Part shown: positions 1 to 64,000 of the stretch, piece by piece | Layout: every line of letters begins with the position of its first letter | How positions within the stretch are numbered: the stretch's first letter is position 1 | Assembly: GCF_900143055.1 (NCBI RefSeq) | Contig: NZ_FRCW01000004.1 | Coordinates: forward strand, 1 to 64,000 | Reading direction: 5' to 3' | Source of the DNA: Fibrobacter sp. UWR3 | Lineage (GTDB): Bacteria > Fibrobacterota > Fibrobacteria > Fibrobacterales > Fibrobacteraceae | DNA: 64,000 bases | Made by a program: the position numbers and the translations under genes | Notes under the pieces: generated by a model | The model's database searches: none | What the model saw: only the letters and a program-made list of their open reading frames with translations | Told to the model about the DNA's origin: nothing

Positions 1-501
1 TGCTTCGTCTCTAACGAGAACCTGCTTTCGAACGTGAACGGCGTAATCAACGCGGTTTACCTCAAGTGCGACAACCTGGGCGAAACGGTCCAGACCGGTG
101 CCGGTGCTGGCCGCCTCCCGACCGCATCCGCCGTCGTAGCCGACCTCGTTTCCCTGGCCCGCTCCGTGGATCAGGGTTCCCGCAAGGCGCTCCCGATGGG
201 CTGGTTCAACGTCGACAATTCGGCAACTCTCGTGCCTATCTCCGAGACGAGCGCCCGCTACTACCTGCGCTTCACTTCCCGTGACGCCTGCGGCGTGCTC
301 GCGAAGATTACGAGCGTCTTGGCCGAAAATAACATCTCCATCGAGACGATTATCCAGAAGAATGTGAAGGACCCGGGCAAGGTCTCTATCGTGGTCATCA
401 CCGAAAAGACGCAGGACTGCAAGGCCTCGAAGGCGGTGGACGCCATCGACGCCCTGCCCGAAATCGTCGAAAAGAGCCAGGTTATCCGCTTCCTCGCCTA
501 A
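1..501 (+). CDS. hom: Homoserine dehydrogenase, C-terminal part (5' truncated by window edge)
   Basis: The frame is open from the first base and ends at TAA 499-501, giving the last 166 residues. The enzyme reduces aspartate semialdehyde to homoserine in threonine/methionine synthesis in the cytoplasm. The segment NGVINAVYLKCDNLGET followed by GAGAGRLPTASAVVADLV is the conserved end of the homoserine dehydrogenase catalytic domain. After it comes a typical ACT domain (about residues 85-166, starting YYLRFTSRDACGVLAKI), which in this family mediates feedback control by threonine. An internal GTG at 34 is not the real start, because catalytic-domain sequence continues upstream of it. The next gene follows after 41 bp. 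Confidence 0.93.
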   Translation, partial: CFVSNENLLSNVNGVINAVYLKCDNLGETVQTGAGAGRLPTASAVVADLVSLARSVDQGSRKALPMGWFNVDNSATLVPISETSARYYLRFTSRDACGVLAKITSVLAENNISIETIIQKNVKDPGKVSIVVITEKTQDCKASKAVDAIDALPEIVEKSQVIRFLA

Positions 502-542
502 GGCGTGGTTTCTGAAACCTGAATTTTGTAGTTTATTGGCGT

Positions 543-1994
543 ATGTTCCGTGCAACTACATTGGAGCGCATCCTCCTAGTCCTTTCGGATTTTGTCGCTG
601 TGTCGATTTGCTTCCTTGGCGCGTTCTGGGTGCAGTTCCATAGTGGTTGGATTGTCGACAAGTTCGACCCGACTAAGACATTCGACCAGTACTGGACCAT
701 GGGGCTTGCCCTCAATATCGGTTGGCTCGTGCTGTTTACCTGCGCGGGCCTGTACCGTTCATGGTTGCTCCTTTCGAGAACTCACCAGATTCTGCGTGTA
801 CTTCGTGCCGTAGTCATCGGTGTGGTGCTTATCATCATCGGGCTTTTCGGTACGGAGTTCCTGGGGAAGGTTTTCACGAACCAGCCTCTGAACGAAGGCT
901 ACCTGTATGGCTCCCGATTCCCGTGGATATTTATCTACGGCGGGCTTGCGATGGTGCTTGTGGCCGGTTTCCGCATGTTCATTTACTTCTGCCTGCGTGG
1001 CTTGCTCCGCTTGGGTTATGGCGCGAACAACATCCTGGTGCTCGGCGCGACCGAGGCGGGCCGCAAGGTGGCCGAAGACCTCAAGAACACTCCGGCGCGT
1101 GGCCAGCGGGTGGTGGGCTTTGTGGATGAACGCTACCAGGTCATATCGCACGACTTTGCAGGCTTCCCGGTCTTGGGCAAGTATTCCGACCTTGCCGCCC
1201 TCGTAAAGAAGTACAAGGTTACGGGTATCGTGATTGCGCACGAAAGTTCCTCCCCGCAAGAGATCATGCGCGTGCTTGTGTGGATTTGTGAACTTCCCCT
1301 GCATATCTATATTGTGCCGGAGCTCTACCCGGTGGTGAACGGGCAGTTCAAGGGTAACCTCGTCTATGGGTTTGAACTGCAGGAACTTTTCGCGTTTACC
1401 ATGCCGCCCTGGCAGGTGCGGGTGAAACGCATTATCGACGTGCTGTTTGGCGCGTTTCTTGGTTTTTGCTCCCTGCCGGTTTGCCTGCTAGCGGCTATTG
1501 CCATCAAGTTGGAAGACCACGGACCGGTTTTTTATTCGCAGGAACGCATCGGCCTGTATGGCAAGCCCTTTACGGTCTACAAGTTCCGCACCATGCGTAC
1601 CGATGCCGAAAAGTTCGGCGCGCAGTGGGCAACGAAGGATGACCCGCGCATTACGAAGGTGGGTAAGTTCCTGCGCAAGACCCGTATTGACGAGCTCCCG
1701 CAGATTCTTTGTGTATTGAAGGGCGACATGAGCATGGTAGGCCCGCGCCCTGAACGTGCCGTGTTTATCAGCAAGCTTCGCGAACAGATTCCGTTCTACA
1801 TCAGCCGCCTCAAGATGAAGCCGGGCCTTACGGGCTGGGCGCAGGTGCGTCACCATTACGATACGAGCATCGAGGACGTGCAGATTAAACTACAGTACGA
1901 CATGTATTACTACGAGAACATGAGCTTGCTCTTGGATTTCCAGATTCTCGTGCGGACGGTCTACGTTGTGTTGACCGGTAAAGGAGCGCAGTAA
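543..1994 (+). CDS. Undecaprenyl-phosphate sugar phosphotransferase (WbaP/WcaJ-type)
   Basis: A 483-residue membrane enzyme predicted to transfer a sugar-1-phosphate onto undecaprenyl phosphate, the first step of capsule, exopolysaccharide or O-antigen synthesis. The N-terminal part has several hydrophobic segments. A nucleotide-binding-like region follows around residues 160-200 (NNILVLGATEAGRKVAEDL). The C-terminal third is the bacterial sugar transferase domain, with KFRTMRTDAEKFG, RIDELPQ, SMVGPRPE and KPGLTGWAQVR. Length and order match the PssY/WcaJ family of polyprenyl glycosylphosphotransferases. The sugar cannot be read from sequence. A UDP-glucuronate decarboxylase 2 kb downstream also fits polysaccharide production. 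Confidence 0.92.
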   Translation: MFRATTLERILLVLSDFVAVSICFLGAFWVQFHSGWIVDKFDPTKTFDQYWTMGLALNIGWLVLFTCAGLYRSWLLLSRTHQILRVLRAVVIGVVLIIIGLFGTEFLGKVFTNQPLNEGYLYGSRFPWIFIYGGLAMVLVAGFRMFIYFCLRGLLRLGYGANNILVLGATEAGRKVAEDLKNTPARGQRVVGFVDERYQVISHDFAGFPVLGKYSDLAALVKKYKVTGIVIAHESSSPQEIMRVLVWICELPLHIYIVPELYPVVNGQFKGNLVYGFELQELFAFTMPPWQVRVKRIIDVLFGAFLGFCSLPVCLLAAIAIKLEDHGPVFYSQERIGLYGKPFTVYKFRTMRTDAEKFGAQWATKDDPRITKVGKFLRKTRIDELPQILCVLKGDMSMVGPRPERAVFISKLREQIPFYISRLKMKPGLTGWAQVRHHYDTSIEDVQIKLQYDMYYYENMSLLLDFQILVRTVYVVLTGKGAQ

Positions 1995-2122
1995 AATTCG
2001 GAATTCGGATTTATGAATTAGGAATTAATTTATACTTTCTCATTTCGAACTTCGAATTCTAAATTAACCTTGACCGATCTTTTAATTAACCTTAACTCCG
2101 AATTCCTAATTCCTAATTAACT
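1995..2122. repeat. Heptad-periodic spacer between the sugar transferase and nadC
   Basis: The whole 128-bp gap between the stop codon and the nadC ATG can be written as 18 consecutive 7-bp words plus CT. Similar words recur in register: AATTCGG twice at 1995-2008, then ATTTATG, AATTAGG, AATTAAT; later TTCGAAC, TTCGAAT; finally GAATTCC, TAATTCC, TAATTAA just before CT-ATG. The start half and end half are partly inverted copies (AATTAGGAATTA versus TAATTCCTAATT). No Shine-Dalgarno sequence precedes nadC. Function unknown. Confidence 0.75.
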
Positions 2123-2986
2123 ATGTACGGCGATAACTCGACTCCCAAATTTCCTACCGAAGATGCTCTCACGATGATTCGCCTCGCGCTTGCCGAAGAC
2201 GTGCGCACGGGCGACGTGACCAGCGAATGGACCATCCCTGCCGACCAGAAGCAGCATGCCCGCCTGATTGCAAAAGAAGATGGCGTGCTTGCGGGCCTCC
2301 CGGTGATTGAACTCGTGTTCCAGGAACTCAAGGCAAACGTGAAGGTGACGCTCCACAAGAAAGATGGCGACGTGGTGAAGAAAGGCGACCTGATTGCCGA
2401 AATGGACGGCACGACGCACGAACTCTTGACGGGCGAGCGTACGCTCCTGAACTTTATCCAGCAGCTTTCCGGCGTGGCGACGGTCGCGCATACCTTTCAG
2501 GAAGCCCTGAAGGGCGGGAAAACCAAGGTGCTCGATACCCGCAAGACGGTTCCCGGTTTCCGCACGTTGCAGAAGTACGCCGTTCGCGTGGGTGGCGGTT
2601 CCAACCACCGCATGGGCCTCTTTGACATGGTGCTCGTGAAGGACAACCACATCGCTGCTGCAGGTGGCGTGCTCCAGGCGCTTGAAGTCGTGAAGAAGAA
2701 CAACACGCAGGGCCTGATGGTCGAGATGGAAGTGGAAAACTTCGACCAGCTGCGCGCTCTTTTGAACAAGGGCGTAGACGTCATCATGCTTGACAACATG
2801 AGCAACGAGATGATGGCCGAGGCCCTCAAGATTATCAAGGAAAGCGGTGACAAGTGCCTGGTGGAAGGCTCGGGCAACATGACGCTCGAACGCGCGAAGG
2901 AAATCGCGACGCTCGGCCTCGATTACATCTCTGTCGGTGCGCTCACGCATAGCGTGAAGGCTCTCGACATCTCGATGCGCATTTAG
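2123..2986 (+). CDS. nadC: Nicotinate-nucleotide pyrophosphorylase (carboxylating)
   Basis: The 287-residue enzyme converts quinolinate and PRPP to nicotinate mononucleotide, CO2 and PPi in de novo NAD synthesis. Diagnostic features are LDTRKTVPGFRTLQKYAVR (about residues 139-157), the following GGGSNHRMGLFDMVLVKDNHI loop region, which carries substrate-binding basic residues, and the C-terminal barrel strands with EGSGNM and YISVGALTHS. Length is normal. The ATG directly abuts a heptad-periodic leader with no ribosome-binding site. nadA and nadB are not in the window. coaX follows immediately, so both cofactor genes may be co-transcribed. Confidence 0.95.
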   Translation: MYGDNSTPKFPTEDALTMIRLALAEDVRTGDVTSEWTIPADQKQHARLIAKEDGVLAGLPVIELVFQELKANVKVTLHKKDGDVVKKGDLIAEMDGTTHELLTGERTLLNFIQQLSGVATVAHTFQEALKGGKTKVLDTRKTVPGFRTLQKYAVRVGGGSNHRMGLFDMVLVKDNHIAAAGGVLQALEVVKKNNTQGLMVEMEVENFDQLRALLNKGVDVIMLDNMSNEMMAEALKIIKESGDKCLVEGSGNMTLERAKEIATLGLDYISVGALTHSVKALDISMRI

Positions 2987-3000
2987 TTTTTGATTTGCAC

Positions 3001-3846
3001 ATGAAAAAGAGTTTGGATAAACCTGCACGGAAGTCGAATCGCGAAACTTTTAGCTTCGTCGTGGATGTGGGCAACTCCCACACGGTTTTGGGTATTTTCA
3101 AGGGCGACAAGGTGGTGGACCACTGGAGGCTTACTACCCGCAAGGAAACGACGAGCGACGAAGTGATGAACCGCATTGGCGGACTTGTGCGCTTTTCGAA
3201 AATCAAGCCGGCAGAAATTACGCACGTGGGCCTGTCGACGGTGGTGCCCGCGCATGAACGCCCCTGGATCAAGGCCTTGCAGACGCTCCTCAAGCGCCCG
3301 GTGCAGGTGGTAAGTTCCAAGAACTGCCTCGGTTGCCCGATTGCCTACCCGAACCCGGCGTCGCTCGGTGCCGACCGCTTGTGCAACATTATCGCACTCC
3401 GTGACCGTGGCTACAAGGATGCCATCGTGGTGGATATGGGCACGGCAACGACATTTGACGTGATGAAGGACGGCGGCTTCGCTGGCGGTATAATTATTCC
3501 GGGCATTAGCGCAAGCCTCGATGTCTTGACCGAGAAGGCGGCGCGCCTGTTGCCGGTAAGCATTGAATGGCCGGAACACGTGATTGCAAACAATACCGAC
3601 GATGCCATCCGCGCGGGCCTCCTGTATGGCTTTATGGCGGAACTTGAAACCTTGGTGGCAAAGATCAAGGACGAAATGGGCAAGAAGAAGGTACCCGTGT
3701 TTGCGACGGGTGGCTGGGGCCGCATGGTGATGGGGCACAGCAAGGTTATCGATACCTACGACCCGTACCTGACCCTGAACGGTGTGCGCCTGGTGGCGCT
3801 CCATGGCAATTCTGCCGCAGAACTGGAGAAGGATTCTGATGAATAA
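3001..3846 (+). CDS. coaX: Type III pantothenate kinase
   Basis: Phosphorylates pantothenate with ATP, the first committed step of coenzyme A synthesis. The ASKHA-fold signatures are present: the N-terminal phosphate loop VVDVGNSHTVLGIF, the PNPASLGADRLCN motif typical of CoaX, and VVDMGTATTFDV with the following GGIIIPG. The ATG at 3001 is preferred; an in-frame TTG at 2995 would add two residues. The gene lies 14 bp after nadC on the same strand, consistent with a cofactor operon. CoaX enzymes are generally insensitive to CoA feedback. Confidence 0.93.
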   Translation: MKKSLDKPARKSNRETFSFVVDVGNSHTVLGIFKGDKVVDHWRLTTRKETTSDEVMNRIGGLVRFSKIKPAEITHVGLSTVVPAHERPWIKALQTLLKRPVQVVSSKNCLGCPIAYPNPASLGADRLCNIIALRDRGYKDAIVVDMGTATTFDVMKDGGFAGGIIIPGISASLDVLTEKAARLLPVSIEWPEHVIANNTDDAIRAGLLYGFMAELETLVAKIKDEMGKKKVPVFATGGWGRMVMGHSKVIDTYDPYLTLNGVRLVALHGNSAAELEKDSDE

Positions 3847-3853
3847 AATCAAT

Positions 3854-3883
3854 CTTTCGTCTTTCGTCTTTCGTCTTTCGTCT
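3854..3883 (+). repeat. CTTTCGT heptamer tandem repeat abutting a ribosome-binding site
   Basis: Four perfect copies of CTTTCGT (3854-3881) plus CT run straight into AGGAGG, the ribosome-binding site of the gene starting at 3895. The same heptamer, in either orientation, occurs in the nth/cysE gap and upstream of the aminotransferase at 23.3 kb. A change in copy number would alter the leader in 7-bp steps. Confidence 0.8.
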
Positions 3884-3894
3884 AGGAGGCATCA

Positions 3895-4833
3895 ATGCGT
3901 TGCTTAGTTACCGGTGGTGCAGGATTCCTGGGTAGTCACTTGTGTGAACGTCTGCTGAACGACGGTCATGAGGTGATTTGCCTTGACAACTACTTTACGG
4001 GCCGTATGGTGAACGTCGCTCACCTGCGCGATAACCGGAACTTCGAGCTCATTCGCCACGACGTGACGGAACCGATTTTGCTGGAAGTGGACCGCATCTT
4101 TAATCTCGCGTGCCCCGCGAGCCCCATTCATTACCAGTTCAACCCGGTAAAGACCATCAAGACGAGCGTGATGGGCGCTATCAATATGCTCGGCATGGCG
4201 AAGCGCGTGAAGGCGCGTATTTTGCAGGCGAGCACTAGCGAAGTCTACGGCGACCCGGCGGTACACCCGCAGACCGAAGACTACTGGGGCAACGTGAACC
4301 CCATCGGTATCCGCAGCTGCTATGACGAAGGCAAGCGCGTCGCCGAAACCTTGTTCATGGATTACCACAGACAAAATAACGTGGACATCCGCATCGTGCG
4401 TATTTTCAATACATATGGCCCGCGCATGCTTATGAACGATGGTCGCGTGGTGTCAAACTTTATTGTGCAGGCGCTCAAGGGCGAAGATCTCACGATTTAC
4501 GGCGACGGCAGCCAGACCCGCAGTTTCTGCTATGTGGATGACCTCATCGAAGGTTTTGTGCGCATGATGAACCAGGACAAGATTATTGGACCCGTGAACA
4601 TCGGGAACCCTGGCGAATTTACAATGCTTGAACTTGCGAAGGAAGTGCTTGACCTTACCGGCTCCAAGAGCAAGATTGTGTACAAGCCTCTCCCGGGTGA
4701 CGACCCGAAGATGCGTCGTCCGAATATCGACCTTGCCAAGTCTGCTCTCGGTTGGGAACCGACAATCCCGCTGCGCCAGGGTCTCGAGAAGACGATTGTC
4801 TACTTCGAGGAACTGCTCAAGGGCGAACGCTAG
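3895..4833 (+). CDS. UDP-glucuronate decarboxylase (UDP-xylose synthase), SDR family
   Basis: A 312-residue extended short-chain dehydrogenase predicted to convert UDP-glucuronate to UDP-xylose. The Rossmann motif [10 protein letters not shown] is at residues 7-16. The catalytic region has [10 protein letters not shown] and, in the YxxxK position, [14 protein letters not shown]. The run [19 protein letters not shown] is characteristic of UXS enzymes rather than of GalE or RmlB. Length matches the soluble UXS core with no membrane anchor. A strong AGGAGG lies 5 bp before the ATG, directly after CTTTCGT repeats. UDP-xylose would feed glycan synthesis, in line with the sugar transferase upstream. 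Confidence 0.9.
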
Positions 4834-4858
4834 CAGTTTGCTGATACTAGGACTTGTC

Positions 4859-4886
4859 ATGCCCGGCTTGACCGGGCATCTTTGTT
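4859..4886 (+). terminator. Rho-independent terminator after the UDP-xylose synthase gene
   Basis: Stem ATGCCCGG / CCGGGCAT with a CTTGA loop, followed by CTTTGTTTCTTTC. It lies between convergent genes. The core CCCGGCTTGACCGGG resembles the REP-like hairpin at 51.2 kb. Confidence 0.75.
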
Positions 4887-4899
4887 TCTTTCAATAGAA

Positions 4900-5523
4900 T
4901 TATTTGCTGCCTACTACTTTGCAGATAGGGCAGTTTTCGGGCTTGTGACCCATTGCCTTGCAGTACGTGCGCCCGAAGTAGATAATCTGCAGGTGGCGCT
5001 TTTCCCATTCTTCCTTCGGGAAAATCTTCTTGAGGTCGGCCTCGGTCTGTTCCACGCTACTGCCGTCCGATAGTCCCCAGCGCTTGGCTAGGCGGTGGAT
5101 GTGTGTATCGACGGGGAAGGCGGGAATCTTGAAGATGTGGCTCATCACGACGCTTGCCGTCTTGTGGCCTACGCCGGGGAGTGATTCGAGTTCTTCGAAT
5201 GTGCGGGGGACTTCGCCGCCGTATTTCTCGACGAGCGTTTTCGACAGATTGTAAATGTTCTTGCTTTTCGTGTTGAAGAATCCGCACGGCTTGATGATTT
5301 CTGCAATCGCGTCGATGCCGAGCTTGACCATGGCGGCGGGCGTTTTCGCTTTCTTGAACAACACCTTCGTTACCTGGTTCACGCGGATGTCGGTGCATTG
5401 CGCACTCAATACGACCGCGACAAGCATCGTGTAGGCGTTTGAGTAGTCGAGCGGAATCGGCGGGTTTGGGAAGAGCTCGTCCAGCTTTTCGCCGATGAAC
5501 TTGATCTTGTCCGTTTTTTTCAT
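4900..5523 (-). CDS. nth: Endonuclease III-like DNA glycosylase/AP lyase
   Basis: The 207-residue base-excision repair enzyme removes oxidised pyrimidines and cleaves AP sites. The helix-hairpin-helix LPGVGHKTA carries the catalytic lysine K121, and VDTHIHRL carries the catalytic aspartate D139; both align with E. coli K120 and D138. The C-terminal cluster region has C188, C198 and C201 but ends in KVVGSK, so the fourth iron-sulfur ligand of classical Nth is absent and the first spacing is x9 instead of x6. The start at 5523 is supported by AGGAGG 6 bp upstream. Frame upstream of this start is open but implausible. Confidence 0.92.
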   Translation of the reverse strand: MKKTDKIKFIGEKLDELFPNPPIPLDYSNAYTMLVAVVLSAQCTDIRVNQVTKVLFKKAKTPAAMVKLGIDAIAEIIKPCGFFNTKSKNIYNLSKTLVEKYGGEVPRTFEELESLPGVGHKTASVVMSHIFKIPAFPVDTHIHRLAKRWGLSDGSSVEQTEADLKKIFPKEEWEKRHLQIIYFGRTYCKAMGHKPENCPICKVVGSK

Positions 5524-5590
5524 GTCTGCGCCTCCTTTCGTCTTTCGTCTGTAGCGAGCCGCATTGCGACGCAGCGTACTTTCGTCTAGT
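5524..5590. repeat. nth/cysE gap with CTTTCGT words
   Basis: CTTTCGT occurs twice in tandem at 5534-5547, immediately beside the nth ribosome-binding site, and once more near 5579. On the coding (minus) strand this reads AGACGAAAGACGAAAGGAGG. It is the same heptamer as at 3854 and 23295. Confidence 0.7.
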
Positions 5591-6379
5591 TTAGTCGCAG
5601 TCGCGCGTGAAGTCTTGTTGCATGTTGAAGCTGGGCATGTCGTCGGTCGGGTGGCCGACTTCGACGGCGGGGACGCCTGCGTATGTCGTGTGCGGGGGAA
5701 CGTCGCAGAGCACCACCGCGCCCGCGCCAATCTTCGCGCAGTCGCCGATGTGGATGTTGCCGAGCAGCTGGGCGTGTGCACCGAGCATCACGCCGTTCCC
5801 GATTTTCGGGTGACGGTCGCCGGTCTCGTTGCCGGTACCGCCAAGCGTCACACCGTGCAAGAAACTCACGTTGTTCCCGACAATTGCTGTTTCGCCGATG
5901 ACGATGTTTGTCGCGTGGTCAATCAGGAGGCCGTGCCCGATTTTTGCCGCCGGGTGGATGTCCATGCCGAACTTGCGGCTCACGATATTCTGGAGCATCT
6001 TGGCGGGGAACGGGCGGTTCTCTGTCCAGAGGGCGTGTGCCACGCGGTAGGCCTGCAGGCCCTGGAACCCCTTGAACAGCAGGAGCGGTTCGAGGTAGCT
6101 GGTGCAGGCGGGGTCGCGGAGTACGGTTGCGTTCAGGTCCTTGCAGGCGGAAACGAGCAGTTCGGGGTACTTGATGTACAGCGCGTTGAACATCTTCTCG
6201 AGTTCCGCACGGTCGATGACTTCGCCCGCGAGTTGACAGGCGAGCGTTACGGATAGCATGTCGGCAAAGTTCTTGCGGTTCAACACCTGCTCTTCGAGCA
6301 TGAGCTTCGAGAGCGGTTCGTTGGCGGCTAGTTCCGAGGCCTCGTCGCGGAGGCGCTTTTCCATTTCTTCGACTGTCAT
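5591..6379 (-). CDS. cysE: Serine O-acetyltransferase
   Basis: The 262-residue enzyme acetylates L-serine with acetyl-CoA, providing O-acetylserine for cysteine synthesis. The N-terminal helical domain is followed by left-handed beta-helix hexapeptide repeats: MDIHPAAKIGHGLLIDHATN, VIGETAIVGNNVSFLHGVTL, and IHIGDCAKIGAGAVVL ending in TTYAGVPA. The catalytic histidines are in the IDHAT and LHGVT segments. The start at 6379 (MTVEEMEKRL) is chosen over an open upstream extension that lacks family similarity. It is 67 bp upstream of nth on the same strand, so co-transcription is possible. Confidence 0.93.
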   Translation of the reverse strand: MTVEEMEKRLRDEASELAANEPLSKLMLEEQVLNRKNFADMLSVTLACQLAGEVIDRAELEKMFNALYIKYPELLVSACKDLNATVLRDPACTSYLEPLLLFKGFQGLQAYRVAHALWTENRPFPAKMLQNIVSRKFGMDIHPAAKIGHGLLIDHATNIVIGETAIVGNNVSFLHGVTLGGTGNETGDRHPKIGNGVMLGAHAQLLGNIHIGDCAKIGAGAVVLCDVPPHTTYAGVPAVEVGHPTDDMPSFNMQQDFTRDCD

Positions 6380-6417
6380 AGCGAAAGCAAATATAGAAAT
6401 TTGCGGGGGCAGGCGGG

Positions 6418-7710
6418 CTAGTCGGCGAGTTTCAGGAGTGCGCGGGCCGGGATGTGGAACCATCCGGGCCTGAACTCGAGTTCGTAGCAGGCCTCGTAAA
6501 CGGTCTTGGCGAGGATATACGGGGTGGCAGCACGCTCGAGGGTTTCGAGGTCGACATGTGCGGCGCCGGCATCTATGCGGGCGGCTTGCGCGTAGCCTTC
6601 AAGAAACGCGTGTTTGCATGCGGTGCAGTCGAACCCGGATGTAGCTCCCGCATACTGGAAACTGCGGAGCATTCCGGCGACATCGACAAGCGGGGAGTGC
6701 AGTGCCCTGCGGTATTCGAGACTGCGGGTAGGTTCGCCTTCAAAATCGAGAATCTTGAAGGTCGGTGCGCTTGATGCCTGCTTGGCTAAAGACTGCGCGG
6801 TCGTTGCGGCGGCAACCAGCACCTGGCCCAGGTGGTAATCCCCGTGGATGCGCTGCGGTGTGAACAACTCGCTGCCGGTTGGCGCTCCGAACGCATCTTT
6901 CGCCATGCGCTTGAGTTTCGGCAAAGTCGCTTTTACCTTTTCGGCGAGTTCGCGCATTTCATTGCCTGCGGAAATATCCGCGCTCACCGCATCTGTCGCG
7001 CCCGCGCTGTTCAAAAGATGTTCCAGCTTGTCAAATGGAATTTCTGGATTCTGCGCGGGCGTGCCCGGGAGTCCCCTGAGGGCGCGGTGCATCTTCGCGG
7101 TCGCTGTCCCGAGAGCCTCGGCGCACAGCGCGTCCATCACGCTGTTGAAATACGCCCACGCATCCTGCATGCCGGTTGCACGTTCCTCGAGAATCCCGAG
7201 GGTGTAGTGTTTTCCCGTGGCATCTGCGTAGTAGCATGTGCCGTAGAGCTGCGGGCTCACGCCGGAGCGTTTGCGGTCGAGTTGCTCCATAATTTCGACC
7301 TCGGGATGTATTCCCGGTAAAAGCCTGCGGTACAGCTTGAAGAAAAAGTGTTCGGAAGCGAATGCGGAATTGCTCTGCTCGGCATCGAGCGGGGCTATAT
7401 CGAAAAGTTCGTGCAGGGAAACATCTACGGGGAAATTCTCTGTCTGCATGAACATAAACTCGCCGGACGTTCCTCTGTATCTTGCCTTCTCGCACGAGAA
7501 CACGTCATAGAAAAAGTCGGCAGTGCGGGTCTCGTCTTCAATGATGGCGTAGAGGTCGGGCTCGCAGTTTTCGCTTGCGGCAAAGTTCACGCGGACGATG
7601 GAAAGAAACGTTTCCCCGATGGCGACGCGGTCCACGGTCTCGATGGAATCGATCTTGCGTCCCTTTCCCATGAACCAGCGCTTGCTTGCGATATCTTGCA
7701 TGCTATCCAT
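6418..7710 (-). CDS. Maltokinase-like (Mak/Pep2-type) kinase
   Basis: About 430 residues, predicted to phosphorylate maltose to maltose-1-phosphate or act on a related sugar. The N-terminus has RWFMGKGRKIDSI, matching the maltokinase cap domain motif RWFxGKGR. The kinase core has RIHGDYHLGQVLVA (family HGDLHLGQ, catalytic aspartate) and LDFEGEPTRSLEYRRALHSP followed by VDVAGMLRSF, all typical of Pep2/Mak. The best start is the ATG at 7710; a TTG two codons upstream is also open. In other bacteria this enzyme works with TreS and GlgE to make alpha-glucan, but neither partner is in the window. The array of inverted repeats lies directly upstream. Confidence 0.85.
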   Translation of the reverse strand: MDSMQDIASKRWFMGKGRKIDSIETVDRVAIGETFLSIVRVNFAASENCEPDLYAIIEDETRTADFFYDVFSCEKARYRGTSGEFMFMQTENFPVDVSLHELFDIAPLDAEQSNSAFASEHFFFKLYRRLLPGIHPEVEIMEQLDRKRSGVSPQLYGTCYYADATGKHYTLGILEERATGMQDAWAYFNSVMDALCAEALGTATAKMHRALRGLPGTPAQNPEIPFDKLEHLLNSAGATDAVSADISAGNEMRELAEKVKATLPKLKRMAKDAFGAPTGSELFTPQRIHGDYHLGQVLVAAATTAQSLAKQASSAPTFKILDFEGEPTRSLEYRRALHSPLVDVAGMLRSFQYAGATSGFDCTACKHAFLEGYAQAARIDAGAAHVDLETLERAATPYILAKTVYEACYELEFRPGWFHIPARALLKLAD

Positions 7711-7770
7711 GTGCAAAATTATAGCAATAAGCGTGAAAACTTGCCTGAAAGATGCCCCGAATTTTACCGC

Positions 7771-8066
7771 GGGGCATATAAATGCGTTTGAATCTTTTGT
7801 TTTATACGCCCCTTCAGTTGCTATTTAAGAGCAAAGAGGCTTCATCTGGATTGTTTTTGCATTCGGGGGCATATAAGAAGGGGATAATCCTTGTTTTTAT
7901 ATGCCCCAAAATCGCATCCTGTGTTAAAAACGAATTAGTTTGTATGTAAAATCGCAAAAAGGGGCGTATAAAAGGCGCGTGTTTGTTCCTTTTATATGCC
8001 CCGCGCTTTTTTCTTCAGCCAACAGGGGCGTATAAATGCATTTTTTTGCGATTTTTATGCCCGCCA
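7771..8066. repeat. Phased array of 42-bp inverted-repeat units (GGGGCRTATAAA ... TTTATAYGCCCC)
   Basis: Three near-perfect units lie at 7771-7812, 7866-7907 and 7961-8002, and a degenerate fourth at 8025-8066. Each has a left arm GGGGCRTATAAA (GGGGCATATAAG in unit 2) and a right arm TTTATAYGCCCC, separated by 18 bp of unconserved sequence. The first three units start exactly 95 bp apart, with 53-bp unconserved spacers. Units 2 and 3 extend their stem inward (AAGG/CCTT). This fills the 358-bp gap between the maltokinase-like gene and a small unknown gene. It is not a CRISPR: the conserved part is only the 12-bp arms and there is no cas gene. Confidence 0.85.
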
Positions 8067-8068
8067 GC

Positions 8069-8428
8069 CTACTTTCGTGCGGTCAGTGCGCTAAAGTACC
8101 CCTGCGAACGGAGGGTAGCAAGAATCTTTAGTTTGTTTGCGGTCGTTTCTGCGGGCAACCCGTCAATAACGTACTGCGGAATCCGCTTGAGCGGCTTGAA
8201 CTGCGGGGGCACATCGCTGTAATCGCACAGTTGCCATGCGCAAAGCAGTTTCCCGACGAATTCGTCCCACGGGAAAACGTCGGCAGGGGCAAGGTAGAAG
8301 CGTGCGGGCTTCTCGAAATCGCGGGCGTCTAGCAGGAGCGAGCCGTCCTTATAACATGCAAGAAGCGCAGCCTGCCTCTCTTTCATCTGAGTGGCGGGCT
8401 GCGCAGGAATAGTCAGAACGAGTTGCAT
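8069..8428 (-). CDS. Unknown 119-residue protein beside the repeat array
   Basis: Not recognised. It begins MQLVLTIPAQPATQMKERQ and ends SQGYFSALTARK. It has no signal peptide or membrane segment and looks like a small soluble alpha/beta protein, with a conserved-looking aromatic stretch FYLAPADVFPWDEFVGKLL around residues 44-62. It starts 12 bp after the stop of a 46-residue reading frame on the same strand, which suggests a two-gene unit, and ends 2 bp from the inverted-repeat array. A functional link to the array is only a proximity inference. Confidence 0.5.
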   Translation of the reverse strand: MQLVLTIPAQPATQMKERQAALLACYKDGSLLLDARDFEKPARFYLAPADVFPWDEFVGKLLCAWQLCDYSDVPPQFKPLKRIPQYVIDGLPAETTANKLKILATLRSQGYFSALTARK

Positions 8429-8440
8429 TCGGCGCAGGCG

Positions 8441-8581
8441 TTATGCGGCGAGAACTTCACGCTGGATCTGGGAATACTGGTAGCCAGAAATGGATGTGAT
8501 TTTGAGAATCAAATCCCGCGCGAGTCCTGCACGGATGAGGGCCCTAGCATAATTCAACTTGTTCATGTCGGGAGAAGTCAT
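8441..8581 (-). CDS. Unknown 46-residue protein upstream of the 119-residue gene
   Basis: The ATG at 8581 has GAGG about 6 bp upstream and encodes a mostly helical, basic peptide starting MTSPDMNKLNYARALIRAGL, with a central ARDLILKITSISGY that could form two short helices. It ends at TAA 8441-8443, 12 bp before the next start. The short length makes chance possible, but the ribosome-binding site, the spacing and the helical composition favour a real small gene. No family was recognised. Confidence 0.45.
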   Translation of the reverse strand: MTSPDMNKLNYARALIRAGLARDLILKITSISGYQYSQIQREVLAA

Positions 8582-8824
8582 AGGAACCTCGAAATAGATT
8601 GTGGAACTTATTTTCTAGTCAGAAAATAGTTTATTTTTTCAAAAAAAGAAGAGTGTTTTGAGCAGGTTTTTTGCGAGTGTAAGTTTGCTCACATTACACT
8701 TTTTTGTAGCGTTTTTGTAATTAATTGTGCGATAATGAGTTACAAAAAAAATGCTGTTTTTTGCGGAATTTAGCCGTATTCAAACTTTCGTGATTTTTGT
8801 CACGCCGATTTGTTTCGGTGTCGT
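8582..8824. promoter_or_regulatory. A/T-rich control region with two CRP-like palindromes
   Basis: This 243-bp gap holds CGTGA-TTTTTG-TCACG at 8789-8804 and TGTAA-GTTTGC-TCACA at 8678-8693. Both fit the TGTGA-N6-TCACA format of CRP/FNR-family operators, one perfectly self-complementary. They lie about 100 and 210 bp upstream of the 46-residue gene. The second can also fold as a hairpin (AGTGTAA / TTACACT) followed by T6. Confidence 0.45.
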
Positions 8825-9634
8825 CTAAATCTCTTTGAGCACTGGAAAAACCTTGCGATATTTTAGCAGGGATTCCATGTCGAGCGACGCCGAAATTACA
8901 CATTCTTTACCCGATTCCGCCTGCGCGATAACTTCACCTTGCGGGTTGATAATTTGTGAATTTCCTGTGTACTTTCCATCTGGCGAAACGCAGTTCACTG
9001 CGGCGACATACGCCTGGTTTTCGATGGCGCGAGCTTTGAGCAAAGTGTTCCAGTGATTGATTCTTGCTTCGGGCCAGGCGGCTTGCACCGTGAAGAGGTT
9101 CGCTCCCGCCTTTACGGCATCGCGGTAGAGTTCCGGGAAGCGCAGGTCGAAGCATATTGTCGGCGCGATGGTCCATTCGTTGATTTTGAATAAATTAATA
9201 TTGTCGCCTGCGCGGAACTTTCCCTGTTCCATAAAGAAGGGCTTGCGCTTGTCGTAGTGTGCGTATTCCGTGGCATTGCCCGGCATATACACGCTCGCGT
9301 GATTCGTGAGCGGCGCCGTCCTAATATCGCAAGCATCCTTACCAGAAATTCCCGCACCCATGACTGCGCATCCCGTGCGGTTTGCTAGTTTGTACAAAAA
9401 CTGCGCGGTTTCGCCTGCGCTATCGCTTGAAAAATCCTCGGCGGCGCTTTCCGGGTGCAGCGGAAGGTAGCCTGTGGCGAACATCTCGGGCAGCACGATG
9501 AGTCCCGCATTGGCTTTGCCTTCCAAAGAGCCGGCCTCCTTGCGGATCCCTTGCGTGAGCGCCTCGACCTTGGCGAAGTTTTTCGCCTTGTCGTTCGGCG
9601 CGACTTCCATTTGCACTAGAAAAATCTCAAGCAT
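8825..9634 (-). CDS. Nitrilase-superfamily amidohydrolase (omega-amidase-like)
   Basis: A 269-residue cytoplasmic carbon-nitrogen hydrolase. The catalytic Glu-Lys-Cys triad is visible: Glu in VLPEMFATGYLP, Lys in HYDKRKPFFMEQG, and Cys in TICFDLRFPELYRDA. The size and the CFDLRFPELYR nucleophile motif resemble YafV/Nit2-type omega-amidases, which hydrolyse alpha-ketoglutaramate or ketosuccinamate, but the substrate is not decided by sequence. The start MLEIFLVQMEV is typical for the family. It is divergent from the TonB-receptor-like gene, with 81 bp between starts. Confidence 0.88.
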   Translation of the reverse strand: MLEIFLVQMEVAPNDKAKNFAKVEALTQGIRKEAGSLEGKANAGLIVLPEMFATGYLPLHPESAAEDFSSDSAGETAQFLYKLANRTGCAVMGAGISGKDACDIRTAPLTNHASVYMPGNATEYAHYDKRKPFFMEQGKFRAGDNINLFKINEWTIAPTICFDLRFPELYRDAVKAGANLFTVQAAWPEARINHWNTLLKARAIENQAYVAAVNCVSPDGKYTGNSQIINPQGEVIAQAESGKECVISASLDMESLLKYRKVFPVLKEI

Positions 9635-9676
9635 ACCGCGAGAAATATAAATTTTCCCGAACTGCAGCGTGTTTCC

Positions 9677-9698
9677 GGTGGTCGGACCACCCTATAAA
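9677..9698 (+). promoter_or_regulatory. Palindromic operator and -10 element before the TonB-receptor-like gene
   Basis: GGTGGTC-G-GACCACC (9677-9691) is a perfect 7-bp inverted repeat directly followed by TATAAA (9693-9698), which lies 17 bp before the ATG at 9716. A protein on the palindrome would cover the promoter. There is no Shine-Dalgarno sequence. The divergent amidase gene starts 43 bp to the left. Confidence 0.5.
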
Positions 9699-9715
9699 AT
9701 TCTAATTTAGTACAC

Positions 9716-12064
9716 ATGAGATTTCGCTCCCTGCTTCTTATTGCACTGTTCCTGGTGACATCCCTTTTTGCGGCGACGCCTACGCCTGTCGTGGGTGTGG
9801 TGCTCGAGATGGGTTCCGACCTCCCGCTTGATGGCGTGCAGATTACCTACCGTTCGGGCAAGAAACTTGCAAAGACTTCTTCGGATGGCCGTTTCGAGTT
9901 TACCGTAGATTCCAAGAACGCTTCCCTCGTGTTCCAGAAAGAGGGCTACGACAGTGTGTACGTGGACCTGCAGGATTATGCAGATTTGCTCGATATGGTC
10001 GTGACGCTTTCGAGCGACTTGCGCGACTTGGGCTCGAGCACGATTGTCGGTGGCGGTGAACCTGTGAAGTGGGAACCGGAACGCAAGGTGTCGCTCGACA
10101 AGCTCGAAGATGCTGCCGGCATGCGTTTTGATATTACGGAACACCTGAGCCAGATGCCCGGTATTTCGGGCCAGAAGGATTTCAGCAGCGCTCTCTATTA
10201 CGAGGGTTCCCGCGCGGGTGACGTGGCGTACCACCTCGGGCGGCTTCGCATACCCAACATGCGTCACCTAGATATCGGTTTCCCGGGCAACCTTTCGGTT
10301 GTGAACCCGCATATACTGAGCGGCATCGAAATTCACGACCACTACGGTAGCGGCCCGATTGGTCAGGGACTTGCGACCTCGGTGCAGTACATTCCCGAGC
10401 AGACGAAGGGCGAGTGGGGGCTCAAGGGCTCTGCGGGCCTTACGCTCCAAGAAATCCAGTTCGATTCCCCGTTCCTGTTCTGGGACAGTTTCCGCTTCGC
10501 CTTCCGCAGGCTCGATGGCGACATGCTCAAGAACCTGGGCGAGAAGTTCTTTACCGAATTCAAGAAGCGCGATGGTGACTGCGCGAGCGATTGCCGCGTG
10601 AAGTCGTCGGACCCGTTCGACCTTACGGCGATGGATTTCTACACGCAGTTGAACGGTTCTGATTCCATGGGCAACACGTGGGCGCTGCGTGCCCTGTACA
10701 GCATGGACGAATATTCCATAAGCCAGGATACCTCGACCGCGTACGACGAGGTGAATTCGGTCGATATTATCAGGGGTGAACAGACCTACCTTGTCGTGGG
10801 TGCGGAATACGCCTCCAAGTTCGGCACGAGCCTGCATGCGGGTGTTGTGCGCGAGTACCTGAGCGATACAATCCAAGATACTACGGGTTTCAGGAGCAAC
10901 GCCTCGACGAAGGAGATGGCCGCGTTTATTGATGCCTACGAGCAAACGCATACGACCTTCAGCGTGGGCGCCGACAAGCAGTTTAAGACCAAGTTGCTCG
11001 GTTCTGCCGTGAGCGGGGCGCTGCTTTACGAACATCATCTCCTTGACCGCAGCTACATTGATTTTGGCGGGTCGCAGCCCGATGACTACCAGACGGGCGT
11101 ACTTTCGGGGGTAAGCCGTTTTGACTGGAAGGGCGACTACTCGCAGACGATATTCTCGCTTGGTGCGGTAGCTGATGCGATGGACCACAATGCACGCCCG
11201 ACGGCGTCTGTCGATTTCGAGAAGAACCTGACCGAAAAGGATACCACGTACTGGCGAGTGTTCGGTAATGCCGCGTACCGTAGCGACTGGAAGCACCTTT
11301 ACAATGACGGTGACCTTACGGGGCGCCTTGAGACGGGTGCGTCTGCAAAGTTTGGAATGGGCTACAACTCCAAGTACTTGATTGCGCAGGCGAGCGGCTT
11401 TGGCCGTTACTACTTCGACCCGGTGATGCCTCTGCCCAAGGCTTATGCGCAGTATAAGGATATTACGCCGGTGGATTATGCCTGGGTGCTCGGCGCGAAT
11501 GCCCGTATGGAATGGAAGACCTCGCACCACTTCTCGATGGCGACGAACGTGAGTTCCGTCTACGGTGAATACGAACTGGACGAGGGCTCGCTCCCGTGGG
11601 AAGCGAACTCCAGGCTGGATATCATTTCGCACTTCAGGTTCTACCCGCGCAAGGATTCGCTGTTCTCGATTATCCTCACGCATCATGCCGCGTTGCACCG
11701 CCCGCTGTACTATTACCGGATAACGCCGTCAGACCCGATGACACGCGAGAACGGAACCCGCAGGTTGTGTGACTTGGAAGAATTTACTGACATGTTCAGG
11801 ACGGACATTCGCGTGAATCTTGACATCATTCGCGAGAAGGGTTTCTTCCGCAAGTCGCGTTTCTACCTGGAACTGGACAACGTCTTTGCAAATCTCGATG
11901 TGAGTGCGCTGAAGTTCCTCGGTTCCGAGAATGCGCGTGAACGCTCGTGGGTCACGCAAGATAACGACAAGAACTCGGAGAACGGCTTCAGGCTGGAACC
12001 CTTCATGGCGAAGGGCATGGGACTCTACTTCCAGTTTGGCGTCGAAGTCCAGCTGGGAATTTAG
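9716..12064 (+). CDS. TonB-dependent receptor-like outer-membrane protein with carboxypeptidase-regulatory-like N-domain
   Basis: A 782-residue protein with a signal peptide (MRFRSLLLIALFLVTSLFA, cleavage near residue 19-20). Residues about 25-100 form a carboxypeptidase regulatory-like beta-sandwich (VVGVVLEMGSDLPLDGVQIT ... SDGRFEFTV). A plug-like segment follows (DITEHLSQMPGISGQ, then HLDIGFPGNLSVVNPHILSG). The remaining 600 residues alternate aromatic beta strands, as in a 22-strand barrel, and the protein ends ...FQFGVEVQLGI. The N-domain plus plug plus barrel order suits SusC/TonB-type importers. No TonB box is obvious and the ligand is unknown. The dipeptidase gene follows after 5 bp, so peptide or cell-wall-fragment uptake is one possibility. 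Confidence 0.72.
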   Translation: MRFRSLLLIALFLVTSLFAATPTPVVGVVLEMGSDLPLDGVQITYRSGKKLAKTSSDGRFEFTVDSKNASLVFQKEGYDSVYVDLQDYADLLDMVVTLSSDLRDLGSSTIVGGGEPVKWEPERKVSLDKLEDAAGMRFDITEHLSQMPGISGQKDFSSALYYEGSRAGDVAYHLGRLRIPNMRHLDIGFPGNLSVVNPHILSGIEIHDHYGSGPIGQGLATSVQYIPEQTKGEWGLKGSAGLTLQEIQFDSPFLFWDSFRFAFRRLDGDMLKNLGEKFFTEFKKRDGDCASDCRVKSSDPFDLTAMDFYTQLNGSDSMGNTWALRALYSMDEYSISQDTSTAYDEVNSVDIIRGEQTYLVVGAEYASKFGTSLHAGVVREYLSDTIQDTTGFRSNASTKEMAAFIDAYEQTHTTFSVGADKQFKTKLLGSAVSGALLYEHHLLDRSYIDFGGSQPDDYQTGVLSGVSRFDWKGDYSQTIFSLGAVADAMDHNARPTASVDFEKNLTEKDTTYWRVFGNAAYRSDWKHLYNDGDLTGRLETGASAKFGMGYNSKYLIAQASGFGRYYFDPVMPLPKAYAQYKDITPVDYAWVLGANARMEWKTSHHFSMATNVSSVYGEYELDEGSLPWEANSRLDIISHFRFYPRKDSLFSIILTHHAALHRPLYYYRITPSDPMTRENGTRRLCDLEEFTDMFRTDIRVNLDIIREKGFFRKSRFYLELDNVFANLDVSALKFLGSENARERSWVTQDNDKNSENGFRLEPFMAKGMGLYFQFGVEVQLGI

Positions 12065-12069
12065 CGGCA

Positions 12070-12852
12070 ATGAAAAGTGTTTTTTCGGTGTCGTCATGTC
12101 GCAGCCGAACTTGTTCGGCAAGGACATCCATTGCGTTTCTTTTAATTGCGGTTTTATGGGGGGCTGCCTTTTGCTTTGCCCACGAGACAGACATACCCTT
12201 TGAACCCAAGAAGCCGGAAAAGCCGCTGCGGTTCTGTACCGCCGCCAAGCAGTGGGTGGAATACGCGAGCAAGGATACGAACCTGGTAGAAATCACGAAC
12301 ATGAAGGGGCTGCGCATGGACCTGCGTTATGGGACTTTTAACAACGTAACGGGGCATGACATGTACTGCGGAATCCAGCGGGCGTTCGTGCACCGCGATG
12401 CCTTGCCGAAGTTGAAGCGTTCACTTTCACTTATCGCGAAGGAACTGCCCGGTTACACGCTCGTGATATTCGATGCGGCGCGCCCGATGTACGCGCAATC
12501 CGCGCTCAAGCAGGCGGTTGTGGGAACGCCTTACACGAATTATGTATCGTCGGGAAAGACGGGCGGGCTCCACAATTACGGCCTCGCGCTGGACCTTTCG
12601 CTGGCTGATTCCACGGGCGCTTTGCTCGACATGGGAACAGATTTCGATTCGTTCGAGCGCTGTGCGGGCGAGGTGGGCGAGGCAGATGCTCTCAAGAGCG
12701 GGCGACTCACGCAACAGCAGGTCGATAACCGCAAGCTCTTGCGCAGCATCATGAAGCGTGCCGGCTGGGTTTCGCTTTCAAGCGAATGGTGGCACTTTAA
12801 CGCCTACACGCGGGCCTATACCAAGGAACACTACCCGCTGTTCCCGATGTAA
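12070..12852 (+). CDS. D-alanyl-D-alanine dipeptidase (VanX/DdpX-type, peptidase M15D)
   Basis: A 260-residue exported zinc dipeptidase predicted to split D-Ala-D-Ala. The hydrophobic segment IAFLLIAVLWGAAFCFA (about residues 21-37) is a signal peptide. Core motifs follow: FDAARPMYAQ; GGLHNYGLALDLSL, whose His and Asp are zinc ligands; and SSEWWHFNAY, with the catalytic Glu and the third zinc ligand His. These match the VanX-type SxHxxGxAxD and ExxWH signatures. Without a van cluster it is more likely a peptidoglycan-recycling or scavenging enzyme than vancomycin resistance. It lies 5 bp after the receptor gene. Confidence 0.87.
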   Translation: MKSVFSVSSCRSRTCSARTSIAFLLIAVLWGAAFCFAHETDIPFEPKKPEKPLRFCTAAKQWVEYASKDTNLVEITNMKGLRMDLRYGTFNNVTGHDMYCGIQRAFVHRDALPKLKRSLSLIAKELPGYTLVIFDAARPMYAQSALKQAVVGTPYTNYVSSGKTGGLHNYGLALDLSLADSTGALLDMGTDFDSFERCAGEVGEADALKSGRLTQQQVDNRKLLRSIMKRAGWVSLSSEWWHFNAYTRAYTKEHYPLFPM

Positions 12853-12885
12853 ACCGGCTATTGAATGGTTCGCCTATAATACGGG

Positions 12886-13878
12886 TTACTTTATCGCCAT
12901 TGCCGCGTTTAGCAACTTGACGGAAACGCCTTTTGACCGGAGAAACTGGGCAATTTTTTTCTTTTCGGTCGCAAATTTCCTGTTTGCTCGTGCTTCTCCG
13001 CGCTTTTCTCCTTCAGCGCGTCCTTCCGCGCGTCCTTTGGCACGCCCTTCTGCAAGACCTTTCTCTAGTCCTTCTGCGCGGCCCTTGTTGCGTGCGTAGC
13101 TCATGCATGCGTTGTATTCATCCCTGTCAATCATACCCGTCGCGACCTCCGTAATAAACCTTGCCTTCGCCTTGCTGACCAGTAACTGCCTGTAGACTGC
13201 CCTCACGACCTTGTCTACGCCGTGCGGCATGGCATTTGCTGTCGGCATGTTCCTGAATAGTTCTATCCACTGGTTTTCCAGTGATTCGCCCTCCTGTGGG
13301 ACATACCGGGTCAAGTCTATGATAATATACTTTTTCTTAGGATAGACCGTCAAGGGGTGGGGCTTTCCCACGTCGGCAGTGCGGAAAAGCGCCAGTTCTT
13401 CGCGAAAATGCCTGCAGAACGGCACCCTGAAGTTACAGATCCATATGGAATACACCGTCGGCATGAGGTAGGGGTGTTCTTCCCGCTGTTTCACGGTTGC
13501 CTCGGCATCCATCGCAATTTTTGCGTTGGCAGAAAGCAGCATGGAGTATAGCTCGATGCGATCTAGGAAATCCTCTTGAATTGCACGTTGCATCTCTACG
13601 TCGATGAACTTCCCGCACATTGTCCTTGCGTGTATGTCGAAACTGCCCGATTTCTCGTTGCCAGCCTGGTTCCGCAACTTGACTGTCGGCTTGAGGTGGT
13701 CGACGGACTTTATCCTGCGATCCCCTTCAAGGTGCAAGACCGCATTCAAGAAGTGGATGAGGTTCTTCTTGTTCTTGAAGATTTTCTTGAATACAGGGTC
13801 GTATGTCGGATCGAAGAATTTTTTCTTGCGGATCTCCGCTTCCTTCTCTCTAATTTTCTGTTGGCGAGTCTTTTCCAT
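12886..13878 (-). CDS. Rpn family PD-(D/E)XK nuclease (recombination-promoting nuclease/transposase-like)
   Basis: A 330-residue member of the family annotated as Rpn or PD-(D/E)XK transposase-like. It opens with FFDPTYDPVFKKIFKNKKNLIHFLNAVL, the usual start of this family (first residues only are cited as landmark), followed by the nuclease core SGSFDIHARTMCGKFIDVEM, with Asp and the E-x-Q strand. The C-terminus is a low-complexity helix of GRAEG/GLAEG repeats (about residues 270-300). Rpn proteins promote RecA-independent recombination in E. coli, and copies spread in many gut bacteria. There is no terminal inverted repeat or partner gene here. Confidence 0.83.
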   Translation of the reverse strand: MEKTRQQKIREKEAEIRKKKFFDPTYDPVFKKIFKNKKNLIHFLNAVLHLEGDRRIKSVDHLKPTVKLRNQAGNEKSGSFDIHARTMCGKFIDVEMQRAIQEDFLDRIELYSMLLSANAKIAMDAEATVKQREEHPYLMPTVYSIWICNFRVPFCRHFREELALFRTADVGKPHPLTVYPKKKYIIIDLTRYVPQEGESLENQWIELFRNMPTANAMPHGVDKVVRAVYRQLLVSKAKARFITEVATGMIDRDEYNACMSYARNKGRAEGLEKGLAEGRAKGRAEGRAEGEKRGEARANRKFATEKKKIAQFLRSKGVSVKLLNAAMAIK

Positions 13879-13993
13879 GCCCCTATAATTGCAAGAAGCG
13901 TGCCAATCAAGAAATGGCGAATTTGTACGAAAAACGGCATTCTCAGGAAGTGCGACCTGCTGATTAATCGCTTAAATCACTGATTTATGGATT

Positions 13994-14968
13994 TTAATCA
14001 GTAAGGGGCAATGTCTTGATGCTGGCGCGCTTGAGGCGGTCGTTCAGGGCGATGCCGATTCCCTTGTTGGGTATCGGGTCCACAAGAATCAGATCGTAAT
14101 CGGGCGTATCCAGGTCGTGCATGTAGGCGTATAGCCTTGCGGTCGCCTCGGTCATGTCACCCGTTGCAGACAAGTTCACTGTGGCAGGAATCGCTCCGGC
14201 CTGGTTCCCGAACGCGATGCGCGCAGTATGCTCCGGCAGTTTGTAACCTGCGGGCACTTCTCCGAAATAGAGCGGCACCTGCGGGCGGTAATGCGTATCG
14301 CACTGTCCCGGCGCCTGCATCGCCTGCCCGGGCTTGCTTGTGGATTCCTTGACGGCGACTTCGCCGAGCACCGCCTTGAACATCTCGGGCGTAATCGCCC
14401 CCGGGCGGAGCACTGTCGGCACATCTCCGGCAAGCGAGATGATGGCGCTTTCGACCCCTACGGAGCACGGCCCGCCATCGACGATTCCCGCAATGCGGTC
14501 CGCAAGCTGTGCGGCTACGTGCTCTGCGGTCGTTGGGCTCACGTGCTTGAACAGGTTTGCGCTCGGGGCTGCAAGCGGGAGTCCCGATTTCTTGATAATC
14601 GCCTGCGCTACGGGGTGGCTCGGGAACCTTACCGCCACCGAGGGCAGCCCGCTCGTGCAAAGGTCGGGGATGCAGTCCTTCTTCGGGAGGATGATGGTCA
14701 TCGGGCCTGGCCAGAAGGCTTCCGCCAGCCGGTATGCGCTTTTGGGAATGTCGCGGGCGACGTTCTCCAGTTCCGCGATGTCGGCAATATGCACGATAAG
14801 CGGGTCAAACGTCGGGCGCTCCTTGGCGGCAAAAATCTTCGCAAGCGCTTCGGGGTTGTATGCGTTCCCCGCAAGCCCATAGACGGTCTCTGTCGGGATG
14901 GCGACGACCTCGCCGGCCTTTAGCAGGTCGGCTGCTTCCGAAACGCTTGTCCAAGGAGGGAATTTCAT
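13994..14968 (-). CDS. L-threonylcarbamoyladenylate synthase, Sua5 type
   Basis: A 324-residue enzyme that makes threonylcarbamoyl-AMP from threonine, bicarbonate and ATP for the t6A37 modification of ANN-decoding tRNAs. The YrdC domain fills residues 1-200 (GEVVAIPTETVYGLAGNAYN, AKERPTFDPLIVHI, GLPSVAVRFPSHP, APSANLFKHVSPT, SAIISLAGDVPTVLRPGAIT). A linker and a C-terminal Sua5 domain complete the long form. The ATG at 14968 has AAGGAGGG a few bases upstream; an in-frame ATG at 15010 lies inside the terminator of the next gene and is rejected. Confidence 0.92.
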   Translation of the reverse strand: MKFPPWTSVSEAADLLKAGEVVAIPTETVYGLAGNAYNPEALAKIFAAKERPTFDPLIVHIADIAELENVARDIPKSAYRLAEAFWPGPMTIILPKKDCIPDLCTSGLPSVAVRFPSHPVAQAIIKKSGLPLAAPSANLFKHVSPTTAEHVAAQLADRIAGIVDGGPCSVGVESAIISLAGDVPTVLRPGAITPEMFKAVLGEVAVKESTSKPGQAMQAPGQCDTHYRPQVPLYFGEVPAGYKLPEHTARIAFGNQAGAIPATVNLSATGDMTEATARLYAYMHDLDTPDYDLILVDPIPNKGIGIALNDRLKRASIKTLPLTD

Positions 14969-14981
14969 TGCATTCCCAAAA

Positions 14982-15015
14982 ATAGAAAATGGATGGTAAG
15001 TTTTTACCATCCATT
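14982..15015 (-). terminator. Terminator of the DUF349 gene
   Basis: A perfect 12-bp stem AATGGATGGTAA / TTACCATCCATT (14988-14999 and 15004-15015) with a four-base loop. Read on the minus strand it is followed by TTCTATTTTT. It separates the DUF349 gene from the Sua5-type gene. Confidence 0.85.
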
Positions 15016-15056
15016 AAATATTGTTGTGATGTTTGCCGGGCGCGAGCCCTAGTGCT

Positions 15057-17948
15057 TTATGCCGGGTTGCTCGGTGCTGCAGGTTCGTCCTTGCGGCCGA
15101 AGGCAAACACCTTGTCGCATGCTCCGTTAAAGCGCTTCCAGATCTTGTCGGACTGTTCGCGGGGAACCGCACCGACTTCCTTCCACAGCCTGCGCAGGTG
15201 CTTCACCTTGTTCATCGCGGCGGCGACGGTGGCCTCGCTCAGGTCGGTGAGCAGGTCTTCGGCCTGTTCGCACAGGAGCTGCTTCTTCTGGAGGTTGTTC
15301 TCGCGGGCCTGTTCCTGGATGTCAAGCTGGTCGCGGCGGCGGGTAAAGAAGTCGTCGCAGGCGCTACGGAATTCCTTGTGGATTTCGGAATCCTCGACGC
15401 CGCAAGATCCGAGCTCGCGCCATTCCTTTTGAATGTCGCGGACTGCGTCGGCGAGTTGGTTGGAACCGGCGCTTTCGGCGAACTGCTTCACCTTGCCAAT
15501 CAGTTCTAGCTTGCGGGCCTTGATTTTGTCGAGTTGCTTCTTGAGGCCTTCGTCGCTTGCTGCCATGGCGGTAATGAACAGGTTCATCTTGGAATTGTAC
15601 CGCTCGTTGATAGCCTCGACGGATTCCTTCGGCACCATGCCGATGGCCTTCCATTCCTCGCGGATGGCCTTGATGGCTTCGGTCGTTTCTGCAGTTACGT
15701 TGTTTGTATCCATCGCGTCGAGCTTGTCGCAAAGGGCGACCTTCTTCGCTAGATTGGCCTGCTTCTCGTTGTCCATCTCCTCGAAGTGGCTGCGCTTCTT
15801 GTCGAAGAATGCGTCGCACGCACTGCGGAAGCGGGTCCAGATTTCCTCGGACTTGCTCTTGGGCACGGGACCGGTGGCCTTCCAGGCATCCTGCAACTGC
15901 TTGAGCTTGTTGGAGGTCGCGTTCCAGTCGGTAGATTCCTTGAGAGCCTCGGCTTCCTCGATAAGTTTCAACTTCTTCTCGAGGTTCGTCTCGCGGTTCT
16001 GGTCTTCTTGCTTGATGCTTTCCTTGTACTGGGCAAAGAATGCGTTCGATGCGGCCTTGAACCTTTCGATAAGCGCGTTCAGGCTTTCCTTGGGCACCAT
16101 GCCGATGTTCTTCCAGTTTTCCTGGATTTCCTGCATGGCCTTGTACTTGTCCTTCCAGAAGATTGTGGTGTCGGCGACCAGGTCCTCGATCTTCTTGCAG
16201 AGTTCCTGCTTGCTTTCGAGGTTCTTCTGGCGTTCGACTTCACGTTCTTCGATAAACTGCGAGCAGTTGTCGCGAATCTGGGTAAACAGGGCCTGGAACT
16301 TGTCGCGGAATTCCGCGAACTTCGCAGGGGAGACGGGGCCGATGTTCTTCCACTTGTTGCTGAATTCGCGCAGCTTGTTGAGCACGTCCTGGCTACCGGG
16401 TTCCTTGGCGAGCATTTCCATCTCTTCGAGGATGCCTGCACGGTCCTTCTCGTTGTGCCAGGATTCCCACTGGCGCATTTCCTGGAAGCGCTCGGTAGCG
16501 CTCTTGTACTCGAGCCACAGGTCGTGGTACTTGAACTTCTGTTCGCCCACGATGTTCTTCCATTCGGCGAACGTGTCGCGGAGCTTCTGGCTCAGGTTCT
16601 TGAAGTCTTCGTTCTCGTCGAAGCCCTTTACGCGCTCGATAAGCTTGCGGAGCTTTTCGGCGTTTTCTTCGTAGCGCTTCTGGGCGGTCTCTTCGAAGGC
16701 CGCAATCTTTTCCTTGAGCTTGTTGCGCAGGGCGTTGTAACTCTGGAGGTTCAGGTCGGAACCTTCGAGGAGCGGGAGCTTTTCCCATTCGCGCACGATG
16801 GAGTGCACGTGCTTCAGGGTCGTTTCCGAAACTTCGGAATCGGCGATGGCCTGCAGCATGTCAAGCAACTGCTTGCGGGCCTTGTCCTCGTCGGCGGTGT
16901 CAACTTCCGTTTCGGTAACTGCGGTGTCGGCCTTCTTGAGTTCCTGGCTCTTGAGGAGGGCGAGATTGAAGCGCTTTACCGATTCTGCATCCATGATGGA
17001 CTTCTTCTCGTTCCATTCGGCAACGATTTCGGCGATGCGGTCTGCCTTTTCGCTTGCATTGTCAGAGGCGATGATGCCCTCGAATTCTTCAAGGAGGGCA
17101 GAAAGCTGCTGTTTGCTCTCCTCCTTCTCGGCATTCGCCTTTTCGGCGGCAGCGCGTTCGGCATCGGCTTCGGCGAGGAACTTCTTGTAGCTTGCGTAGA
17201 TTTCGTCAAGGGTTGCCTGCTTGTCGCCCATGCCGAGGGTTTTCGCCTCGTTCATCAGGGCTTCGAACTGGTCCTTGACCTCTTGCGGGTTCTTTTTGCC
17301 GGCGAGCGAGTGCGCCTGCTGGATAAGCGCGTTCCTCTTGCCGTTGAGCAGGGCTTCGGCCCTCTTGCCGCCGTCTTCGACTTCCTTCTTGGCGCGGATC
17401 TTTTCGATGGCGATTTTCCTTACAGAGGAGTGCTTCGAGCTCTTCGAAATATCCGTGAGCGAGGATTCCGATTCAATGCGGTCCACTGCGGTCTTTGCGA
17501 TTTCTTCCTTGGCATCCTTATTGGCGGCGTACGTGAGCACGTTGACCTTGCCCGTCTTCTTGATGAGTTCCAGGCGGAGCTCGGAGTTGGGCATGGATTT
17601 TGCAAGTTCTTCGGCATAGCGGGTGTCCTTGATGTCGTCTACGTACTTGAGTACTTCCTCGTTTGCCGGTTCACGATAGTCCTTGAGCATCTTGGTGACT
17701 TCTTCAAAATAACGCGATTCAGCCAAGCGACGTACACCTGCCTCGCTGTCCTTCTTCGAAATTGCCGAAAGGGACGGAATCAGGGTAAGTTTTTTAACGG
17801 CTGCGGTTCTAACGCTACTATCTTCATCCGAAAGGGCAATGCGTTCCAAGGTGCTCTGTTCGCGAACGTCCATGTCTTCGACAGCTTCGAGTCGCTTTTC
17901 AGGGTTGGAATTCTGCCATTTCGGTCTCAATGCATCCAATAAGCTCAT
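15057..17948 (-). CDS. Large DUF349-repeat protein with N-terminal HEAT-like helices
   Basis: A 963-residue, highly charged, almost entirely helical cytoplasmic protein. Residues 1-200 resemble HEAT-like repeats (REQSTLERIALSDEDSSVRT, KDSEAGVRRLAESRYFEEV). The rest consists of six or more DUF349 helical hairpins, each marked by a Trp-Lys pair and a GxVP turn: WKNIGPVSPAKF, WKNIGMVPKESL, WKATGPVPKSKS, WKAIGMVPKESV, WRELGSCGVEDS, WKEVGAVPREQS. DUF349 proteins are widespread in Bacteroidetes-like phyla with no settled function. It appears monocistronic, with its own terminator. The opposite strand is also open over 700 codons, which is a composition effect. Confidence 0.88.
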   Translation of the reverse strand: MSLLDALRPKWQNSNPEKRLEAVEDMDVREQSTLERIALSDEDSSVRTAAVKKLTLIPSLSAISKKDSEAGVRRLAESRYFEEVTKMLKDYREPANEEVLKYVDDIKDTRYAEELAKSMPNSELRLELIKKTGKVNVLTYAANKDAKEEIAKTAVDRIESESSLTDISKSSKHSSVRKIAIEKIRAKKEVEDGGKRAEALLNGKRNALIQQAHSLAGKKNPQEVKDQFEALMNEAKTLGMGDKQATLDEIYASYKKFLAEADAERAAAEKANAEKEESKQQLSALLEEFEGIIASDNASEKADRIAEIVAEWNEKKSIMDAESVKRFNLALLKSQELKKADTAVTETEVDTADEDKARKQLLDMLQAIADSEVSETTLKHVHSIVREWEKLPLLEGSDLNLQSYNALRNKLKEKIAAFEETAQKRYEENAEKLRKLIERVKGFDENEDFKNLSQKLRDTFAEWKNIVGEQKFKYHDLWLEYKSATERFQEMRQWESWHNEKDRAGILEEMEMLAKEPGSQDVLNKLREFSNKWKNIGPVSPAKFAEFRDKFQALFTQIRDNCSQFIEEREVERQKNLESKQELCKKIEDLVADTTIFWKDKYKAMQEIQENWKNIGMVPKESLNALIERFKAASNAFFAQYKESIKQEDQNRETNLEKKLKLIEEAEALKESTDWNATSNKLKQLQDAWKATGPVPKSKSEEIWTRFRSACDAFFDKKRSHFEEMDNEKQANLAKKVALCDKLDAMDTNNVTAETTEAIKAIREEWKAIGMVPKESVEAINERYNSKMNLFITAMAASDEGLKKQLDKIKARKLELIGKVKQFAESAGSNQLADAVRDIQKEWRELGSCGVEDSEIHKEFRSACDDFFTRRRDQLDIQEQARENNLQKKQLLCEQAEDLLTDLSEATVAAAMNKVKHLRRLWKEVGAVPREQSDKIWKRFNGACDKVFAFGRKDEPAAPSNPA

Positions 17949-18095
17949 AGGAATCTCCAGTAAGTTGGCGGGCCTTGATAAGGTCCGTGTATCATAATCT
18001 AAATAAAAAGATTACAAGTGGTTTAAGAAAATCTTGTTTTTTTGGCAAATAAACGGGTAGAAACGGGGTGCAGTTTACCTATCTTTGGGGGTAAA

Positions 18096-20171
18096 ATGGC
18101 AAAACGCATACCCAAAACGGAAGCGCCCGAGCAAATTCGAGTGAAACACGCCCCGGAAACCCTGGAGCGGTTCTGCGAGGTGTATATCCCGCAGGCGCCC
18201 TCCGTCTATACTTACGGGGTTCCTTCCGGGCTGTTTGCCGGCCCTGAAATCCGGCGGGGGAGCGTGGTCTGGGTGCAGTTTGCCACCCGCAAGGCACCGT
18301 CGCTTGCGGTTGTCGCGAAGGTACATACGGAAAGGCCCGCGTTCAACGTGCGGTGCGCCTACCCGCATGCGTCGGGCTACGTTTTTAACGAGCGGTACAT
18401 GGAATCGCTCGAATGGGTGGCGCGTTACTATATAAGCACGCCGATGAAGGCGCTGGACGTGTTCTGGCCTGCCGATTTCGGAAAGTATCTCGATGCGCTT
18501 GCGGCAAGGCAAGCGGAGGCTGGCGAAGTTTCGGGCGAGGAAGGTGCGGCTGCCCAGATGCCCGCGCGCCCCGACGTGCCTCCGCTTACCGACGAACAGC
18601 AGGTGGCGCTCGACTCGCTCGTGTCCGACCTTTCGGGTACGGGCTTCCGGGGCTCGCTCTTGCATGGTGTGACCGGTTCCGGCAAGACGCGCGTGTATCA
18701 GGAACTTGCCTACGAGGCGTTGAACCGCGGGTTGCGCGTCTTGATTCTCGTTCCCGAAATCGGGCTCACCCCGCAGACGGCGGGCCGGTTCGAGGACTTT
18801 TTGCGGGTGCCCGTGCACGTGCTGCACTCGGCGCTCTCCGCCCCGAAGCGGCGCGAATCCTTCGTCTCGATTCTGGAAGGGAGCGCGCGTGTGGTTCTCG
18901 GGACCCGGAGCGCGATACTTGCACCGTTCGATTTCGATGTCGTGATTCTCGACGAGGAACACGATTCCTCGTTCAAGCAGCAGGACCCCGCCCCGCGCTA
19001 CCATACCCGCGAACTCGCGTTCCACCTGGCCTACAAGTACGGGGCGCTCGTGGTACTCGGGAGCGCGACCCCCTGCATCGAGACCTTCCATAACGCAAGT
19101 ACAGATAAATTAAAATACCTCAAGTTGCAGAAGCGCGCGACGTCGGCGAGCCTGCCCGAGGTGAGCATCGTCGATATGGGGAAGGTCTGCCAGCAGAAGG
19201 GGATCCTCATGTCGCCCGATTTGCGCGACGCCCTCGTGAAGTGCGTTGCGGATGGCGACCAGGCGATTGTGCTTATGAACCGCCGCGGGTATTCCAAGGT
19301 CCGCATTTGCGGGGAATGTGGCGAGACGCTCTACTGCAAAAACTGCCATGTGCCGCTCGTTTACCACAGGCAGTACAATTCCCTGCTGTGCCACTACTGC
19401 GGGCTGCTTTACCCGGTGAACACGCCGTGCCGTGCCTGCGGGGCCGAAACATACGAGTTCGTGGGCGGTGCCATCGAAAAGCTCGAGGAAGAAATCCTGG
19501 AGTGGGTGCCGGATGCAAAGATTGTGCGCATGGACCGCGATACCACGCAGAACGTGGGCTCGGTCGAGAAAATTCTGGAATCGTTCCGGAATGGCGAATA
19601 CAACATTCTGCTCGGCACGCAGATGGTCGCGAAGGGCCACGATTTCCCGGGCGTGAAACTCGTGGGCGTTGTGGGTGCCGACAGCGGTTTCGGGATGCCC
19701 GATTTCCGCAGTACGGAGAGGCTGTTCCAGTTGCTGAGCCAGACGGCGGGGCGTGCGGGCCGTGCTGGGGGGACGGGTCGCGTGCTTATCCAGACGCAGA
19801 ACCCGAACGAGCCGGTGATGAACTTCGCGCTCCACCACGACTTTGCGGGCTTTGCCGAGATGGAAACCCGCGACCGCAAGGATGCATTCTATCCGCCGTT
19901 CTGCAAGATGGTGGAGGTCTCCTTCGGGAGCCGTGACGAGGGCGCCCTGCGCGATGCTGTCGCCCGCGTGGAAGCGCTTTGCCGTGCCGAAAAGAGCCTG
20001 ATGGTCATGGGCCCGGTGGATGCGTTTATCCCCGTGGTGCAGAACGTTCGCTGGGTAAAACTGTACCTGAAGTCGAACGACCTCTCGGCGGTGCGCCGAA
20101 TCCTTTCGCCTGTCGTGAACGCGCCGAAACCCGTGTTCCCCAGCGTGGATATTAAGGTGGAAATCGAATAA
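18096..20171 (+). CDS. priA: Primosomal replication-restart helicase PriA
   Basis: A 691-residue superfamily 2 DNA helicase that reloads the replisome at collapsed forks. The N-terminal 3'-DNA-binding domain (CEVYIPQAPSVYTYGVP) is followed by Walker A GVTGSGKTRVYQE (about residue 190) and DEEH (about 285). A zinc-binding insert has eight cysteines in the pattern CGECGETLYCKNC ... CHYCG ... CRACG (about 403-450), and the helicase C-terminal motifs are LLGTQMVAKGHDFPGV and QTAGRAGRAG. The start at 18096 (MAKRIPKTE) follows TGGGGG, 5 bp upstream; an upstream ATG at 18042 is less likely. It is convergent with the glutamine synthetase gene. Confidence 0.95.
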   Translation: MAKRIPKTEAPEQIRVKHAPETLERFCEVYIPQAPSVYTYGVPSGLFAGPEIRRGSVVWVQFATRKAPSLAVVAKVHTERPAFNVRCAYPHASGYVFNERYMESLEWVARYYISTPMKALDVFWPADFGKYLDALAARQAEAGEVSGEEGAAAQMPARPDVPPLTDEQQVALDSLVSDLSGTGFRGSLLHGVTGSGKTRVYQELAYEALNRGLRVLILVPEIGLTPQTAGRFEDFLRVPVHVLHSALSAPKRRESFVSILEGSARVVLGTRSAILAPFDFDVVILDEEHDSSFKQQDPAPRYHTRELAFHLAYKYGALVVLGSATPCIETFHNASTDKLKYLKLQKRATSASLPEVSIVDMGKVCQQKGILMSPDLRDALVKCVADGDQAIVLMNRRGYSKVRICGECGETLYCKNCHVPLVYHRQYNSLLCHYCGLLYPVNTPCRACGAETYEFVGGAIEKLEEEILEWVPDAKIVRMDRDTTQNVGSVEKILESFRNGEYNILLGTQMVAKGHDFPGVKLVGVVGADSGFGMPDFRSTERLFQLLSQTAGRAGRAGGTGRVLIQTQNPNEPVMNFALHHDFAGFAEMETRDRKDAFYPPFCKMVEVSFGSRDEGALRDAVARVEALCRAEKSLMVMGPVDAFIPVVQNVRWVKLYLKSNDLSAVRRILSPVVNAPKPVFPSVDIKVEIE

Positions 20172-20176
20172 AGAAA

Positions 20177-20206
20177 GGGTCCCGGTAAAAACCGGAACCC
20201 TGTTTT
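20177..20206. terminator. Bidirectional terminator between priA and glutamine synthetase
   Basis: GGGTCCCGGT-AAAA-ACCGGAACCC, a 10-bp stem with one mismatch (a G-U pair on the minus-strand transcript), lies between the two convergent stop codons with short T-rich flanks on both sides. Confidence 0.7.
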
Positions 20207-20224
20207 GAAATTGCGCGCGATGTA

Positions 20225-21724
20225 TTAGCCGCAGTAGAAGTACGTTTTCACGAGCTTCTGCATGGCGGTCTTGGACTTCGTGACTTGGGCGCGGAGCGTC
20301 TTGTCCTTGAAGGCCTTGAGCTGGGCCATGATGCCGTCGATCATGGCGGGGCTGAACACGCCGAATTCCTCGTACACCTTCCTCTGCTTGGCAAGGCAGT
20401 CGGCAGATGCCCAGCAGCTGTCGGGCAGAGTGTCGAGCTTGCTCAAGAGCTTTGCGTTTTCCTTCTTGTGGATGTTCACGTTCACGTAGGTCTGTTCGGC
20501 CACCTTCAGGCCGTCCTTGAGGGAGAGGCCGTAGCGGCAGGCGACGCAGAGGCCGGCCATGAGCAGGTACACGTTGGCACTGGCATCCGGGGAGCGCTTT
20601 TCCACGGTCTGCTTCTGGTGCGTGTCGTAACTCGTGCCCTTCTCGTTCGGGTTCGCGATTTTGCAGAGGTCGGTCTTCGATGCCCAGCCGAGCGGTACGC
20701 GTACCAGCACGGAGCGGTTGCGGTCACCCCAGCACACGTTGGTCGGGGCTTCCTGGTGGGGCACCAGGCGCAGGTAAGATGTCGGGTTCTGGTTGCCGAA
20801 CGCGGTGATGGACGGGGCGAGTTTCATCATGCCGGCGATGGCGCGGCGGGCGGTTTCGCTGATGACTCCGTTCTTGAGCATCTGGTTGTTGCCGTCCTTC
20901 ATGATGCGCATGTGGATGTGAAGGCCCGAACCCGCCTTGCCAACGGTAATCTTCGGGGCAAACGTCACGTCGAGGCCGAGCTGTGCGCCGAGGTTACGGA
21001 TAATCCACTTGGCGATGGTGAGCTGGTTGGCCGCGTCTTCTGCCGGGCAGGGGAGGAACTCGATTTCGTTCTGCTCGTAGAGCTTGCCGTCTTGCGTGAA
21101 ATTGCCCACTTCGCTGTGGCCGTACTTGATCTGGCCGCCGGCCTGCGCGATGTAGAGCATGCACTGCTGGCGGAACTCGTTGAACTTCGCGAACGGTGCT
21201 GATTCGTGGTAACCCCTCTGGTCAACGGCCGGGAATTCGCCCATGTCGTCGGCAATCACGTAGTATTCCAGTTCGCCCATGGCCTGGAATTCCATGCCGG
21301 TCTCCTTCTTGAAGGCTTCGCATGCCTTGTGGAGCGTGTATTCTGGGGAAGATTCCAGCGGCTGTCCGTCCTTGTTGAAGAAGGAGCAGAGCAGGCAGAG
21401 AGTCGGGAGTTCTGCGAACGGGTCCATGAATGCGGAGGAGAATTTCGGCACCACGTAGAGGTCGGAGGAGGAGGCTTCGATGTAGCTGAACAGCGATGAA
21501 CCGTCTACGCGTTCGCCGCAGCTGAGAATTTCGTCCAGGTAGTCGGCATCGTTGATGACGAAGTTGAGGGTCTTGAGACGGCCGTCTCCGCCGGCGTACA
21601 TGAAGTTCAGGTGGCGGATGCCGTTGTCGAAGATGTACTTCTTGATATCTTCCTTGGTGAATTTGTCGCGAGGCTTCTTGAGGGCCGTGACGAGCGCGTT
21701 AGCGGAATAGGAGGTAGATGCCAT
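20225..21724 (-). CDS. glnA: Glutamine synthetase
   Basis: A 499-residue enzyme making glutamine from glutamate, ammonia and ATP, the entry point of nitrogen assimilation. Landmarks are the beta-grasp N-domain (HLNFMYAGGDGRLKTLNFVI), VDGSSLFSYIEASSSDLYVV, the metal-binding Glu in MGELEYYVIADD, ATP/glutamate-site residues in SGLHIHMRIMKDG, and NPTSYLRLVPHQEAPTNVCW followed by GDRNRSVLVRVP. The enterobacterial adenylylation tyrosine motif (NLYDLP) is not seen, so GlnE-type control is unlikely. A long A/T-rich leader containing a strong hairpin precedes it. Confidence 0.93.
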   Translation of the reverse strand: MASTSYSANALVTALKKPRDKFTKEDIKKYIFDNGIRHLNFMYAGGDGRLKTLNFVINDADYLDEILSCGERVDGSSLFSYIEASSSDLYVVPKFSSAFMDPFAELPTLCLLCSFFNKDGQPLESSPEYTLHKACEAFKKETGMEFQAMGELEYYVIADDMGEFPAVDQRGYHESAPFAKFNEFRQQCMLYIAQAGGQIKYGHSEVGNFTQDGKLYEQNEIEFLPCPAEDAANQLTIAKWIIRNLGAQLGLDVTFAPKITVGKAGSGLHIHMRIMKDGNNQMLKNGVISETARRAIAGMMKLAPSITAFGNQNPTSYLRLVPHQEAPTNVCWGDRNRSVLVRVPLGWASKTDLCKIANPNEKGTSYDTHQKQTVEKRSPDASANVYLLMAGLCVACRYGLSLKDGLKVAEQTYVNVNIHKKENAKLLSKLDTLPDSCWASADCLAKQRKVYEEFGVFSPAMIDGIMAQLKAFKDKTLRAQVTKSKTAMQKLVKTYFYCG

Positions 21725-21808
21725 TTATTTTCCTTTTTTTTGTTGTTTTTTTCGTTTTTTGAAAATATTGCTGTCTACAATCTACCATTTTTCTTACAAA
21801 AAAGAAAG

Positions 21809-21837
21809 CACTATACGAAAAATTTTTTCATATAGTG
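21809..21837. promoter_or_regulatory. 29-bp inverted repeat upstream of glnA
   Basis: CACTATA and TATAGTG (21809-21815 and 21831-21837) enclose GAAAAA/TTTTTC, giving an almost complete palindrome about 85 bp before the glnA start. It may be an operator for nitrogen control or the end of the ffh transcript's termination region. The rest of the 188-bp gap is A/T-rich, apart from a short GGGAG/CTCCC hairpin near the ffh stop. Confidence 0.4.
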
Positions 21838-21912
21838 TAAAATTAGGTCATTTTGTAATTATTTACGCTAAAACGCCGAAATTGCCTACGAGGGAGAACC
21901 CCTCCCTAGTCG

Positions 21913-23271
21913 TTATTTTCTCTTCTTTTTGACCTTGGGCGGCGTGTAGTTGCTGCCAATCTGGCCGCCGTTGTTCTGCTTGCGGGCCATGTCGCCCACC
22001 TTCTTGAACATTTCCTTCATGTCGTCGTATTGCTTGAGCACGGCGTTCACGCGCGAAATCTCGGTGCCCGAACCCTTCGCGATGCGGTTCTTGCGGCTTC
22101 CGTCCAGAATCTGCGGTTTCTTCCTTTCCTTCGGGGTCATGGAGCTGAGGATGGCTTCCACATAAACTAACTGCTTCTCGTCAATCTGGTCGAGCGGTAG
22201 TTTGTTCAAACCCGGGATGAGCCCGAGGATATCCTTGATGCGGCCGAGCTTCTTGATGGTGCGGAGCTGGTTCAGGAAGTCGTTCAGGTCGAACGTGTTG
22301 TTGAGAATCTTCTTCTTGAGGTCCTTCGCATCTTTTTCGTCAATAACCTGCTGCGCCTTTTCCACGAGGCTCACCACGTCGCCCATGCCGAGAATGCGGC
22401 TCGCCATGCGGTCGGGGTGGAACAGCTCGATATCGGGGAGCTTTTCGCCCACGCCGATAAAGCATATGGGCACGCCTGTCATCTTCTTGATGCTGAGTGC
22501 CGCACCGCCGCGGGTGTCGCCGTCCATCTTCGAGAGGCACACGCCCGTAAACGAGAGGCGCTGCCAGAAGGTCTCGGCCACGTTCACCGCTTCCTGACCG
22601 ATCATCGCGTCGGCCACGAACAGGATTTCGTCGGGGTGGACGGCTTCCTTCGCCTTCTCGAGTTCCTGCATCAGCTCTTCGTCAATCTGCAGGCGGCCCG
22701 CGGTATCGTAAATCACGAGGTCGAAGCCGTTGTCCTTTGCGTACTGGTAGCCGTGCTTGATGATTTCCACCGGGTCGCCCTGGCCTTCTTCGTAGACCGG
22801 GATGCCGATGGACTTGCCGAGCACCTGCAACTGCTTGATGGCTGCAGGGCGGTACACGTCCGCTGCCACGAGGAGCGGCTTGCGTTTTTTCTTGCTGCGC
22901 ATCCAGAGGGCAATCTTGCCGGCGAAGGTCGTCTTGCCGGAACCCTGGAGGCCCGCCATCATGATGCCCACCGGAGCGGGGCCGGAGAGGTTGATTTCCT
23001 TGGTTTCGCCACCCATGACGGCCACAAGCTCGTCGTGGATGATTTTCACAATCTGCTGACCGGGGGTCACGGAATTGAGAACCTCGCTACCGAGGGCCTT
23101 TTCCTTGACGGCCTTCACGAAGTCGCGGGTCACGTTGAAGTTCACGTCTGCTTCGAGGAATGCTCGGCGCACTTCGCGCAGCGATTCGGCGACGTTTTCT
23201 TCGGTGAGCTTGCCCTGCCCGCGCAGGTTCTTGAGGGTAGATTCTAGAGAGTCGGTCAGCTGTGAAAACAT
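21913..23271 (-). CDS. ffh: Signal recognition particle GTPase Ffh
   Basis: A 452-residue SRP54 homologue that binds signal peptides and SRP RNA and targets ribosomes to FtsY at the membrane. The N-domain (MFSQLTDSLESTLKNLRGQG) precedes the GTPase domain, with GLQGSGKTTFAGKIA (G1), DTAGRLQIDEELM (G3) and LSKMDGDTRGGAALS (G4/G5). The methionine-rich M domain holds the RNA-binding helix region SRKNRIAKGSGTEISRVN, and the protein ends with a basic tail KVKKKRK. A candidate SRP RNA lies 21 kb away at 44.8 kb. Confidence 0.96.
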   Translation of the reverse strand: MFSQLTDSLESTLKNLRGQGKLTEENVAESLREVRRAFLEADVNFNVTRDFVKAVKEKALGSEVLNSVTPGQQIVKIIHDELVAVMGGETKEINLSGPAPVGIMMAGLQGSGKTTFAGKIALWMRSKKKRKPLLVAADVYRPAAIKQLQVLGKSIGIPVYEEGQGDPVEIIKHGYQYAKDNGFDLVIYDTAGRLQIDEELMQELEKAKEAVHPDEILFVADAMIGQEAVNVAETFWQRLSFTGVCLSKMDGDTRGGAALSIKKMTGVPICFIGVGEKLPDIELFHPDRMASRILGMGDVVSLVEKAQQVIDEKDAKDLKKKILNNTFDLNDFLNQLRTIKKLGRIKDILGLIPGLNKLPLDQIDEKQLVYVEAILSSMTPKERKKPQILDGSRKNRIAKGSGTEISRVNAVLKQYDDMKEMFKKVGDMARKQNNGGQIGSNYTPPKVKKKRK

Positions 23272-23294
23272 AGTGAGCGCAAATATAGAATATT

Positions 23295-23329
23295 AGACGA
23301 AAGACTATAGACGAAAGACGATAGAGTTG
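23295..23329. repeat. AGACGAA heptamer repeat between ffh and the aminotransferase gene
   Basis: Five consecutive 7-bp words: AGACGAA, AGACTAT, AGACGAA, AGACGAT, AGAGTTG. The AGACGAA word is the reverse complement of the TTCGTCT phase of the CTTTCGT repeats at 3854 and 5534. It sits in the short space between the two divergent genes. Confidence 0.75.
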
Positions 23330-23338
23330 CCGGTATAA

Positions 23339-24571
23339 ATGCTAAATTTGTCAGCCATGAAGCCGTTAAGTGAGCGCACAGAGACCTTTACCGATTCCGT
23401 TATCCGCAGAATGACCCGCATTGCGAACGCTTGCGGGGCGATAAACCTTTCGCAGGGGTTCCCGGATTTCGACCCGCCGGAAGCACTGACGAGGCGCTTG
23501 GCAGAAATTGCCCCCGTGGGCCCACACCAGTATGCGATTACGTTTGGTGCGCAGAATTTCCGTGAGGCGCTGAGCGACAAGCAGTTCCATTTTAGCGGAT
23601 TGCGTTACGACCCGCAAACGGAAATCGTCATTACCTGCGGCAGCACCGAGGCGATGATGGCCTCGATGATGTCGGTCTGCAACCCCGGCGACAAGGTCGT
23701 GCTGTTCTCGCCTTTTTATGAGAACTATTCTGCCGACACGATCCTCTGCGGGGCGACTCCTGTCTATGTGCCGCTTTCTCCGGTGGATCTGAGCTTCGAT
23801 GCCGATGTCCTGGAAAGCGCCATGAAACAGCCGGGCGTGAAGGCTCTCGTGCTGTGCAATCCGGCGAACCCGAGCGGGAAGGTCTTTACCCGCGAGGAAC
23901 TTTCGGTAATCGCCTCCCTGGCAGTGAAGTATGACCTGTACGTGATTACGGACGAAGTGTACGAGCATATCATCTACGCGCCTCACCGTCACATGTATAT
24001 ATCGACGCTTCCGGGAATGTTCGAACGCACTATCGAGTGCAGTAGCCTGAGCAAGACTTATTCAATTACTGGCTGGCGTCTCGGATACGTGCTTGCCGCG
24101 GCCCCCGTGATGGACCGCGTCAAGAAAGTCCACGACTTTTTGACGGTCGGCGCCGCCGCCCCGCTCATGGAGGCTGCCGTGACAGCACTCCGCTTCGATG
24201 ATTCGTACTACGCGGGCCTGCAGGCGCACTATACGCACATGAAGCAGCTGTTTACGGATGGTTTGCGGAACCTGGGGCTCCGCTTTTCCGAACCGCAGGG
24301 TGCTTACTTTGTCCTAATTGATATTTCTGAATTTGGCTATGGCGCGCGCAATTCCCGTGCTGGGTCAAACGTTCTTCTTGATGGCGGCAAGTTGCCCGAC
24401 GAACAGTTCTGCATCGACATGGCGCAGAAGGTGGGCGTTGCCGCGGTGCCGGGTTCCAGCTTCTTTCGGGAACCGGTGGACCACCTGGTGCGCCTCCACT
24501 TTGCCAAGAAGGACGAGACCCTCTACGAGGCGCTGAATCGTCTTGAAAATCTTAAAAATCTGAAGCGGTGA
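23339..24571 (+). CDS. PLP-dependent aminotransferase, class I/II
   Basis: A 410-residue fold-type I aminotransferase. Visible motifs are the N-terminal INLSQGFPDFDPPEAL, VLCNPANPSGKVFTREEL, the Asp of ITDEVYEHIIY that contacts the PLP nitrogen, and the PLP lysine in SSLSKTYSITGWRLGYV. The INLSQGFPDF opening is typical of the kynurenine/methionine/glutamine aminotransferase group (YbdL-like), which accepts methionine and aromatic amino acids; the true substrate is undecided. The start could be 23339 or the ATG at 23357 (MKPLSERTETF); neither has a clear ribosome-binding site. Confidence 0.88.
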   Translation: MLNLSAMKPLSERTETFTDSVIRRMTRIANACGAINLSQGFPDFDPPEALTRRLAEIAPVGPHQYAITFGAQNFREALSDKQFHFSGLRYDPQTEIVITCGSTEAMMASMMSVCNPGDKVVLFSPFYENYSADTILCGATPVYVPLSPVDLSFDADVLESAMKQPGVKALVLCNPANPSGKVFTREELSVIASLAVKYDLYVITDEVYEHIIYAPHRHMYISTLPGMFERTIECSSLSKTYSITGWRLGYVLAAAPVMDRVKKVHDFLTVGAAAPLMEAAVTALRFDDSYYAGLQAHYTHMKQLFTDGLRNLGLRFSEPQGAYFVLIDISEFGYGARNSRAGSNVLLDGGKLPDEQFCIDMAQKVGVAAVPGSSFFREPVDHLVRLHFAKKDETLYEALNRLENLKNLKR

Positions 24572-24579
24572 TTGCTTGG

Positions 24580-24612
24580 GCGGTTTGCCCCAGGGAACCG
24601 CTAAAAAATAAC
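24580..24612 (+). terminator. Terminator after the aminotransferase gene
   Basis: GCGGTT / AACCGC (24580-24585, 24596-24601) with a ten-base loop, followed by TAAAAAATAA. It has no canonical T run, so it is only moderate. Confidence 0.4.
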
Positions 24613-24653
24613 CGGTATACAAAAATTTCAAAGGGTAGGTAAAGTAACTTTTA

Positions 24654-24681
24654 TTGACATTTTGTGTACGAAAAATATAAG
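24654..24681 (+). promoter_or_regulatory. Sigma-70-like promoter of the HTH gene
   Basis: TTGACA at 24654-24659 and TATAAG at 24676-24681, separated by 16 bp. It lies 62 bp before the HTH start codon. It is the clearest consensus-type promoter in this stretch. Confidence 0.6.
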
Positions 24682-24743
24682 CAAATAAAAATAATGAAAA
24701 CATATGAGTGTGCGATTTTCTGTTAAATTCCTATTTTTGGGCC

Positions 24744-25085
24744 ATGAATTACAAGAATGAAGAAGTTTTCAACCGTGCGTTCCGAAAATTGATGCTTGAA
24801 TTGCGTAAGAACATGCTGTGCTCGCAGACGGCCCTTTCGAAATGTGTAGGTGTTACGCGGCAGGCGATATCGATGATGGAATGCGGCAAGCGGTTGCCTT
24901 CGTTGCAAGGCTTTTGTGAACTTGCCCAGGGGGTGGGGCTGACTCCGGCTCAGCTCATGAACTGGCTGGAACGGATTTGCGAGGTGGAATCCAATGCTGC
25001 AAGGCCAGATGTCAGGAATATAAATATGGCTTTGGAGTATGTGAGAAACGCGAAAGAGAGCGCAAACTCGGCAAAATGCGTATAA
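24744..25085 (+). CDS. Small XRE-family helix-turn-helix regulator
   Basis: A 113-residue DNA-binding protein. Residues about 12-70 form a Cro/C1-type HTH: ELRKNMLCSQTALSKCVGVT, then RQAISMMECGKRLPSLQGFC and ELAQGVGLTPAQLMNWLE. The remaining 40 residues are a helical tail with no recognised domain. The ATG at 24744 is preferred over a GTG 36 bp upstream because the HTH starts directly after it. It has its own promoter and a strong terminator, and it lies 220 bp upstream of groES. Its target is unknown; self-regulation is usual for such stand-alone genes. Confidence 0.85.
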   Translation: MNYKNEEVFNRAFRKLMLELRKNMLCSQTALSKCVGVTRQAISMMECGKRLPSLQGFCELAQGVGLTPAQLMNWLERICEVESNAARPDVRNINMALEYVRNAKESANSAKCV

Positions 25086-25102
25086 TTTTGAAACGTTGCT
25101 AC

Positions 25103-25131
25103 AGAGTGTTTTATTTTTAAACACTCTTTTG
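25103..25131 (+). terminator. Terminator after the HTH gene
   Basis: Perfect 9-bp stem AGAGTGTTT / AAACACTCT with a seven-base T-rich loop, followed by TTTTGCC. Confidence 0.75.
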
Positions 25132-25180
25132 CCTGCTTTTAGGCGATTTGAGGCGCCTTTTTACCATATAAATACAAACA

Positions 25181-25250
25181 TCGTGCCTAAAACTAGGTTT
25201 GGCACACCTTTTGCTAATAATTGGGCGAACAAAAATAGTCCAGTTTGGAC
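25181..25250 (+). promoter_or_regulatory. groESL upstream control region
   Basis: No CIRCE element (TTAGCACTC-N9-GAGTGCTAA) is visible. There are instead an imperfect inverted repeat GTGCC...GGCAC (25183-25205, inner AAA/TTT) and a perfect GTCCA-GTT-TGGAC (25238-25250). The 15-base string ATAGTCCAGTTTGGA (25235-25249) recurs with one change at 44914-44928. The heat-shock control element, if any, may be one of these. Confidence 0.35.
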
Positions 25251-25308
25251 CAAGGTTTAAACAAAGGGCCCCGCGAAAGCGGCCGTCCGCAAAAAAGGAA
25301 AAGTGAAA

Positions 25309-25590
25309 ATGATCAAGCCTTTAGCAGATCGAATCGTTGTCAAGCCGGCAGAAGCCGAACAGAAGACCTCCTCGGGTCTCTTCATTCCGGATAACGCCAA
25401 GGAAAAGCCCATGCAGGGCAAGGTCGTGGCCGTGGGCCCGGGCCGCAAGAACGACAAGGGCGAAATCGTCCCGATGGAAGTCAAGGTGGGCGACGTGGTG
25501 CTCTACGGCAAGTACAGCGGCACCGAAGTCACCGTTGATGGCGAAAACTACCTCATTGTGAAGGAACCGGACGTCATCGCGACGCTCTAA
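25309..25590 (+). CDS. groES: Co-chaperonin GroES
   Basis: The 93-residue heptameric lid of the GroEL chamber. [20 protein letters not shown] is the classic start; the mobile loop region [19 protein letters not shown] and the closing [13 protein letters not shown] are typical. The ATG at 25309 is preceded by AAGGA about 9 bp upstream; an in-frame GTG at 25303 would add two residues. groEL follows 32 bp downstream, forming the usual two-gene operon. Confidence 0.96.
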
Positions 25591-25607
25591 TCAAAAAAAG
25601 TTTATAA

Positions 25608-27257
<1,650 letters not shown>

Positions 27258-27312
27258 TAAAGATCGCTGAGCTTGTCGAAGCGCCGATAAAGATTCTCCT
27301 CCTAACAAAAAG

Positions 27313-27344
27313 CACTCGGTTCGAAAGAGCCGGGTGTTTTTTTT
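27313..27344 (+). terminator. groESL terminator
   Basis: Ten-base-pair stem (with two G-T pairs) CACTCGGTTC-GAAA-GAGCCGGGTG, followed by eight T. The TTCGAAAGAGC core is also used by the terminator after tRNA-Asn at 62.2 kb. Confidence 0.88.
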
Positions 27345-27347
27345 GTT

Positions 27348-27980
27348 GCGCTGATATATACTTGGCTTCGGATATGGCTTGCACGCTCACACGATCACTT
27401 CGTTTAAGTGTTCGCTTAGCGAGCCATATTCCTTCGCCAAGAATAAGCGAGGGCTCCGGCAGAAATTTGTTTATTGCTATGACGCAAAAAACGGGATGTG
27501 TATACCGGGAGGAAAACCTTGTGACTGTTAGTCCCTGCGGTTTTCCTTTAAACTGCAGTTCTCTATTTAGGGGGAGGGATGCTTGAACGAGGTTTATATT
27601 TTGTTGCAGCGCTGATATATACTTGGCTTCGGATATGGCTTGCACGCTCACACGATCACTTCGTTTAAGTGTTCGCTTAGCGAGCCATATTCCTCCGCCA
27701 AAAATATGCGAGGGCTCCGGCGGAAATTTGTTTATTGCTATGACGCAAAAAACGGGATGTGTATATCGGGAGGAAAACCTTGTGACTGTTAGTCCCTGCG
27801 GTTTTCCGTTAAACTGCAGTTCTCTATTTAGGGGGAGGGATGCTTGAACGAGGTTTATATTTTGTTGCAGCGCTGATATATACTTGGCTCCGGATATGGC
27901 TTGCACGCTCACACGATCACTTCGTTTAAGTGTTCGCTTAGCGAGCCATATTCCTTCGCCAAGAATAAGCGAGGACTCCG
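27348..27980. repeat. Tandem 261-bp repeats (two full copies and a partial third)
   Basis: Copies start at 27348, 27609 and 27870. The first two differ at only a few positions. The third follows the first about 105 bp and then diverges at the AAGAATAAGCGAGG segment. Each full copy contains a GGATATGGCT...AGCCATATTCC inverted repeat with a long loop, and a GGAAAACC...GGTTTTCC hairpin with a 20-base loop. The unit is a multiple of three, so frames stay open across it on both strands, but no frame has a credible start or protein family. This is the first part of a 1,039-bp gene-free gap. Confidence 0.85.
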
Positions 27981-28010
27981 GTCCTCTGGGAGAATGCGTT
28001 GCGCCGTTTG

Positions 28011-28131
28011 GCAGACCAAACTGGTCACAGTTTGTAATTTGGTCTGCTGAAATAGCTTTTGCTTGTGGTAAAAGTATGCGTTTTTGTGTTTTGGGCAGAC
28101 CAAAACGGACGCTTACCTTCATTTGGTCTGC
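28011..28131. repeat. Pair of 37-bp inverted-repeat units (GCAGACCAAA ... TTTGGTCTGC)
   Basis: Two units, 28011-28047 and 28095-28131, each have 10-bp arms GCAGACCAAA and TTTGGTCTGC around 17 bp of different sequence. They start exactly 84 bp apart, and both are followed by TGAAA. The design (constant arms, constant loop length, variable contents, regular spacing) parallels the array at 7.8-8.1 kb but with another arm sequence. Confidence 0.8.
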
Positions 28132-28166
28132 TGAAAATGGAATTTACACTTGATGAGAGCTTCTTT

Positions 28167-28214
28167 TTACTGTAAATTGCGCTGCAGCACTTCGCACTTC
28201 TCGCGCTTCCTGTT
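28167..28214 (-). pseudogene. Relic of a diverged tgt 3' end
   Basis: Read on the minus strand, this segment encodes NRKREKCEVLQRNLQ and a stop. The intact tgt gene 82 bp away ends [15 protein letters not shown] and a stop. Amino acids match at 11 of 15 positions, while codons differ at several synonymous sites (CGC/AGG, TTA/CTC, CAG/CAA, TAA/TAG). It is therefore the tail of a different tgt allele, not a recent copy. The remaining 82 bp up to tgt holds a GGCTCCGCC-type hairpin and no gene. Confidence 0.75.
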
Positions 28215-28296
28215 TGATGCCTTGCTTATCGCAAGGCATATTAGACAAGGGAAGGCTCCGCCCTCCCTAACACCCTCCTTTCCCAAAAGCTAATGA

Positions 28297-29513
<1,217 letters not shown>

Positions 29514-29533
29514 AAGACTTGTAACCTTTACGA

Positions 29534-30955
29534 TTAGAAGTTGAACACGGTCTCAACACCGAAGCGGAGAGCGGTGTCGTCATCGTTGTCGCCTATAGGA
29601 ATGTCAACCATACCGAAGGCGGTGATGTCGAGGTTCTCGACCGGAGTCAGGTAGAGACGGCCACCGACGTCGATGGTCTTGGTGTCGTCGCGATCGTCGT
29701 CGAGGGTGTTGGTGTGGAATTCAACCGGGATACCGAACTTCATGAAGCCACCGACCTTGAGGGCGGGTTCTGCATACACGAAGAAGTATTCAGGAATTTC
29801 GGTAGACCAAGCATCACTAGCCGGAGCGTCGGTGTCGCTGATGAATGCGTAGAAGAAGGTGGTCTTGATCTGGAACATGGCCACGTCGAAGCTGGGTTCA
29901 GCCAAGATAGCGTGGGCGGTAGAGGTCCAATCCTGACCGTCGACGATGTCTTCGTCATCCAGGAGGTAGTCAGCATGGAAGCCGTACACAGCGCGGAAGC
30001 TGAAGCCACCGATGTTGATGCCAGCGTCGATACCGGCATGCAGTTCGTTGTGCTGTTCCTGCTGGTAGCTCTTGTAGTCGAAGAACGGACGCAGGTGCTG
30101 ACCGGCGTAGTCGAATTCGTATGCCACGTGAGCATTGTAGACCTTGCAGCCTTCATCTTCGGCCGGGTCGCCCCAAGCGCAACGATCGTTAGCGCCACGG
30201 CCGAAGCCGAAGCCGAGTTCGAGACCGGCGAGGTCAATCTGCAGACCGCGAATGTCGTGTTCCTTCATACCGGCGGCATTGTACTGCGGATCATCGTAGC
30301 CGTAGTAGGCCTTGAATGCACCTTCCGTGAAGGTGAGGTCACCGAACTTCACAGCAAAGAAGTCGGCGGGCTTGTACTGGACGAATGCACCGTTGTAGCC
30401 GACACCCGGATTGTCAATCGGGCCGTCAGCTTCGAGACCGACGTGTGCAGACCACTTGTCGTTGAACTTCACGTCGATATTGAAGTCGAAGGTGGTCCAG
30501 TAGCTGTGGTTGAAGTCGTCGTCGTTGAGGACGTCGCCAGAGTAAATATCGAATTCGGCAGAACCGGAGAACTTCACTTCCATCTGGGCGGCGGAGGTTT
30601 CTTCGTTCATGCTGGCCTTGAGCATCGCGAAAGCGTTGCCGGCAGCGTTAGCAACTTCACCCGGATTGGTGTTTTCGGCCGGCTTGGCATCTTCGGCCTT
30701 CTTGGCTTCTTCAGCAGCCTTGGCCTCTTCGGCCTTCTTGGCTTCTTCAGCAGCCTTGGCCTCTTCGGCCTTCTTGGCTTCTTCAGCGGCCTTGGCCTCT
30801 TCAGCCTTCTTGGCTTCTTCGGCAGCCTTCACGGAATCAGCCGGGGCGGCAGCCTGTTCTGCGGGAGCCGCAGCCGGAGCGGCGGCAGGAGCCTGGGCAA
30901 ACGCACCAGCGGCAGCGAGGCCGAGCACGATTGCGGAGAGCGTCATCTTCTTCAT
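29534..30955 (-). CDS. Porin-like outer-membrane protein with Ala/Glu/Lys repeat linker
   Basis: A 473-residue protein with a clear signal peptide (MKKMTLSAIVLGLAAAGAFA). Next comes an Ala-Pro segment and then 11-residue repeats of the EEAKKAEEAKA type (about residues 45-100), likely a coiled coil or periplasmic linker to peptidoglycan. From about residue 130 the sequence alternates polar and aromatic residues, as in a 16-18-strand beta barrel, with many acidic turns. It ends in FGVETVFNF, a C-terminal Phe suited to BAM recognition. The start at 30955 has AAGGAGA upstream. Strong codon bias suggests an abundant envelope protein. The solute is unknown. Confidence 0.72.
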   Translation of the reverse strand: MKKMTLSAIVLGLAAAGAFAQAPAAAPAAAPAEQAAAPADSVKAAEEAKKAEEAKAAEEAKKAEEAKAAEEAKKAEEAKAAEEAKKAEDAKPAENTNPGEVANAAGNAFAMLKASMNEETSAAQMEVKFSGSAEFDIYSGDVLNDDDFNHSYWTTFDFNIDVKFNDKWSAHVGLEADGPIDNPGVGYNGAFVQYKPADFFAVKFGDLTFTEGAFKAYYGYDDPQYNAAGMKEHDIRGLQIDLAGLELGFGFGRGANDRCAWGDPAEDEGCKVYNAHVAYEFDYAGQHLRPFFDYKSYQQEQHNELHAGIDAGINIGGFSFRAVYGFHADYLLDDEDIVDGQDWTSTAHAILAEPSFDVAMFQIKTTFFYAFISDTDAPASDAWSTEIPEYFFVYAEPALKVGGFMKFGIPVEFHTNTLDDDRDDTKTIDVGGRLYLTPVENLDITAFGMVDIPIGDNDDDTALRFGVETVFNF

Positions 30956-31069
30956 TTGTGTCTCCTTGGAAGAGATTGGTTTTGTGTTAACAGGTGTAAA
31001 TTTAGTTAGGTTTGCCCCCCTTTGGCACATATTTTCTCAAAAAAAATGAAGAAATGTATTATTTTTGTA

Positions 31070-31118
31070 GCATTTTGCAGTTATGACGTGTTTTATGTCA
31101 CGGAAAGTGGCAAAATGC
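31070..31118. promoter_or_regulatory. Nested palindromes between the porin and acyltransferase genes
   Basis: GCATTTTGC (31070-31078) and GCAAAATGC (31110-31118) form a perfect 9-bp inverted repeat. Inside it lies CGTGT-TTTATG-TCACG (31087-31102), a CRP/FNR-format site. The region is between divergent starts at 30955 and 31168 and could control either gene. Confidence 0.45.
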
Positions 31119-31167
31119 ATTTTTTACAATATGTATATTTGCTCGTAACTCGTTGAGTAGGTTAGAG

Positions 31168-32184
31168 ATGCGTGAATCTTCCGACAGGCTGGAGTGGATT
31201 TCTTTTTTGCAGGTTTTTGCCATCATCCTGGTGGTAATCGGGCACTCTTTTTACCATCACGAGGACAACATCGTGTATGAGTGGATATACTCGTTCCACA
31301 TGCCGCTTTTCTTCTTTATTTCGGGCCACCTTCTGCACGTTTCGGTAAAGCGTTCCGGCAAGCCCTTGGGCCAATACTTTGGGCTGCGCGCCCTTGCAAA
31401 AAAGGCGAGGCGGTTGCTGTTGCCCTACTGGCTCATCAGTTCGCTCGTATTTGTCCCGAAGGCGTTTCTCGGGAATTTCGCGGGTCGTGAGGTCGATTTC
31501 TCGTGGGCGGGGTACGCGCACATGCTCTTCTACCCGAACGACAACGTCATTTCCATATACTGGTTCCTGCCGACCTTGTTCCTCGTGTTCTGCATTGCGT
31601 ATGTGGGCGGGAAGGTTTCGCTGGTGCTAAAGTCGCGCTACTGGATTCTGCCGGTGTTGGTGGCGTCGTATTTTCTGGCGATTTTTTTTCCGAGATATTC
31701 TTTAGAAATCCTGAACTATCCCGGAGTTATCGCCTTCCTGTTCTATTTCGTGTTGGGTTACGCGTTTGATGTGGAGTTTGTTCGTGCCCAGCTGCTGAAG
31801 GATAACCGCGTGAAGCCTGTCCCTGCAATGGCCTTCGGCGTAGTGATGTGTATGGCGTTCTACGTGTATCCCGGGCATGACTGGAACCATCCGTTCTACG
31901 GGTTTACGGGAATCATAATGAGCCTGTGCCTCGCGGGGCTTTACTGCCAGATGGGGCTGCGGTTCTTTAGGCCTTTCTACGGTTCAACGTATGCGATATA
32001 CCTGTTCTCGTGGTTTTTCCAGGTGGCAAGCCAGCAGGTGTTTCTTTCGGTTACGGGGGCGCACTGGGGGGTCGGGTCTGCGCTCGCCATGGTGACCGGA
32101 TTCTTCGGGCCGTTCACGATATTCAAGTTGTGGGCGTACCTGTCGGCTCGTATTGCCGCAAAGCGCGGTACTGCGGGCCGCTAA
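31168..32184 (+). CDS. Membrane acyltransferase (acyltransferase 3 family)
   Basis: A 338-residue polytopic inner-membrane protein with about ten hydrophobic segments. The start MRESSDRLEWISFLQVFAII and the following VVIGHSFYHHEDNIVYEWIY, FHMPLFFFISGHLL pattern, with the conserved His of the first helix, is typical of OafA/NodX-type acyltransferases, which O-acylate cell-surface glycans. A region with AKKARRLLLPYWLISSL matches the family. The ATG at 31168 is chosen over a TTG at 31153. The substrate is unknown. A terminator shared with the tRNA follows. Confidence 0.85.
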   Translation: MRESSDRLEWISFLQVFAIILVVIGHSFYHHEDNIVYEWIYSFHMPLFFFISGHLLHVSVKRSGKPLGQYFGLRALAKKARRLLLPYWLISSLVFVPKAFLGNFAGREVDFSWAGYAHMLFYPNDNVISIYWFLPTLFLVFCIAYVGGKVSLVLKSRYWILPVLVASYFLAIFFPRYSLEILNYPGVIAFLFYFVLGYAFDVEFVRAQLLKDNRVKPVPAMAFGVVMCMAFYVYPGHDWNHPFYGFTGIIMSLCLAGLYCQMGLRFFRPFYGSTYAIYLFSWFFQVASQQVFLSVTGAHWGVGSALAMVTGFFGPFTIFKLWAYLSARIAAKRGTAGR

Positions 32185-32202
32185 ACGCAATTGTTCAGGT
32201 AA

Positions 32203-32235
32203 AAAGAAACCCCAGTCTTTCGACTGGGTTTCTTT
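32203..32235. terminator. Bidirectional terminator between the acyltransferase gene and tRNA-Leu
   Basis: AAAGAAACCCCAGTC-TTTC-GACTGGGTTTCTTT, a long stem with one bulged C, lies between convergent transcripts, with A/T runs on both sides. Confidence 0.8.
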
Positions 32236-32236
32236 C

Positions 32237-32320
32237 TGCGGTCGGACAGACTTGAACTGTCATGGGATCGCTCCCACTAGCACCTCAAGCTAGCGTGTCT
32301 ACCAATTCCACCACGACCGC
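32237..32320 (-). tRNA. tRNA-Leu (anticodon GAG)
   Basis: On the minus strand the gene starts GCGGTCGTGGTGGAATTGG and ends with the complementary acceptor and discriminator A. The anticodon stem CTAGC/GCTAG encloses TTGAGGT, giving anticodon GAG (reads CUC/CUU). A long variable arm typical of class II tRNA-Leu is present (GTGGGAGCGATCCCAT), as is TTCAAGT in the T loop. CCA is not encoded. Confidence 0.95.
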
Positions 32321-32409
32321 GTGGTCCTTAGCGGAACGGCAACAAATTTAGATTGATTTGTGCCGTTTGTAAAGGGGTAGGGGTGAAAATTTTTGAAAAA
32401 AATCAAAAA

Positions 32410-33771
32410 TTAAACGCCCGCGACCAGCTTGTCGAACACCTGCCCGCGCACCTTGTAGTTCTTGAACAGGCCAAAGCTTGCGCAGGCGGGGCTCATGATG
32501 ACGGTCCCGCCCTTGCCTATGGCTAGGCTGTCGGCAAAGGCTTCCTCGAGGGTGGGGAAGATTTTTGCCGTGATACCCGCGGAATCGAGCCCGGCCTGCT
32601 TCAGGGAATCAAGCATGCGTTCGGCGGTGGCGCCGATGAGGGCGATGCGCTTGAGGTTCGGGCGCTCCTTCACGAGGATGTTCGAGAGCTCGGTAAAGTC
32701 GGCGTTCTTCTCGGAACCGCCGAGGATAAGCGCGAAGGGGCGCGTCATACTGGCAGTCGCGGCGATCGTCGCGTCGGGGCGGGTGGCGTAACTGTCGTTG
32801 AAGAATTCAATCCCGTTCTTTTCGCCCTTGAATTCCATACGGAAGGGGAGGGTTTCGTAGGTCTTGAGCGCCTGGAACGCGTCGGCCACCCGAATCCCGA
32901 GTGCCTTGCACGCGAGGGTCGCCGCCGCCATGTTTTCCAGCTGGTAGATGCCGCGCACCTTGCAGTCCGCAAGGTACAGCTTCTCGCTGTCGATGGCGAG
33001 GGTGGCGCCTTCAATCACGGCGTCCCCGTCACCGGCACCGTCGCCATCGGCGTGGCATACGGCATACTTTGTGCCGGCAGGGCTTTCCCCCGCAATTTTT
33101 GCCGAGGGTGCGGCATCCTTCAAGTACACGCAGGTCCCGGCACGCTTCTGCCAACGCACCAGGTTGGCCTTCGCGTCCCGGTATTCTTCCACGCTCTTGT
33201 GCCAGTCCAGGTGCTCGGTCGAAACGCGCAGCACAACGCCCACATCGGGCGAAAGCGAGAGAGTCATCAGCTGGAAACTCGAAAGTTCGAGAATGCTAAT
33301 GCGGTCGGGCGTCTCTGTCTCGAGCAGGTCGAGCGCCGGCACGCCGAAGTTCCCGCCGATTTCGTTCTCTACGCCGCATTTCGTCAAGATGTGGCTAATC
33401 ATGCTCACGGTCGAGCCCTTTCCGAGCGTTCCCGTTACGCCTACGACCTTCTTGGATTTAGTTTGTTCTAAAAACAGCTGGATCTGGCTCGTCATGATGC
33501 CGCCGTTCATCTGGAACTTGAACAGGTCCTGGCTCATGGGGTAAACGCCCGCGGAGCGCACGACGGTCACGCAGTCCTTGAGTCCGTCCAGGTAGCCTTC
33601 ACCGCTGAATGTTTTTACGTTCACTCCCGCGGGAACTTCCGGCAAGTTTACTGGGTTCTTGTCCATTACGACAATGTCTTTGACGCCACTGCGAACCAGG
33701 TAATTGAATGTGCTCTGGCCCTCGACTCCAAAGCCGAGAACGCCTACGGGTGCGACCAATGTGTTCTGCAT
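32410..33771 (-). CDS. murD: UDP-N-acetylmuramoyl-L-alanine--D-glutamate ligase
   Basis: A 453-residue ATP-dependent Mur ligase adding D-glutamate to UDP-MurNAc-L-Ala in the cytoplasm. The N-terminal Rossmann-like segment is APVGVLGFGVEGQSTFNYLV, and the ATP loop is VVGVTGTLGKGSTVSMISHI, a variant of the usual TGTNGKT with Gly-Ser after the lysine. The central NDSYATRPDATIAA matches the Mur ligase C-domain entry (NDSKATN in others), and ILGGSEKNADF is the following strand. The start at 33771 has AGAGG upstream; the open frame above it runs into a heptad-repeat leader. No other mur genes are nearby. Confidence 0.92.
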   Translation of the reverse strand: MQNTLVAPVGVLGFGVEGQSTFNYLVRSGVKDIVVMDKNPVNLPEVPAGVNVKTFSGEGYLDGLKDCVTVVRSAGVYPMSQDLFKFQMNGGIMTSQIQLFLEQTKSKKVVGVTGTLGKGSTVSMISHILTKCGVENEIGGNFGVPALDLLETETPDRISILELSSFQLMTLSLSPDVGVVLRVSTEHLDWHKSVEEYRDAKANLVRWQKRAGTCVYLKDAAPSAKIAGESPAGTKYAVCHADGDGAGDGDAVIEGATLAIDSEKLYLADCKVRGIYQLENMAAATLACKALGIRVADAFQALKTYETLPFRMEFKGEKNGIEFFNDSYATRPDATIAATASMTRPFALILGGSEKNADFTELSNILVKERPNLKRIALIGATAERMLDSLKQAGLDSAGITAKIFPTLEEAFADSLAIGKGGTVIMSPACASFGLFKNYKVRGQVFDKLVAGV

Positions 33772-33815
33772 ATTAGATACCTCTGGAGAAAAAGGTAGAA
33801 AAGGGTGCGTAATTT

Positions 33816-33927
33816 GAAATGTGTGGTGTGAGGTGTGTAATGAGAGTTGTTTAATATGAAATGTGGAATGTGTAATGACTAATTCCAAATTCTACATCTC
33901 TCATCTCGCACTCCACATTTTCATTAC
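33816..33927. repeat. Heptad-periodic leader upstream of murD
   Basis: Sixteen consecutive 7-bp words can be read without a slip: GAAATGT, GTGGTGT, GAGGTGT, GTAATGA, GAGTTGT, TTAATAT, GAAATGT, GGAATGT, GTAATGA, CTAATTC, CAAATTC, TACATCT, CTCATCT, CGCACTC, CACATTT, TCATTAC. The second half is built of words that are reverse complements of the first half, so the element is both heptad-periodic and inverted. It makes up much of the 252-bp gap between secG and murD. The rest holds a GGCCCTAGGGGCC palindrome and a CCCGC...GCGG hairpin. Confidence 0.78.
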
Positions 33928-34023
33928 GCCTTCGACGCAATGAAAAATCCACCCCGCAAAAATGCAGGGCGGACTTCAATATGCGGTCAGGTTGGCTAGG
34001 CCCTAGGGGCCAGTCTACCAAAC

Positions 34024-34437
34024 TTATTCAGCAGCCGGAGCCGGGACTTCGGTGGCTGGTGCGGCGTCAGCAGCGGGGGCTGCAGGTGCATCGACTGCCG
34101 GAGCGGCGAAGTCACCCGGGAGAGCCGGGACCGGAGCCTGCTGTTGGGCTGCGTTTTCGCGAGTCGCCTTCTGCATGGCAGATTCTTCGACCGTAACGTT
34201 CTTCTTCGCGGTGATGAGGCCGAGAGCGAACACGACGATGAAGAAGATGACAGCTACGACACGGGTCAGCTTCTGGATGAAGGTGGCAGCACCTGCTGTA
34301 GAGAATGCCGACTGGGAGGTCATGCCGCCGAGCCCTGCGAGGCCGCCCATCTTGTCGTTCTGCACGAGAACGAGGAGGGAGAGGAACAGGCAGAGGAACA
34401 CGTGGATGACGATGAGAACCCAAAAGAGTGTTGTCAT
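34024..34437 (-). CDS. secG: Preprotein translocase subunit SecG
   Basis: A 137-residue inner-membrane component of SecYEG. The first membrane helix (TTLFWVLIVIHVFLCLFLSL) is followed by the conserved cytosolic loop VQNDKMGGLAGLGGMTSQSA and by the second helix (VVAVIFFIVVFALGLITA). The C-terminal 50 residues are an Ala/Pro/Glu-rich tail not found in short SecG proteins. It lies 27 bp after tpiA; the tpiA-secG order is common in many bacteria. A ribosome-binding site AAGGAATCGTCACC lies just before the ATG. Confidence 0.92.
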   Translation of the reverse strand: MTTLFWVLIVIHVFLCLFLSLLVLVQNDKMGGLAGLGGMTSQSAFSTAGAATFIQKLTRVVAVIFFIVVFALGLITAKKNVTVEESAMQKATRENAAQQQAPVPALPGDFAAPAVDAPAAPAADAAPATEVPAPAAE

Positions 34438-34464
34438 GGTGACGATTCCTTGGTTGGTTGAAAA

Positions 34465-35226
34465 TTACTTGGCTTCGGCAGCGTCGATGATTTCCTTGAA
34501 GGTGTTGGCCTTGAGACCTGCACCGCCAATGAGACCGCCGTCGATGTCCTTCTGGGCGAGGAGGCCTGCTGCGTTGGCGCCCTTCATGGAGCCACCGTAC
34601 TGGATGCGCATGCCTTCGGCAACAGCTTCACCGTAGATTTCCTTGACAACGGAGCGAGCGTAGGCCTGGGTGTCCTGAGCCTGTTCGTCGGTAGCGGTAA
34701 CGCCAGTACCGATTGCCCAAACCGGTTCGTAAGCGAGAACGCACTTGGCGGCGTCTTCGGCAGAAACGTCCTTGAAGGCGCCCTTGATCTGGAGGCCGAG
34801 GACTTCCTTCAGGATGCCGCCGTTGCGCTGGTCGAGGGTTTCGCCAATGCAGATGATCGGCTTCAGACCGGCTTCGAGGGTCTTCTTGACCTTGAGGTTC
34901 ACCGTTTCGTCAGTTTCGTGGAAGTACTGGCGCTGTTCGGAGTGGCCGATGATGATGTATTCGGCGCCGATTTCCTTGACCATGTCAACGGAGACCTTAC
35001 CGGTGAATGCGCCCTGGTCCTTCCAGTGGATGTCCTGGATGGCGAGCTTCACGTTGGTACCCTTGATGACGTCGGCGACCTTGGCGGCAGCGAGGTAAGT
35101 CGGGGCGATGACCACTTCGGTCTTCTTCACGTCCTTGACGGCTTCCACGATATCCTTAGCGAGCTGAATGGATTCGCTAACGGTCTTGTTCATCTTCCAG
35201 TTACCAGCAATGATATACTGACGCAT
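34465..35226 (-). CDS. tpiA: Triosephosphate isomerase
   Basis: A 253-residue glycolytic TIM-barrel enzyme interconverting dihydroxyacetone phosphate and glyceraldehyde-3-phosphate. Catalytic residues are visible: Lys in IAGNWKMNKTVSE, His in IIIGHSEQRQYFHE, Glu in VLAYEPVWAIGTGVTAT, and the phosphate-binding YGGSMKGANA and GGLIGGAGL. Strong codon bias indicates high expression. AAGGAGTTAATT precedes the ATG. It forms an operon with secG. Confidence 0.97.
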   Translation of the reverse strand: MRQYIIAGNWKMNKTVSESIQLAKDIVEAVKDVKKTEVVIAPTYLAAAKVADVIKGTNVKLAIQDIHWKDQGAFTGKVSVDMVKEIGAEYIIIGHSEQRQYFHETDETVNLKVKKTLEAGLKPIICIGETLDQRNGGILKEVLGLQIKGAFKDVSAEDAAKCVLAYEPVWAIGTGVTATDEQAQDTQAYARSVVKEIYGEAVAEGMRIQYGGSMKGANAAGLLAQKDIDGGLIGGAGLKANTFKEIIDAAEAK

Positions 35227-35323
35227 AATTAACTCCTTGAGAGGTTTAAAATTTAACGGGCGTAAATGTAGAAAAATTTATGGATTTGGGGAGGTAGGGT
35301 GGTGTTTTTAGGCTCCGAATATG

Positions 35324-38300
35324 CTATTTGTTGTCAAGTTCTAGCAAAAGGGAATCCAAGCGGTGAGTGTAGAGTTCGGCTCCCTCATCGCAAAGGTGCT
35401 GGGAGTCTTCGTTCATTCCATTGGCGTAGTCGTGCAGGCCGCCCTTGTTTTCGTCGAACAGAACAAAATTCGAATATGTTTGTTCCATCTTGACGAATTC
35501 TCCGATTAGAGAATCGGCTATATCGCGGTTCATGCCCAGGTAACCGAACATGGCGGAATTCCTGTATGCAGGAGACTGGGGGAGGATTGTCCCGATGACT
35601 GTTACACCTTGTTTGGCCGACTCTTCGATGATGGTCTTTAGGGAATTCATGGAGCCTGCGAGGATTTCTTGTCCGGGATCGCTAACGGTTGCACCAAAGG
35701 CTGCTCCTGGCCACGATTTTGAGCAAGTAGTGTGCAATTGACCTCTAAGCTCAATAATATGGTCGGTACGATTTGATGACGGGTAGAGTATTCCGTCCTT
35801 CGCAGCCTCGTATAAAGGTGTAAGATCTTCTTCACCTACCCAGTAATTGTGGTTCTTGTCATATACAAATCCAGGATACAACAGGTACTTTGCATTGGCG
35901 TCGTTGTCGGCGAACCAGTTGTCGTCTTTGGCAGACGGTGTTTTCCACCAAAAATCCAAATCGAGAGAAACGACCAGATACTTCATTTTCTTGTAGTGGG
36001 GCATAATGTACTTCATCAGGAGGTCCTTGGACATGTGGATTGTACATGATGCAAGGCCCAAGTTTACCGCAGTGAATTTGCTGCTCAGTTTTGTGGGGTA
36101 AACCGCGTTTAGAGGGCGCGAAGACCCTATGACGACCACATTGGCGGAATCGGCGAACTGCCACAAGAGCTCCATCTTGTATCGTATGATGAAATCCTTG
36201 AACTGCGTGTAGCTGTACACATATATTCCGGCACTGTCGGGGTCCAGAACCAGGCTGTGCTCGCCTGAAGAACTTGTCGGGGCAATCTCGCTTGATGAAC
36301 TCGTTTCTGTAAATTCACTTGAAGAACTGGTTCCAATATCTTCGCTCGAAGAACTTGTTAGGACAAACTCGCTTGAGGAACTGGTTTTGACATTCTCGCT
36401 GGAAGAACTGCTTTCAATATATTCGCTTGAAGAGCTGGTTGGGGCAATCTCGCTGGAAGAACTTGTTTCGACATTCCCGCTTGAAGAACTTGTCTGGACG
36501 CTTGTGCTGGATGATGATGCTTTGGGCGTTTCGCTTGATGAACTGGAAGATTGTTCTGCGACAAGGGGCGTAGAACGTTCTACCCAAAGAACCGGATGCC
36601 ACAATTCATCGCTTTCAACAAGTTCAACAATTTTTTTCGTTTCCATGTCTATCAAGACGATTTTTTTGTGGGATCCGTTTTGGTCCGAAAGTGTTGCCAC
36701 CGCCGCATTCTTGCCGGTCACCCATTCCGTATGGTCATAGGAATAGCCTGCCGGAGCAGCGACTGCGTCTACTAGATTTCCGTTGCTGTTCATTACAAGA
36801 ATTTGTTCGTGAGTGCCGTATTTTTGGCCGACAAACTTTTGACCTGTAGAGCTTCCGAAATCGAGGAATAGAGTCCGGTTCGAACCATCGGTGGCAAGAG
36901 AAACGTTGCAGGCCTGCTCGTTGTTGTACCATACGTCATATTTAACCTTGTCGGGGTCGTCCCAGGTGGCAACGCGCAAGAGCTTCGAGCCTGTTACCGC
37001 AAGCCCCTCTGTTACGCCTCCGTTAAAACTACCCTTTAGCAATAGCCGTGGCGTGCCGAACTCCCCCCCTGCGAAGGGAACAATCCATGTGCTGTACCCT
37101 GCCCAGGTTAAGGAATCCTTGTTGCTTCCGGCGTCAGACACGTACACTAAAGCGGTATCGCCTGGTCCTAACACCCTGAATCGCGGAATGGCGGCGCTTT
37201 CTACGGGGAGCTTTATCTTTTCTGAACATGCGGAATCCAGGCGGCAAACATAAACTTCTGATTTTCCGGATATTCCTTCAATCTTGGTGCTGAATGCGAT
37301 GTAATTGCCATCGGGAGATACGTCAGGGTGGAATGCGCCTGCGTCATCTTCAATTTCAATTGCCCTAGAAGCATTCTTGGTGTAATCGATAAAAGTCAGT
37401 TTGCCGGAAACGTCGTTTCTGAATACGAGCTTCGCCTTTGCCCTTCTGGCGTTTAAAGTTCCCAAAATGGATTCTATGGTAGCCACGATGTTTATCTTGA
37501 CCGTGTTCACGGCTCCAGATGGATCTAGCCAAAGCGGTTTATCGATGGCTCCAAGCACCAACCTGAAACCTACATAGTCGGCGCTGGAATTCATCGCAAT
37601 GGGGTACACATCCCGGCGAGTGTTGATGTTGATATCGTTGGGAGACAATCGGCAGTTTCCGCCCTTTATAATGTTTTCTTTTAAACTGTTGGGAGATGTG
37701 GCTCCAACATAGTTTGTCAGGGTGGTGTCCTTAAAATCCGCAAGCCATCCGTCTACCCATTCGGCGACGTTCCCTGTCATGTTGCAGACTGCATCTGGGT
37801 TTTCTTCAAGTTTGACGTGCGAACTGTCTAATCCGGGGGCGGTGCAAACCTCGTGGGGAATAGATGAAGAATTATCTGCATTCCAGGAATTTTCGACATC
37901 CCAGAATTTTTTTGCGACATACACCCACTCGGCTTCCGTTGGCAGTCGGTAGCCAAAAACCTCGTAGTGAGTGACTAGTCCTTCAAGGAAAACGCAACTT
38001 CCTGTGGGAGTGAAATTGGAATTTGTGTAGGTATATACGGTGTCGAGCCCCTTGCTTTTGCTTAATGCGTTTGCGTACAAAACGGCATCGTAGAAATTGA
38101 CACTGACCTGCGGAAGATTCTTTTCGTTTTCCGGTATATCGCCTCCCATGAGTGCTGCGTACTGTTCTCGGGTCACTTCGGTGCGGCCAATGTAGAAGTC
38201 GTAGTTCAGTTGGACATCCATCGTGACGTTAGACTCGTCAGAGGCGTCCGTCAAAGATACCGTTTTAGGGCCTTTCTGCTTTACAAAACCTTCTATGGAG

Positions 38301-38527
38301 TATTCTGCTTCTTCGGAAGAACTGGACGATTCGGAGGAACAGGATGATTTCTGGTCTTCGTCAATATCTTCCGAAGGGCTGGAGAATTCCTGTTCATCAT
38401 CGATGTCATTGTCGCTTTCACTGGATTTGACATTGGAACAGCTCGTCCAAAGGCCGAATGCCAGCAACCAAAAAAGCAGAAAAAAATTGTCTTTCTCATT
38501 TCTATAAATTGCGCTAGTGTAGGCCAA
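35324..38527 (-). CDS. Large serine-rich lipoprotein with FGE-sulfatase-like and SGNH-like domains (TIGR02171-like); start possibly frameshifted
   Basis: About 1,067 residues as an open frame from a TTG at 38527. Domains: a lipoprotein signal ending FGLWTSC with Cys30; a Ser/Asp/Glu spacer; an FGE-sulfatase-like domain (about 75-330, YIGRTEVTREQYAALMGG, GYRLPTEAEWVYVAKKF, CNMTGNVAEWVDGW); a beta-propeller-like segment (about 360-650, HPDVSPDGNYIAFSTK); nine or ten short Ser4-Glu repeats (about 655-765); and an SGNH/DltD-like C-terminus (VVVIGSSRP ... DSQHLCDEGAELYTHRL). The order resembles the Fibrobacter paralogous lipoprotein family TIGR02171, whose function is unknown. The natural ATG at 38499 is one base out of frame with the body because of a T7 tract. 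Confidence 0.75.
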   Translation of the reverse strand: MAYTSAIYRNEKDNFFLLFWLLAFGLWTSCSNVKSSESDNDIDDEQEFSSPSEDIDEDQKSSCSSESSSSSEEAEYSIEGFVKQKGPKTVSLTDASDESNVTMDVQLNYDFYIGRTEVTREQYAALMGGDIPENEKNLPQVSVNFYDAVLYANALSKSKGLDTVYTYTNSNFTPTGSCVFLEGLVTHYEVFGYRLPTEAEWVYVAKKFWDVENSWNADNSSSIPHEVCTAPGLDSSHVKLEENPDAVCNMTGNVAEWVDGWLADFKDTTLTNYVGATSPNSLKENIIKGGNCRLSPNDININTRRDVYPIAMNSSADYVGFRLVLGAIDKPLWLDPSGAVNTVKINIVATIESILGTLNARRAKAKLVFRNDVSGKLTFIDYTKNASRAIEIEDDAGAFHPDVSPDGNYIAFSTKIEGISGKSEVYVCRLDSACSEKIKLPVESAAIPRFRVLGPGDTALVYVSDAGSNKDSLTWAGYSTWIVPFAGGEFGTPRLLLKGSFNGGVTEGLAVTGSKLLRVATWDDPDKVKYDVWYNNEQACNVSLATDGSNRTLFLDFGSSTGQKFVGQKYGTHEQILVMNSNGNLVDAVAAPAGYSYDHTEWVTGKNAAVATLSDQNGSHKKIVLIDMETKKIVELVESDELWHPVLWVERSTPLVAEQSSSSSSETPKASSSSTSVQTSSSSGNVETSSSSEIAPTSSSSEYIESSSSSENVKTSSSSEFVLTSSSSEDIGTSSSSEFTETSSSSEIAPTSSSGEHSLVLDPDSAGIYVYSYTQFKDFIIRYKMELLWQFADSANVVVIGSSRPLNAVYPTKLSSKFTAVNLGLASCTIHMSKDLLMKYIMPHYKKMKYLVVSLDLDFWWKTPSAKDDNWFADNDANAKYLLYPGFVYDKNHNYWVGEEDLTPLYEAAKDGILYPSSNRTDHIIELRGQLHTTCSKSWPGAAFGATVSDPGQEILAGSMNSLKTIIEESAKQGVTVIGTILPQSPAYRNSAMFGYLGMNRDIADSLIGEFVKMEQTYSNFVLFDENKGGLHDYANGMNEDSQHLCDEGAELYTHRLDSLLLELDNK
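38480..38486 (-). other. T7 homopolymer in the signal-peptide codons
   Basis: Seven A on the plus strand (T7 in the gene). From the ATG at 38499 the sequence reads MRKTIFF and then leaves the frame, stopping after 68 codons. With eight T it would read MRKTIFFLLFWLLAFGLWTSC and join the lipoprotein frame. Confidence 0.8.
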
Positions 38528-38537
38528 AAATAAAAAA

Positions 38538-38567
38538 AGAGACTGATTTATATCAGTCTCTTTTTTG
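38538..38567. terminator. Terminator between the BamE-like and serine-rich lipoprotein genes
   Basis: A perfect 10-bp stem AGAGACTGAT / ATCAGTCTCT with a TTAT loop and T runs on both exits. On the minus strand it ends the BamE-like transcript just 11 bp before the TTG of the next gene, so the latter needs its own promoter downstream of this point. Confidence 0.85.
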
Positions 38568-38590
38568 CAGAAATGCAGTGGTAAAGAATG

Positions 38591-39034
38591 TTAGTTGTAG
38601 TTGCTGGAACGGCTGGAAGTCGGTGCCGGAGAGCCGCCATAGCGGTCGCCTTCGATCTTTTCGAGGATCCATTCGTTCTCGTAGCCCTTCAAACGTGCCT
38701 GATCGGGGTGCTTCCAGATGAGGCGCGTGATGAGCTTGCCTTCGGCGGTGTAGTATTCCCACACGCTGCTGGTGTCGGTCTCGACTTCGTGGTCAGGAGG
38801 GCCCCAGAGCAGGTTCACCATGTCGTTGGTCATGCCTTCTTCGATATAGCCCTGCTTGAACACGTCCTTGAGGCGCTTGTCGATGCCCATGCTTTCCTTC
38901 GTGACGAAGTATTCGCGTTCGTATTCGTTCTGGCCTACGCCACGTTCGATAAGGATGGGGGACGAAGTCTTGTTTGCGCAACCCCAAAACAGCAGGCCAC
39001 AGAGGGCGAGTGCACACAGATGAGAAAGTTTCAT
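38591..39034 (-). CDS. BamE/SmpA-like outer-membrane lipoprotein
   Basis: A 147-residue lipoprotein: the signal MKLSHLCALALCGLLFWGC gives a lipid-anchored Cys19. The mature part contains IEEGMTNDMVNLLWGPPDHE followed by WEYYTAEGKLITRLIW, the alpha-then-beta pattern of the SmpA/OmlA (BamE) fold, where GMT..EV...LG.P is typical. It could assist outer-membrane protein assembly or be one of many BamE-like lipoproteins. The start at 39034 has AGGAGTCCC upstream; the longer frame to 39064 has no support. Confidence 0.68.
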   Translation of the reverse strand: MKLSHLCALALCGLLFWGCANKTSSPILIERGVGQNEYEREYFVTKESMGIDKRLKDVFKQGYIEEGMTNDMVNLLWGPPDHEVETDTSSVWEYYTAEGKLITRLIWKHPDQARLKGYENEWILEKIEGDRYGGSPAPTSSRSSNYN

Positions 39035-39117
39035 AGGGACTCCTATAAGATTTTGTGTCCACAAAATAAGAATTTATCGGGCAAATAGATGAAATATTTT
39101 TTAGATTTTACAATGAA

Positions 39118-40095
39118 ATGAAGTTTTTTGGCCGCCATACGAGGATTTTTGCCCTTTTGCTGCTTTCTGCGGTCTCGTTTTCGTTCTCTCTCGGGTTCGA
39201 CGCGAGTGTCAAGCAGGGCTTCCGCTATGGCCCGAACCTTTCCTGGAGCGTGATGGGGAATACCCCCTTCGTGTGGGGGCAGTGGCTCCCGCAATTGGAA
39301 GGGTCGCTCCGCTACACGTGGCTGGAGCCAATCGGACTGCTCGACTACGGTGCGCCGATGGAAAAGTCGCCTACATTCCTCCGGATGGAAGGCGCTGTTG
39401 AACTTTCCCCGTTCTTTGCGGGCTACGAGGCCGGCCTCGGGTTACGCCCCTTCAAGACCAACCCTCAGGTGGAGGTCGGGACAATTTACCGCAGCTACCT
39501 TTATCTGCTGAGTAACCAGAAAATGGTGACCGTCGATGCCGTAGAGGGTGGTAGAATCGCTGAAACCTGGAATGCCGACTACATTGTCGATAACATCTGG
39601 GGCGAAGATGACGAGTTTGACTACGCGCAGCTGTTTGACCTCTATGTGAAAATCGAGTATTTCCTGCCCAAGAATTCGTTTATCGGGTTCAATATGCACT
39701 ATATCCTTTCCGATATAAGTACCGATTTCGAAGGCAAGAGTTACGACTACAAGATAAATATGCCCGTGTTCAGCCGCGATTTCGTGCTGGACTTTGAACT
39801 GTACGGGATGTTCAGTTTCAACAAGAATATTGCGGCCCTGTTTGAAACATCGTACTACCGGACGGGCACGCTACGTAACGGGAATACCGTGGAAAAAGAA
39901 GCGCTGAGCTACATGATGGCGAAGATTGGCCCGCTTTTTTCGTGGAAAGACGGTATGCGGAGCCTGACATTCGAACTCGGTTTCTGGAAACGCAAGGAAG
40001 ACCGTTTCTATGACGGCAACCTGGGGCAGGAATTCATTGCTCAGCTGAAGTATCAGGGCTACTTCTCGTTCCCGATCCACCAGAACGTGCGGTAG
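39118..40095 (+). CDS. Predicted outer-membrane beta-barrel protein, unknown function
   Basis: A 325-residue protein with a signal peptide (RIFALLLLSAVSFSFSLG). The mature part alternates short aromatic strands and acidic turns (SLRYTWLEPIGLLDYG, FIGFNMHYILSDIS, RSLTFELGFWKRKEDRFYDG), as in a 10-14-strand barrel. No family was recognised. The last 37 bp overlap the 3' end of the next gene, which is on the other strand. Confidence 0.6.
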   Translation: MKFFGRHTRIFALLLLSAVSFSFSLGFDASVKQGFRYGPNLSWSVMGNTPFVWGQWLPQLEGSLRYTWLEPIGLLDYGAPMEKSPTFLRMEGAVELSPFFAGYEAGLGLRPFKTNPQVEVGTIYRSYLYLLSNQKMVTVDAVEGGRIAETWNADYIVDNIWGEDDEFDYAQLFDLYVKIEYFLPKNSFIGFNMHYILSDISTDFEGKSYDYKINMPVFSRDFVLDFELYGMFSFNKNIAALFETSYYRTGTLRNGNTVEKEALSYMMAKIGPLFSWKDGMRSLTFELGFWKRKEDRFYDGNLGQEFIAQLKYQGYFSFPIHQNVR

Positions 40096-40781
40096 TCGTG
40101 GCCTGATTTCAAGATGCTTTCGCGCAGGGGGTCCGTGTCGATTTCTTCGACCGGGTAGACGGAGCGCACCCAGAGTTTGCCGCGGTAGTTGAGGCCCGCG
40201 ACCGTGATGAGCGAGGGAAGCGTGATTCCCGAATAGTCCTTCCAGTCGTCAATGCGCAGTTCGCGCTTCTCTTTTGCTGCCCCCCGCATGGTAATCAGGT
40301 GCGGGCTTGCAAGCGAGTCCAGAGTGACGCTCCACCACATGTTCGAGTATGCGGGCGAAAGAATATTCGGCTTCTGGATGCTCGAGTCCTTGCACATGAA
40401 GTACCCGTGGGCAAGGAGTTCGAGGTCGTCGTACTTGACGGGCGTGTTCGCGATGTCTTCTTTCAGGTGGTGCATCGCCATCTGCCGTTTAATCTTGGGT
40501 TCCGAGAATTCAAGATACCTGCCGGTCTTGCTCGTGATGTACTTGAAGGAGGGCCTGTTCGGGATATGCACGAAGAACGTGTCCAGTTCCTTTGTCTCGT
40601 GGTGGCGCCACTCCAGGTCTATCCTCGCGCGGGAATGTTCCGGGTTGATGAACCAGCCCTCCAGGTTCACAATCATGTCTTTGTCGAGAAGCTTGTGAGG
40701 GCACAAATCCTGCGCGTGTGGTGCTACGGCCAGCACGAGGGTCGTAAGCGCTGTCAGGATATGCGCGAAGGATAAGTTCAT
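40059..40781 (-). CDS. Exported protein of unknown function
   Basis: A 240-residue protein with a signal peptide (MNLSFAHILTALTTLVLAVAPHAQ). The mature sequence (LCPHKLLDKDMIVNLEGWFI, TFFVHIPNRPSFKYITSK, NMWWSVTLDSLASPHLITM) looks like a soluble periplasmic or surface beta-rich protein with two cysteines. No family was recognised. The start at 40781 is preferred because the signal peptide begins there. It ends GNEK inside the last codons of the convergent barrel gene. Confidence 0.6.
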   Translation of the reverse strand: MNLSFAHILTALTTLVLAVAPHAQDLCPHKLLDKDMIVNLEGWFINPEHSRARIDLEWRHHETKELDTFFVHIPNRPSFKYITSKTGRYLEFSEPKIKRQMAMHHLKEDIANTPVKYDDLELLAHGYFMCKDSSIQKPNILSPAYSNMWWSVTLDSLASPHLITMRGAAKEKRELRIDDWKDYSGITLPSLITVAGLNYRGKLWVRSVYPVEEIDTDPLRESILKSGHDYRTFWWIGNEK

Positions 40782-40851
40782 GCGTCTAAAATAACAAAAT
40801 TTTTGCGTGTGGTATGGTTGCGGATTTTTTGCAGGCGGTTTGTAATAAAAA

Positions 40852-40909
40852 AACTCCGTGCGCAAAAAAAAATCCGTGCCCTCACAATGGCTGAAGGAGG
40901 ACACGGAGT
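40852..40909 (-). terminator. recA terminator
   Basis: On the minus strand CTCCGTGTCCTCC pairs imperfectly with GAGGGCACGG and is followed by nine T; a second CACGGAG copy with seven T follows. It lies 55 bp after the recA stop. Confidence 0.75.
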
Positions 40910-40963
40910 TTGTTTCTCAACAGGAAGAATTTTTGTAGCGGGCGAGGGTCCGCTTTTTAGCTG

Positions 40964-42061
40964 CTAGCCTTCTTCGACGGTGCTGATTTCGCCATCGTCT
41001 TCGGCCTCGAGGGCTTCGTTCTCGCCGAGCTTGAAGAGTTCAACGTCCTTCATGCTTTCGCGGATCTTCTGCTCAATCTCGTTGCAGAGTTCCGGATTGT
41101 CCTTCAGGAAGAGGCGGGCGTTTTCGCGGCCCTGGCCGATGCGTTCGTTGTTGTAGCTGAACCACGCGCCACTCTTCTGGATAATGTCGAGTTCGCAGGC
41201 GAGGTCGAGGATGGATGCCTCGCGGGAGATGCCGCAACCGTAGAGGATGTCGAATTCGCACTGGGTGAACGGGGCCGCGACCTTGTTCTTCACGACCTTC
41301 ACGCGGGTACGGTTGCCGATGACCTCTTCACCGTCCTTGATGGCGGCGATGCGGCGGATGTCGATACGCTGGGTGGCGTAGAACTTGAGGGCGTTACCGC
41401 CGGTAGTAGTTTCGGGGTTGCCGAACATCACGCCGATCTTCATGCGGAGCTGGTTGATGAACAGCATGCAGGTGTTGGACTTCGAGAGGATGCCGGTGAG
41501 CTTGCGGAGGGCCTGGCTCATGAGGCGGGCCTGCAGGCCAACGTGGTTGTCGCCCATTTCGCCGTTGATTTCGGCCTGCGGGACAAGTGCTGCCACGGAG
41601 TCAATCACGATGATGTCGATGGCGCCGGAACGCACGAGGGTTTCGGCAATGTCGAGGGCCTGCTCGCCCGTATCGGGCTGGGAAACGAGGAGGGATTCGA
41701 TGTCGACACCGAGCTTGCGGGCGTAGACCGCGTCGAAGGCGTGTTCCGCGTCGATGAAGGCCGCAACGCCGCCAAGCTTCTGGGCTTCGGCGATGGCGTG
41801 CAGGGTGAGGGTCGTCTTGCCGGAGGATTCGGGGCCGTAGATTTCGATGATGCGGCCGCGGGGGAAGCCTCCCACGCCGAGCGCCATGTCGAGCTGGATG
41901 CAGCCGGACGGGATTACCGGGATTTCTTCGACGGGCTGGCTGCCGAGAGCCATGATGGAACCTTTACCATAATTCTTCTCGATCTGGGCGATTGCCGCTT
42001 CGACCGCTTTTGCCTTGTCGGCGGAAAGGTTGCTGGTGGGTGTCGTGTTCTTCTTTGCCAT
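40964..42061 (-). CDS. recA: Recombinase RecA
   Basis: A 365-residue strand-exchange ATPase and LexA co-protease. Motifs: [20 protein letters not shown], Walker [19 protein letters not shown], the Walker B strand [16 protein letters not shown], loop L1 [20 protein letters not shown], and loop L2 [20 protein letters not shown]. The C-terminal acidic tail ([17 protein letters not shown]) is typical. The ATG at 42061 has GGAG 7-8 bp upstream; an ATG at 42073 is also in frame. A promoter with a LexA-like box lies just upstream, inside the end of cinA. Confidence 0.97.
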
Positions 42062-42092
42062 ATTGGACTCCATTTTTTGTTTTTCTTGTCTA

Positions 42093-42121
42093 AATATACT
42101 ATTTAGTGTTCACTTGTGCAA
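42093..42121 (-). promoter_or_regulatory. recA promoter overlapped by a LexA-like box
   Basis: On the minus strand TTGCAC (42121-42116) and TATATT (42098-42093) are separated by exactly 17 bp. On the plus strand 42107-42120 reads TGTTCACTTGTGCA, which fits TGCNCN4GTGCA, the LexA box reported for Fibrobacter succinogenes, except for one base. The box covers the -35 element, so LexA binding would repress recA. Confidence 0.7.
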
Positions 42122-42693
42122 GTGCTTTTTTGTTTATTTAACAAAACAAATAGCCTGCACAACACCATATAAACGGATTTGAGCCTTATTTTGAGCCTAT
42201 CCCCTGCGAAAATTTTACAAAAAGCCTCGTTTTGCACCGAGTTGTTACCATTTTTCCACGAAATTGACATCCATACGGTGCCGACAGGCTTGCCGGGTTC
42301 TGCCCCGCCGGGGCCCGCGATGCCCGAGGTGGAAACAGCCCACTGGCAACCGAACTTTTCGAGCGCACCCGCGGACATCTCCCTTACGGTCTGCTCGCTC
42401 ACTGCCCCGAACTGCTCGAGAGTCTCGTGGCTTACCCCGAGGAGCGCTTCCTTGACCTCGTTCTGGTAGGCGACGATTCCGCCTGCAAGTACGGCTGAAG
42501 AGCCCGCCTCGTTCACGATGCTGCTTGCGACAAGCCCGCCCGTGCAGGATTCCGCGGTAGCCATCATCTCGCCGCGGGCGATAAGCTTTTCCTTGATGGC
42601 GTGGACCAGCTCGGCTATAGCCTCTTCAAGAAGGTTCTTGTCGATTTCCATACCTTCGATGTTCGCTTCGTTGATGGTCTGTACGCTCTTCAT
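42103..42693 (-). CDS. CinA-family nicotinamide-nucleotide amidohydrolase
   Basis: A 196-residue stand-alone CinA C-terminal domain (PncC), which deamidates nicotinamide mononucleotide to nicotinate mononucleotide in pyridine-nucleotide salvage. It has the signature [20 protein letters not shown] with the catalytic Ser, SYxNEVK-like [14 protein letters not shown], and [20 protein letters not shown]. The ATG at 42693 is preferred because GGAG lies 7 bp upstream; ATG 42699 and TTG 42729 are alternatives. The C-terminus carries extra basic residues ([16 protein letters not shown]) beyond the usual family end, and its last codons contain the recA promoter. The cinA-recA order is common. Confidence 0.88.
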
Positions 42694-42812
42694 TTTCATA
42701 CTCCGTAATATAGAATTTATTTGTGTCAAAAAATGACATTACAAAAGAAAAGTGAATTTTTTTTGCAAAATATAATTATCATGAAGCTCCAGTGCATGCC
42801 CCTTCCCGCGAA

Positions 42813-42861
42813 CCATCGTCAATCATCAATCATCAATTATCAATCAACTAATTACTATATT
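42813..42861. repeat. Heptad-periodic leader upstream of the DUF5683-like gene
   Basis: Seven successive 7-bp words: CCATCGT, CAATCAT, CAATCAT, CAATTAT, CAATCAA, CTAATTA, CTATATT, ending 8 bp before the start codon at 42870. There is no Shine-Dalgarno sequence. Confidence 0.75.
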
Positions 42862-42869
42862 TCAAACAA

Positions 42870-43946
42870 ATGTTAAACCGTCTGCTTGCCATATTCCTGT
42901 TTGCGTGCCTCGCCTTTGCGGGCGTGGCCGTGGCGCAGGCCGATTCGACGGTTGCGGCAACTGTCCCGGCAGATACGTCGACTGCTGAATCGGCGGAGGC
43001 GGATCCTGGCGAGGTGGCAGAAGAAGTGCCTGCCGATACGGCGTTCCAGGGCGACCCGCTGGTAAAGGGCAAGACGGGCATACGCTCCATCGATACGCTC
43101 CCCGTGAACGAATGGGACATCCCGACAAAGCGCAACTCGCTCGGGCTTACCATGCTCCTGAGCCTTTTCCCGGGCGGCGGGCAGTACTATACGGAGCACT
43201 ACGTGCGCGGCGGGTTCATTACGGGTATCGAACTCCTCCTGGTTTACGAGGTCTATTTCAACAAGTCGTGGCAGAAGGACCGCGTGCTGGAGCAGGCGCA
43301 GCCTTTCCGCGATACCGTGTCGATGTATTCCAAGCTTATCCGCGAAACGCAGGACCGCGACAGCATTGCCTACTATCAGGGCAAGCGAAACGAGTATGCG
43401 AACCGCGTGCGTGAAAAGAGCGACAAGAAGATGGAGCAGGAAGACCTGCGCTACGCCGAGAATGCGTGGCTGTTCGGCCTTCACTTGTACGGAATGATGG
43501 ATGCGTTCGGCATCTGGTACAACAACAATTACCGGAGCGTAGAACTCCGCGACATGAAAACTGCCCTGCTGCTCGGGCTTATCCCGGGGCTCGGCCAGAT
43601 GTACAATGGCGAGTTCGGCAAGGCGGGGTTACTTTATATGGGACTCATCGGCGCGGCGGCGAGCATCCGCACCTCGCAGAACATGGTGGAATACTACCTC
43701 GACCGCAAGCACTTTCTGGAGAAAGAGAATTCCTCGTCCGAGGAACTTGACCGCGTGACCGAGCGCGTCACGTATTACCGCAAGAACAGGAACCAGTATA
43801 TCTGGGGTGTAGCGCTTATCTACCTGTATTCTCTGGGCGATGCGGTTGTCGATGCCCTGCTGAGCGACTTCGATAACCCGATGCACTTTGCGCTGTTGCC
43901 GAACCTTACCGGTGGCGCGCAAGCCCTCTTTACGCTTGATTTTTAA
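42870..43946 (+). CDS. DUF5683-like membrane/envelope protein
   Basis: A 358-residue protein with a signal peptide (MLNRLLAIFLFACLAFAGVAVA), then a low-complexity Ala/Asp/Glu/Thr region (residues 25-60). Two hydrophobic hairpins carry the repeated motif PG-G-GQ-Y: LLSLFPGGGQYYTEHYVRGG (about residue 93) and LLGLIPGLGQMYNGEFGKAG (about residue 236), with a charged helical stretch between (DRDSIAYYQGKRNEYANRVR). This arrangement matches the DUF5683 family of Bacteroidetes and Fibrobacterota, function unknown. Read start is ATG 42870 after a heptad-repeat leader. Confidence 0.72.
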   Translation: MLNRLLAIFLFACLAFAGVAVAQADSTVAATVPADTSTAESAEADPGEVAEEVPADTAFQGDPLVKGKTGIRSIDTLPVNEWDIPTKRNSLGLTMLLSLFPGGGQYYTEHYVRGGFITGIELLLVYEVYFNKSWQKDRVLEQAQPFRDTVSMYSKLIRETQDRDSIAYYQGKRNEYANRVREKSDKKMEQEDLRYAENAWLFGLHLYGMMDAFGIWYNNNYRSVELRDMKTALLLGLIPGLGQMYNGEFGKAGLLYMGLIGAAASIRTSQNMVEYYLDRKHFLEKENSSSEELDRVTERVTYYRKNRNQYIWGVALIYLYSLGDAVVDALLSDFDNPMHFALLPNLTGGAQALFTLDF

Positions 43947-44059
43947 TTGTCGCCCTCGTCGTGACTTCGTTACACCGCAGTCGCGGAGCGACAAGAGTGT
44001 CTAAGCATTCATGGACACACTTGTGCCTTCGGCACTTCGGTGTGACGAAGGCTGAAACA

Positions 44060-44677
44060 TCAATCCATCACGAGTGCGGGCATCTTGATGCCTTCGTGCA
44101 CGGTCGTGAAGTTCCCGCGGAAATGCCCTTCGCTGTTGCGCGTGAACTCGAATCGCGTGACCATCGCGTAGCTGAACATCCCTTCGACAAAGACCTCGTC
44201 CGGAAGTCCGCACGCGAAGTGCTGGAGGGCTGCGATTACGCCCGCGTGGCTTACCCACAGGTATTCGCCGTTGTCGTCGAGCGTGTCAAGAAGTGTCTCT
44301 ACACGTTTGTCCACGTCGTGGAAACTTTCGCCCGTGGGGAACCTGTACCCGCGCCAGTCGCTTTTCCAGGCGGCCATCTCGTTGCGGGGGACGGCGGTGA
44401 GCTTCTGGCCTTCCCACGTGCCGAAGTTTATCTCCATGAGCCTGTCGTCTTTCTCGATGTTAAGCCCGGTGGCCTCCGAAACCTTCTCGGCGAGTCGCAT
44501 GCACCGCAGGAGCGGGCTGCTGAAGAGTCGGGTCGGGTGGGCGCCAGCCTTCAGGTAGTCATCGATGGCGCTTTTCGCCTCGTCTTCGAATGAGGGGGAT
44601 ACGTCAAAGTCGAGTCGCCCGTAGCAGACATCTTTCGGGTTGTAGGGCTTGGTGTGTCGAAAAGTCCAAAGAATCAT
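44060..44677 (-). CDS. Histidine phosphatase, CobC-like (alpha-ribazole phosphatase type)
   Basis: A 205-residue phosphoglycerate-mutase-like phosphatase. The active-site His is in MILWTFRHTKPYNP, where RHT replaces the RHG of mutases, as in CobC enzymes that dephosphorylate alpha-ribazole-5'-phosphate during cobamide assembly. Other motifs are SSPLLRCMRLAEK, MEINFGTWEGQKL and the second His in WVSHAGVIAALQHFA. The start at 44677 is where family similarity begins. No other cobalamin gene or riboswitch is seen nearby, so the substrate remains open. Confidence 0.85.
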   Translation of the reverse strand: MILWTFRHTKPYNPKDVCYGRLDFDVSPSFEDEAKSAIDDYLKAGAHPTRLFSSPLLRCMRLAEKVSEATGLNIEKDDRLMEINFGTWEGQKLTAVPRNEMAAWKSDWRGYRFPTGESFHDVDKRVETLLDTLDDNGEYLWVSHAGVIAALQHFACGLPDEVFVEGMFSYAMVTRFEFTRNSEGHFRGNFTTVHEGIKMPALVMD

Positions 44678-44748
44678 TGCTGCTTCGCCATCCCCGCGAC
44701 CTGTGGTGAGCGTCGCCGAACCAAGGCGGGGATCTTTAGTTAAAAAAA

Positions 44749-44768
44749 GTGCAACCCGAGGGTTGCAA
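44749..44768. terminator. Compact terminator downstream of the small RNA
   Basis: GTGCAACC-CGA-GGTTGC flanked by T7 (minus exit) and A8/T runs. It follows the candidate small RNA on the minus strand and backs up its own poly-U end. Confidence 0.75.
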
Positions 44769-44875
44769 AAAAAAGAAATCCTAGGCGACCTGAGCACATA
44801 AAAATTCACAAGTCCGTTGCTGCTTTCGCCCTGGCGAGTTGCCCGCAAATAGTCATTGCGCAGGGCCTAGGACCC
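44767..44875 (-). ncRNA. Structured small RNA, candidate SRP (4.5S) RNA
   Basis: About 105 nt. The 5' UCCUAGGC (44872-44865) pairs with 3' GCCUAGGA (44786-44779), followed directly by UUUCUUUUUUUU. Inside, CCUG-CGCA pairs with UGUG-CU-CAGG. The tip reads CCAGG-GC-GAAA-GC-AGCA, resembling SRP RNA domain IV (CAGG, GNRA tetraloop, AGCA) but with a two-pair instead of three-pair stem. TACTAT lies 6 bp before the GGG start. The size and the closed ends fit bacterial small SRP RNA; the shortened tip makes this uncertain. Confidence 0.5.
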
Positions 44876-45139
44876 TAAAATATAGTAAAATAAGCCATTT
44901 TTTGGAAGCCGGGATAGTCCAATTTGGAATGAAAAAAGCCCGAAAGGGGGCGTTTTTTGCCCCGAAATTGCAAAATGATGCGATTTAGACAACGGTTTGA
45001 CTGAATTTGTAAAAATATCGTTACCTGTTATGTAAAATTCTGTATATATTACTTATGACGGATTGTAAAAAATTCGTTTCTTGTTGTATTCGGAGTTGAC
45101 GATTTGATATAACGAACCCTGTTTTTTCAGGAGGCGATT
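44876..45139 (+). promoter_or_regulatory. Upstream region of adhesin A
   Basis: A 264-bp A/T-rich stretch. It holds ATAGTCCAATTTGGA (44914-44928, also in front of groES with one change) and a GGGGC-GTTTTTT-GCCCC hairpin (about 44945-44963). A weak promoter TTACCT-16-TATATA lies near 45020-45055. AGGAGG lies at 45130-45135, just before the ATG at 45140. The rest of the 462-bp gap to the left, 44678-44748, is a GATCCCCGCCTTGG-type REP-like fragment. Confidence 0.4.
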
Positions 45140-48100
45140 ATGTTGAAAGGGATGATAAATAAAGTTTACTTGGCCGTGGCCGTGCTCGGCCTGTTTGGCG
45201 GTGCTTTCGGCGCAAAGGTCGCCCCGCTGTATTTCGAAAATCTCGGAAACGAGACTGCGGAAGACTCGGCAGCTCAGCAGCAGTACTGGGAAGACTTGAT
45301 GAAGTACAAGCTGTGGGGAACGCATGGTATTGATGTCTCGTTGGGTAAAGTCTCGATAGGAGATAATGTCGGTTATAACGGAACCGCCGATGGCGAATTC
45401 AGAATGTATGCGAATGACCATCATTTTGGTGGCCCCACTATCGTTGGTGGAGACTTTGTTTTTAGTGCGTCGAGAAATGATACGATATCGATGGGACCTG
45501 TACGTGTCTTGGGAAATTTGCAGGTTAATGGAACATCGGGCAATGTGATGGAAGGCGACTGGTGCGTACAAGGAAAAATAACTCAGCAGTACAATGATGG
45601 AAGCTTGAATTATTGGAACAATATATTGACAGGCGGCATCTATAATGACTCTACAACATTGTCTAAGAAAAAAGGAACGTATGCGCAATGTGATGCTTCC
45701 GTCGCTCCGATGGTCGAACAGACGATGACTGTTCCTATATGGCCGGCACCGGATTCTTGGGAAGGCTTTGAAGCCATCTCGATGAATAGCAACTATAAGG
45801 ATGAGGTTTACTTTATCCACGTCCCGCCTGATTCCGTAGAAACAAATGACTATGGAACCTTTGATAAGTATATTACCAACTTTACGATTGGCGGTAGCAC
45901 CGGAAAGGTCCTGTATGTCTTGATGCCTCCGGGAGGCAAGCTGACACGTATTTATTCAAGGGACGGTTACAACTTTAGCAATTCTGCGAATGACATGAAG
46001 ATTGTGGTGGCCTATGTAGACGAAGGACTCCGTTTTGATAGAACCACCATGAAATGGGACTTTGCTGAACCGCAATCCAAATCTGGATATCCTGACCAGC
46101 CTGCGAATGGTTCTAACTGGGAATTCACGGATGCTGACAAGATAAATGTCATTTCGAACAAGGATTATGCAGGAAACCTCCTGTTCTATACCACGAAAGA
46201 CATCAACTGGAGCTATTGGATTAGCGCCAGTTTCCAGGGCTCCTGGATGTCTACGGGCCTCATCAAGATTGGCGGCCACTTCAAGTTGGCGGGTCAGGTT
46301 ATTGCGAATAACCTGAAGTTCGACTATAATGTTGCGGGCGATTTCCGCTATGTGCCGTTTGACCCACCCATACTGAATATAGACCCGGAAGTGCTCCAGA
46401 ACGGAGCGTTCCCCGAAAACAATGATGATGCGGTAATTCCGATATCGCTCGATACCGTTACTAACACGGCGGTTGATTTTAACTACTGCTTCGATTTAGA
46501 TCTTTCGACGGCAATTCGTGAGGACTTCCAGAAGACGACGAAGGCCCCGTTCCCGATTTGTGAATGGCGCGATACTACCTGGACCTACACTTACGGGGAT
46601 GATGGCATAACCAAGCTAGATAGTACTCGCAACATAACTGTCACGCACGATTCTGGCTATGTGCGAATTGAGGCGGGAAATCTTGTACCGGCCGATTCGC
46701 TTAAGGCTTATCTGAACGTATTTATTGATGGCCTTGCTGAAGGTGAAGAATATTTGCACATGAAGATATTCAACCTTACGGGTGCCGTTCTTCCGGGCAA
46801 CAAGCGCGAAGGCCACTTTACGCTGAAAATTGTCGATGCGAATAACCCGCCGGTGGCTGGCGCTTCGAGCGTTACTGGCAAAGAAGATGTGACGTACACC
46901 TTCAAGAAGAGCGACTTCGCGTACTCTTCGAGCAAGGGCTACGCGGAAACGGGCGTAGTTGTGGCCACGCTCCCGAACAAGGGCACTTTGACTTACAAGG
47001 GCGGCAATGTTACCGCGGGCCAGTTCATTCCGGTGGATTCCATCGGCGACCTCAAGTACACGGGCAAGAAGGATGATTTCGGGACTCCTGCCACCACCTT
47101 CCAGTTCAAGGTTCGTGACGAGATGAACTCCACCTCGGGTGCCGCCATCATGACGGTAAATCTTGCTGCGGTAAACGATCCTCCGAGTGCTACGGCGAGC
47201 GAATTTACGGTTGCCGAAAATTCGGCGGTCGGCGTTAAGGCGACGGGATCGCTTGTCGTGAAGGACGTCGATGACAACGCGTTCGTCTATACCCTGGTGG
47301 GCGGTGCAACTGACATATTCCAGATAAACTCTTCTACGGGCGAGATTTCTGTCAAGAAGGCCGTTCTTGACCACGAGACAAAATCGACATACACGGTGAC
47401 GGTGCATGTGCGCGACATGGCTTCGACGACGACGCTTGCCGATACGCTTTCGTACAATGTCGCTGTGACCATCCGCGTGACGGACGTGAACGAAAAGCCT
47501 ACCATTGTGGATGCGAACCTCAAGGTTCCTGAAATCTGCGATTCCGGTACGGTTGTCGGTCCGGTTGTCGCTACGGAACGTGATACGGCTGCTGCGTTCA
47601 CGAAACTTACTTACACGATTGTCGAGAGCGGCGTGCCGTTCGTGATGGATTCGAACATCGTCAAGGTGAAGAATCCGAGCAAACTGGATTACGAGGCGGA
47701 TTCCGTGCTCACGTTCCATGTGGTGGTGAACGACGGTCAGTACACCGATACTGCGGTCGTGACGGTGAAACTTACCGACGTAAACGAACCGCCCCACTTT
47801 GGGGACAACATCCCTGTGCTTACGGTGGACGAGAACGCTCCTGCCGACACTCATGTTGGTGTTGTGACAGCAAGTGACGTGGATGGTACGGAAAACCTGA
47901 CGTATTCCATTATCGATGAAACGGGTACGTTCAAGATTGTTCCTTCTACGGGCGAAATCAAGGTCATTGCCGATAGCACCATCGACTTTGAAACCAAGTC
48001 CACGTACACGGTGAAGGTGGTGGTGACAGACAAGGATGGCCTTACCGATACGGCTACCGTGACCATCAAGGTGAATGACGTGAACGAGGCTCCCTCTATT

Positions 48101-51076
48101 GAGGATGCTGTGTTCGCGATTGACGAAAATCCCAGGAAGGGCGATTCCGCGGGGGCTGTCATCGCGTCTGACCTCGACACTGCGGCGCAGTTCCGCATAC
48201 TCACTTACGAGATTGTAGAGACGGATGTGCCGTTTGAACTCGATTCCAACATCATTCGGGTTAAAGAACCCGGCAAGCTCGATTACGAGACGGATTCCGT
48301 GTTCACGTTCCATGTGGTTGTTACCGACCAGGACGGCCTTTCTGACACCGCTACCATTACGGTGAACCTCAACGATACGCCGGAACCGCCGAAGTTCGAC
48401 GACAAGACGCCCACGTTCGCTGTTGACGAGAATGTTCCTGCGGGTACATTTGTGGGTGTCGTGACCGCATCTGACGTGGATGACGACGATACGCTCACCT
48501 ACAGCATCGGGGATCCGACCGATACCTTCGTTATTGACGAAGTTACCGGCAAGATCACGGTGAAGGCCGACAGCACCATCGATTACGAGACGAAGAACGA
48601 GTACACGGTGACCGTGGTGGTGACCGACAAGTACGGCTATACCGATACGGCGACGGTGACCATCAAGGTGAATGACGTGAACGAGGCTCCGGATGTTCCG
48701 GACCAGACCATCACGGTGAAGGAAGATGCCGTTGTGGGCAGCGACGTGGGCAAGATTGCGGCTTCCGACCCGGATACCGCGAAGGCGTTCAGCACGCTGA
48801 CCTACGAACTGGTGGAAGATAGCGAACAGTTTAGCGTGAAGGAAGACGGTACGGTCGTGCTCAAGAAGGAACTCGACTACGAAACGGATTCCGTGTACGT
48901 GATCAAGGTGCGCGTGACCGACGGAGACCTTGCTGATACCGCCCTCGTGACGGTGAAGGTGGGCAACGTTGTCGAGAAGACCGAACTGGAAATCACCCGT
49001 GCCGAGACGAAGGATTCCGTGTGGCTCAATCCCGATACGCTGTTCATCAATACGACTGACCTTTGCATCGAGTGGAAGGCCGACGGCAAGCTCATGGGCC
49101 CCGATTGCGACCTCGATCTCCATGAGGGCGAGAACGTCATCGTGAAGGAATACAAGACTCCGGGCAAGGATGTGCCGGGCGTGGATACGCTTGTCGTGTT
49201 CGTGAGCAAGCAGAGCCCTGTCGTGACGGTGACGGCGGTTGTCGACGACGGCAAGAAGCCGAACATCTTCACGATTGTGGAAGAGCAGCAGTCTGCCGAT
49301 ACGGCGTTCTACGTGAATTCCAAGAAGAACGACATTCTGGTGAAGGTGAAGGACCCCGTGTCCGGCGCAAAGGATTCGTTCGTGGTCAAGCTGGACCTCG
49401 ATACGATGAATATCCCTGCGAAGACGTTCACGAGTACGCTCGAGGGCTTTACCGGTGCGGGCCTTACCCTGAACGAGAATCCCGCTTCCGGCGCATCGCA
49501 CACGCCTGTCAACGACGACAAGGTGGCGGTAAGCTACACCGAGGTTGTGAACGGCCAGGAACTCACCGTGACCTACTACACCGACAAGGACGGGAACGTC
49601 ATCAGGAACGAAGATGGCGTGCAGGAGATGACCGTTGCCTACGAGACCGAGGTCAAGGGCAAGAAGGTCGTGATCTCGTACAACGTGGATGCCGTGACGG
49701 GCGAGGTGGTGAAGACCTCCGGAGGCTACGCGAAGCCGGAAGATTCCGCTATCGAGAGCAGCAGCTCGGGCAAGTCTGGCGACAAGTCCAGCAGTTCGGG
49801 CAAGTCCGGTGATAAGGATAGTGGCAAGTCCGCTACGTTCGAAAATGCGGTGGTGTTCACCGTTACCTACGACTACGTGGACGAAGCCGGCAACACGGTT
49901 ACCGTTGCGTACGGAGTGGATGCCGAGGGCAACCTCGTGAAGAACGAGGACGGAAACCTCGGTTACGAAGTGAGCTACACCTACACGAACAAGTACGGCA
50001 ACTCCGCGACTCAGTCCGTGTTCATCGTGCTCGACCAGGTCCCGCCCAAGGTGGAAATCCTCTTCCCGCTGGAAGGCGACGTGATCTACTCGAACTTCGT
50101 GGACGTGAAGTGGACCGTGGATATCGGCGACGGCCGTGGCGCCGTGGTGCAGGATACCCTCATCACTCAGGGCCTCGTGAAGGGCGGCAACGCCATCGTG
50201 CGCTTCTACCGCGACAAGGCGGGCAACGAGGCGAGCGATACGGTGCGCGTCATCATGAAGAACGCGAAGGACGTGGATATCGCTATTGAACAGGCGGTAA
50301 CCGAAATCACCAAGGACAAGGTGGCTGAGTACTACGCGGCGAACGAGCCTGAAGAGGGCGAAACTTTCGCGATTACCATCTACAACTCCAAGACCGAAAA
50401 GGAAGTTGAAACCCTCGTGGGCGGTGGCTATAAGACCAAGACCGGCAGCGGCGACGAACCGTATCCGGGACTTACCGGTCACCTGGGCCCGACTCTCGGT
50501 ATCGAGACGAAGGTGCCGACGATCAACGCGGTGGGTGGCCTTGCGACCCTCGACGACATCGTCGGTTCCGATGGCCTTATTCCGCTTGAGGGCGTAGATG
50601 CCGAGGAAAGCGAGAAGGTTACCGTGGAACAGTACGTACAGCAGTACTGCACCGACGAGTTTGCCGAGAACGTTGGCTCTGACCTCTCGAAGGCGAACCT
50701 CTACTCGACCAAGATGTACGTGAAGATCTGGATCTACACGAGCCTTGGACAGTTCGCTGACTACTACGCGTTCACCCAGGACCTGAACAATCCGGAATAC
50801 GTGAACGACGCTGGCCTCCTGACCCTGTACTTCGAAATGAAGCCGGATAAGGACGGCAATGTGCGTGCCGAGTCGGGTAGGCTCTATGCGACGGGCGCGT
50901 ACGTGTTCCGCACCGAGGTCGAGATGAAGTCGACGCTCCGTTGCTCGTTGCCTCCGTTCGTGAAGACATCTGGCGGAATGGAACCCGAGAAGCCCACGAA
51001 CAAGGTCGGCTCGGCACGTACCGTCAAGGAAGACCTGCTGAAGAGCTTCGGCTACAAGCGCCCCAACATGAAATAA
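45140..51076 (+). CDS. Giant cadherin-repeat surface protein A
   Basis: A 1,978-residue exported protein (signal about residues 8-25, YLAVAVLGLFGGAFG). Residues about 26-410 form a conserved N-domain resembling choice-of-anchor/adhesive domains (SIGDNVGYNGTADGE, GPVRVLGNLQVNG, GGHFKLAGQVIANNL). Residues 410-565 look like a Calx-beta domain. About seven cadherin-type repeats follow (about 568-1280), with Ca-binding DxNE linkers such as VNDVNEAP. A long C-region (about 1282-1978) holds a Ser-Gly-Lys linker near 1535 and ends VKEDLLKSFGYKRP. The N- and C-regions match protein B downstream. It has no LPxTG and no typical type IX sorting domain. It is likely a calcium-stiffened adhesin; function not proven. 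Confidence 0.82.
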   Translation: MLKGMINKVYLAVAVLGLFGGAFGAKVAPLYFENLGNETAEDSAAQQQYWEDLMKYKLWGTHGIDVSLGKVSIGDNVGYNGTADGEFRMYANDHHFGGPTIVGGDFVFSASRNDTISMGPVRVLGNLQVNGTSGNVMEGDWCVQGKITQQYNDGSLNYWNNILTGGIYNDSTTLSKKKGTYAQCDASVAPMVEQTMTVPIWPAPDSWEGFEAISMNSNYKDEVYFIHVPPDSVETNDYGTFDKYITNFTIGGSTGKVLYVLMPPGGKLTRIYSRDGYNFSNSANDMKIVVAYVDEGLRFDRTTMKWDFAEPQSKSGYPDQPANGSNWEFTDADKINVISNKDYAGNLLFYTTKDINWSYWISASFQGSWMSTGLIKIGGHFKLAGQVIANNLKFDYNVAGDFRYVPFDPPILNIDPEVLQNGAFPENNDDAVIPISLDTVTNTAVDFNYCFDLDLSTAIREDFQKTTKAPFPICEWRDTTWTYTYGDDGITKLDSTRNITVTHDSGYVRIEAGNLVPADSLKAYLNVFIDGLAEGEEYLHMKIFNLTGAVLPGNKREGHFTLKIVDANNPPVAGASSVTGKEDVTYTFKKSDFAYSSSKGYAETGVVVATLPNKGTLTYKGGNVTAGQFIPVDSIGDLKYTGKKDDFGTPATTFQFKVRDEMNSTSGAAIMTVNLAAVNDPPSATASEFTVAENSAVGVKATGSLVVKDVDDNAFVYTLVGGATDIFQINSSTGEISVKKAVLDHETKSTYTVTVHVRDMASTTTLADTLSYNVAVTIRVTDVNEKPTIVDANLKVPEICDSGTVVGPVVATERDTAAAFTKLTYTIVESGVPFVMDSNIVKVKNPSKLDYEADSVLTFHVVVNDGQYTDTAVVTVKLTDVNEPPHFGDNIPVLTVDENAPADTHVGVVTASDVDGTENLTYSIIDETGTFKIVPSTGEIKVIADSTIDFETKSTYTVKVVVTDKDGLTDTATVTIKVNDVNEAPSIEDAVFAIDENPRKGDSAGAVIASDLDTAAQFRILTYEIVETDVPFELDSNIIRVKEPGKLDYETDSVFTFHVVVTDQDGLSDTATITVNLNDTPEPPKFDDKTPTFAVDENVPAGTFVGVVTASDVDDDDTLTYSIGDPTDTFVIDEVTGKITVKADSTIDYETKNEYTVTVVVTDKYGYTDTATVTIKVNDVNEAPDVPDQTITVKEDAVVGSDVGKIAASDPDTAKAFSTLTYELVEDSEQFSVKEDGTVVLKKELDYETDSVYVIKVRVTDGDLADTALVTVKVGNVVEKTELEITRAETKDSVWLNPDTLFINTTDLCIEWKADGKLMGPDCDLDLHEGENVIVKEYKTPGKDVPGVDTLVVFVSKQSPVVTVTAVVDDGKKPNIFTIVEEQQSADTAFYVNSKKNDILVKVKDPVSGAKDSFVVKLDLDTMNIPAKTFTSTLEGFTGAGLTLNENPASGASHTPVNDDKVAVSYTEVVNGQELTVTYYTDKDGNVIRNEDGVQEMTVAYETEVKGKKVVISYNVDAVTGEVVKTSGGYAKPEDSAIESSSSGKSGDKSSSSGKSGDKDSGKSATFENAVVFTVTYDYVDEAGNTVTVAYGVDAEGNLVKNEDGNLGYEVSYTYTNKYGNSATQSVFIVLDQVPPKVEILFPLEGDVIYSNFVDVKWTVDIGDGRGAVVQDTLITQGLVKGGNAIVRFYRDKAGNEASDTVRVIMKNAKDVDIAIEQAVTEITKDKVAEYYAANEPEEGETFAITIYNSKTEKEVETLVGGGYKTKTGSGDEPYPGLTGHLGPTLGIETKVPTINAVGGLATLDDIVGSDGLIPLEGVDAEESEKVTVEQYVQQYCTDEFAENVGSDLSKANLYSTKMYVKIWIYTSLGQFADYYAFTQDLNNPEYVNDAGLLTLYFEMKPDKDGNVRAESGRLYATGAYVFRTEVEMKSTLRCSLPPFVKTSGGMEPEKPTNKVGSARTVKEDLLKSFGYKRPNMK

Positions 51077-51096
51077 TTAATTAGGGAGGGCGTAAA

Positions 51097-51240
51097 GTCA
51101 TCCCCGCTATAGCCAAATGTCATCCCCGCTATAGCCAAATGTCATCCCCGCGCAGGCGGGGATCTTCTACCACGGCCAACTCTTTCGGCCTTGTGGTTAA
51201 TGTCATCCCCGGCTTGACCGGGGATCTTTTATTATACAGA
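51097..51240. repeat. REP-like GTCATCCCCGC repeats between the two adhesin genes
   Basis: A 22-bp unit (GTCATCCCCGCTATAGCCAAAT) occurs twice in tandem. It is followed by CATCCCCGCGCAGGCGGGGATC, and 60 bp later by CCCCGGCTTGACCGGGGATCTTTTATT. The palindromic versions can terminate transcription of gene A. Related hairpins occur at 4.86 kb, 44.7 kb and 61.16 kb. Confidence 0.75.
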
Positions 51241-51259
51241 GTCCTCCTCCCGCAAAAAT

Positions 51260-51430
51260 GTAAAAGTTTACGTTTGTAAACGAAAATTTTACAAAATTAT
51301 GTGAGTTGCGTCACATTCGGGATGTGGTGTCCCGAAAATCGGTCCGAAATGTTCCATTTTTTTTGCATTCACTCTTTGAATGTAAGGTTTTTTTAGTATT
51401 TTTACTCTTGTGTGGGGATTTGGTGTAACC
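51260..51430 (+). promoter_or_regulatory. Control region of adhesin B with a perfect CRP-type site
   Basis: TGTGA-GTTGCG-TCACA at 51300-51315 is a perfect TGTGA-N6-TCACA palindrome, 135 bp before the start. Just upstream is GTTTAC-GTTT-GTAAAC (51266-51281), inside wider TGTAAAA/TTTTACA arms. The rest is T-rich, with a possible TTGAAT...TATTTT promoter around 51377-51405. Confidence 0.6.
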
Positions 51431-51449
51431 TTATCCTGTGGTGGATAAT

Positions 51450-54400
51450 ATGAAGAAGAAAATATTTGGTCTTGTAATATTCCTACTTGGAATATGTGCC
51501 CCGTATGCCCTTGCTAAGGCAAGTGTTGCCCCGTTGCAGTTTACGGGAGTGTCTTCGGATTTGCAGCAAGATCGATGGGATTCCCTGATGAAGTATAAAA
51601 TCTGGGGAACCGAGTACATTTCTATTCGAGAGAATGTGTCCATCTCGGATAGTGTCGGTTATAACGGAACTACCGGTGATTTAACATTCGAAAACCAACT
51701 TCACCATCTTGGTGGGCCCACAGTTGTAGGTGGGAATATGACTTACACTAATGGGTCTTACGATACTTTGTCTGCGGGTCCTGTTCGTGTTATGGGCAAT
51801 TTAAGAATTTCGAATCAGGATAACAATAGGATGCAGGGGGACTGGTGTGTAAAGGGTAGCATCACTCAACAATATAATAACGGCTCTCTTCAGGCGTGGG
51901 ACAATCTTGTTACAGGAAAGGTCTATTCAGATGAATACACTCTGCCCAAATCTGGTGGAAGCTATTCTGCTTGTCCTAGTGATGTTCCTCCTTTGGAAGA
52001 TTTGTTTGTGCCCACTTTGCCGACTCCGGGAAGTTGGGGCTCCTCGTTTATGATGACCTCAAATTATCAGGATGAAGTCAAGTATATCCATGTGCCTCCT
52101 GATTCCGTGGAAAGAAATGCTTATGGTACTTATGACATGTACATTACTGAATTCCGTGCAGGGGGCTCAACGGGGAAAAAATTATATGTGGTAATGCCTC
52201 CTGGTGGAAAACTGACTCGTATTTTTTCAAGGGACGGTTTCCTGTTTGATAATTCTGCAAACGATATGAAAATTCAGGTTGTATATGTTGCGGAAGGAAC
52301 AAAGTTTGAAGGTGGCCAATGGGATTTATCAAATACGAATGATTTTTCGTATTTGAGCAATGCTGAATATTCTGGCAATCTCCTTTTCTATACGAGTAAA
52401 GATATCCAGTGGGACTATTGGAAGGACGCCTCGTTCCAGGGAACATGGATGACAACGGGTAAGTTGACTGTTGGTGGTCACTTTAAGTTGGCTGGTCAGC
52501 TTGTTGCAAATCAATTGCAATTCCAGGCGGACATTAAGGGTGATTTCAAGTACATGCCGTTTGATCCGCCTTGGATTGACATCAACCCTGAAGCGCGTAG
52601 CTGGGGAACGGTTTACGAGGGTGTTTCTGGTCCGCAGCCTCTTTCAATTGTCTTGAACGAACCCCCGACTACGGATGTCAGTTTCAAGTACTGCTTTGTT
52701 TTTGATGGTGACCAAGCGAACAACAAGGATACCGATCCGGATTCATTGAATGCTTGGGCTAGCCTTGCTGACGTTGTTACAAGTGCAATTCCGGTGTGTA
52801 ATGGAACGTCCGTATATGAGACGGTTGAATTCCCCAAGGGACACACAGTACCAACGAAAACTGTTACTGTATCTGTCCAGAATGACCTTGTCGAAGAATG
52901 GACTGAATTCTTCAAGATTCGAGTGTTTGATATGGTGGGTGCGGTTCTTCCGAACAAGAAACGTGAAGGTGAGTTCCTTATCGAAATTGATGATGACGAT
53001 AAGGCTCCTAAAGGCAAGGACACCGTTTTTGTTGGTGTTGAAGATACAGACAGCCCGTTCAGCAAGTTCCCTGCTACGACGGGTAATGGTGCTGCTCTGG
53101 ACGAATACGAAGTGAAGATTGAATCGCTGCCGATGAAGAATGGTAACGTGGTCGGTACCTTGACTTACGATGGTGCTGTTGTTGATGCTGCAACCATTGC
53201 CGCCGGTCTCATCATTTCCAATGCGGATCTAGGCAAGCTTGTCTATCATGGCGAAGATAATGCCTTCGGAACGAATTTGGCTTCATTCACCTATAGGGTT
53301 ATCAGCAAAGATGTTTCCGCAGTTGCCGCCAACACGGTAACAATCAATCTGCAGGCTGTGAACGACAAACCGATTGCTCACGATACGGTTTACACGATTA
53401 ACGAAAATGTCGCTGCAGGTACGGCTGCTGCAGGCAAGATTCGCATGGAAGACGTTGACGATACGCAGTTCACTTATGCCTTTGATACGAACGATCCGAA
53501 GTACACCACCGTCAACAGCATATTCGCTATTGATGCAACTACTGGTGCAATTACCGTAAAGAACGCAGGCCTGGACTACGAAGCTCTGAACGCCGATACC
53601 ACGATGGTAATCAAGGTCATTGTGACGGATGCAGCTTCTACGTCTATGCCAGAAGGTGCAGGTAAACTTGCCGATACTTCTATAGTGACTATCAAGGTTG
53701 TCGATGTGAACGAGGCTCCGGTTGTTCGCGACACGGCCTTCACTGTGGATGAAAACGTTCCTGCTGGTACCGAAGTCGGTACATTGGAAGCATCTGATCC
53801 GGATATTAGGAACTCGGATTTTGGAACCCTGTACTTCTCCATTGATGAAAATGCGGATGGCAATCCGGCGACTAATGTTCCGTTTGCAATTGACAACGAT
53901 GGAAAAATTACGGTTACCGCTGATGACGCACTTGATTTCGAAACGAAGCCCACTTGGGTAATTCATGTGACTGTTACTGACGGCTTCATCCCGCAGACGG
54001 TCGAAGTGGTTATCAATCTCAATGACCTGAACGAACCTCCGCATATTGATGACATCTTGGATCAGTATGTCGTTGCGGAACATTCTGCAAATGGCTGGCC
54101 AATTACCTCTCCGGCCATCAAGATTTCTGACCCGGATGTTGGCGATAGCCAGAGCACCCTGAGTGCAAGGATTGAAGGCAGGAACACTTCTGATGCGATG
54201 GCCGAACAGCTTTTTGAAGCTACGGTTGCTGCTGCACAGGATGGTTCCTTGAAGATCATGATTACCGTTAAGGACAGTGCTAAGCTCAACTACGAAACGT
54301 TGCTTGCAAGTGGTGCCGATACGGTAAGTTACGAAATTCGCCTTATCCTTACGGATCGTGAAGGCACCGGGTTCGCCGATACTGCATCCACGACTATTTA

Positions 54401-57400
54401 TGTGAAGGACATAAACGAAAGGCCGACTGCTCAGGATGGCAACTTTACGATTGCCGAAAATTCTGATGCCGGTACGGTTGTTGGCCAGGTTGTTGCCTCT
54501 GACCCGGATACGGCCCATGCCGCATACGGTACGCTCTACTACAGCTTCATGACGGAAACGACTCAGTTCGTTATTGACGAGGCTACGGGCGTGATTACGG
54601 TTGCGGAAGGTGCCGTTCTTGACTACGAAACGACTCCGGACCACAAGATTACGCTCCTTGTGGCAGTGACGGATAATGAGTATACTGAAACCGTTACGGT
54701 GACCGTTACACTTACCGAAGTGAACGAAAATCCGGAAATTGTTTGCATTGCTGGCGATGACAACTGCAATGGTCCGTTTAAGATCAACGAAAACTCCCCG
54801 CAGGCCACAGTCATCCATTCGTTTGCAATTTCTGACGTGGATGCCGGCGATGTTGGCAGACTGACGGCTACGCTCTCTGATAACGGAACAACCGGCGCTG
54901 ATTCGCTCTTCACTGTAGTTGTGAATGATGCTCAGACAATGGTTAGCATCGTGTTGATCGATAGCGCAAGGCTTGACTTCGAAAAGATTAATGCTACTCA
55001 TGAAGTGGTTATCACTGTGGTTGATGGCTCAGGACTTACCGATACGCTTATCCGCGAGATTCAGGTGAATGACGTGAACGAAGCTCCGGTCATCGCCAAT
55101 AAGAACTTCACTCCGGATGAAAATATTGAAAACGATGAACTCGTGGGCGAAATGACGGTCAAGGAGCCCGATTCGAAGAATGTCGAGTTCCGCCATCTTG
55201 ACTTCTCCATCATTGAGAGCGTCCCGTTCTACATGGATTCGAACAAGGTGAAGGTGGGTGATGCTAGCCTGCTTGACTTTGAAACGACTCCGGAATACAC
55301 CTTCCGTGTGGTAGTGAAGAACTGCGAAAAGAACGCTTCTACGGGCAATTACACTGAACGCTGCCTTGCCGATACGGCCGACGTGAAGGTTACGCTCCAG
55401 AACGTGAACGAGGATCCGGAAATCAAGTGCATTGTGGGCGATACCAAGTGCAACGGCCCGTTCGAGATTGACGAAAATTCGAAGACCGGTACTGAAATCC
55501 ATACATTCGCGATTACGGATGTGGATGCAAACGATGCCGGCAAGTTGACTGTTGCGCTCACCGATTCTGTGCCCGGCGGCATTGCGGCTACGCTCTTTGA
55601 CGTGAAACTGAACGACGACCATACGGAAGTGACCGTCGTTGTTAAGGATAGTGCCAAGCTCAACTATGAAGCGGTGGATTCCTCTTACGTGGTTGTCCTG
55701 ACGGTCAAGGACGTTGGCGGTAAGACTGATACGCTCATCCGCACAATCAATATCAGGGACGTGAACGAAAAGCCGACGATTGCCGACAAGAGCATCTCTC
55801 AGCCCGAGAACCTTGCGAAGGATGCCGTTGTGGCAGAGCTTTCCGCGACGGATCCTGATACGAAGCACGTGGTAGATTTTGGCCACCTGGAATACTCCGT
55901 CATTACTCCGGACATGCCGTTCTACATGGATTCGAACAAGGTCAAGGTTGCTGATTCGACAAAGATTGACTTCGAAACGACTCCTGTGTTCACCTTCAAG
56001 GTGAAGGTGGAAAACTGTGAGAAGAACGCCTCTACGGGCAGGTACACAGAACGTTGCCTTGCCGATACCGCTACCGTGAAGATTACGCTCACGAACGTGA
56101 ACGAGAATCCGGAAATCAAGTGCATTGTGGGCGATACCAAGTGCAATGGCCCGTTCGAGATTGACGAAAATTCGAAGACCGGTACTGAAATCCATACATT
56201 CGCGATTACGGATGTGGATGCAAACGATGCCGGCAAGTTGACTGTTGCGCTCGCCGATTCTGTGCCCGGCGGCATTGCGGCTACGCTCTTTGACGTGAAA
56301 CTGAACGACGACCATACGGAAGTGACCGTCGTTGTTAAGGATAGTGCCAAGCTCAACTATGAAGCGGTGGATTCCTCTTACGTGGTTGTCCTGACGGTCA
56401 AGGACGTTGGCGGCAAGACTGATACGCTCATCCGCACGATCAATATCAGGGACGTGAACGAGAAGCCGACGATTGCCGACAAGAGCGTGAAGCAGCCGGA
56501 AAACTTCCCGAAGGATTCCGTGATTGCGGAAGTCTCTGCGACGGATCCTGATACGAAGCATGTGGATGATTACGGCCACCTGGATTACTCCATCATTACT
56601 CCGGACATGCCGTTCTACATGGATTCGAACAAGGTTAGGGTAGGCGATTCTACTAAGCTTGACTTCGAAACGACTCCGGTGTTCACCTTCAAGGTGGAAG
56701 TGAAGAACTGCGAGAAGAACGCCTCTACGGGTAGGTACACGGATCGTTGCCTTGCCGATACCGCTACTGTGGTTATCGAACTTAAGGATGTCAACGAAAC
56801 TCCGAAGATTATCATTGATGACGATGACGACGGTGACGACGATACCGATTCTCTCTGTGTCGCGTTCTGCGATACGACCAGCCGCGGTCACACCGATGAT
56901 AGCACTCTTACCGTATTTATCAACGAGAACAGTGCAGACGGGGCGAAGGTGTTTGCCTACGTGGTTTCGGACGAGGATGCCGGTGACTTGGCTAACCTCA
57001 CGCCGAGCCTGAAGGATAATAACGGGACTGGCGTGGATAGCCTCTTCAAGGCCGCGATTGTGGTCGAAGGCGGCAAGACCAAGCTGGCCGTTATTGTGCC
57101 CGATGGTTCGAAACTTGACTTTGAAAAGGTCAAGCCGCTGCACGAGGTGACTGTGTATGTTACCGACCCAGATGGCCTGCAGGATTCTATTGTCCGCAGA
57201 ATCCAGGTTATCGACGTGAACGAGGCTCCGACTGTTGAAGATGCTGTGTTTGCCGTGGAAGAAAATTCCAAGAAGGGCGACTCTGTCGGTGTCGTTGTGG
57301 CTAGCGACCCGGATGTGCTGAACCCGGAATTCGGTACGCTCTATTACTCGCTGCTCGATTCCACTGAGGGCGCGGCAAGCAAGTTCAATATCGATAATAC

Positions 57401-60400
57401 AGGAAAGATTACGGTTGCCGAAAATGCCGGCCTCAACTACGAACAGGATTCCGTGTTCTACGTGAAGGTCCGCGTTACGGACAGCACCCTTTCCGATACG
57501 GCCCTTGTGACCATCAAGCTCAAGGATACCGACGAAACGCCGAAGATTATTGTTGACGACGATGACGATGGCGACGACGATACCGATACGCTCTGCATTG
57601 CTCATTGCGATACGACCAACCGCGGCTCGGGCGACGAACATGGCAAGAACATCTTGACCGTGGGCGTCAATGAAAATTCCCCGACGGGTACGGTTGTTAT
57701 GGAATACTTCGTGTATGACGAAGATGCCGACGATGTTGATTCGCTTGTCCCGTCGCTGGGCCTGATTGGTACCAACGTGACGACTGGCGTTACTGTCGAC
57801 GACATCTTTGAAATCAACAAGGTGAAGGATGGTGACCGTTGGAAGATTGTCGTGACGGTCAAGGATTCCGACCTTCTCAACTACGAAGAACTCCGTGCCG
57901 CGCAGTCCAGCAACGATCCTGAACCGCAGTACACTGTGGCTGTGATTGTCTCGGAACCGAACGGCCACAAGGCTGAACTGAAGGATACGATTATCCGCGT
58001 CATTGAAATCCGCGATATGAACGAATCTCCGCTCTTCACTGTGGAAACATGTGAAATTGCCGAGAACAACCAGATTGGCGATTCCCTTGGCCGTGTTGAA
58101 CACCCGAGCGATATCGACTCGATGTCCAGGATTGTCGACTACTACGACAACCGCTTCAAGCTGGTCGGCGGCGATACGGCCCTGTTCGACCTGAGGTACG
58201 ACGAGCCGATTGACGGTCGCCCGAACATCACGCTTGTGGCTAAGGTCGTGTTCGACTGCGAATCGGAACCGTACAAGGACAAGTGCGGCCTGGATAGCGC
58301 GTTCCACGTCGTGATTGATTACTTCGACAAGAACGATACGACCATCAAGATGACGAAGGATGTGCCTATCAAGCTTATCGACGTGAACGAGAAGCCGAAG
58401 ATCACCACGGATTCTGTGGATGTCAAGGAAAATGTGGAGAAGGGCACCGTTGTTGATACCATCAAGGCTACTGACCCCGATGTGTACGACTCCGTGCTGA
58501 CCTACACTTTGGTCGAAGACAAGAGCGGCTGCTTCGAGGTCTCCGAACGTGGCGTAATTACGGTCAAGGTGGACAACTGCCCGGCTCTGGATTACGAGAA
58601 GAACCATGAACTCCCGATTACGGTGAAGGTAACCGACAACGGTACCGACGGCGAAGGCGATAATACCTTGTCCGATACCAAGACGATTATCGTGAAGATT
58701 ACCGACGTGAACGAGAAGCCGGATATCCCGGATCAGGCCATCACGGTTTCGGAAGATGCGAAGATCGGTACCGAGGTGGGCGAAATCGAGGCGACGGACC
58801 CGGATACCTCGAAGGCCTACGGTACCTTGACCTACGAGCTCGTGGAAGAAAGCGAGACGTTCGAGGTCAAGGAAGACGGTACGATTATCCTCAAGGATTC
58901 TCTTGACTACGAGAAGGATTCTATCTACACCATCAAGGTGCGTGTGACCGACGGCGAACTTTCGGATACGGCGACTGTCACTATCAAGATTGGCAACGTC
59001 ATCGAAACGCCTGAAGTCGAGATTACGATTGCCGAGACGGTGGATTCGACCTGGAAGAGCCCGGATACGCTCTACATCAATACGACCGACCTTTGCGTCG
59101 AATGGGAAGCCCGTAACAAGAAGAGCGGCGCTACGCTGAAGGATACTACCGAATGCATGCTGCTCGAAGAGGGCGAGAACATTATTGTCAAGAAGTTCGA
59201 AGACCCGTCGATGGACTTCCCGGGCTACGATACGCTCGTGGTCTACGTGAGCAAGGCTACTCCGATTGTCTCTATCCGCAAGGCGGAAGACGATGCTAGT
59301 GTGCCGAACATCTTCACGGTGGTGGAGGAATCCGCGCAGGCCGATACGGCGTTCTATGTGAACGAACGCAAGAACGACATCATTGTTACGGTAACGGATC
59401 CGGAATCCGGCTCTAAGGAAACGTTCACCACGAAGATTGAACTCGATACCGTGAGCGTGCCGAAGAAGACCTTTACGGGCACGATGTCCGAGATTACCGA
59501 CTTTAGCCTTGCACTTACCGACAATCCCTCTTCGGGCACGAGCCGCACGCCCGTGAACGGCGAGAAGGTTGCCGTCTCTTACACGGAAGTGGTGAACGGC
59601 CACACGGTGACCGTGACCTACTACACCGACGACAAGGGCGAGATGATTGCCAATGCCGATGGCGTTGTCGAGATGACGGTTGCCTACAAGGATACTATCG
59701 GTGGCCACGAGGTGACGATTTCTTATCAGGCCGACGCTGTAACGGGCGCTGTCATCAAGACTTCTGGCGGCTACGCCAAGCCGGAAGATTCTGCTATCGA
59801 AAGCAGCAGTTCGGGCAAGGGCGGCTCCTCTTCTTCGGGCAAGGATGACAAGTCCAGTTCTTCGAAGGGCGGCGACAAGAAGTTCGAAAACGAGGTGGTT
59901 TACACCGTGTCTTACGAGACGGTTGACGAGGCTGGCAATGCGATGACTGTTTCTTATGGCGTGGATGCCGAGGGCAACATCGTCCGTAACGAAGACGGCA
60001 ACATCGGCTACCTGCTGACCTACACCTACAAGAACAAGTTCGGCAATACCGGCACGCAGTCGCTGTTCATCGTGCTCGACCAGGTGCCGCCGAAGGTCAA
60101 GATTCTCTACCCGACCGAAGGCGAGGTCATCTACTCGAACTTTGTCGACGTGAAGTGGACCGTGGATATTGGCGACGGCAAGGGCCCGATTGTTCAGGAT
60201 ACCCTCGTTACGCAGAGCCTTAACAAGGGTGGAAATGTAATCGTTCGCTTCTACCGCGACAAGGCTGGCAACGAAGCTAGCGATACCATCCGCGTTATCA
60301 TGAAGAACGCGAAGGACGTGGATATCGCTATCGAGAAGCCGGTTACCGAAGTCACGCAGGATCTTGTGGCCGAGTACTACGCTACTCACGAGCCGGAAGA

Positions 60401-61124
60401 CAACCAGACCTTCGCTGTAACCATCTACAACCCGAAGACGGACAAGGAAGTCGAAACTGTCATCGGTGGTGGGTTCGATAACAAGCCGGGTACCGGCGAT
60501 GAACCGTATCCGGGCCTCACGGGCCACCTTGGCCCGACTCTCGGAATCGAGACGAAGGTGCCTACCGTGAATGCTGTGGGCGGCCTTGCCACGCTCGACG
60601 ACATCATCGGCAAGGATGGCCTTGTACCGCTCGAAGGTGTTGAAGCCAACTCCAGTAAGAAGGTCAGTGTTGAGGAATATGTTCGCGACTACTGTACCGA
60701 CGAGTTCGCTGAGAATGTTGGCTCTGACCTTTCTCGCGTGAACCTCTACAAGACCAAGATGTATGTGAAGGTCTGGATCTACACGACCCTGGGCGACTTT
60801 GTGGACTACTACACGTTCACTCAGGAACTGGACAATCCGGACTACATGAGCGATGCAGGCCTCTTGACGCTGTACTTCGAAATGAAGCCGGATAGGGATG
60901 GCAACGTTCGCACGGCTTCGGGCCGACTCCTGGGTACGGGCGCGTATGTCTACCGCACTGAGGTCGAGATGAAGTCCACGCTGCGCTGCTCCGTGCCTCC
61001 GTTCACGCAGAACGCAAAGGGTGGCTGGGAACCGGAAAAGCCGTCCAACAAGGTGGGCTCGGCACGCTCTGTGAAGGAAGACATGCTGAAGAACTTCGGT
61101 TACAAGCGCCCCGAAAAGAAGTAA
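51450..61124 (+). CDS. Giant cadherin-repeat surface protein B
   Basis: About 3,224 residues, paralogous to protein A. The signal peptide is MKKKIFGLVIFLLGICAPYALA. N-domain to about residue 380 (SVGYNGTTGDLTFENQ, GPVRVMGNLRISNQ), Calx-beta-like region to about 525, then about sixteen cadherin-type repeats (to about 2518) with DVNE-type linkers. Two repeats carry Asp-rich inserts (IIIDDDDDGDDDTDSLC). The C-region (2520-3224) has a Ser-Gly-Lys linker near 2783 and ends VKEDMLKNFGYKRPEKK. An in-frame GTG at 51438 would add four residues. Two adjacent repeat pairs are almost identical in DNA. The first 1.9 kb is richer in A/T than the rest. A role in cell-cell or substrate adhesion is inferred. 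Confidence 0.82.
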   Translation: MKKKIFGLVIFLLGICAPYALAKASVAPLQFTGVSSDLQQDRWDSLMKYKIWGTEYISIRENVSISDSVGYNGTTGDLTFENQLHHLGGPTVVGGNMTYTNGSYDTLSAGPVRVMGNLRISNQDNNRMQGDWCVKGSITQQYNNGSLQAWDNLVTGKVYSDEYTLPKSGGSYSACPSDVPPLEDLFVPTLPTPGSWGSSFMMTSNYQDEVKYIHVPPDSVERNAYGTYDMYITEFRAGGSTGKKLYVVMPPGGKLTRIFSRDGFLFDNSANDMKIQVVYVAEGTKFEGGQWDLSNTNDFSYLSNAEYSGNLLFYTSKDIQWDYWKDASFQGTWMTTGKLTVGGHFKLAGQLVANQLQFQADIKGDFKYMPFDPPWIDINPEARSWGTVYEGVSGPQPLSIVLNEPPTTDVSFKYCFVFDGDQANNKDTDPDSLNAWASLADVVTSAIPVCNGTSVYETVEFPKGHTVPTKTVTVSVQNDLVEEWTEFFKIRVFDMVGAVLPNKKREGEFLIEIDDDDKAPKGKDTVFVGVEDTDSPFSKFPATTGNGAALDEYEVKIESLPMKNGNVVGTLTYDGAVVDAATIAAGLIISNADLGKLVYHGEDNAFGTNLASFTYRVISKDVSAVAANTVTINLQAVNDKPIAHDTVYTINENVAAGTAAAGKIRMEDVDDTQFTYAFDTNDPKYTTVNSIFAIDATTGAITVKNAGLDYEALNADTTMVIKVIVTDAASTSMPEGAGKLADTSIVTIKVVDVNEAPVVRDTAFTVDENVPAGTEVGTLEASDPDIRNSDFGTLYFSIDENADGNPATNVPFAIDNDGKITVTADDALDFETKPTWVIHVTVTDGFIPQTVEVVINLNDLNEPPHIDDILDQYVVAEHSANGWPITSPAIKISDPDVGDSQSTLSARIEGRNTSDAMAEQLFEATVAAAQDGSLKIMITVKDSAKLNYETLLASGADTVSYEIRLILTDREGTGFADTASTTIYVKDINERPTAQDGNFTIAENSDAGTVVGQVVASDPDTAHAAYGTLYYSFMTETTQFVIDEATGVITVAEGAVLDYETTPDHKITLLVAVTDNEYTETVTVTVTLTEVNENPEIVCIAGDDNCNGPFKINENSPQATVIHSFAISDVDAGDVGRLTATLSDNGTTGADSLFTVVVNDAQTMVSIVLIDSARLDFEKINATHEVVITVVDGSGLTDTLIREIQVNDVNEAPVIANKNFTPDENIENDELVGEMTVKEPDSKNVEFRHLDFSIIESVPFYMDSNKVKVGDASLLDFETTPEYTFRVVVKNCEKNASTGNYTERCLADTADVKVTLQNVNEDPEIKCIVGDTKCNGPFEIDENSKTGTEIHTFAITDVDANDAGKLTVALTDSVPGGIAATLFDVKLNDDHTEVTVVVKDSAKLNYEAVDSSYVVVLTVKDVGGKTDTLIRTINIRDVNEKPTIADKSISQPENLAKDAVVAELSATDPDTKHVVDFGHLEYSVITPDMPFYMDSNKVKVADSTKIDFETTPVFTFKVKVENCEKNASTGRYTERCLADTATVKITLTNVNENPEIKCIVGDTKCNGPFEIDENSKTGTEIHTFAITDVDANDAGKLTVALADSVPGGIAATLFDVKLNDDHTEVTVVVKDSAKLNYEAVDSSYVVVLTVKDVGGKTDTLIRTINIRDVNEKPTIADKSVKQPENFPKDSVIAEVSATDPDTKHVDDYGHLDYSIITPDMPFYMDSNKVRVGDSTKLDFETTPVFTFKVEVKNCEKNASTGRYTDRCLADTATVVIELKDVNETPKIIIDDDDDGDDDTDSLCVAFCDTTSRGHTDDSTLTVFINENSADGAKVFAYVVSDEDAGDLANLTPSLKDNNGTGVDSLFKAAIVVEGGKTKLAVIVPDGSKLDFEKVKPLHEVTVYVTDPDGLQDSIVRRIQVIDVNEAPTVEDAVFAVEENSKKGDSVGVVVASDPDVLNPEFGTLYYSLLDSTEGAASKFNIDNTGKITVAENAGLNYEQDSVFYVKVRVTDSTLSDTALVTIKLKDTDETPKIIVDDDDDGDDDTDTLCIAHCDTTNRGSGDEHGKNILTVGVNENSPTGTVVMEYFVYDEDADDVDSLVPSLGLIGTNVTTGVTVDDIFEINKVKDGDRWKIVVTVKDSDLLNYEELRAAQSSNDPEPQYTVAVIVSEPNGHKAELKDTIIRVIEIRDMNESPLFTVETCEIAENNQIGDSLGRVEHPSDIDSMSRIVDYYDNRFKLVGGDTALFDLRYDEPIDGRPNITLVAKVVFDCESEPYKDKCGLDSAFHVVIDYFDKNDTTIKMTKDVPIKLIDVNEKPKITTDSVDVKENVEKGTVVDTIKATDPDVYDSVLTYTLVEDKSGCFEVSERGVITVKVDNCPALDYEKNHELPITVKVTDNGTDGEGDNTLSDTKTIIVKITDVNEKPDIPDQAITVSEDAKIGTEVGEIEATDPDTSKAYGTLTYELVEESETFEVKEDGTIILKDSLDYEKDSIYTIKVRVTDGELSDTATVTIKIGNVIETPEVEITIAETVDSTWKSPDTLYINTTDLCVEWEARNKKSGATLKDTTECMLLEEGENIIVKKFEDPSMDFPGYDTLVVYVSKATPIVSIRKAEDDASVPNIFTVVEESAQADTAFYVNERKNDIIVTVTDPESGSKETFTTKIELDTVSVPKKTFTGTMSEITDFSLALTDNPSSGTSRTPVNGEKVAVSYTEVVNGHTVTVTYYTDDKGEMIANADGVVEMTVAYKDTIGGHEVTISYQADAVTGAVIKTSGGYAKPEDSAIESSSSGKGGSSSSGKDDKSSSSKGGDKKFENEVVYTVSYETVDEAGNAMTVSYGVDAEGNIVRNEDGNIGYLLTYTYKNKFGNTGTQSLFIVLDQVPPKVKILYPTEGEVIYSNFVDVKWTVDIGDGKGPIVQDTLVTQSLNKGGNVIVRFYRDKAGNEASDTIRVIMKNAKDVDIAIEKPVTEVTQDLVAEYYATHEPEDNQTFAVTIYNPKTDKEVETVIGGGFDNKPGTGDEPYPGLTGHLGPTLGIETKVPTVNAVGGLATLDDIIGKDGLVPLEGVEANSSKKVSVEEYVRDYCTDEFAENVGSDLSRVNLYKTKMYVKVWIYTTLGDFVDYYTFTQELDNPDYMSDAGLLTLYFEMKPDRDGNVRTASGRLLGTGAYVYRTEVEMKSTLRCSVPPFTQNAKGGWEPEKPSNKVGSARSVKEDMLKNFGYKRPEKK
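55421..56490. repeat. Near-identical internal duplication in adhesin B
   Basis: The segment from 55421 recurs 693 bp (231 codons) downstream from 56114. About 370 bp match with only a handful of differences, mostly synonymous (ACC/GCC, GGT/GGC, ACA/ACG, GAA/GAG). The intervening part is more diverged. This is a recent tandem duplication or gene conversion of a two-repeat block. Confidence 0.85.
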
Positions 61125-61154
61125 CCGCAGCAATCGCAGACCTTCAATATTTCT

Positions 61155-61180
61155 CCCCGCCTCGTGCGGGGATTTTTTAT
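61155..61180 (+). terminator. Terminator of adhesin B
   Basis: CCCCGC-CTCGT-GCGGGG followed by ATTTTTTATTATT, 31 bp after the stop. It immediately precedes the endonuclease IV gene. Confidence 0.85.
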
Positions 61181-61190
61181 TATTGGAAAT

Positions 61191-62021
61191 ATGCTTATAG
61201 GTTGCCATCTTTCTAGTGCTGCAGGCTTCAAGGCGATGGGCGAGGACGCCCTCTCCATAGGGGCCAATGTGTTCCAGTTCTTTACCCGCAACCCGCGCGG
61301 CGGGAGTGCGAAACCTTTTGACAAGGCCGATGCCGACGCGTTGGTGCAGTTGATGCGCGAAAACAAGTTCGGGCCCGCGCTTGCGCATGCACCCTACACG
61401 CTGAACCCGTGTGCGGCGGACCCGGGGTTGCGCGACTATGCCCGCGACGTGATGAAGGATGACCTGTGGCGCATGGACCACTTTCCGGGCGCGATGTACA
61501 ACTTCCACCCCGGAAGCCACGTGAAGCAGGGGGCCGAAAGGGGCATCGAACTGATTGCTGAGCACCTGAACGCGATACTGCGCCCGGACCTGAAGACGCT
61601 TGTGCTCCTCGAGACGATGGCGGGGAAGGGGAGCGAGGTCGGACGCACCTTCGAGGAGCTGCGTGCGATTATCGATCGCGTGGAACTTTCGGACAAGGTC
61701 GGGGTATGCCTCGATACCTGCCACGTGCACGATGGCGGCTACGATATCGTGAACCGCCTGGACTGGGTGCTGGAACAGTTCGACAAGGTTATCGGGCTAG
61801 GGAGGCTGCATGCGATCCACCTGAACGACAGCAAGAACCCGCTCGCAAGCCACAAGGACCGCCATGAGGTCATCGGTGCGGGCTTTATCGGGCTTGATGC
61901 GCTGGTGCGCGTGGTGAACCATCCGGCGCTCCGCGACCTGCCGTTCTACCTTGAAACCCCGAACGAACTCCCCGGTTATGCGAAAGAGATTGCCCTGATG
62001 CGTTCTTTTTCGTCATTCTGA
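61191..62021 (+). CDS. nfo: Endonuclease IV (AP endonuclease)
   Basis: A 276-residue zinc-dependent AP endonuclease of base-excision repair. The barrel motifs with metal ligands are visible: [20 protein letters not shown] (His), [12 protein letters not shown] (His), [20 protein letters not shown] (Glu), [14 protein letters not shown] (Asp, His), [20 protein letters not shown] (His and Asp residues) and [13 protein letters not shown] (Glu). The ATG at 61191 is where the family begins; a GTG at 61164 lies in the terminator. It complements Nth at 5 kb in the same pathway. Confidence 0.95.
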
Positions 62022-62164
62022 CGCCCGAAGGGCGGAAGAATCCAGGTCTGGATCCTTCGGCACCGCCTCAGGATGACGATTTAAACAAAAAAACGCATTT
62101 TTTGCAAAAAATCCCCTTGACAACGGGCGAGTAAAATCTATATTTGGGGGCGTCTAACAGACGA

Positions 62165-62237
62165 TGCTTCATAGCTCAGTTGGTAGAGCCCGCGACTGTT
62201 AATCGCGTTGTCCTTGGTTCGAGTCCAAGTGAAGCAG
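62165..62237 (+). tRNA. tRNA-Asn (anticodon GTT)
   Basis: Acceptor TGCTTCA/TGAAGCA with discriminator G, D arm TAGCTCAGTTGGTAGAGC, anticodon stem CGCGA/TCGCG around CTGTTAA (anticodon GTT) and T arm CTTGG-TTCGAGT-CCAAG. Length 73 nt. CCA is not encoded. Confidence 0.97.
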
Positions 62238-62240
62238 CTT

Positions 62241-62271
62241 AGAACCCCGTTCGAAAGAGCGGGGTTCTTTG
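62241..62271 (+). terminator. Terminator after tRNA-Asn
   Basis: AGAACCCCG-TTCGAAAGAG-CGGGGTTCT with a short T run. The loop matches the groESL terminator. Confidence 0.75.
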
Positions 62272-62291
62272 TATTTGCTATATTGGTTAAT

Positions 62292-62693
62292 ATGATTAAG
62301 AACCTGCTTATCGCTATTCTCGCTGCGGCTGCATTCGCGCTGGCGGCAGACCCTGTCACGATTGAAGGCCGCCTGACCGAAATCCCGGGCAAGATGCCGA
62401 GCAACGACCTCTACAGCTACGTGTACGTATTCAAGTACAAGGTGCTGAAGGTTGTCTCCGGCAAGCTCGATGCCAAGGAAGTGCTGGTGGGCGTGTATAA
62501 CCCGCTCATTGCACGCGGCAAGGTCAAGGACAAGATGGCCGACAAGAGCAAGGGCAACGTGGGCGAGTTCAAGGCGAAGGCCAAGCACACGCTCAAAATC
62601 GTGCCGCTCGAGGGAAACTGGGATGGAGCTGTCGAAGACGAATACTTTGACGACGAAGCCCCGCGCTATCTCGCGATAGAGGTGAATGAATAA
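62292..62693 (+). CDS. Small exported protein of unknown function
   Basis: A 133-residue protein with a signal peptide (MIKNLLIAILAAAAFALA). The mature part begins DPVTIEGRLTEIPGKMPSND, followed by beta strands (YVYVFKYKVLKVVSGKLDAK) and a basic central part (GKVKDKMADKSKGNVGEFKA), ending acidic. The pattern suggests a small beta-barrel periplasmic protein. No family was recognised. The start at 62292 is set by the signal peptide; a longer frame would overlap the tRNA gene. Confidence 0.65.
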   Translation: MIKNLLIAILAAAAFALAADPVTIEGRLTEIPGKMPSNDLYSYVYVFKYKVLKVVSGKLDAKEVLVGVYNPLIARGKVKDKMADKSKGNVGEFKAKAKHTLKIVPLEGNWDGAVEDEYFDDEAPRYLAIEVNE

Positions 62694-62701
62694 GAACGTA
62701 T

Positions 62702-62798
62702 AGTGTCATCCTGAGTGTAGTGGCGTAGCCACGAAATCGAAGGATCTCTCTGAATTAGATTCTTCGACTACGCCTTCGGCTTCGCTCAGAATGACGCA
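62702..62798. repeat. REP-like palindrome (GTCATCCTGAG ... CTCAGAATGAC)
   Basis: Outer arms GTGTCATCCTGAG and CTCAGAATGACGC enclose GTAGCCACGAAATCGAAGGA and TTCGACTACGCC-type inner complementarity, forming an imperfect long hairpin. A related element lies at 62013-62080 (GTCATTCTGA ... TCAGGATGAC) after nfo. Both are typical dispersed palindromes. Confidence 0.65.
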
Positions 62799-62808
62799 CT
62801 AGTAGCTC

Positions 62809-64000
62809 ATGGTCTTCTCTTCCCAGATTTTTCTGTTCTACTTTTTGCCGACGTTCCTGGTCGGCTACTTTGTGCTGTTCCGTGCCGGGGTCAAGCATTC
62901 CGGCCTGAACTTCTTCATCACGATTTTCAGTTACATCTTTTACGGCTGGCTCGAACCGTGGCTCGTATTCCTGATGTTCGGCTCGACGCTCGTGGTTTAC
63001 GTGAGCGGGCGGTTCATCTCTGCGCCTGGCGCTAGCAAGCGGCAACGCAATTTGGCGCTCCTTGCGGCGATTGTCGTGAATCTCGGTGCGCTCGGGTTCT
63101 TCAAGTACTACATGTTCGGCATGGGCGTCATCAACGATGTGGTGGCCAAGCTCGGCTGCGAGCCGTTCTCGGTGATGACGGTGCTTTTGCCGGTGGGCAT
63201 CTCGTTCTATACGTTCCAGTCCATGAGCTACGCGATTGACGTGTGGCGTGGTACCGCCCCTCCGGTCAAGGACTTCGTGACGTTCGCCTGCTACGTGGCG
63301 CTGTTCCCGCAGCTTGTCGCGGGCCCGATTGTGCGCTACAATACGGTGGCCGAAGAGCTGGCGACCCGCACGCACACGCTCGAGAACTTCGTGCGCGGCA
63401 TTATGTTCTTCAGTTTCGGCTTTGCCGAAAAGATTTTCCTTGCGAACCAGGTGGGCATCATCGCCGACCGCGTGTTTGCGGCAGACGCTCCAGGCGTACT
63501 CAATACGTGGTGGGGTAGCCTTGCCTACATGTTCCAGATTTACTTCGACTTCTCGGCGTACAGCAACATGGCGATTGGCCTCGGCCTGATGCTCGGGTTC
63601 CATTTCCCGCGCAACTTCAACGGCCCGTACCGCTCGGGGAGCATTACCGAATTCTGGAAGCGCTGGCACATTTCGCTCACGAGCTGGTTCCGCGATTACC
63701 TCTACATCGCCCTCGGTGGGAACCGTGTAGGCAAGAAACGCCTGTATTTTAATTTGTTCATGGTCATGTTCCTGAGCGGCGTGTGGCACGGCGCGAACTG
63801 GACGTTCGTTTGCTGGGGCCTCTACCATGCCTTCTTCATGATTGTGGAACGTGCAAACAACAAGAATGCGCTCTACTACAAGGCGCCCCGCGTGGTGCAG
63901 ATAATCATTACGCAGGTGATTGTGCTGTTCGGCTGGGTGCTGTTCCGTGCCGATAACATCGGTGAGGCGTGGCGCATGTGGAAATCGATGCTCGGGCTTA
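62809..64000 (+). CDS. MBOAT-family O-acyltransferase (AlgI/DltB-like), 3' truncated by window edge
   Basis: The frame opens at ATG 62809 (MVFSSQIFLFYFLPTFLVGY) and stays open to the end of the window, 397 codons. It is a polytopic membrane protein with FLMFGSTLVVYVSGR, the family motif LPVGISFYTFQSMSYAIDVW, LFPQLVAGPIVRY, YFDFSAYSNMAIGLGLMLGF, FWKRWHISLTSWFRDYLYI, and the catalytic His in FLSGVWHGANWTFVCWGLYH. Such proteins move acyl groups across the membrane to acetylate exported polysaccharides, usually with an AlgJ/AlgX-like SGNH partner encoded next door (beyond the window). Confidence 0.93.
   Translation, partial: MVFSSQIFLFYFLPTFLVGYFVLFRAGVKHSGLNFFITIFSYIFYGWLEPWLVFLMFGSTLVVYVSGRFISAPGASKRQRNLALLAAIVVNLGALGFFKYYMFGMGVINDVVAKLGCEPFSVMTVLLPVGISFYTFQSMSYAIDVWRGTAPPVKDFVTFACYVALFPQLVAGPIVRYNTVAEELATRTHTLENFVRGIMFFSFGFAEKIFLANQVGIIADRVFAADAPGVLNTWWGSLAYMFQIYFDFSAYSNMAIGLGLMLGFHFPRNFNGPYRSGSITEFWKRWHISLTSWFRDYLYIALGGNRVGKKRLYFNLFMVMFLSGVWHGANWTFVCWGLYHAFFMIVERANNKNALYYKAPRVVQIIITQVIVLFGWVLFRADNIGEAWRMWKSMLGL

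Follow-up and report, generated by a model that had tools for sequence, protein, structure and literature searches.

What kind of DNA is written in words of a fixed length while the words themselves drift? The question is raised by the 128-bp gap at positions 1995-2122 of the 64,000-nucleotide stretch of Fibrobacter sp. UWR3 DNA that was analyzed as a whole (hereafter, the window), a gap that the first-pass annotation had read over its entire length as a run of 7-bp words, and had attributed either to a copying mechanism with a 7-base step or to selection on spacing in leaders that lack ribosome-binding sites. The period itself stands out clearly: lag-7 identity across the gap is 0.562, compared with 0.298 ± 0.042 in dinucleotide shuffles (z = 6.3, with 0 of 5000 shuffles as high), and no other lag from 1 to 13 rises above 0.40, so that the excess over shuffled sequence that had been set as a test is present at period 7 and at no other period. 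The description of the whole gap as heptads is a slight overstatement: the periodicity is strong over the first 40 nt (0.70) and the last 34 nt (0.63), and marginal in the central 60 nt (2035-2094; 0.43 vs. 0.30, p = 0.026), which alone are unconvincing.

The first-pass annotation missed that the right end of the gap, CCGAATTCCTAATTCCTAATT, is the reverse complement of the word family at the left end (AATTCGG, AATTAGG). Tandem-repeat detection marks a repeat at 1995-2027, within the left arm, and an end-to-end single-strand fold of the gap pairs the left and right arms (z = -2.5 as RNA and -2.6 as DNA). The region is laid out as follows:

543..1994, plus strand: upstream gene, exopolysaccharide polyprenyl glycosylphosphotransferase (TIGR03025, PF02397)
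1995..2029, unstranded: left arm of about five G-type heptads (AATTCGG AATTCGG ATTTATG AATTAGG AATTAAT), abutting the upstream stop codon; lag-7 identity 0.70 over 1995-2034, p < 1/3000
2030..2093, unstranded: centre of the palindromic element, with weak period 7 and with neither an S23 gene nor a GC hairpin
2094..2118, unstranded: right arm of C-type heptads (AACTCCG AATTCCT AATTCCT AATT), reverse-complementary to the word family of the left arm
2123..2986, plus strand: nadC (TIGR00078, profile match), with its ATG directly 3' of the element

When the nadC gap is compared in 30 species, the inverted score is 12 within the gap vs. 7 across species (p = 1e-11) despite differing words, of which at least nine are used at this one site. 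No Rfam family was found at the gap, and a plasmid collection searched with its sequence returned nothing similar.

For the host genome (3.55 Mb), period statistics were obtained from a sample of 1.26 Mb, one third of the whole, in which genes were called with a simple codon-usage finder and each gap received a local score for tandem periodicity; this score was used instead of a lag analysis pooled over all gaps of any length, which is uninformative because long gaps and missed genes dominate it. Period-7 arrays were detected in 40 of 610 intergenic gaps and in none of the genome-wide shuffles; the corresponding counts for periods 4, 5, 6, 8, 10, 11, and 13 are 0, 1, 1, 0, 0, 1, and 1, and period 14 is a harmonic. 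About 55 other Fibrobacter loci, comprising 490 gaps, yielded 64 cases at period 7, two at period 9, and none at the remaining non-harmonic periods. Period-7 segments are rare in genes of the host genome, with five in 989 kb of coding DNA vs. 42 in 121 kb of gaps. Words drift within the arrays and perfect repetition is confined to short stretches, so that the arrays as a whole are not near-perfect repeats of single words.

Changes in array length point to the same unit. Among indels of at least 4 nt in well-aligned orthologous gaps, multiples of 7 make up 18 of the 28 inside arrays vs. 32 of the 215 outside, in counts taken from strict alignments (permissive alignments gave no signal and were judged misaligned); insertions and deletions of 7, 14, 21, 28, and 35 nt are all represented inside arrays. 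The predicted variation of gap lengths by multiples of 7 is thus borne out for the most part inside arrays, and the proposed 7-base copying step is supported, both by these indels and by a period that is restricted to 7 and independent of the word. Polymerase slippage by 7 nt had already been proposed for heptanucleotide repeats (Mrazek et al., 2007, in the form cited in PMC4679880).

Heptad structure had also been claimed for five more gaps of the window. Four gaps carry strong arrays (each p <= 0.001), namely 3847-3894 (TCTTTCG), 23272-23410 (AGACGAA), 33772-34023 (AATGTGN/NCACATT), and 42700-42869 (ATCATCA), and the signals at 502-542 and 5524-5590 are weak. The strong gaps contain the following arrays:

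3853..3883, unstranded: TCTTTCG x 4.4, a single array of C type within gap 3847-3894, with an exact counterpart at L062:14261
23295..23325, unstranded: AGACGAA-type array on the left side of a divergent gap (tandem repeat and lag-7)
33811..33925, unstranded: two-armed AATGTGN/NCACATT palindrome in gap 33772-34023, with the strongest RNA fold of the set (z = -7.6)
42815..42857, unstranded: C-type array ATCATCA beside the right-hand gene of a divergent gap (tandem repeat and lag-7)

At the site of the first of these, the 31-nt TCTTTCG array of the window and of locus L062 is matched in locus L004 by a 31-nt array of other words. The window also holds repeats of other lengths: 2.4 copies of a 261-bp unit, 97% identical (27348-27981), a degenerate 27-bp tandem repeat (36260-36490) within a long minus-strand ORF (35324-38527), and a perfect 22-bp repeat in 2.5 copies (51097-51151) between two very large ORFs of 1978 and 3228 aa (45140-51076 and 51438-61124).

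The inverted pairing seen at the nadC gap is the usual arrangement, with a G-rich, almost C-free word at the left end of a gap and its reverse complement at the right; some arrays are single-armed. The orientation is fixed: 52 Fibrobacter heptad gaps run G-to-C and four run C-to-G, compared with 39 and 48 of the other gaps. Of 61 genomes searched with a G-to-C pattern for the AATGTGN word, 18 contained matches, 63 in all and some of them overlapping, whereas the opposite order was absent from all 61, and the genome-wide pattern for a second word gave three matches vs. none. Both arms belong, by inspection, to the same word family in all 21 classifiable two-armed gaps of the host genome. Moreover, the register is continuous across the centre in 38 of 47 matched AATGTGN palindromes (length 2 modulo 7), and in the palindromes with continuous register an AT anchor occupies 83% of the interior positions. 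At mirrored variable positions of the AATGTGN palindromes there are 4 agreements vs. 14.7 expected by chance, as if perfect palindromes were avoided, in a comparison that was made post hoc and whose anti-matching is weaker in a second small sample. Word and register are thus constrained in both arms, but neither arm is a recent exact copy of the other, since their mirrored variable positions match below chance. This result leads us to reject exact copying of one arm into the other by fold-back; independent telomere-like healing of the two ends is likewise rejected, on the grounds that the arms of a gap share a word family and that the register is often continuous across the centre. As in MITEs, terminal inverted repeats are present, but they are defined by period and not by conserved sequence. 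Fibrobacter gaps also contain short perfect hairpins, with loops of 3-8 nt, in excess over shuffles; GAA/TTC are the commonest 3-nt loops, and such hairpins recall the very stable DNA mini-hairpin GCGAAGC.

The arrays are also dispersed. Unrelated loci with common words form 147 locus pairs within one mismatch, vs. 33 ± 6 expected, and in one pair of loci a 71-nt stretch with a GCGGCnnnGCCGC hairpin at its centre, set between dissimilar 1.5-kb flanks, is 91.5% identical. All seven GCGGCnnnGCCGC hairpins in the sampled gaps fall, by inspection, in heptad gaps (Fisher p = 1e-5). At the same time, individual sites turn over: where the flanks of orthologous gaps are 90-95% identical, the words are kept in 11 comparisons and replaced by other heptad words in 31, and the array is absent in 37 with a shorter gap and 12 with a gap of similar length (all pairwise counts, not independent events). 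Words are therefore replaced between sister species at the same site, and gain and loss of arrays are also seen. Filled and empty versions of one divergent gap show no clear target-site duplication, in a comparison in which the flanks differ strongly. In a divergent promoter region (L006:6901 and its orthologues), a recurring CTATNTTT-like motif, possibly a Fibrobacter promoter element, lies on both sides, with arrays between.

In two long gaps, C1:387438-387891 and C3:41165-41921, both with outlying arms, missed genes were found whose products match the profiles PF05635 ("23S rRNA-intervening sequence protein") and TIGR02436 ("four helix bundle protein"), hereafter S23. All three S23 genes of the host genome, among them those at C8:85231 and C1:387493, are enclosed by a G-type and a C-type array that share a word, and the three words are different. 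In the genus, the 32 best-scoring S23 loci, including the host's three, have an array in at least one flank in 32 of 32 cases and in both flanks in 25 of 32, compared with 2.6% of random windows; because orthologues are included, these loci do not represent 32 independent insertions. The upstream arms are G-rich (29:0) and the downstream arms C-rich (26:1). The median arm is 35 nt long, that is, five heptads, which is also the commonest class (24 of 58), and the lengths of arrays in ordinary gaps peak at 4-5 heptads.

The association extends beyond the genus. In a sample drawn from other Fibrobacterota, Bacteroidota, Lentisphaerae, Latescibacteria, Ignavibacteria, and Gemmatimonadetes, 20 of 29 S23 loci have 7-nt arrays and some of the rest have 8-nt arrays, against a local background of 10%; the inverted score is 17 vs. 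9 (p = 1e-9). Flanks of period 8, often inverted, were observed outside Fibrobacter at L268, L270 (e.g., TGCTAATA), L271, L273, L280, and others. In a small sample of nine S23 genes from cyanobacterial plasmids, ranked by similarity, eight are flanked by arrays on one or both sides, in one case written in 8-nt words, and the ninth has none; examples are GGGAGTA/TACTCCC in Nostoc edaphicum and GGGAACA/TGTTCCC in Nostoc sp. C052. Arm-flanked S23 genes on such plasmids (L274, L276, L279, L280) are wedged into operons, and the operon sites of the plasmid S23 genes are those between cas6 and cas4, between cas10 and a cmr3-family gene, and between the alpha and beta genes of ribonucleotide reductase.

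At the right end of the nadC gap itself, the run AATTCCTAATTCCTAATTAACTATG recurs without a mismatch over 25 nt, ATG included, as the right end of an S23-bearing element (C1:387438-387891, genome G000) that likewise adjoins the ATG of the next gene. The S23 (PF05635) gene is absent from the copy in the window and present in three elements elsewhere in the genome. Given the match of its right end to an S23-bearing element, we propose, with a probability of roughly 0.68, that the nadC gap consists of a small copy, devoid of S23, of a dispersed and S23-bearing palindromic element that resembles the intervening sequences (IVS) of 23S rRNA. The word, the architecture, and the 25-nt identity are the sequence features on which the putative tie to S23 rests. 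Elsewhere, S23-less arrays with words of S23 arms account for 3 of 3 and 1 of 4 cases in two other genomes; the GACGAAA word family was not seen around the three S23 genes of the host. By a coarse measure, S23 protein similarity and word show no correlation among non-orthologous loci (Mantel p = 0.45), and recognition by each S23 protein of its own word finds no support on this measure, in that protein identity does not predict the word.

The element consists of two inverted arms, G-rich on the left and C-rich on the right, both of them degenerate tandem arrays that usually comprise 4-5 heptads. They enclose either the gene for the four-helix-bundle protein S23 (23S_rRNA_IVP) or a short spacer in which a GCGGCnnnGCCGC hairpin is sometimes present. 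We infer that the element is mobile and moves as a unit, with the S23-bearing form as the probable parent or helper, and that the arms lengthen and shorten by 7-nt slippage after arrival. The closest solved chain to the S23 protein is 2GSC (XCC0516), which is the Xanthomonas campestris S23 structure mentioned in PMC4990558, and the S23 crystal structure is a homopentamer (PMC4990558). The moving form could plausibly be the palindromic RNA or single-stranded DNA, possibly folded and recognized by an S23 ring that would bind an arm with about one word for each subunit, an arrangement with which the preference for arms of 4-5 heptads would agree. The TRAP ring, which binds spaced triplets, would offer an analogy for a ring on heptad words. 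To our knowledge, S23 or "four helix bundle" proteins, although present in many phyla and represented by a solved pentameric structure, have no known function, and S23 is not a known transposase.

Several simpler explanations have to be weighed against this one. That the heptads are a chance pattern in A/T-rich DNA is scarcely conceivable: the region is indeed A/T-rich, with short words, and its central 60 nt would not convince alone, but the shuffle results refute this reading both at the gap (none of 5000) and across the genome (40 period-7 gaps observed, none in shuffles). The arrays could instead be ordinary long simple-sequence repeats of the class described by Mrazek et al. (2007), that is, non-coding, functionless, and immobile products of local slippage with a preferred 7-nt step. 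The exclusive period of 7, the intergenic location, and the 7-nt indels all agree with this, and heptanucleotides are the commonest such class, for which 7-nt slippage has been proposed (as cited in PMC4679880); nevertheless, we consider it unlikely as a full account, as it leaves unexplained the occurrence of one word at many unrelated loci, the matched inverted arms with their single orientation (63:0), the 71-nt near-copies with unrelated flanks, and the S23 genes between the arms. Although weakened overall, simple-sequence slippage may still be right for the changes in array length. Marginally less probable again is that the arrays are regulatory DNA or RNA selected site by site, as binding sites, hairpin terminators, or G-poor leaders. 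The C-rich words do face a start codon or a promoter-like motif, strong folds are possible in two-armed gaps (z as low as -7.6), and translational regulation has been proposed for TAACTGA repeats (MacGregor, 2015). Against this, arrays also occur between convergent genes, sister species have wholly changed words or no array at the site, and heptad gaps as a class do not exceed the remaining gaps in structure (median z of -1.7 vs. -1.6, p = 0.89), which rejects an RNA hairpin or terminator as the general role. The suggestion that spacing is selected in leaders devoid of ribosome-binding sites fares no better: arrays are found in convergent and divergent gaps, in one divergent gap upstream of promoter-like motifs, and no clear shortage of motifs resembling ribosome-binding sites is seen near arrays (27% vs. 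33%).

Transposition of a better-known kind, in the form of REP/BIME palindromes moved by a RAYT (Y1) transposase or of MITEs of an ordinary insertion sequence, appears improbable, somewhat more so than the regulatory reading. It would account for short dispersed intergenic palindromes with a GC-rich hairpin and for the association of the GCGGCnnnGCCGC hairpin with heptad gaps (p = 1e-5); however, between copies the arms keep their period and not their sequence, and no match to the Y1 transposase family (PF01797) was found in the genome in a search, with RAYT as the transposase sought, that was positive in control genomes, so that RAYT-driven REP mobility is excluded as far as RAYT defines REP. 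Neither a 7-base copying step nor leader spacing predicts the inverted pairing, the G-to-C orientation, the small set of words, the near-copies at unrelated sites, or the S23 genes.

Heptamer repeats in bacteria have been noted for decades and ascribed to slippage, G-quadruplexes, or regulation. The heptad arms that bracket S23 genes in several phyla suggest an overlooked class of mobile elements. Tentatively, and at somewhat under even odds, we extend this to the proposition that PF05635/S23 proteins belong to an unrecognized, cross-phylum class of mobile elements whose ends are set not by sequence but by period (7 nt, in some cases 8) and by a G-to-C orientation. The arms, remnants, or special cases of such a class would then include the heptamer repeats of Cyanobacteria, Xanthomonas, and Beggiatoaceae, together with the IVS of 23S rRNA. 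If S23 and the heptamer repeats are indeed parts of one element, the target of S23, the writing of arms in fixed steps with free words, and the replacement of words become directly testable; furthermore, a simple annotation rule would follow, and small genes wedged into operons, such as that between cas6 and cas4, would be explained. A literature search that covered few subscription journals found no report linking S23 to heptamers, although an earlier one may exist, and S23 is mentioned in neither of the two heptamer papers considered here (PMC4679880, PMC4692102).

Among known systems, the closest parallel is the IVS of the 23S rRNA genes of Leptospira and Coxiella, in which a PF05635/TIGR02436 protein is likewise encoded within stem-forming complementary borders and for which a sporadic distribution has been described and horizontal transfer proposed (PMC4990558). 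Complementary borders, in the form of inverted arms, are found both in the nadC-gap copy and at the S23 loci. Unlike IVS, which lie in 23S rRNA, the Fibrobacter elements, that of the nadC gap included, sit between protein-coding genes, their borders are 7-nt arrays that vary from copy to copy, and most copies lack S23. With REP and MITE elements the Fibrobacter elements have in common short inverted repeats that are scattered between genes and in some cases accompanied by a GC-rich hairpin; the difference lies in arms that are conserved in period and not in sequence and in a genome without RAYT. The S23 protein of locus L212 is weakly similar to the Avd protein of diversity-generating retroelements (DGR; NF033474, E = 2.5e-6; bAvd PF22296, E = 1.2e-6, both below the cut-off), but S23 scores far higher against its own family.

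The heptamer repeats described previously provide the other side of the comparison. The TAACTGA repeats of marine Beggiatoaceae, Cyanobacteria, and Bacteroidetes are, like the arrays studied here, intergenic 7-nt repeats near start codons, for which carriage by mobile elements or binding of an unknown protein has been suggested; they differ in having one favored word and in being almost all direct, not inverted (PMC4679880). Heptanucleotide long simple-sequence repeats, such as GGGAATC in Xanthomonas and GGGGA(C/T)T in Nostoc, are likewise intergenic tandem heptamers, and in Xanthomonas they also form inverted pairs, with 70-75 convergent pairs per genome (PMC4692102). In contrast to these published repeats, with one main word per genome and no S23 link, Fibrobacter has several drifting word families per genome and a systematic link to S23.
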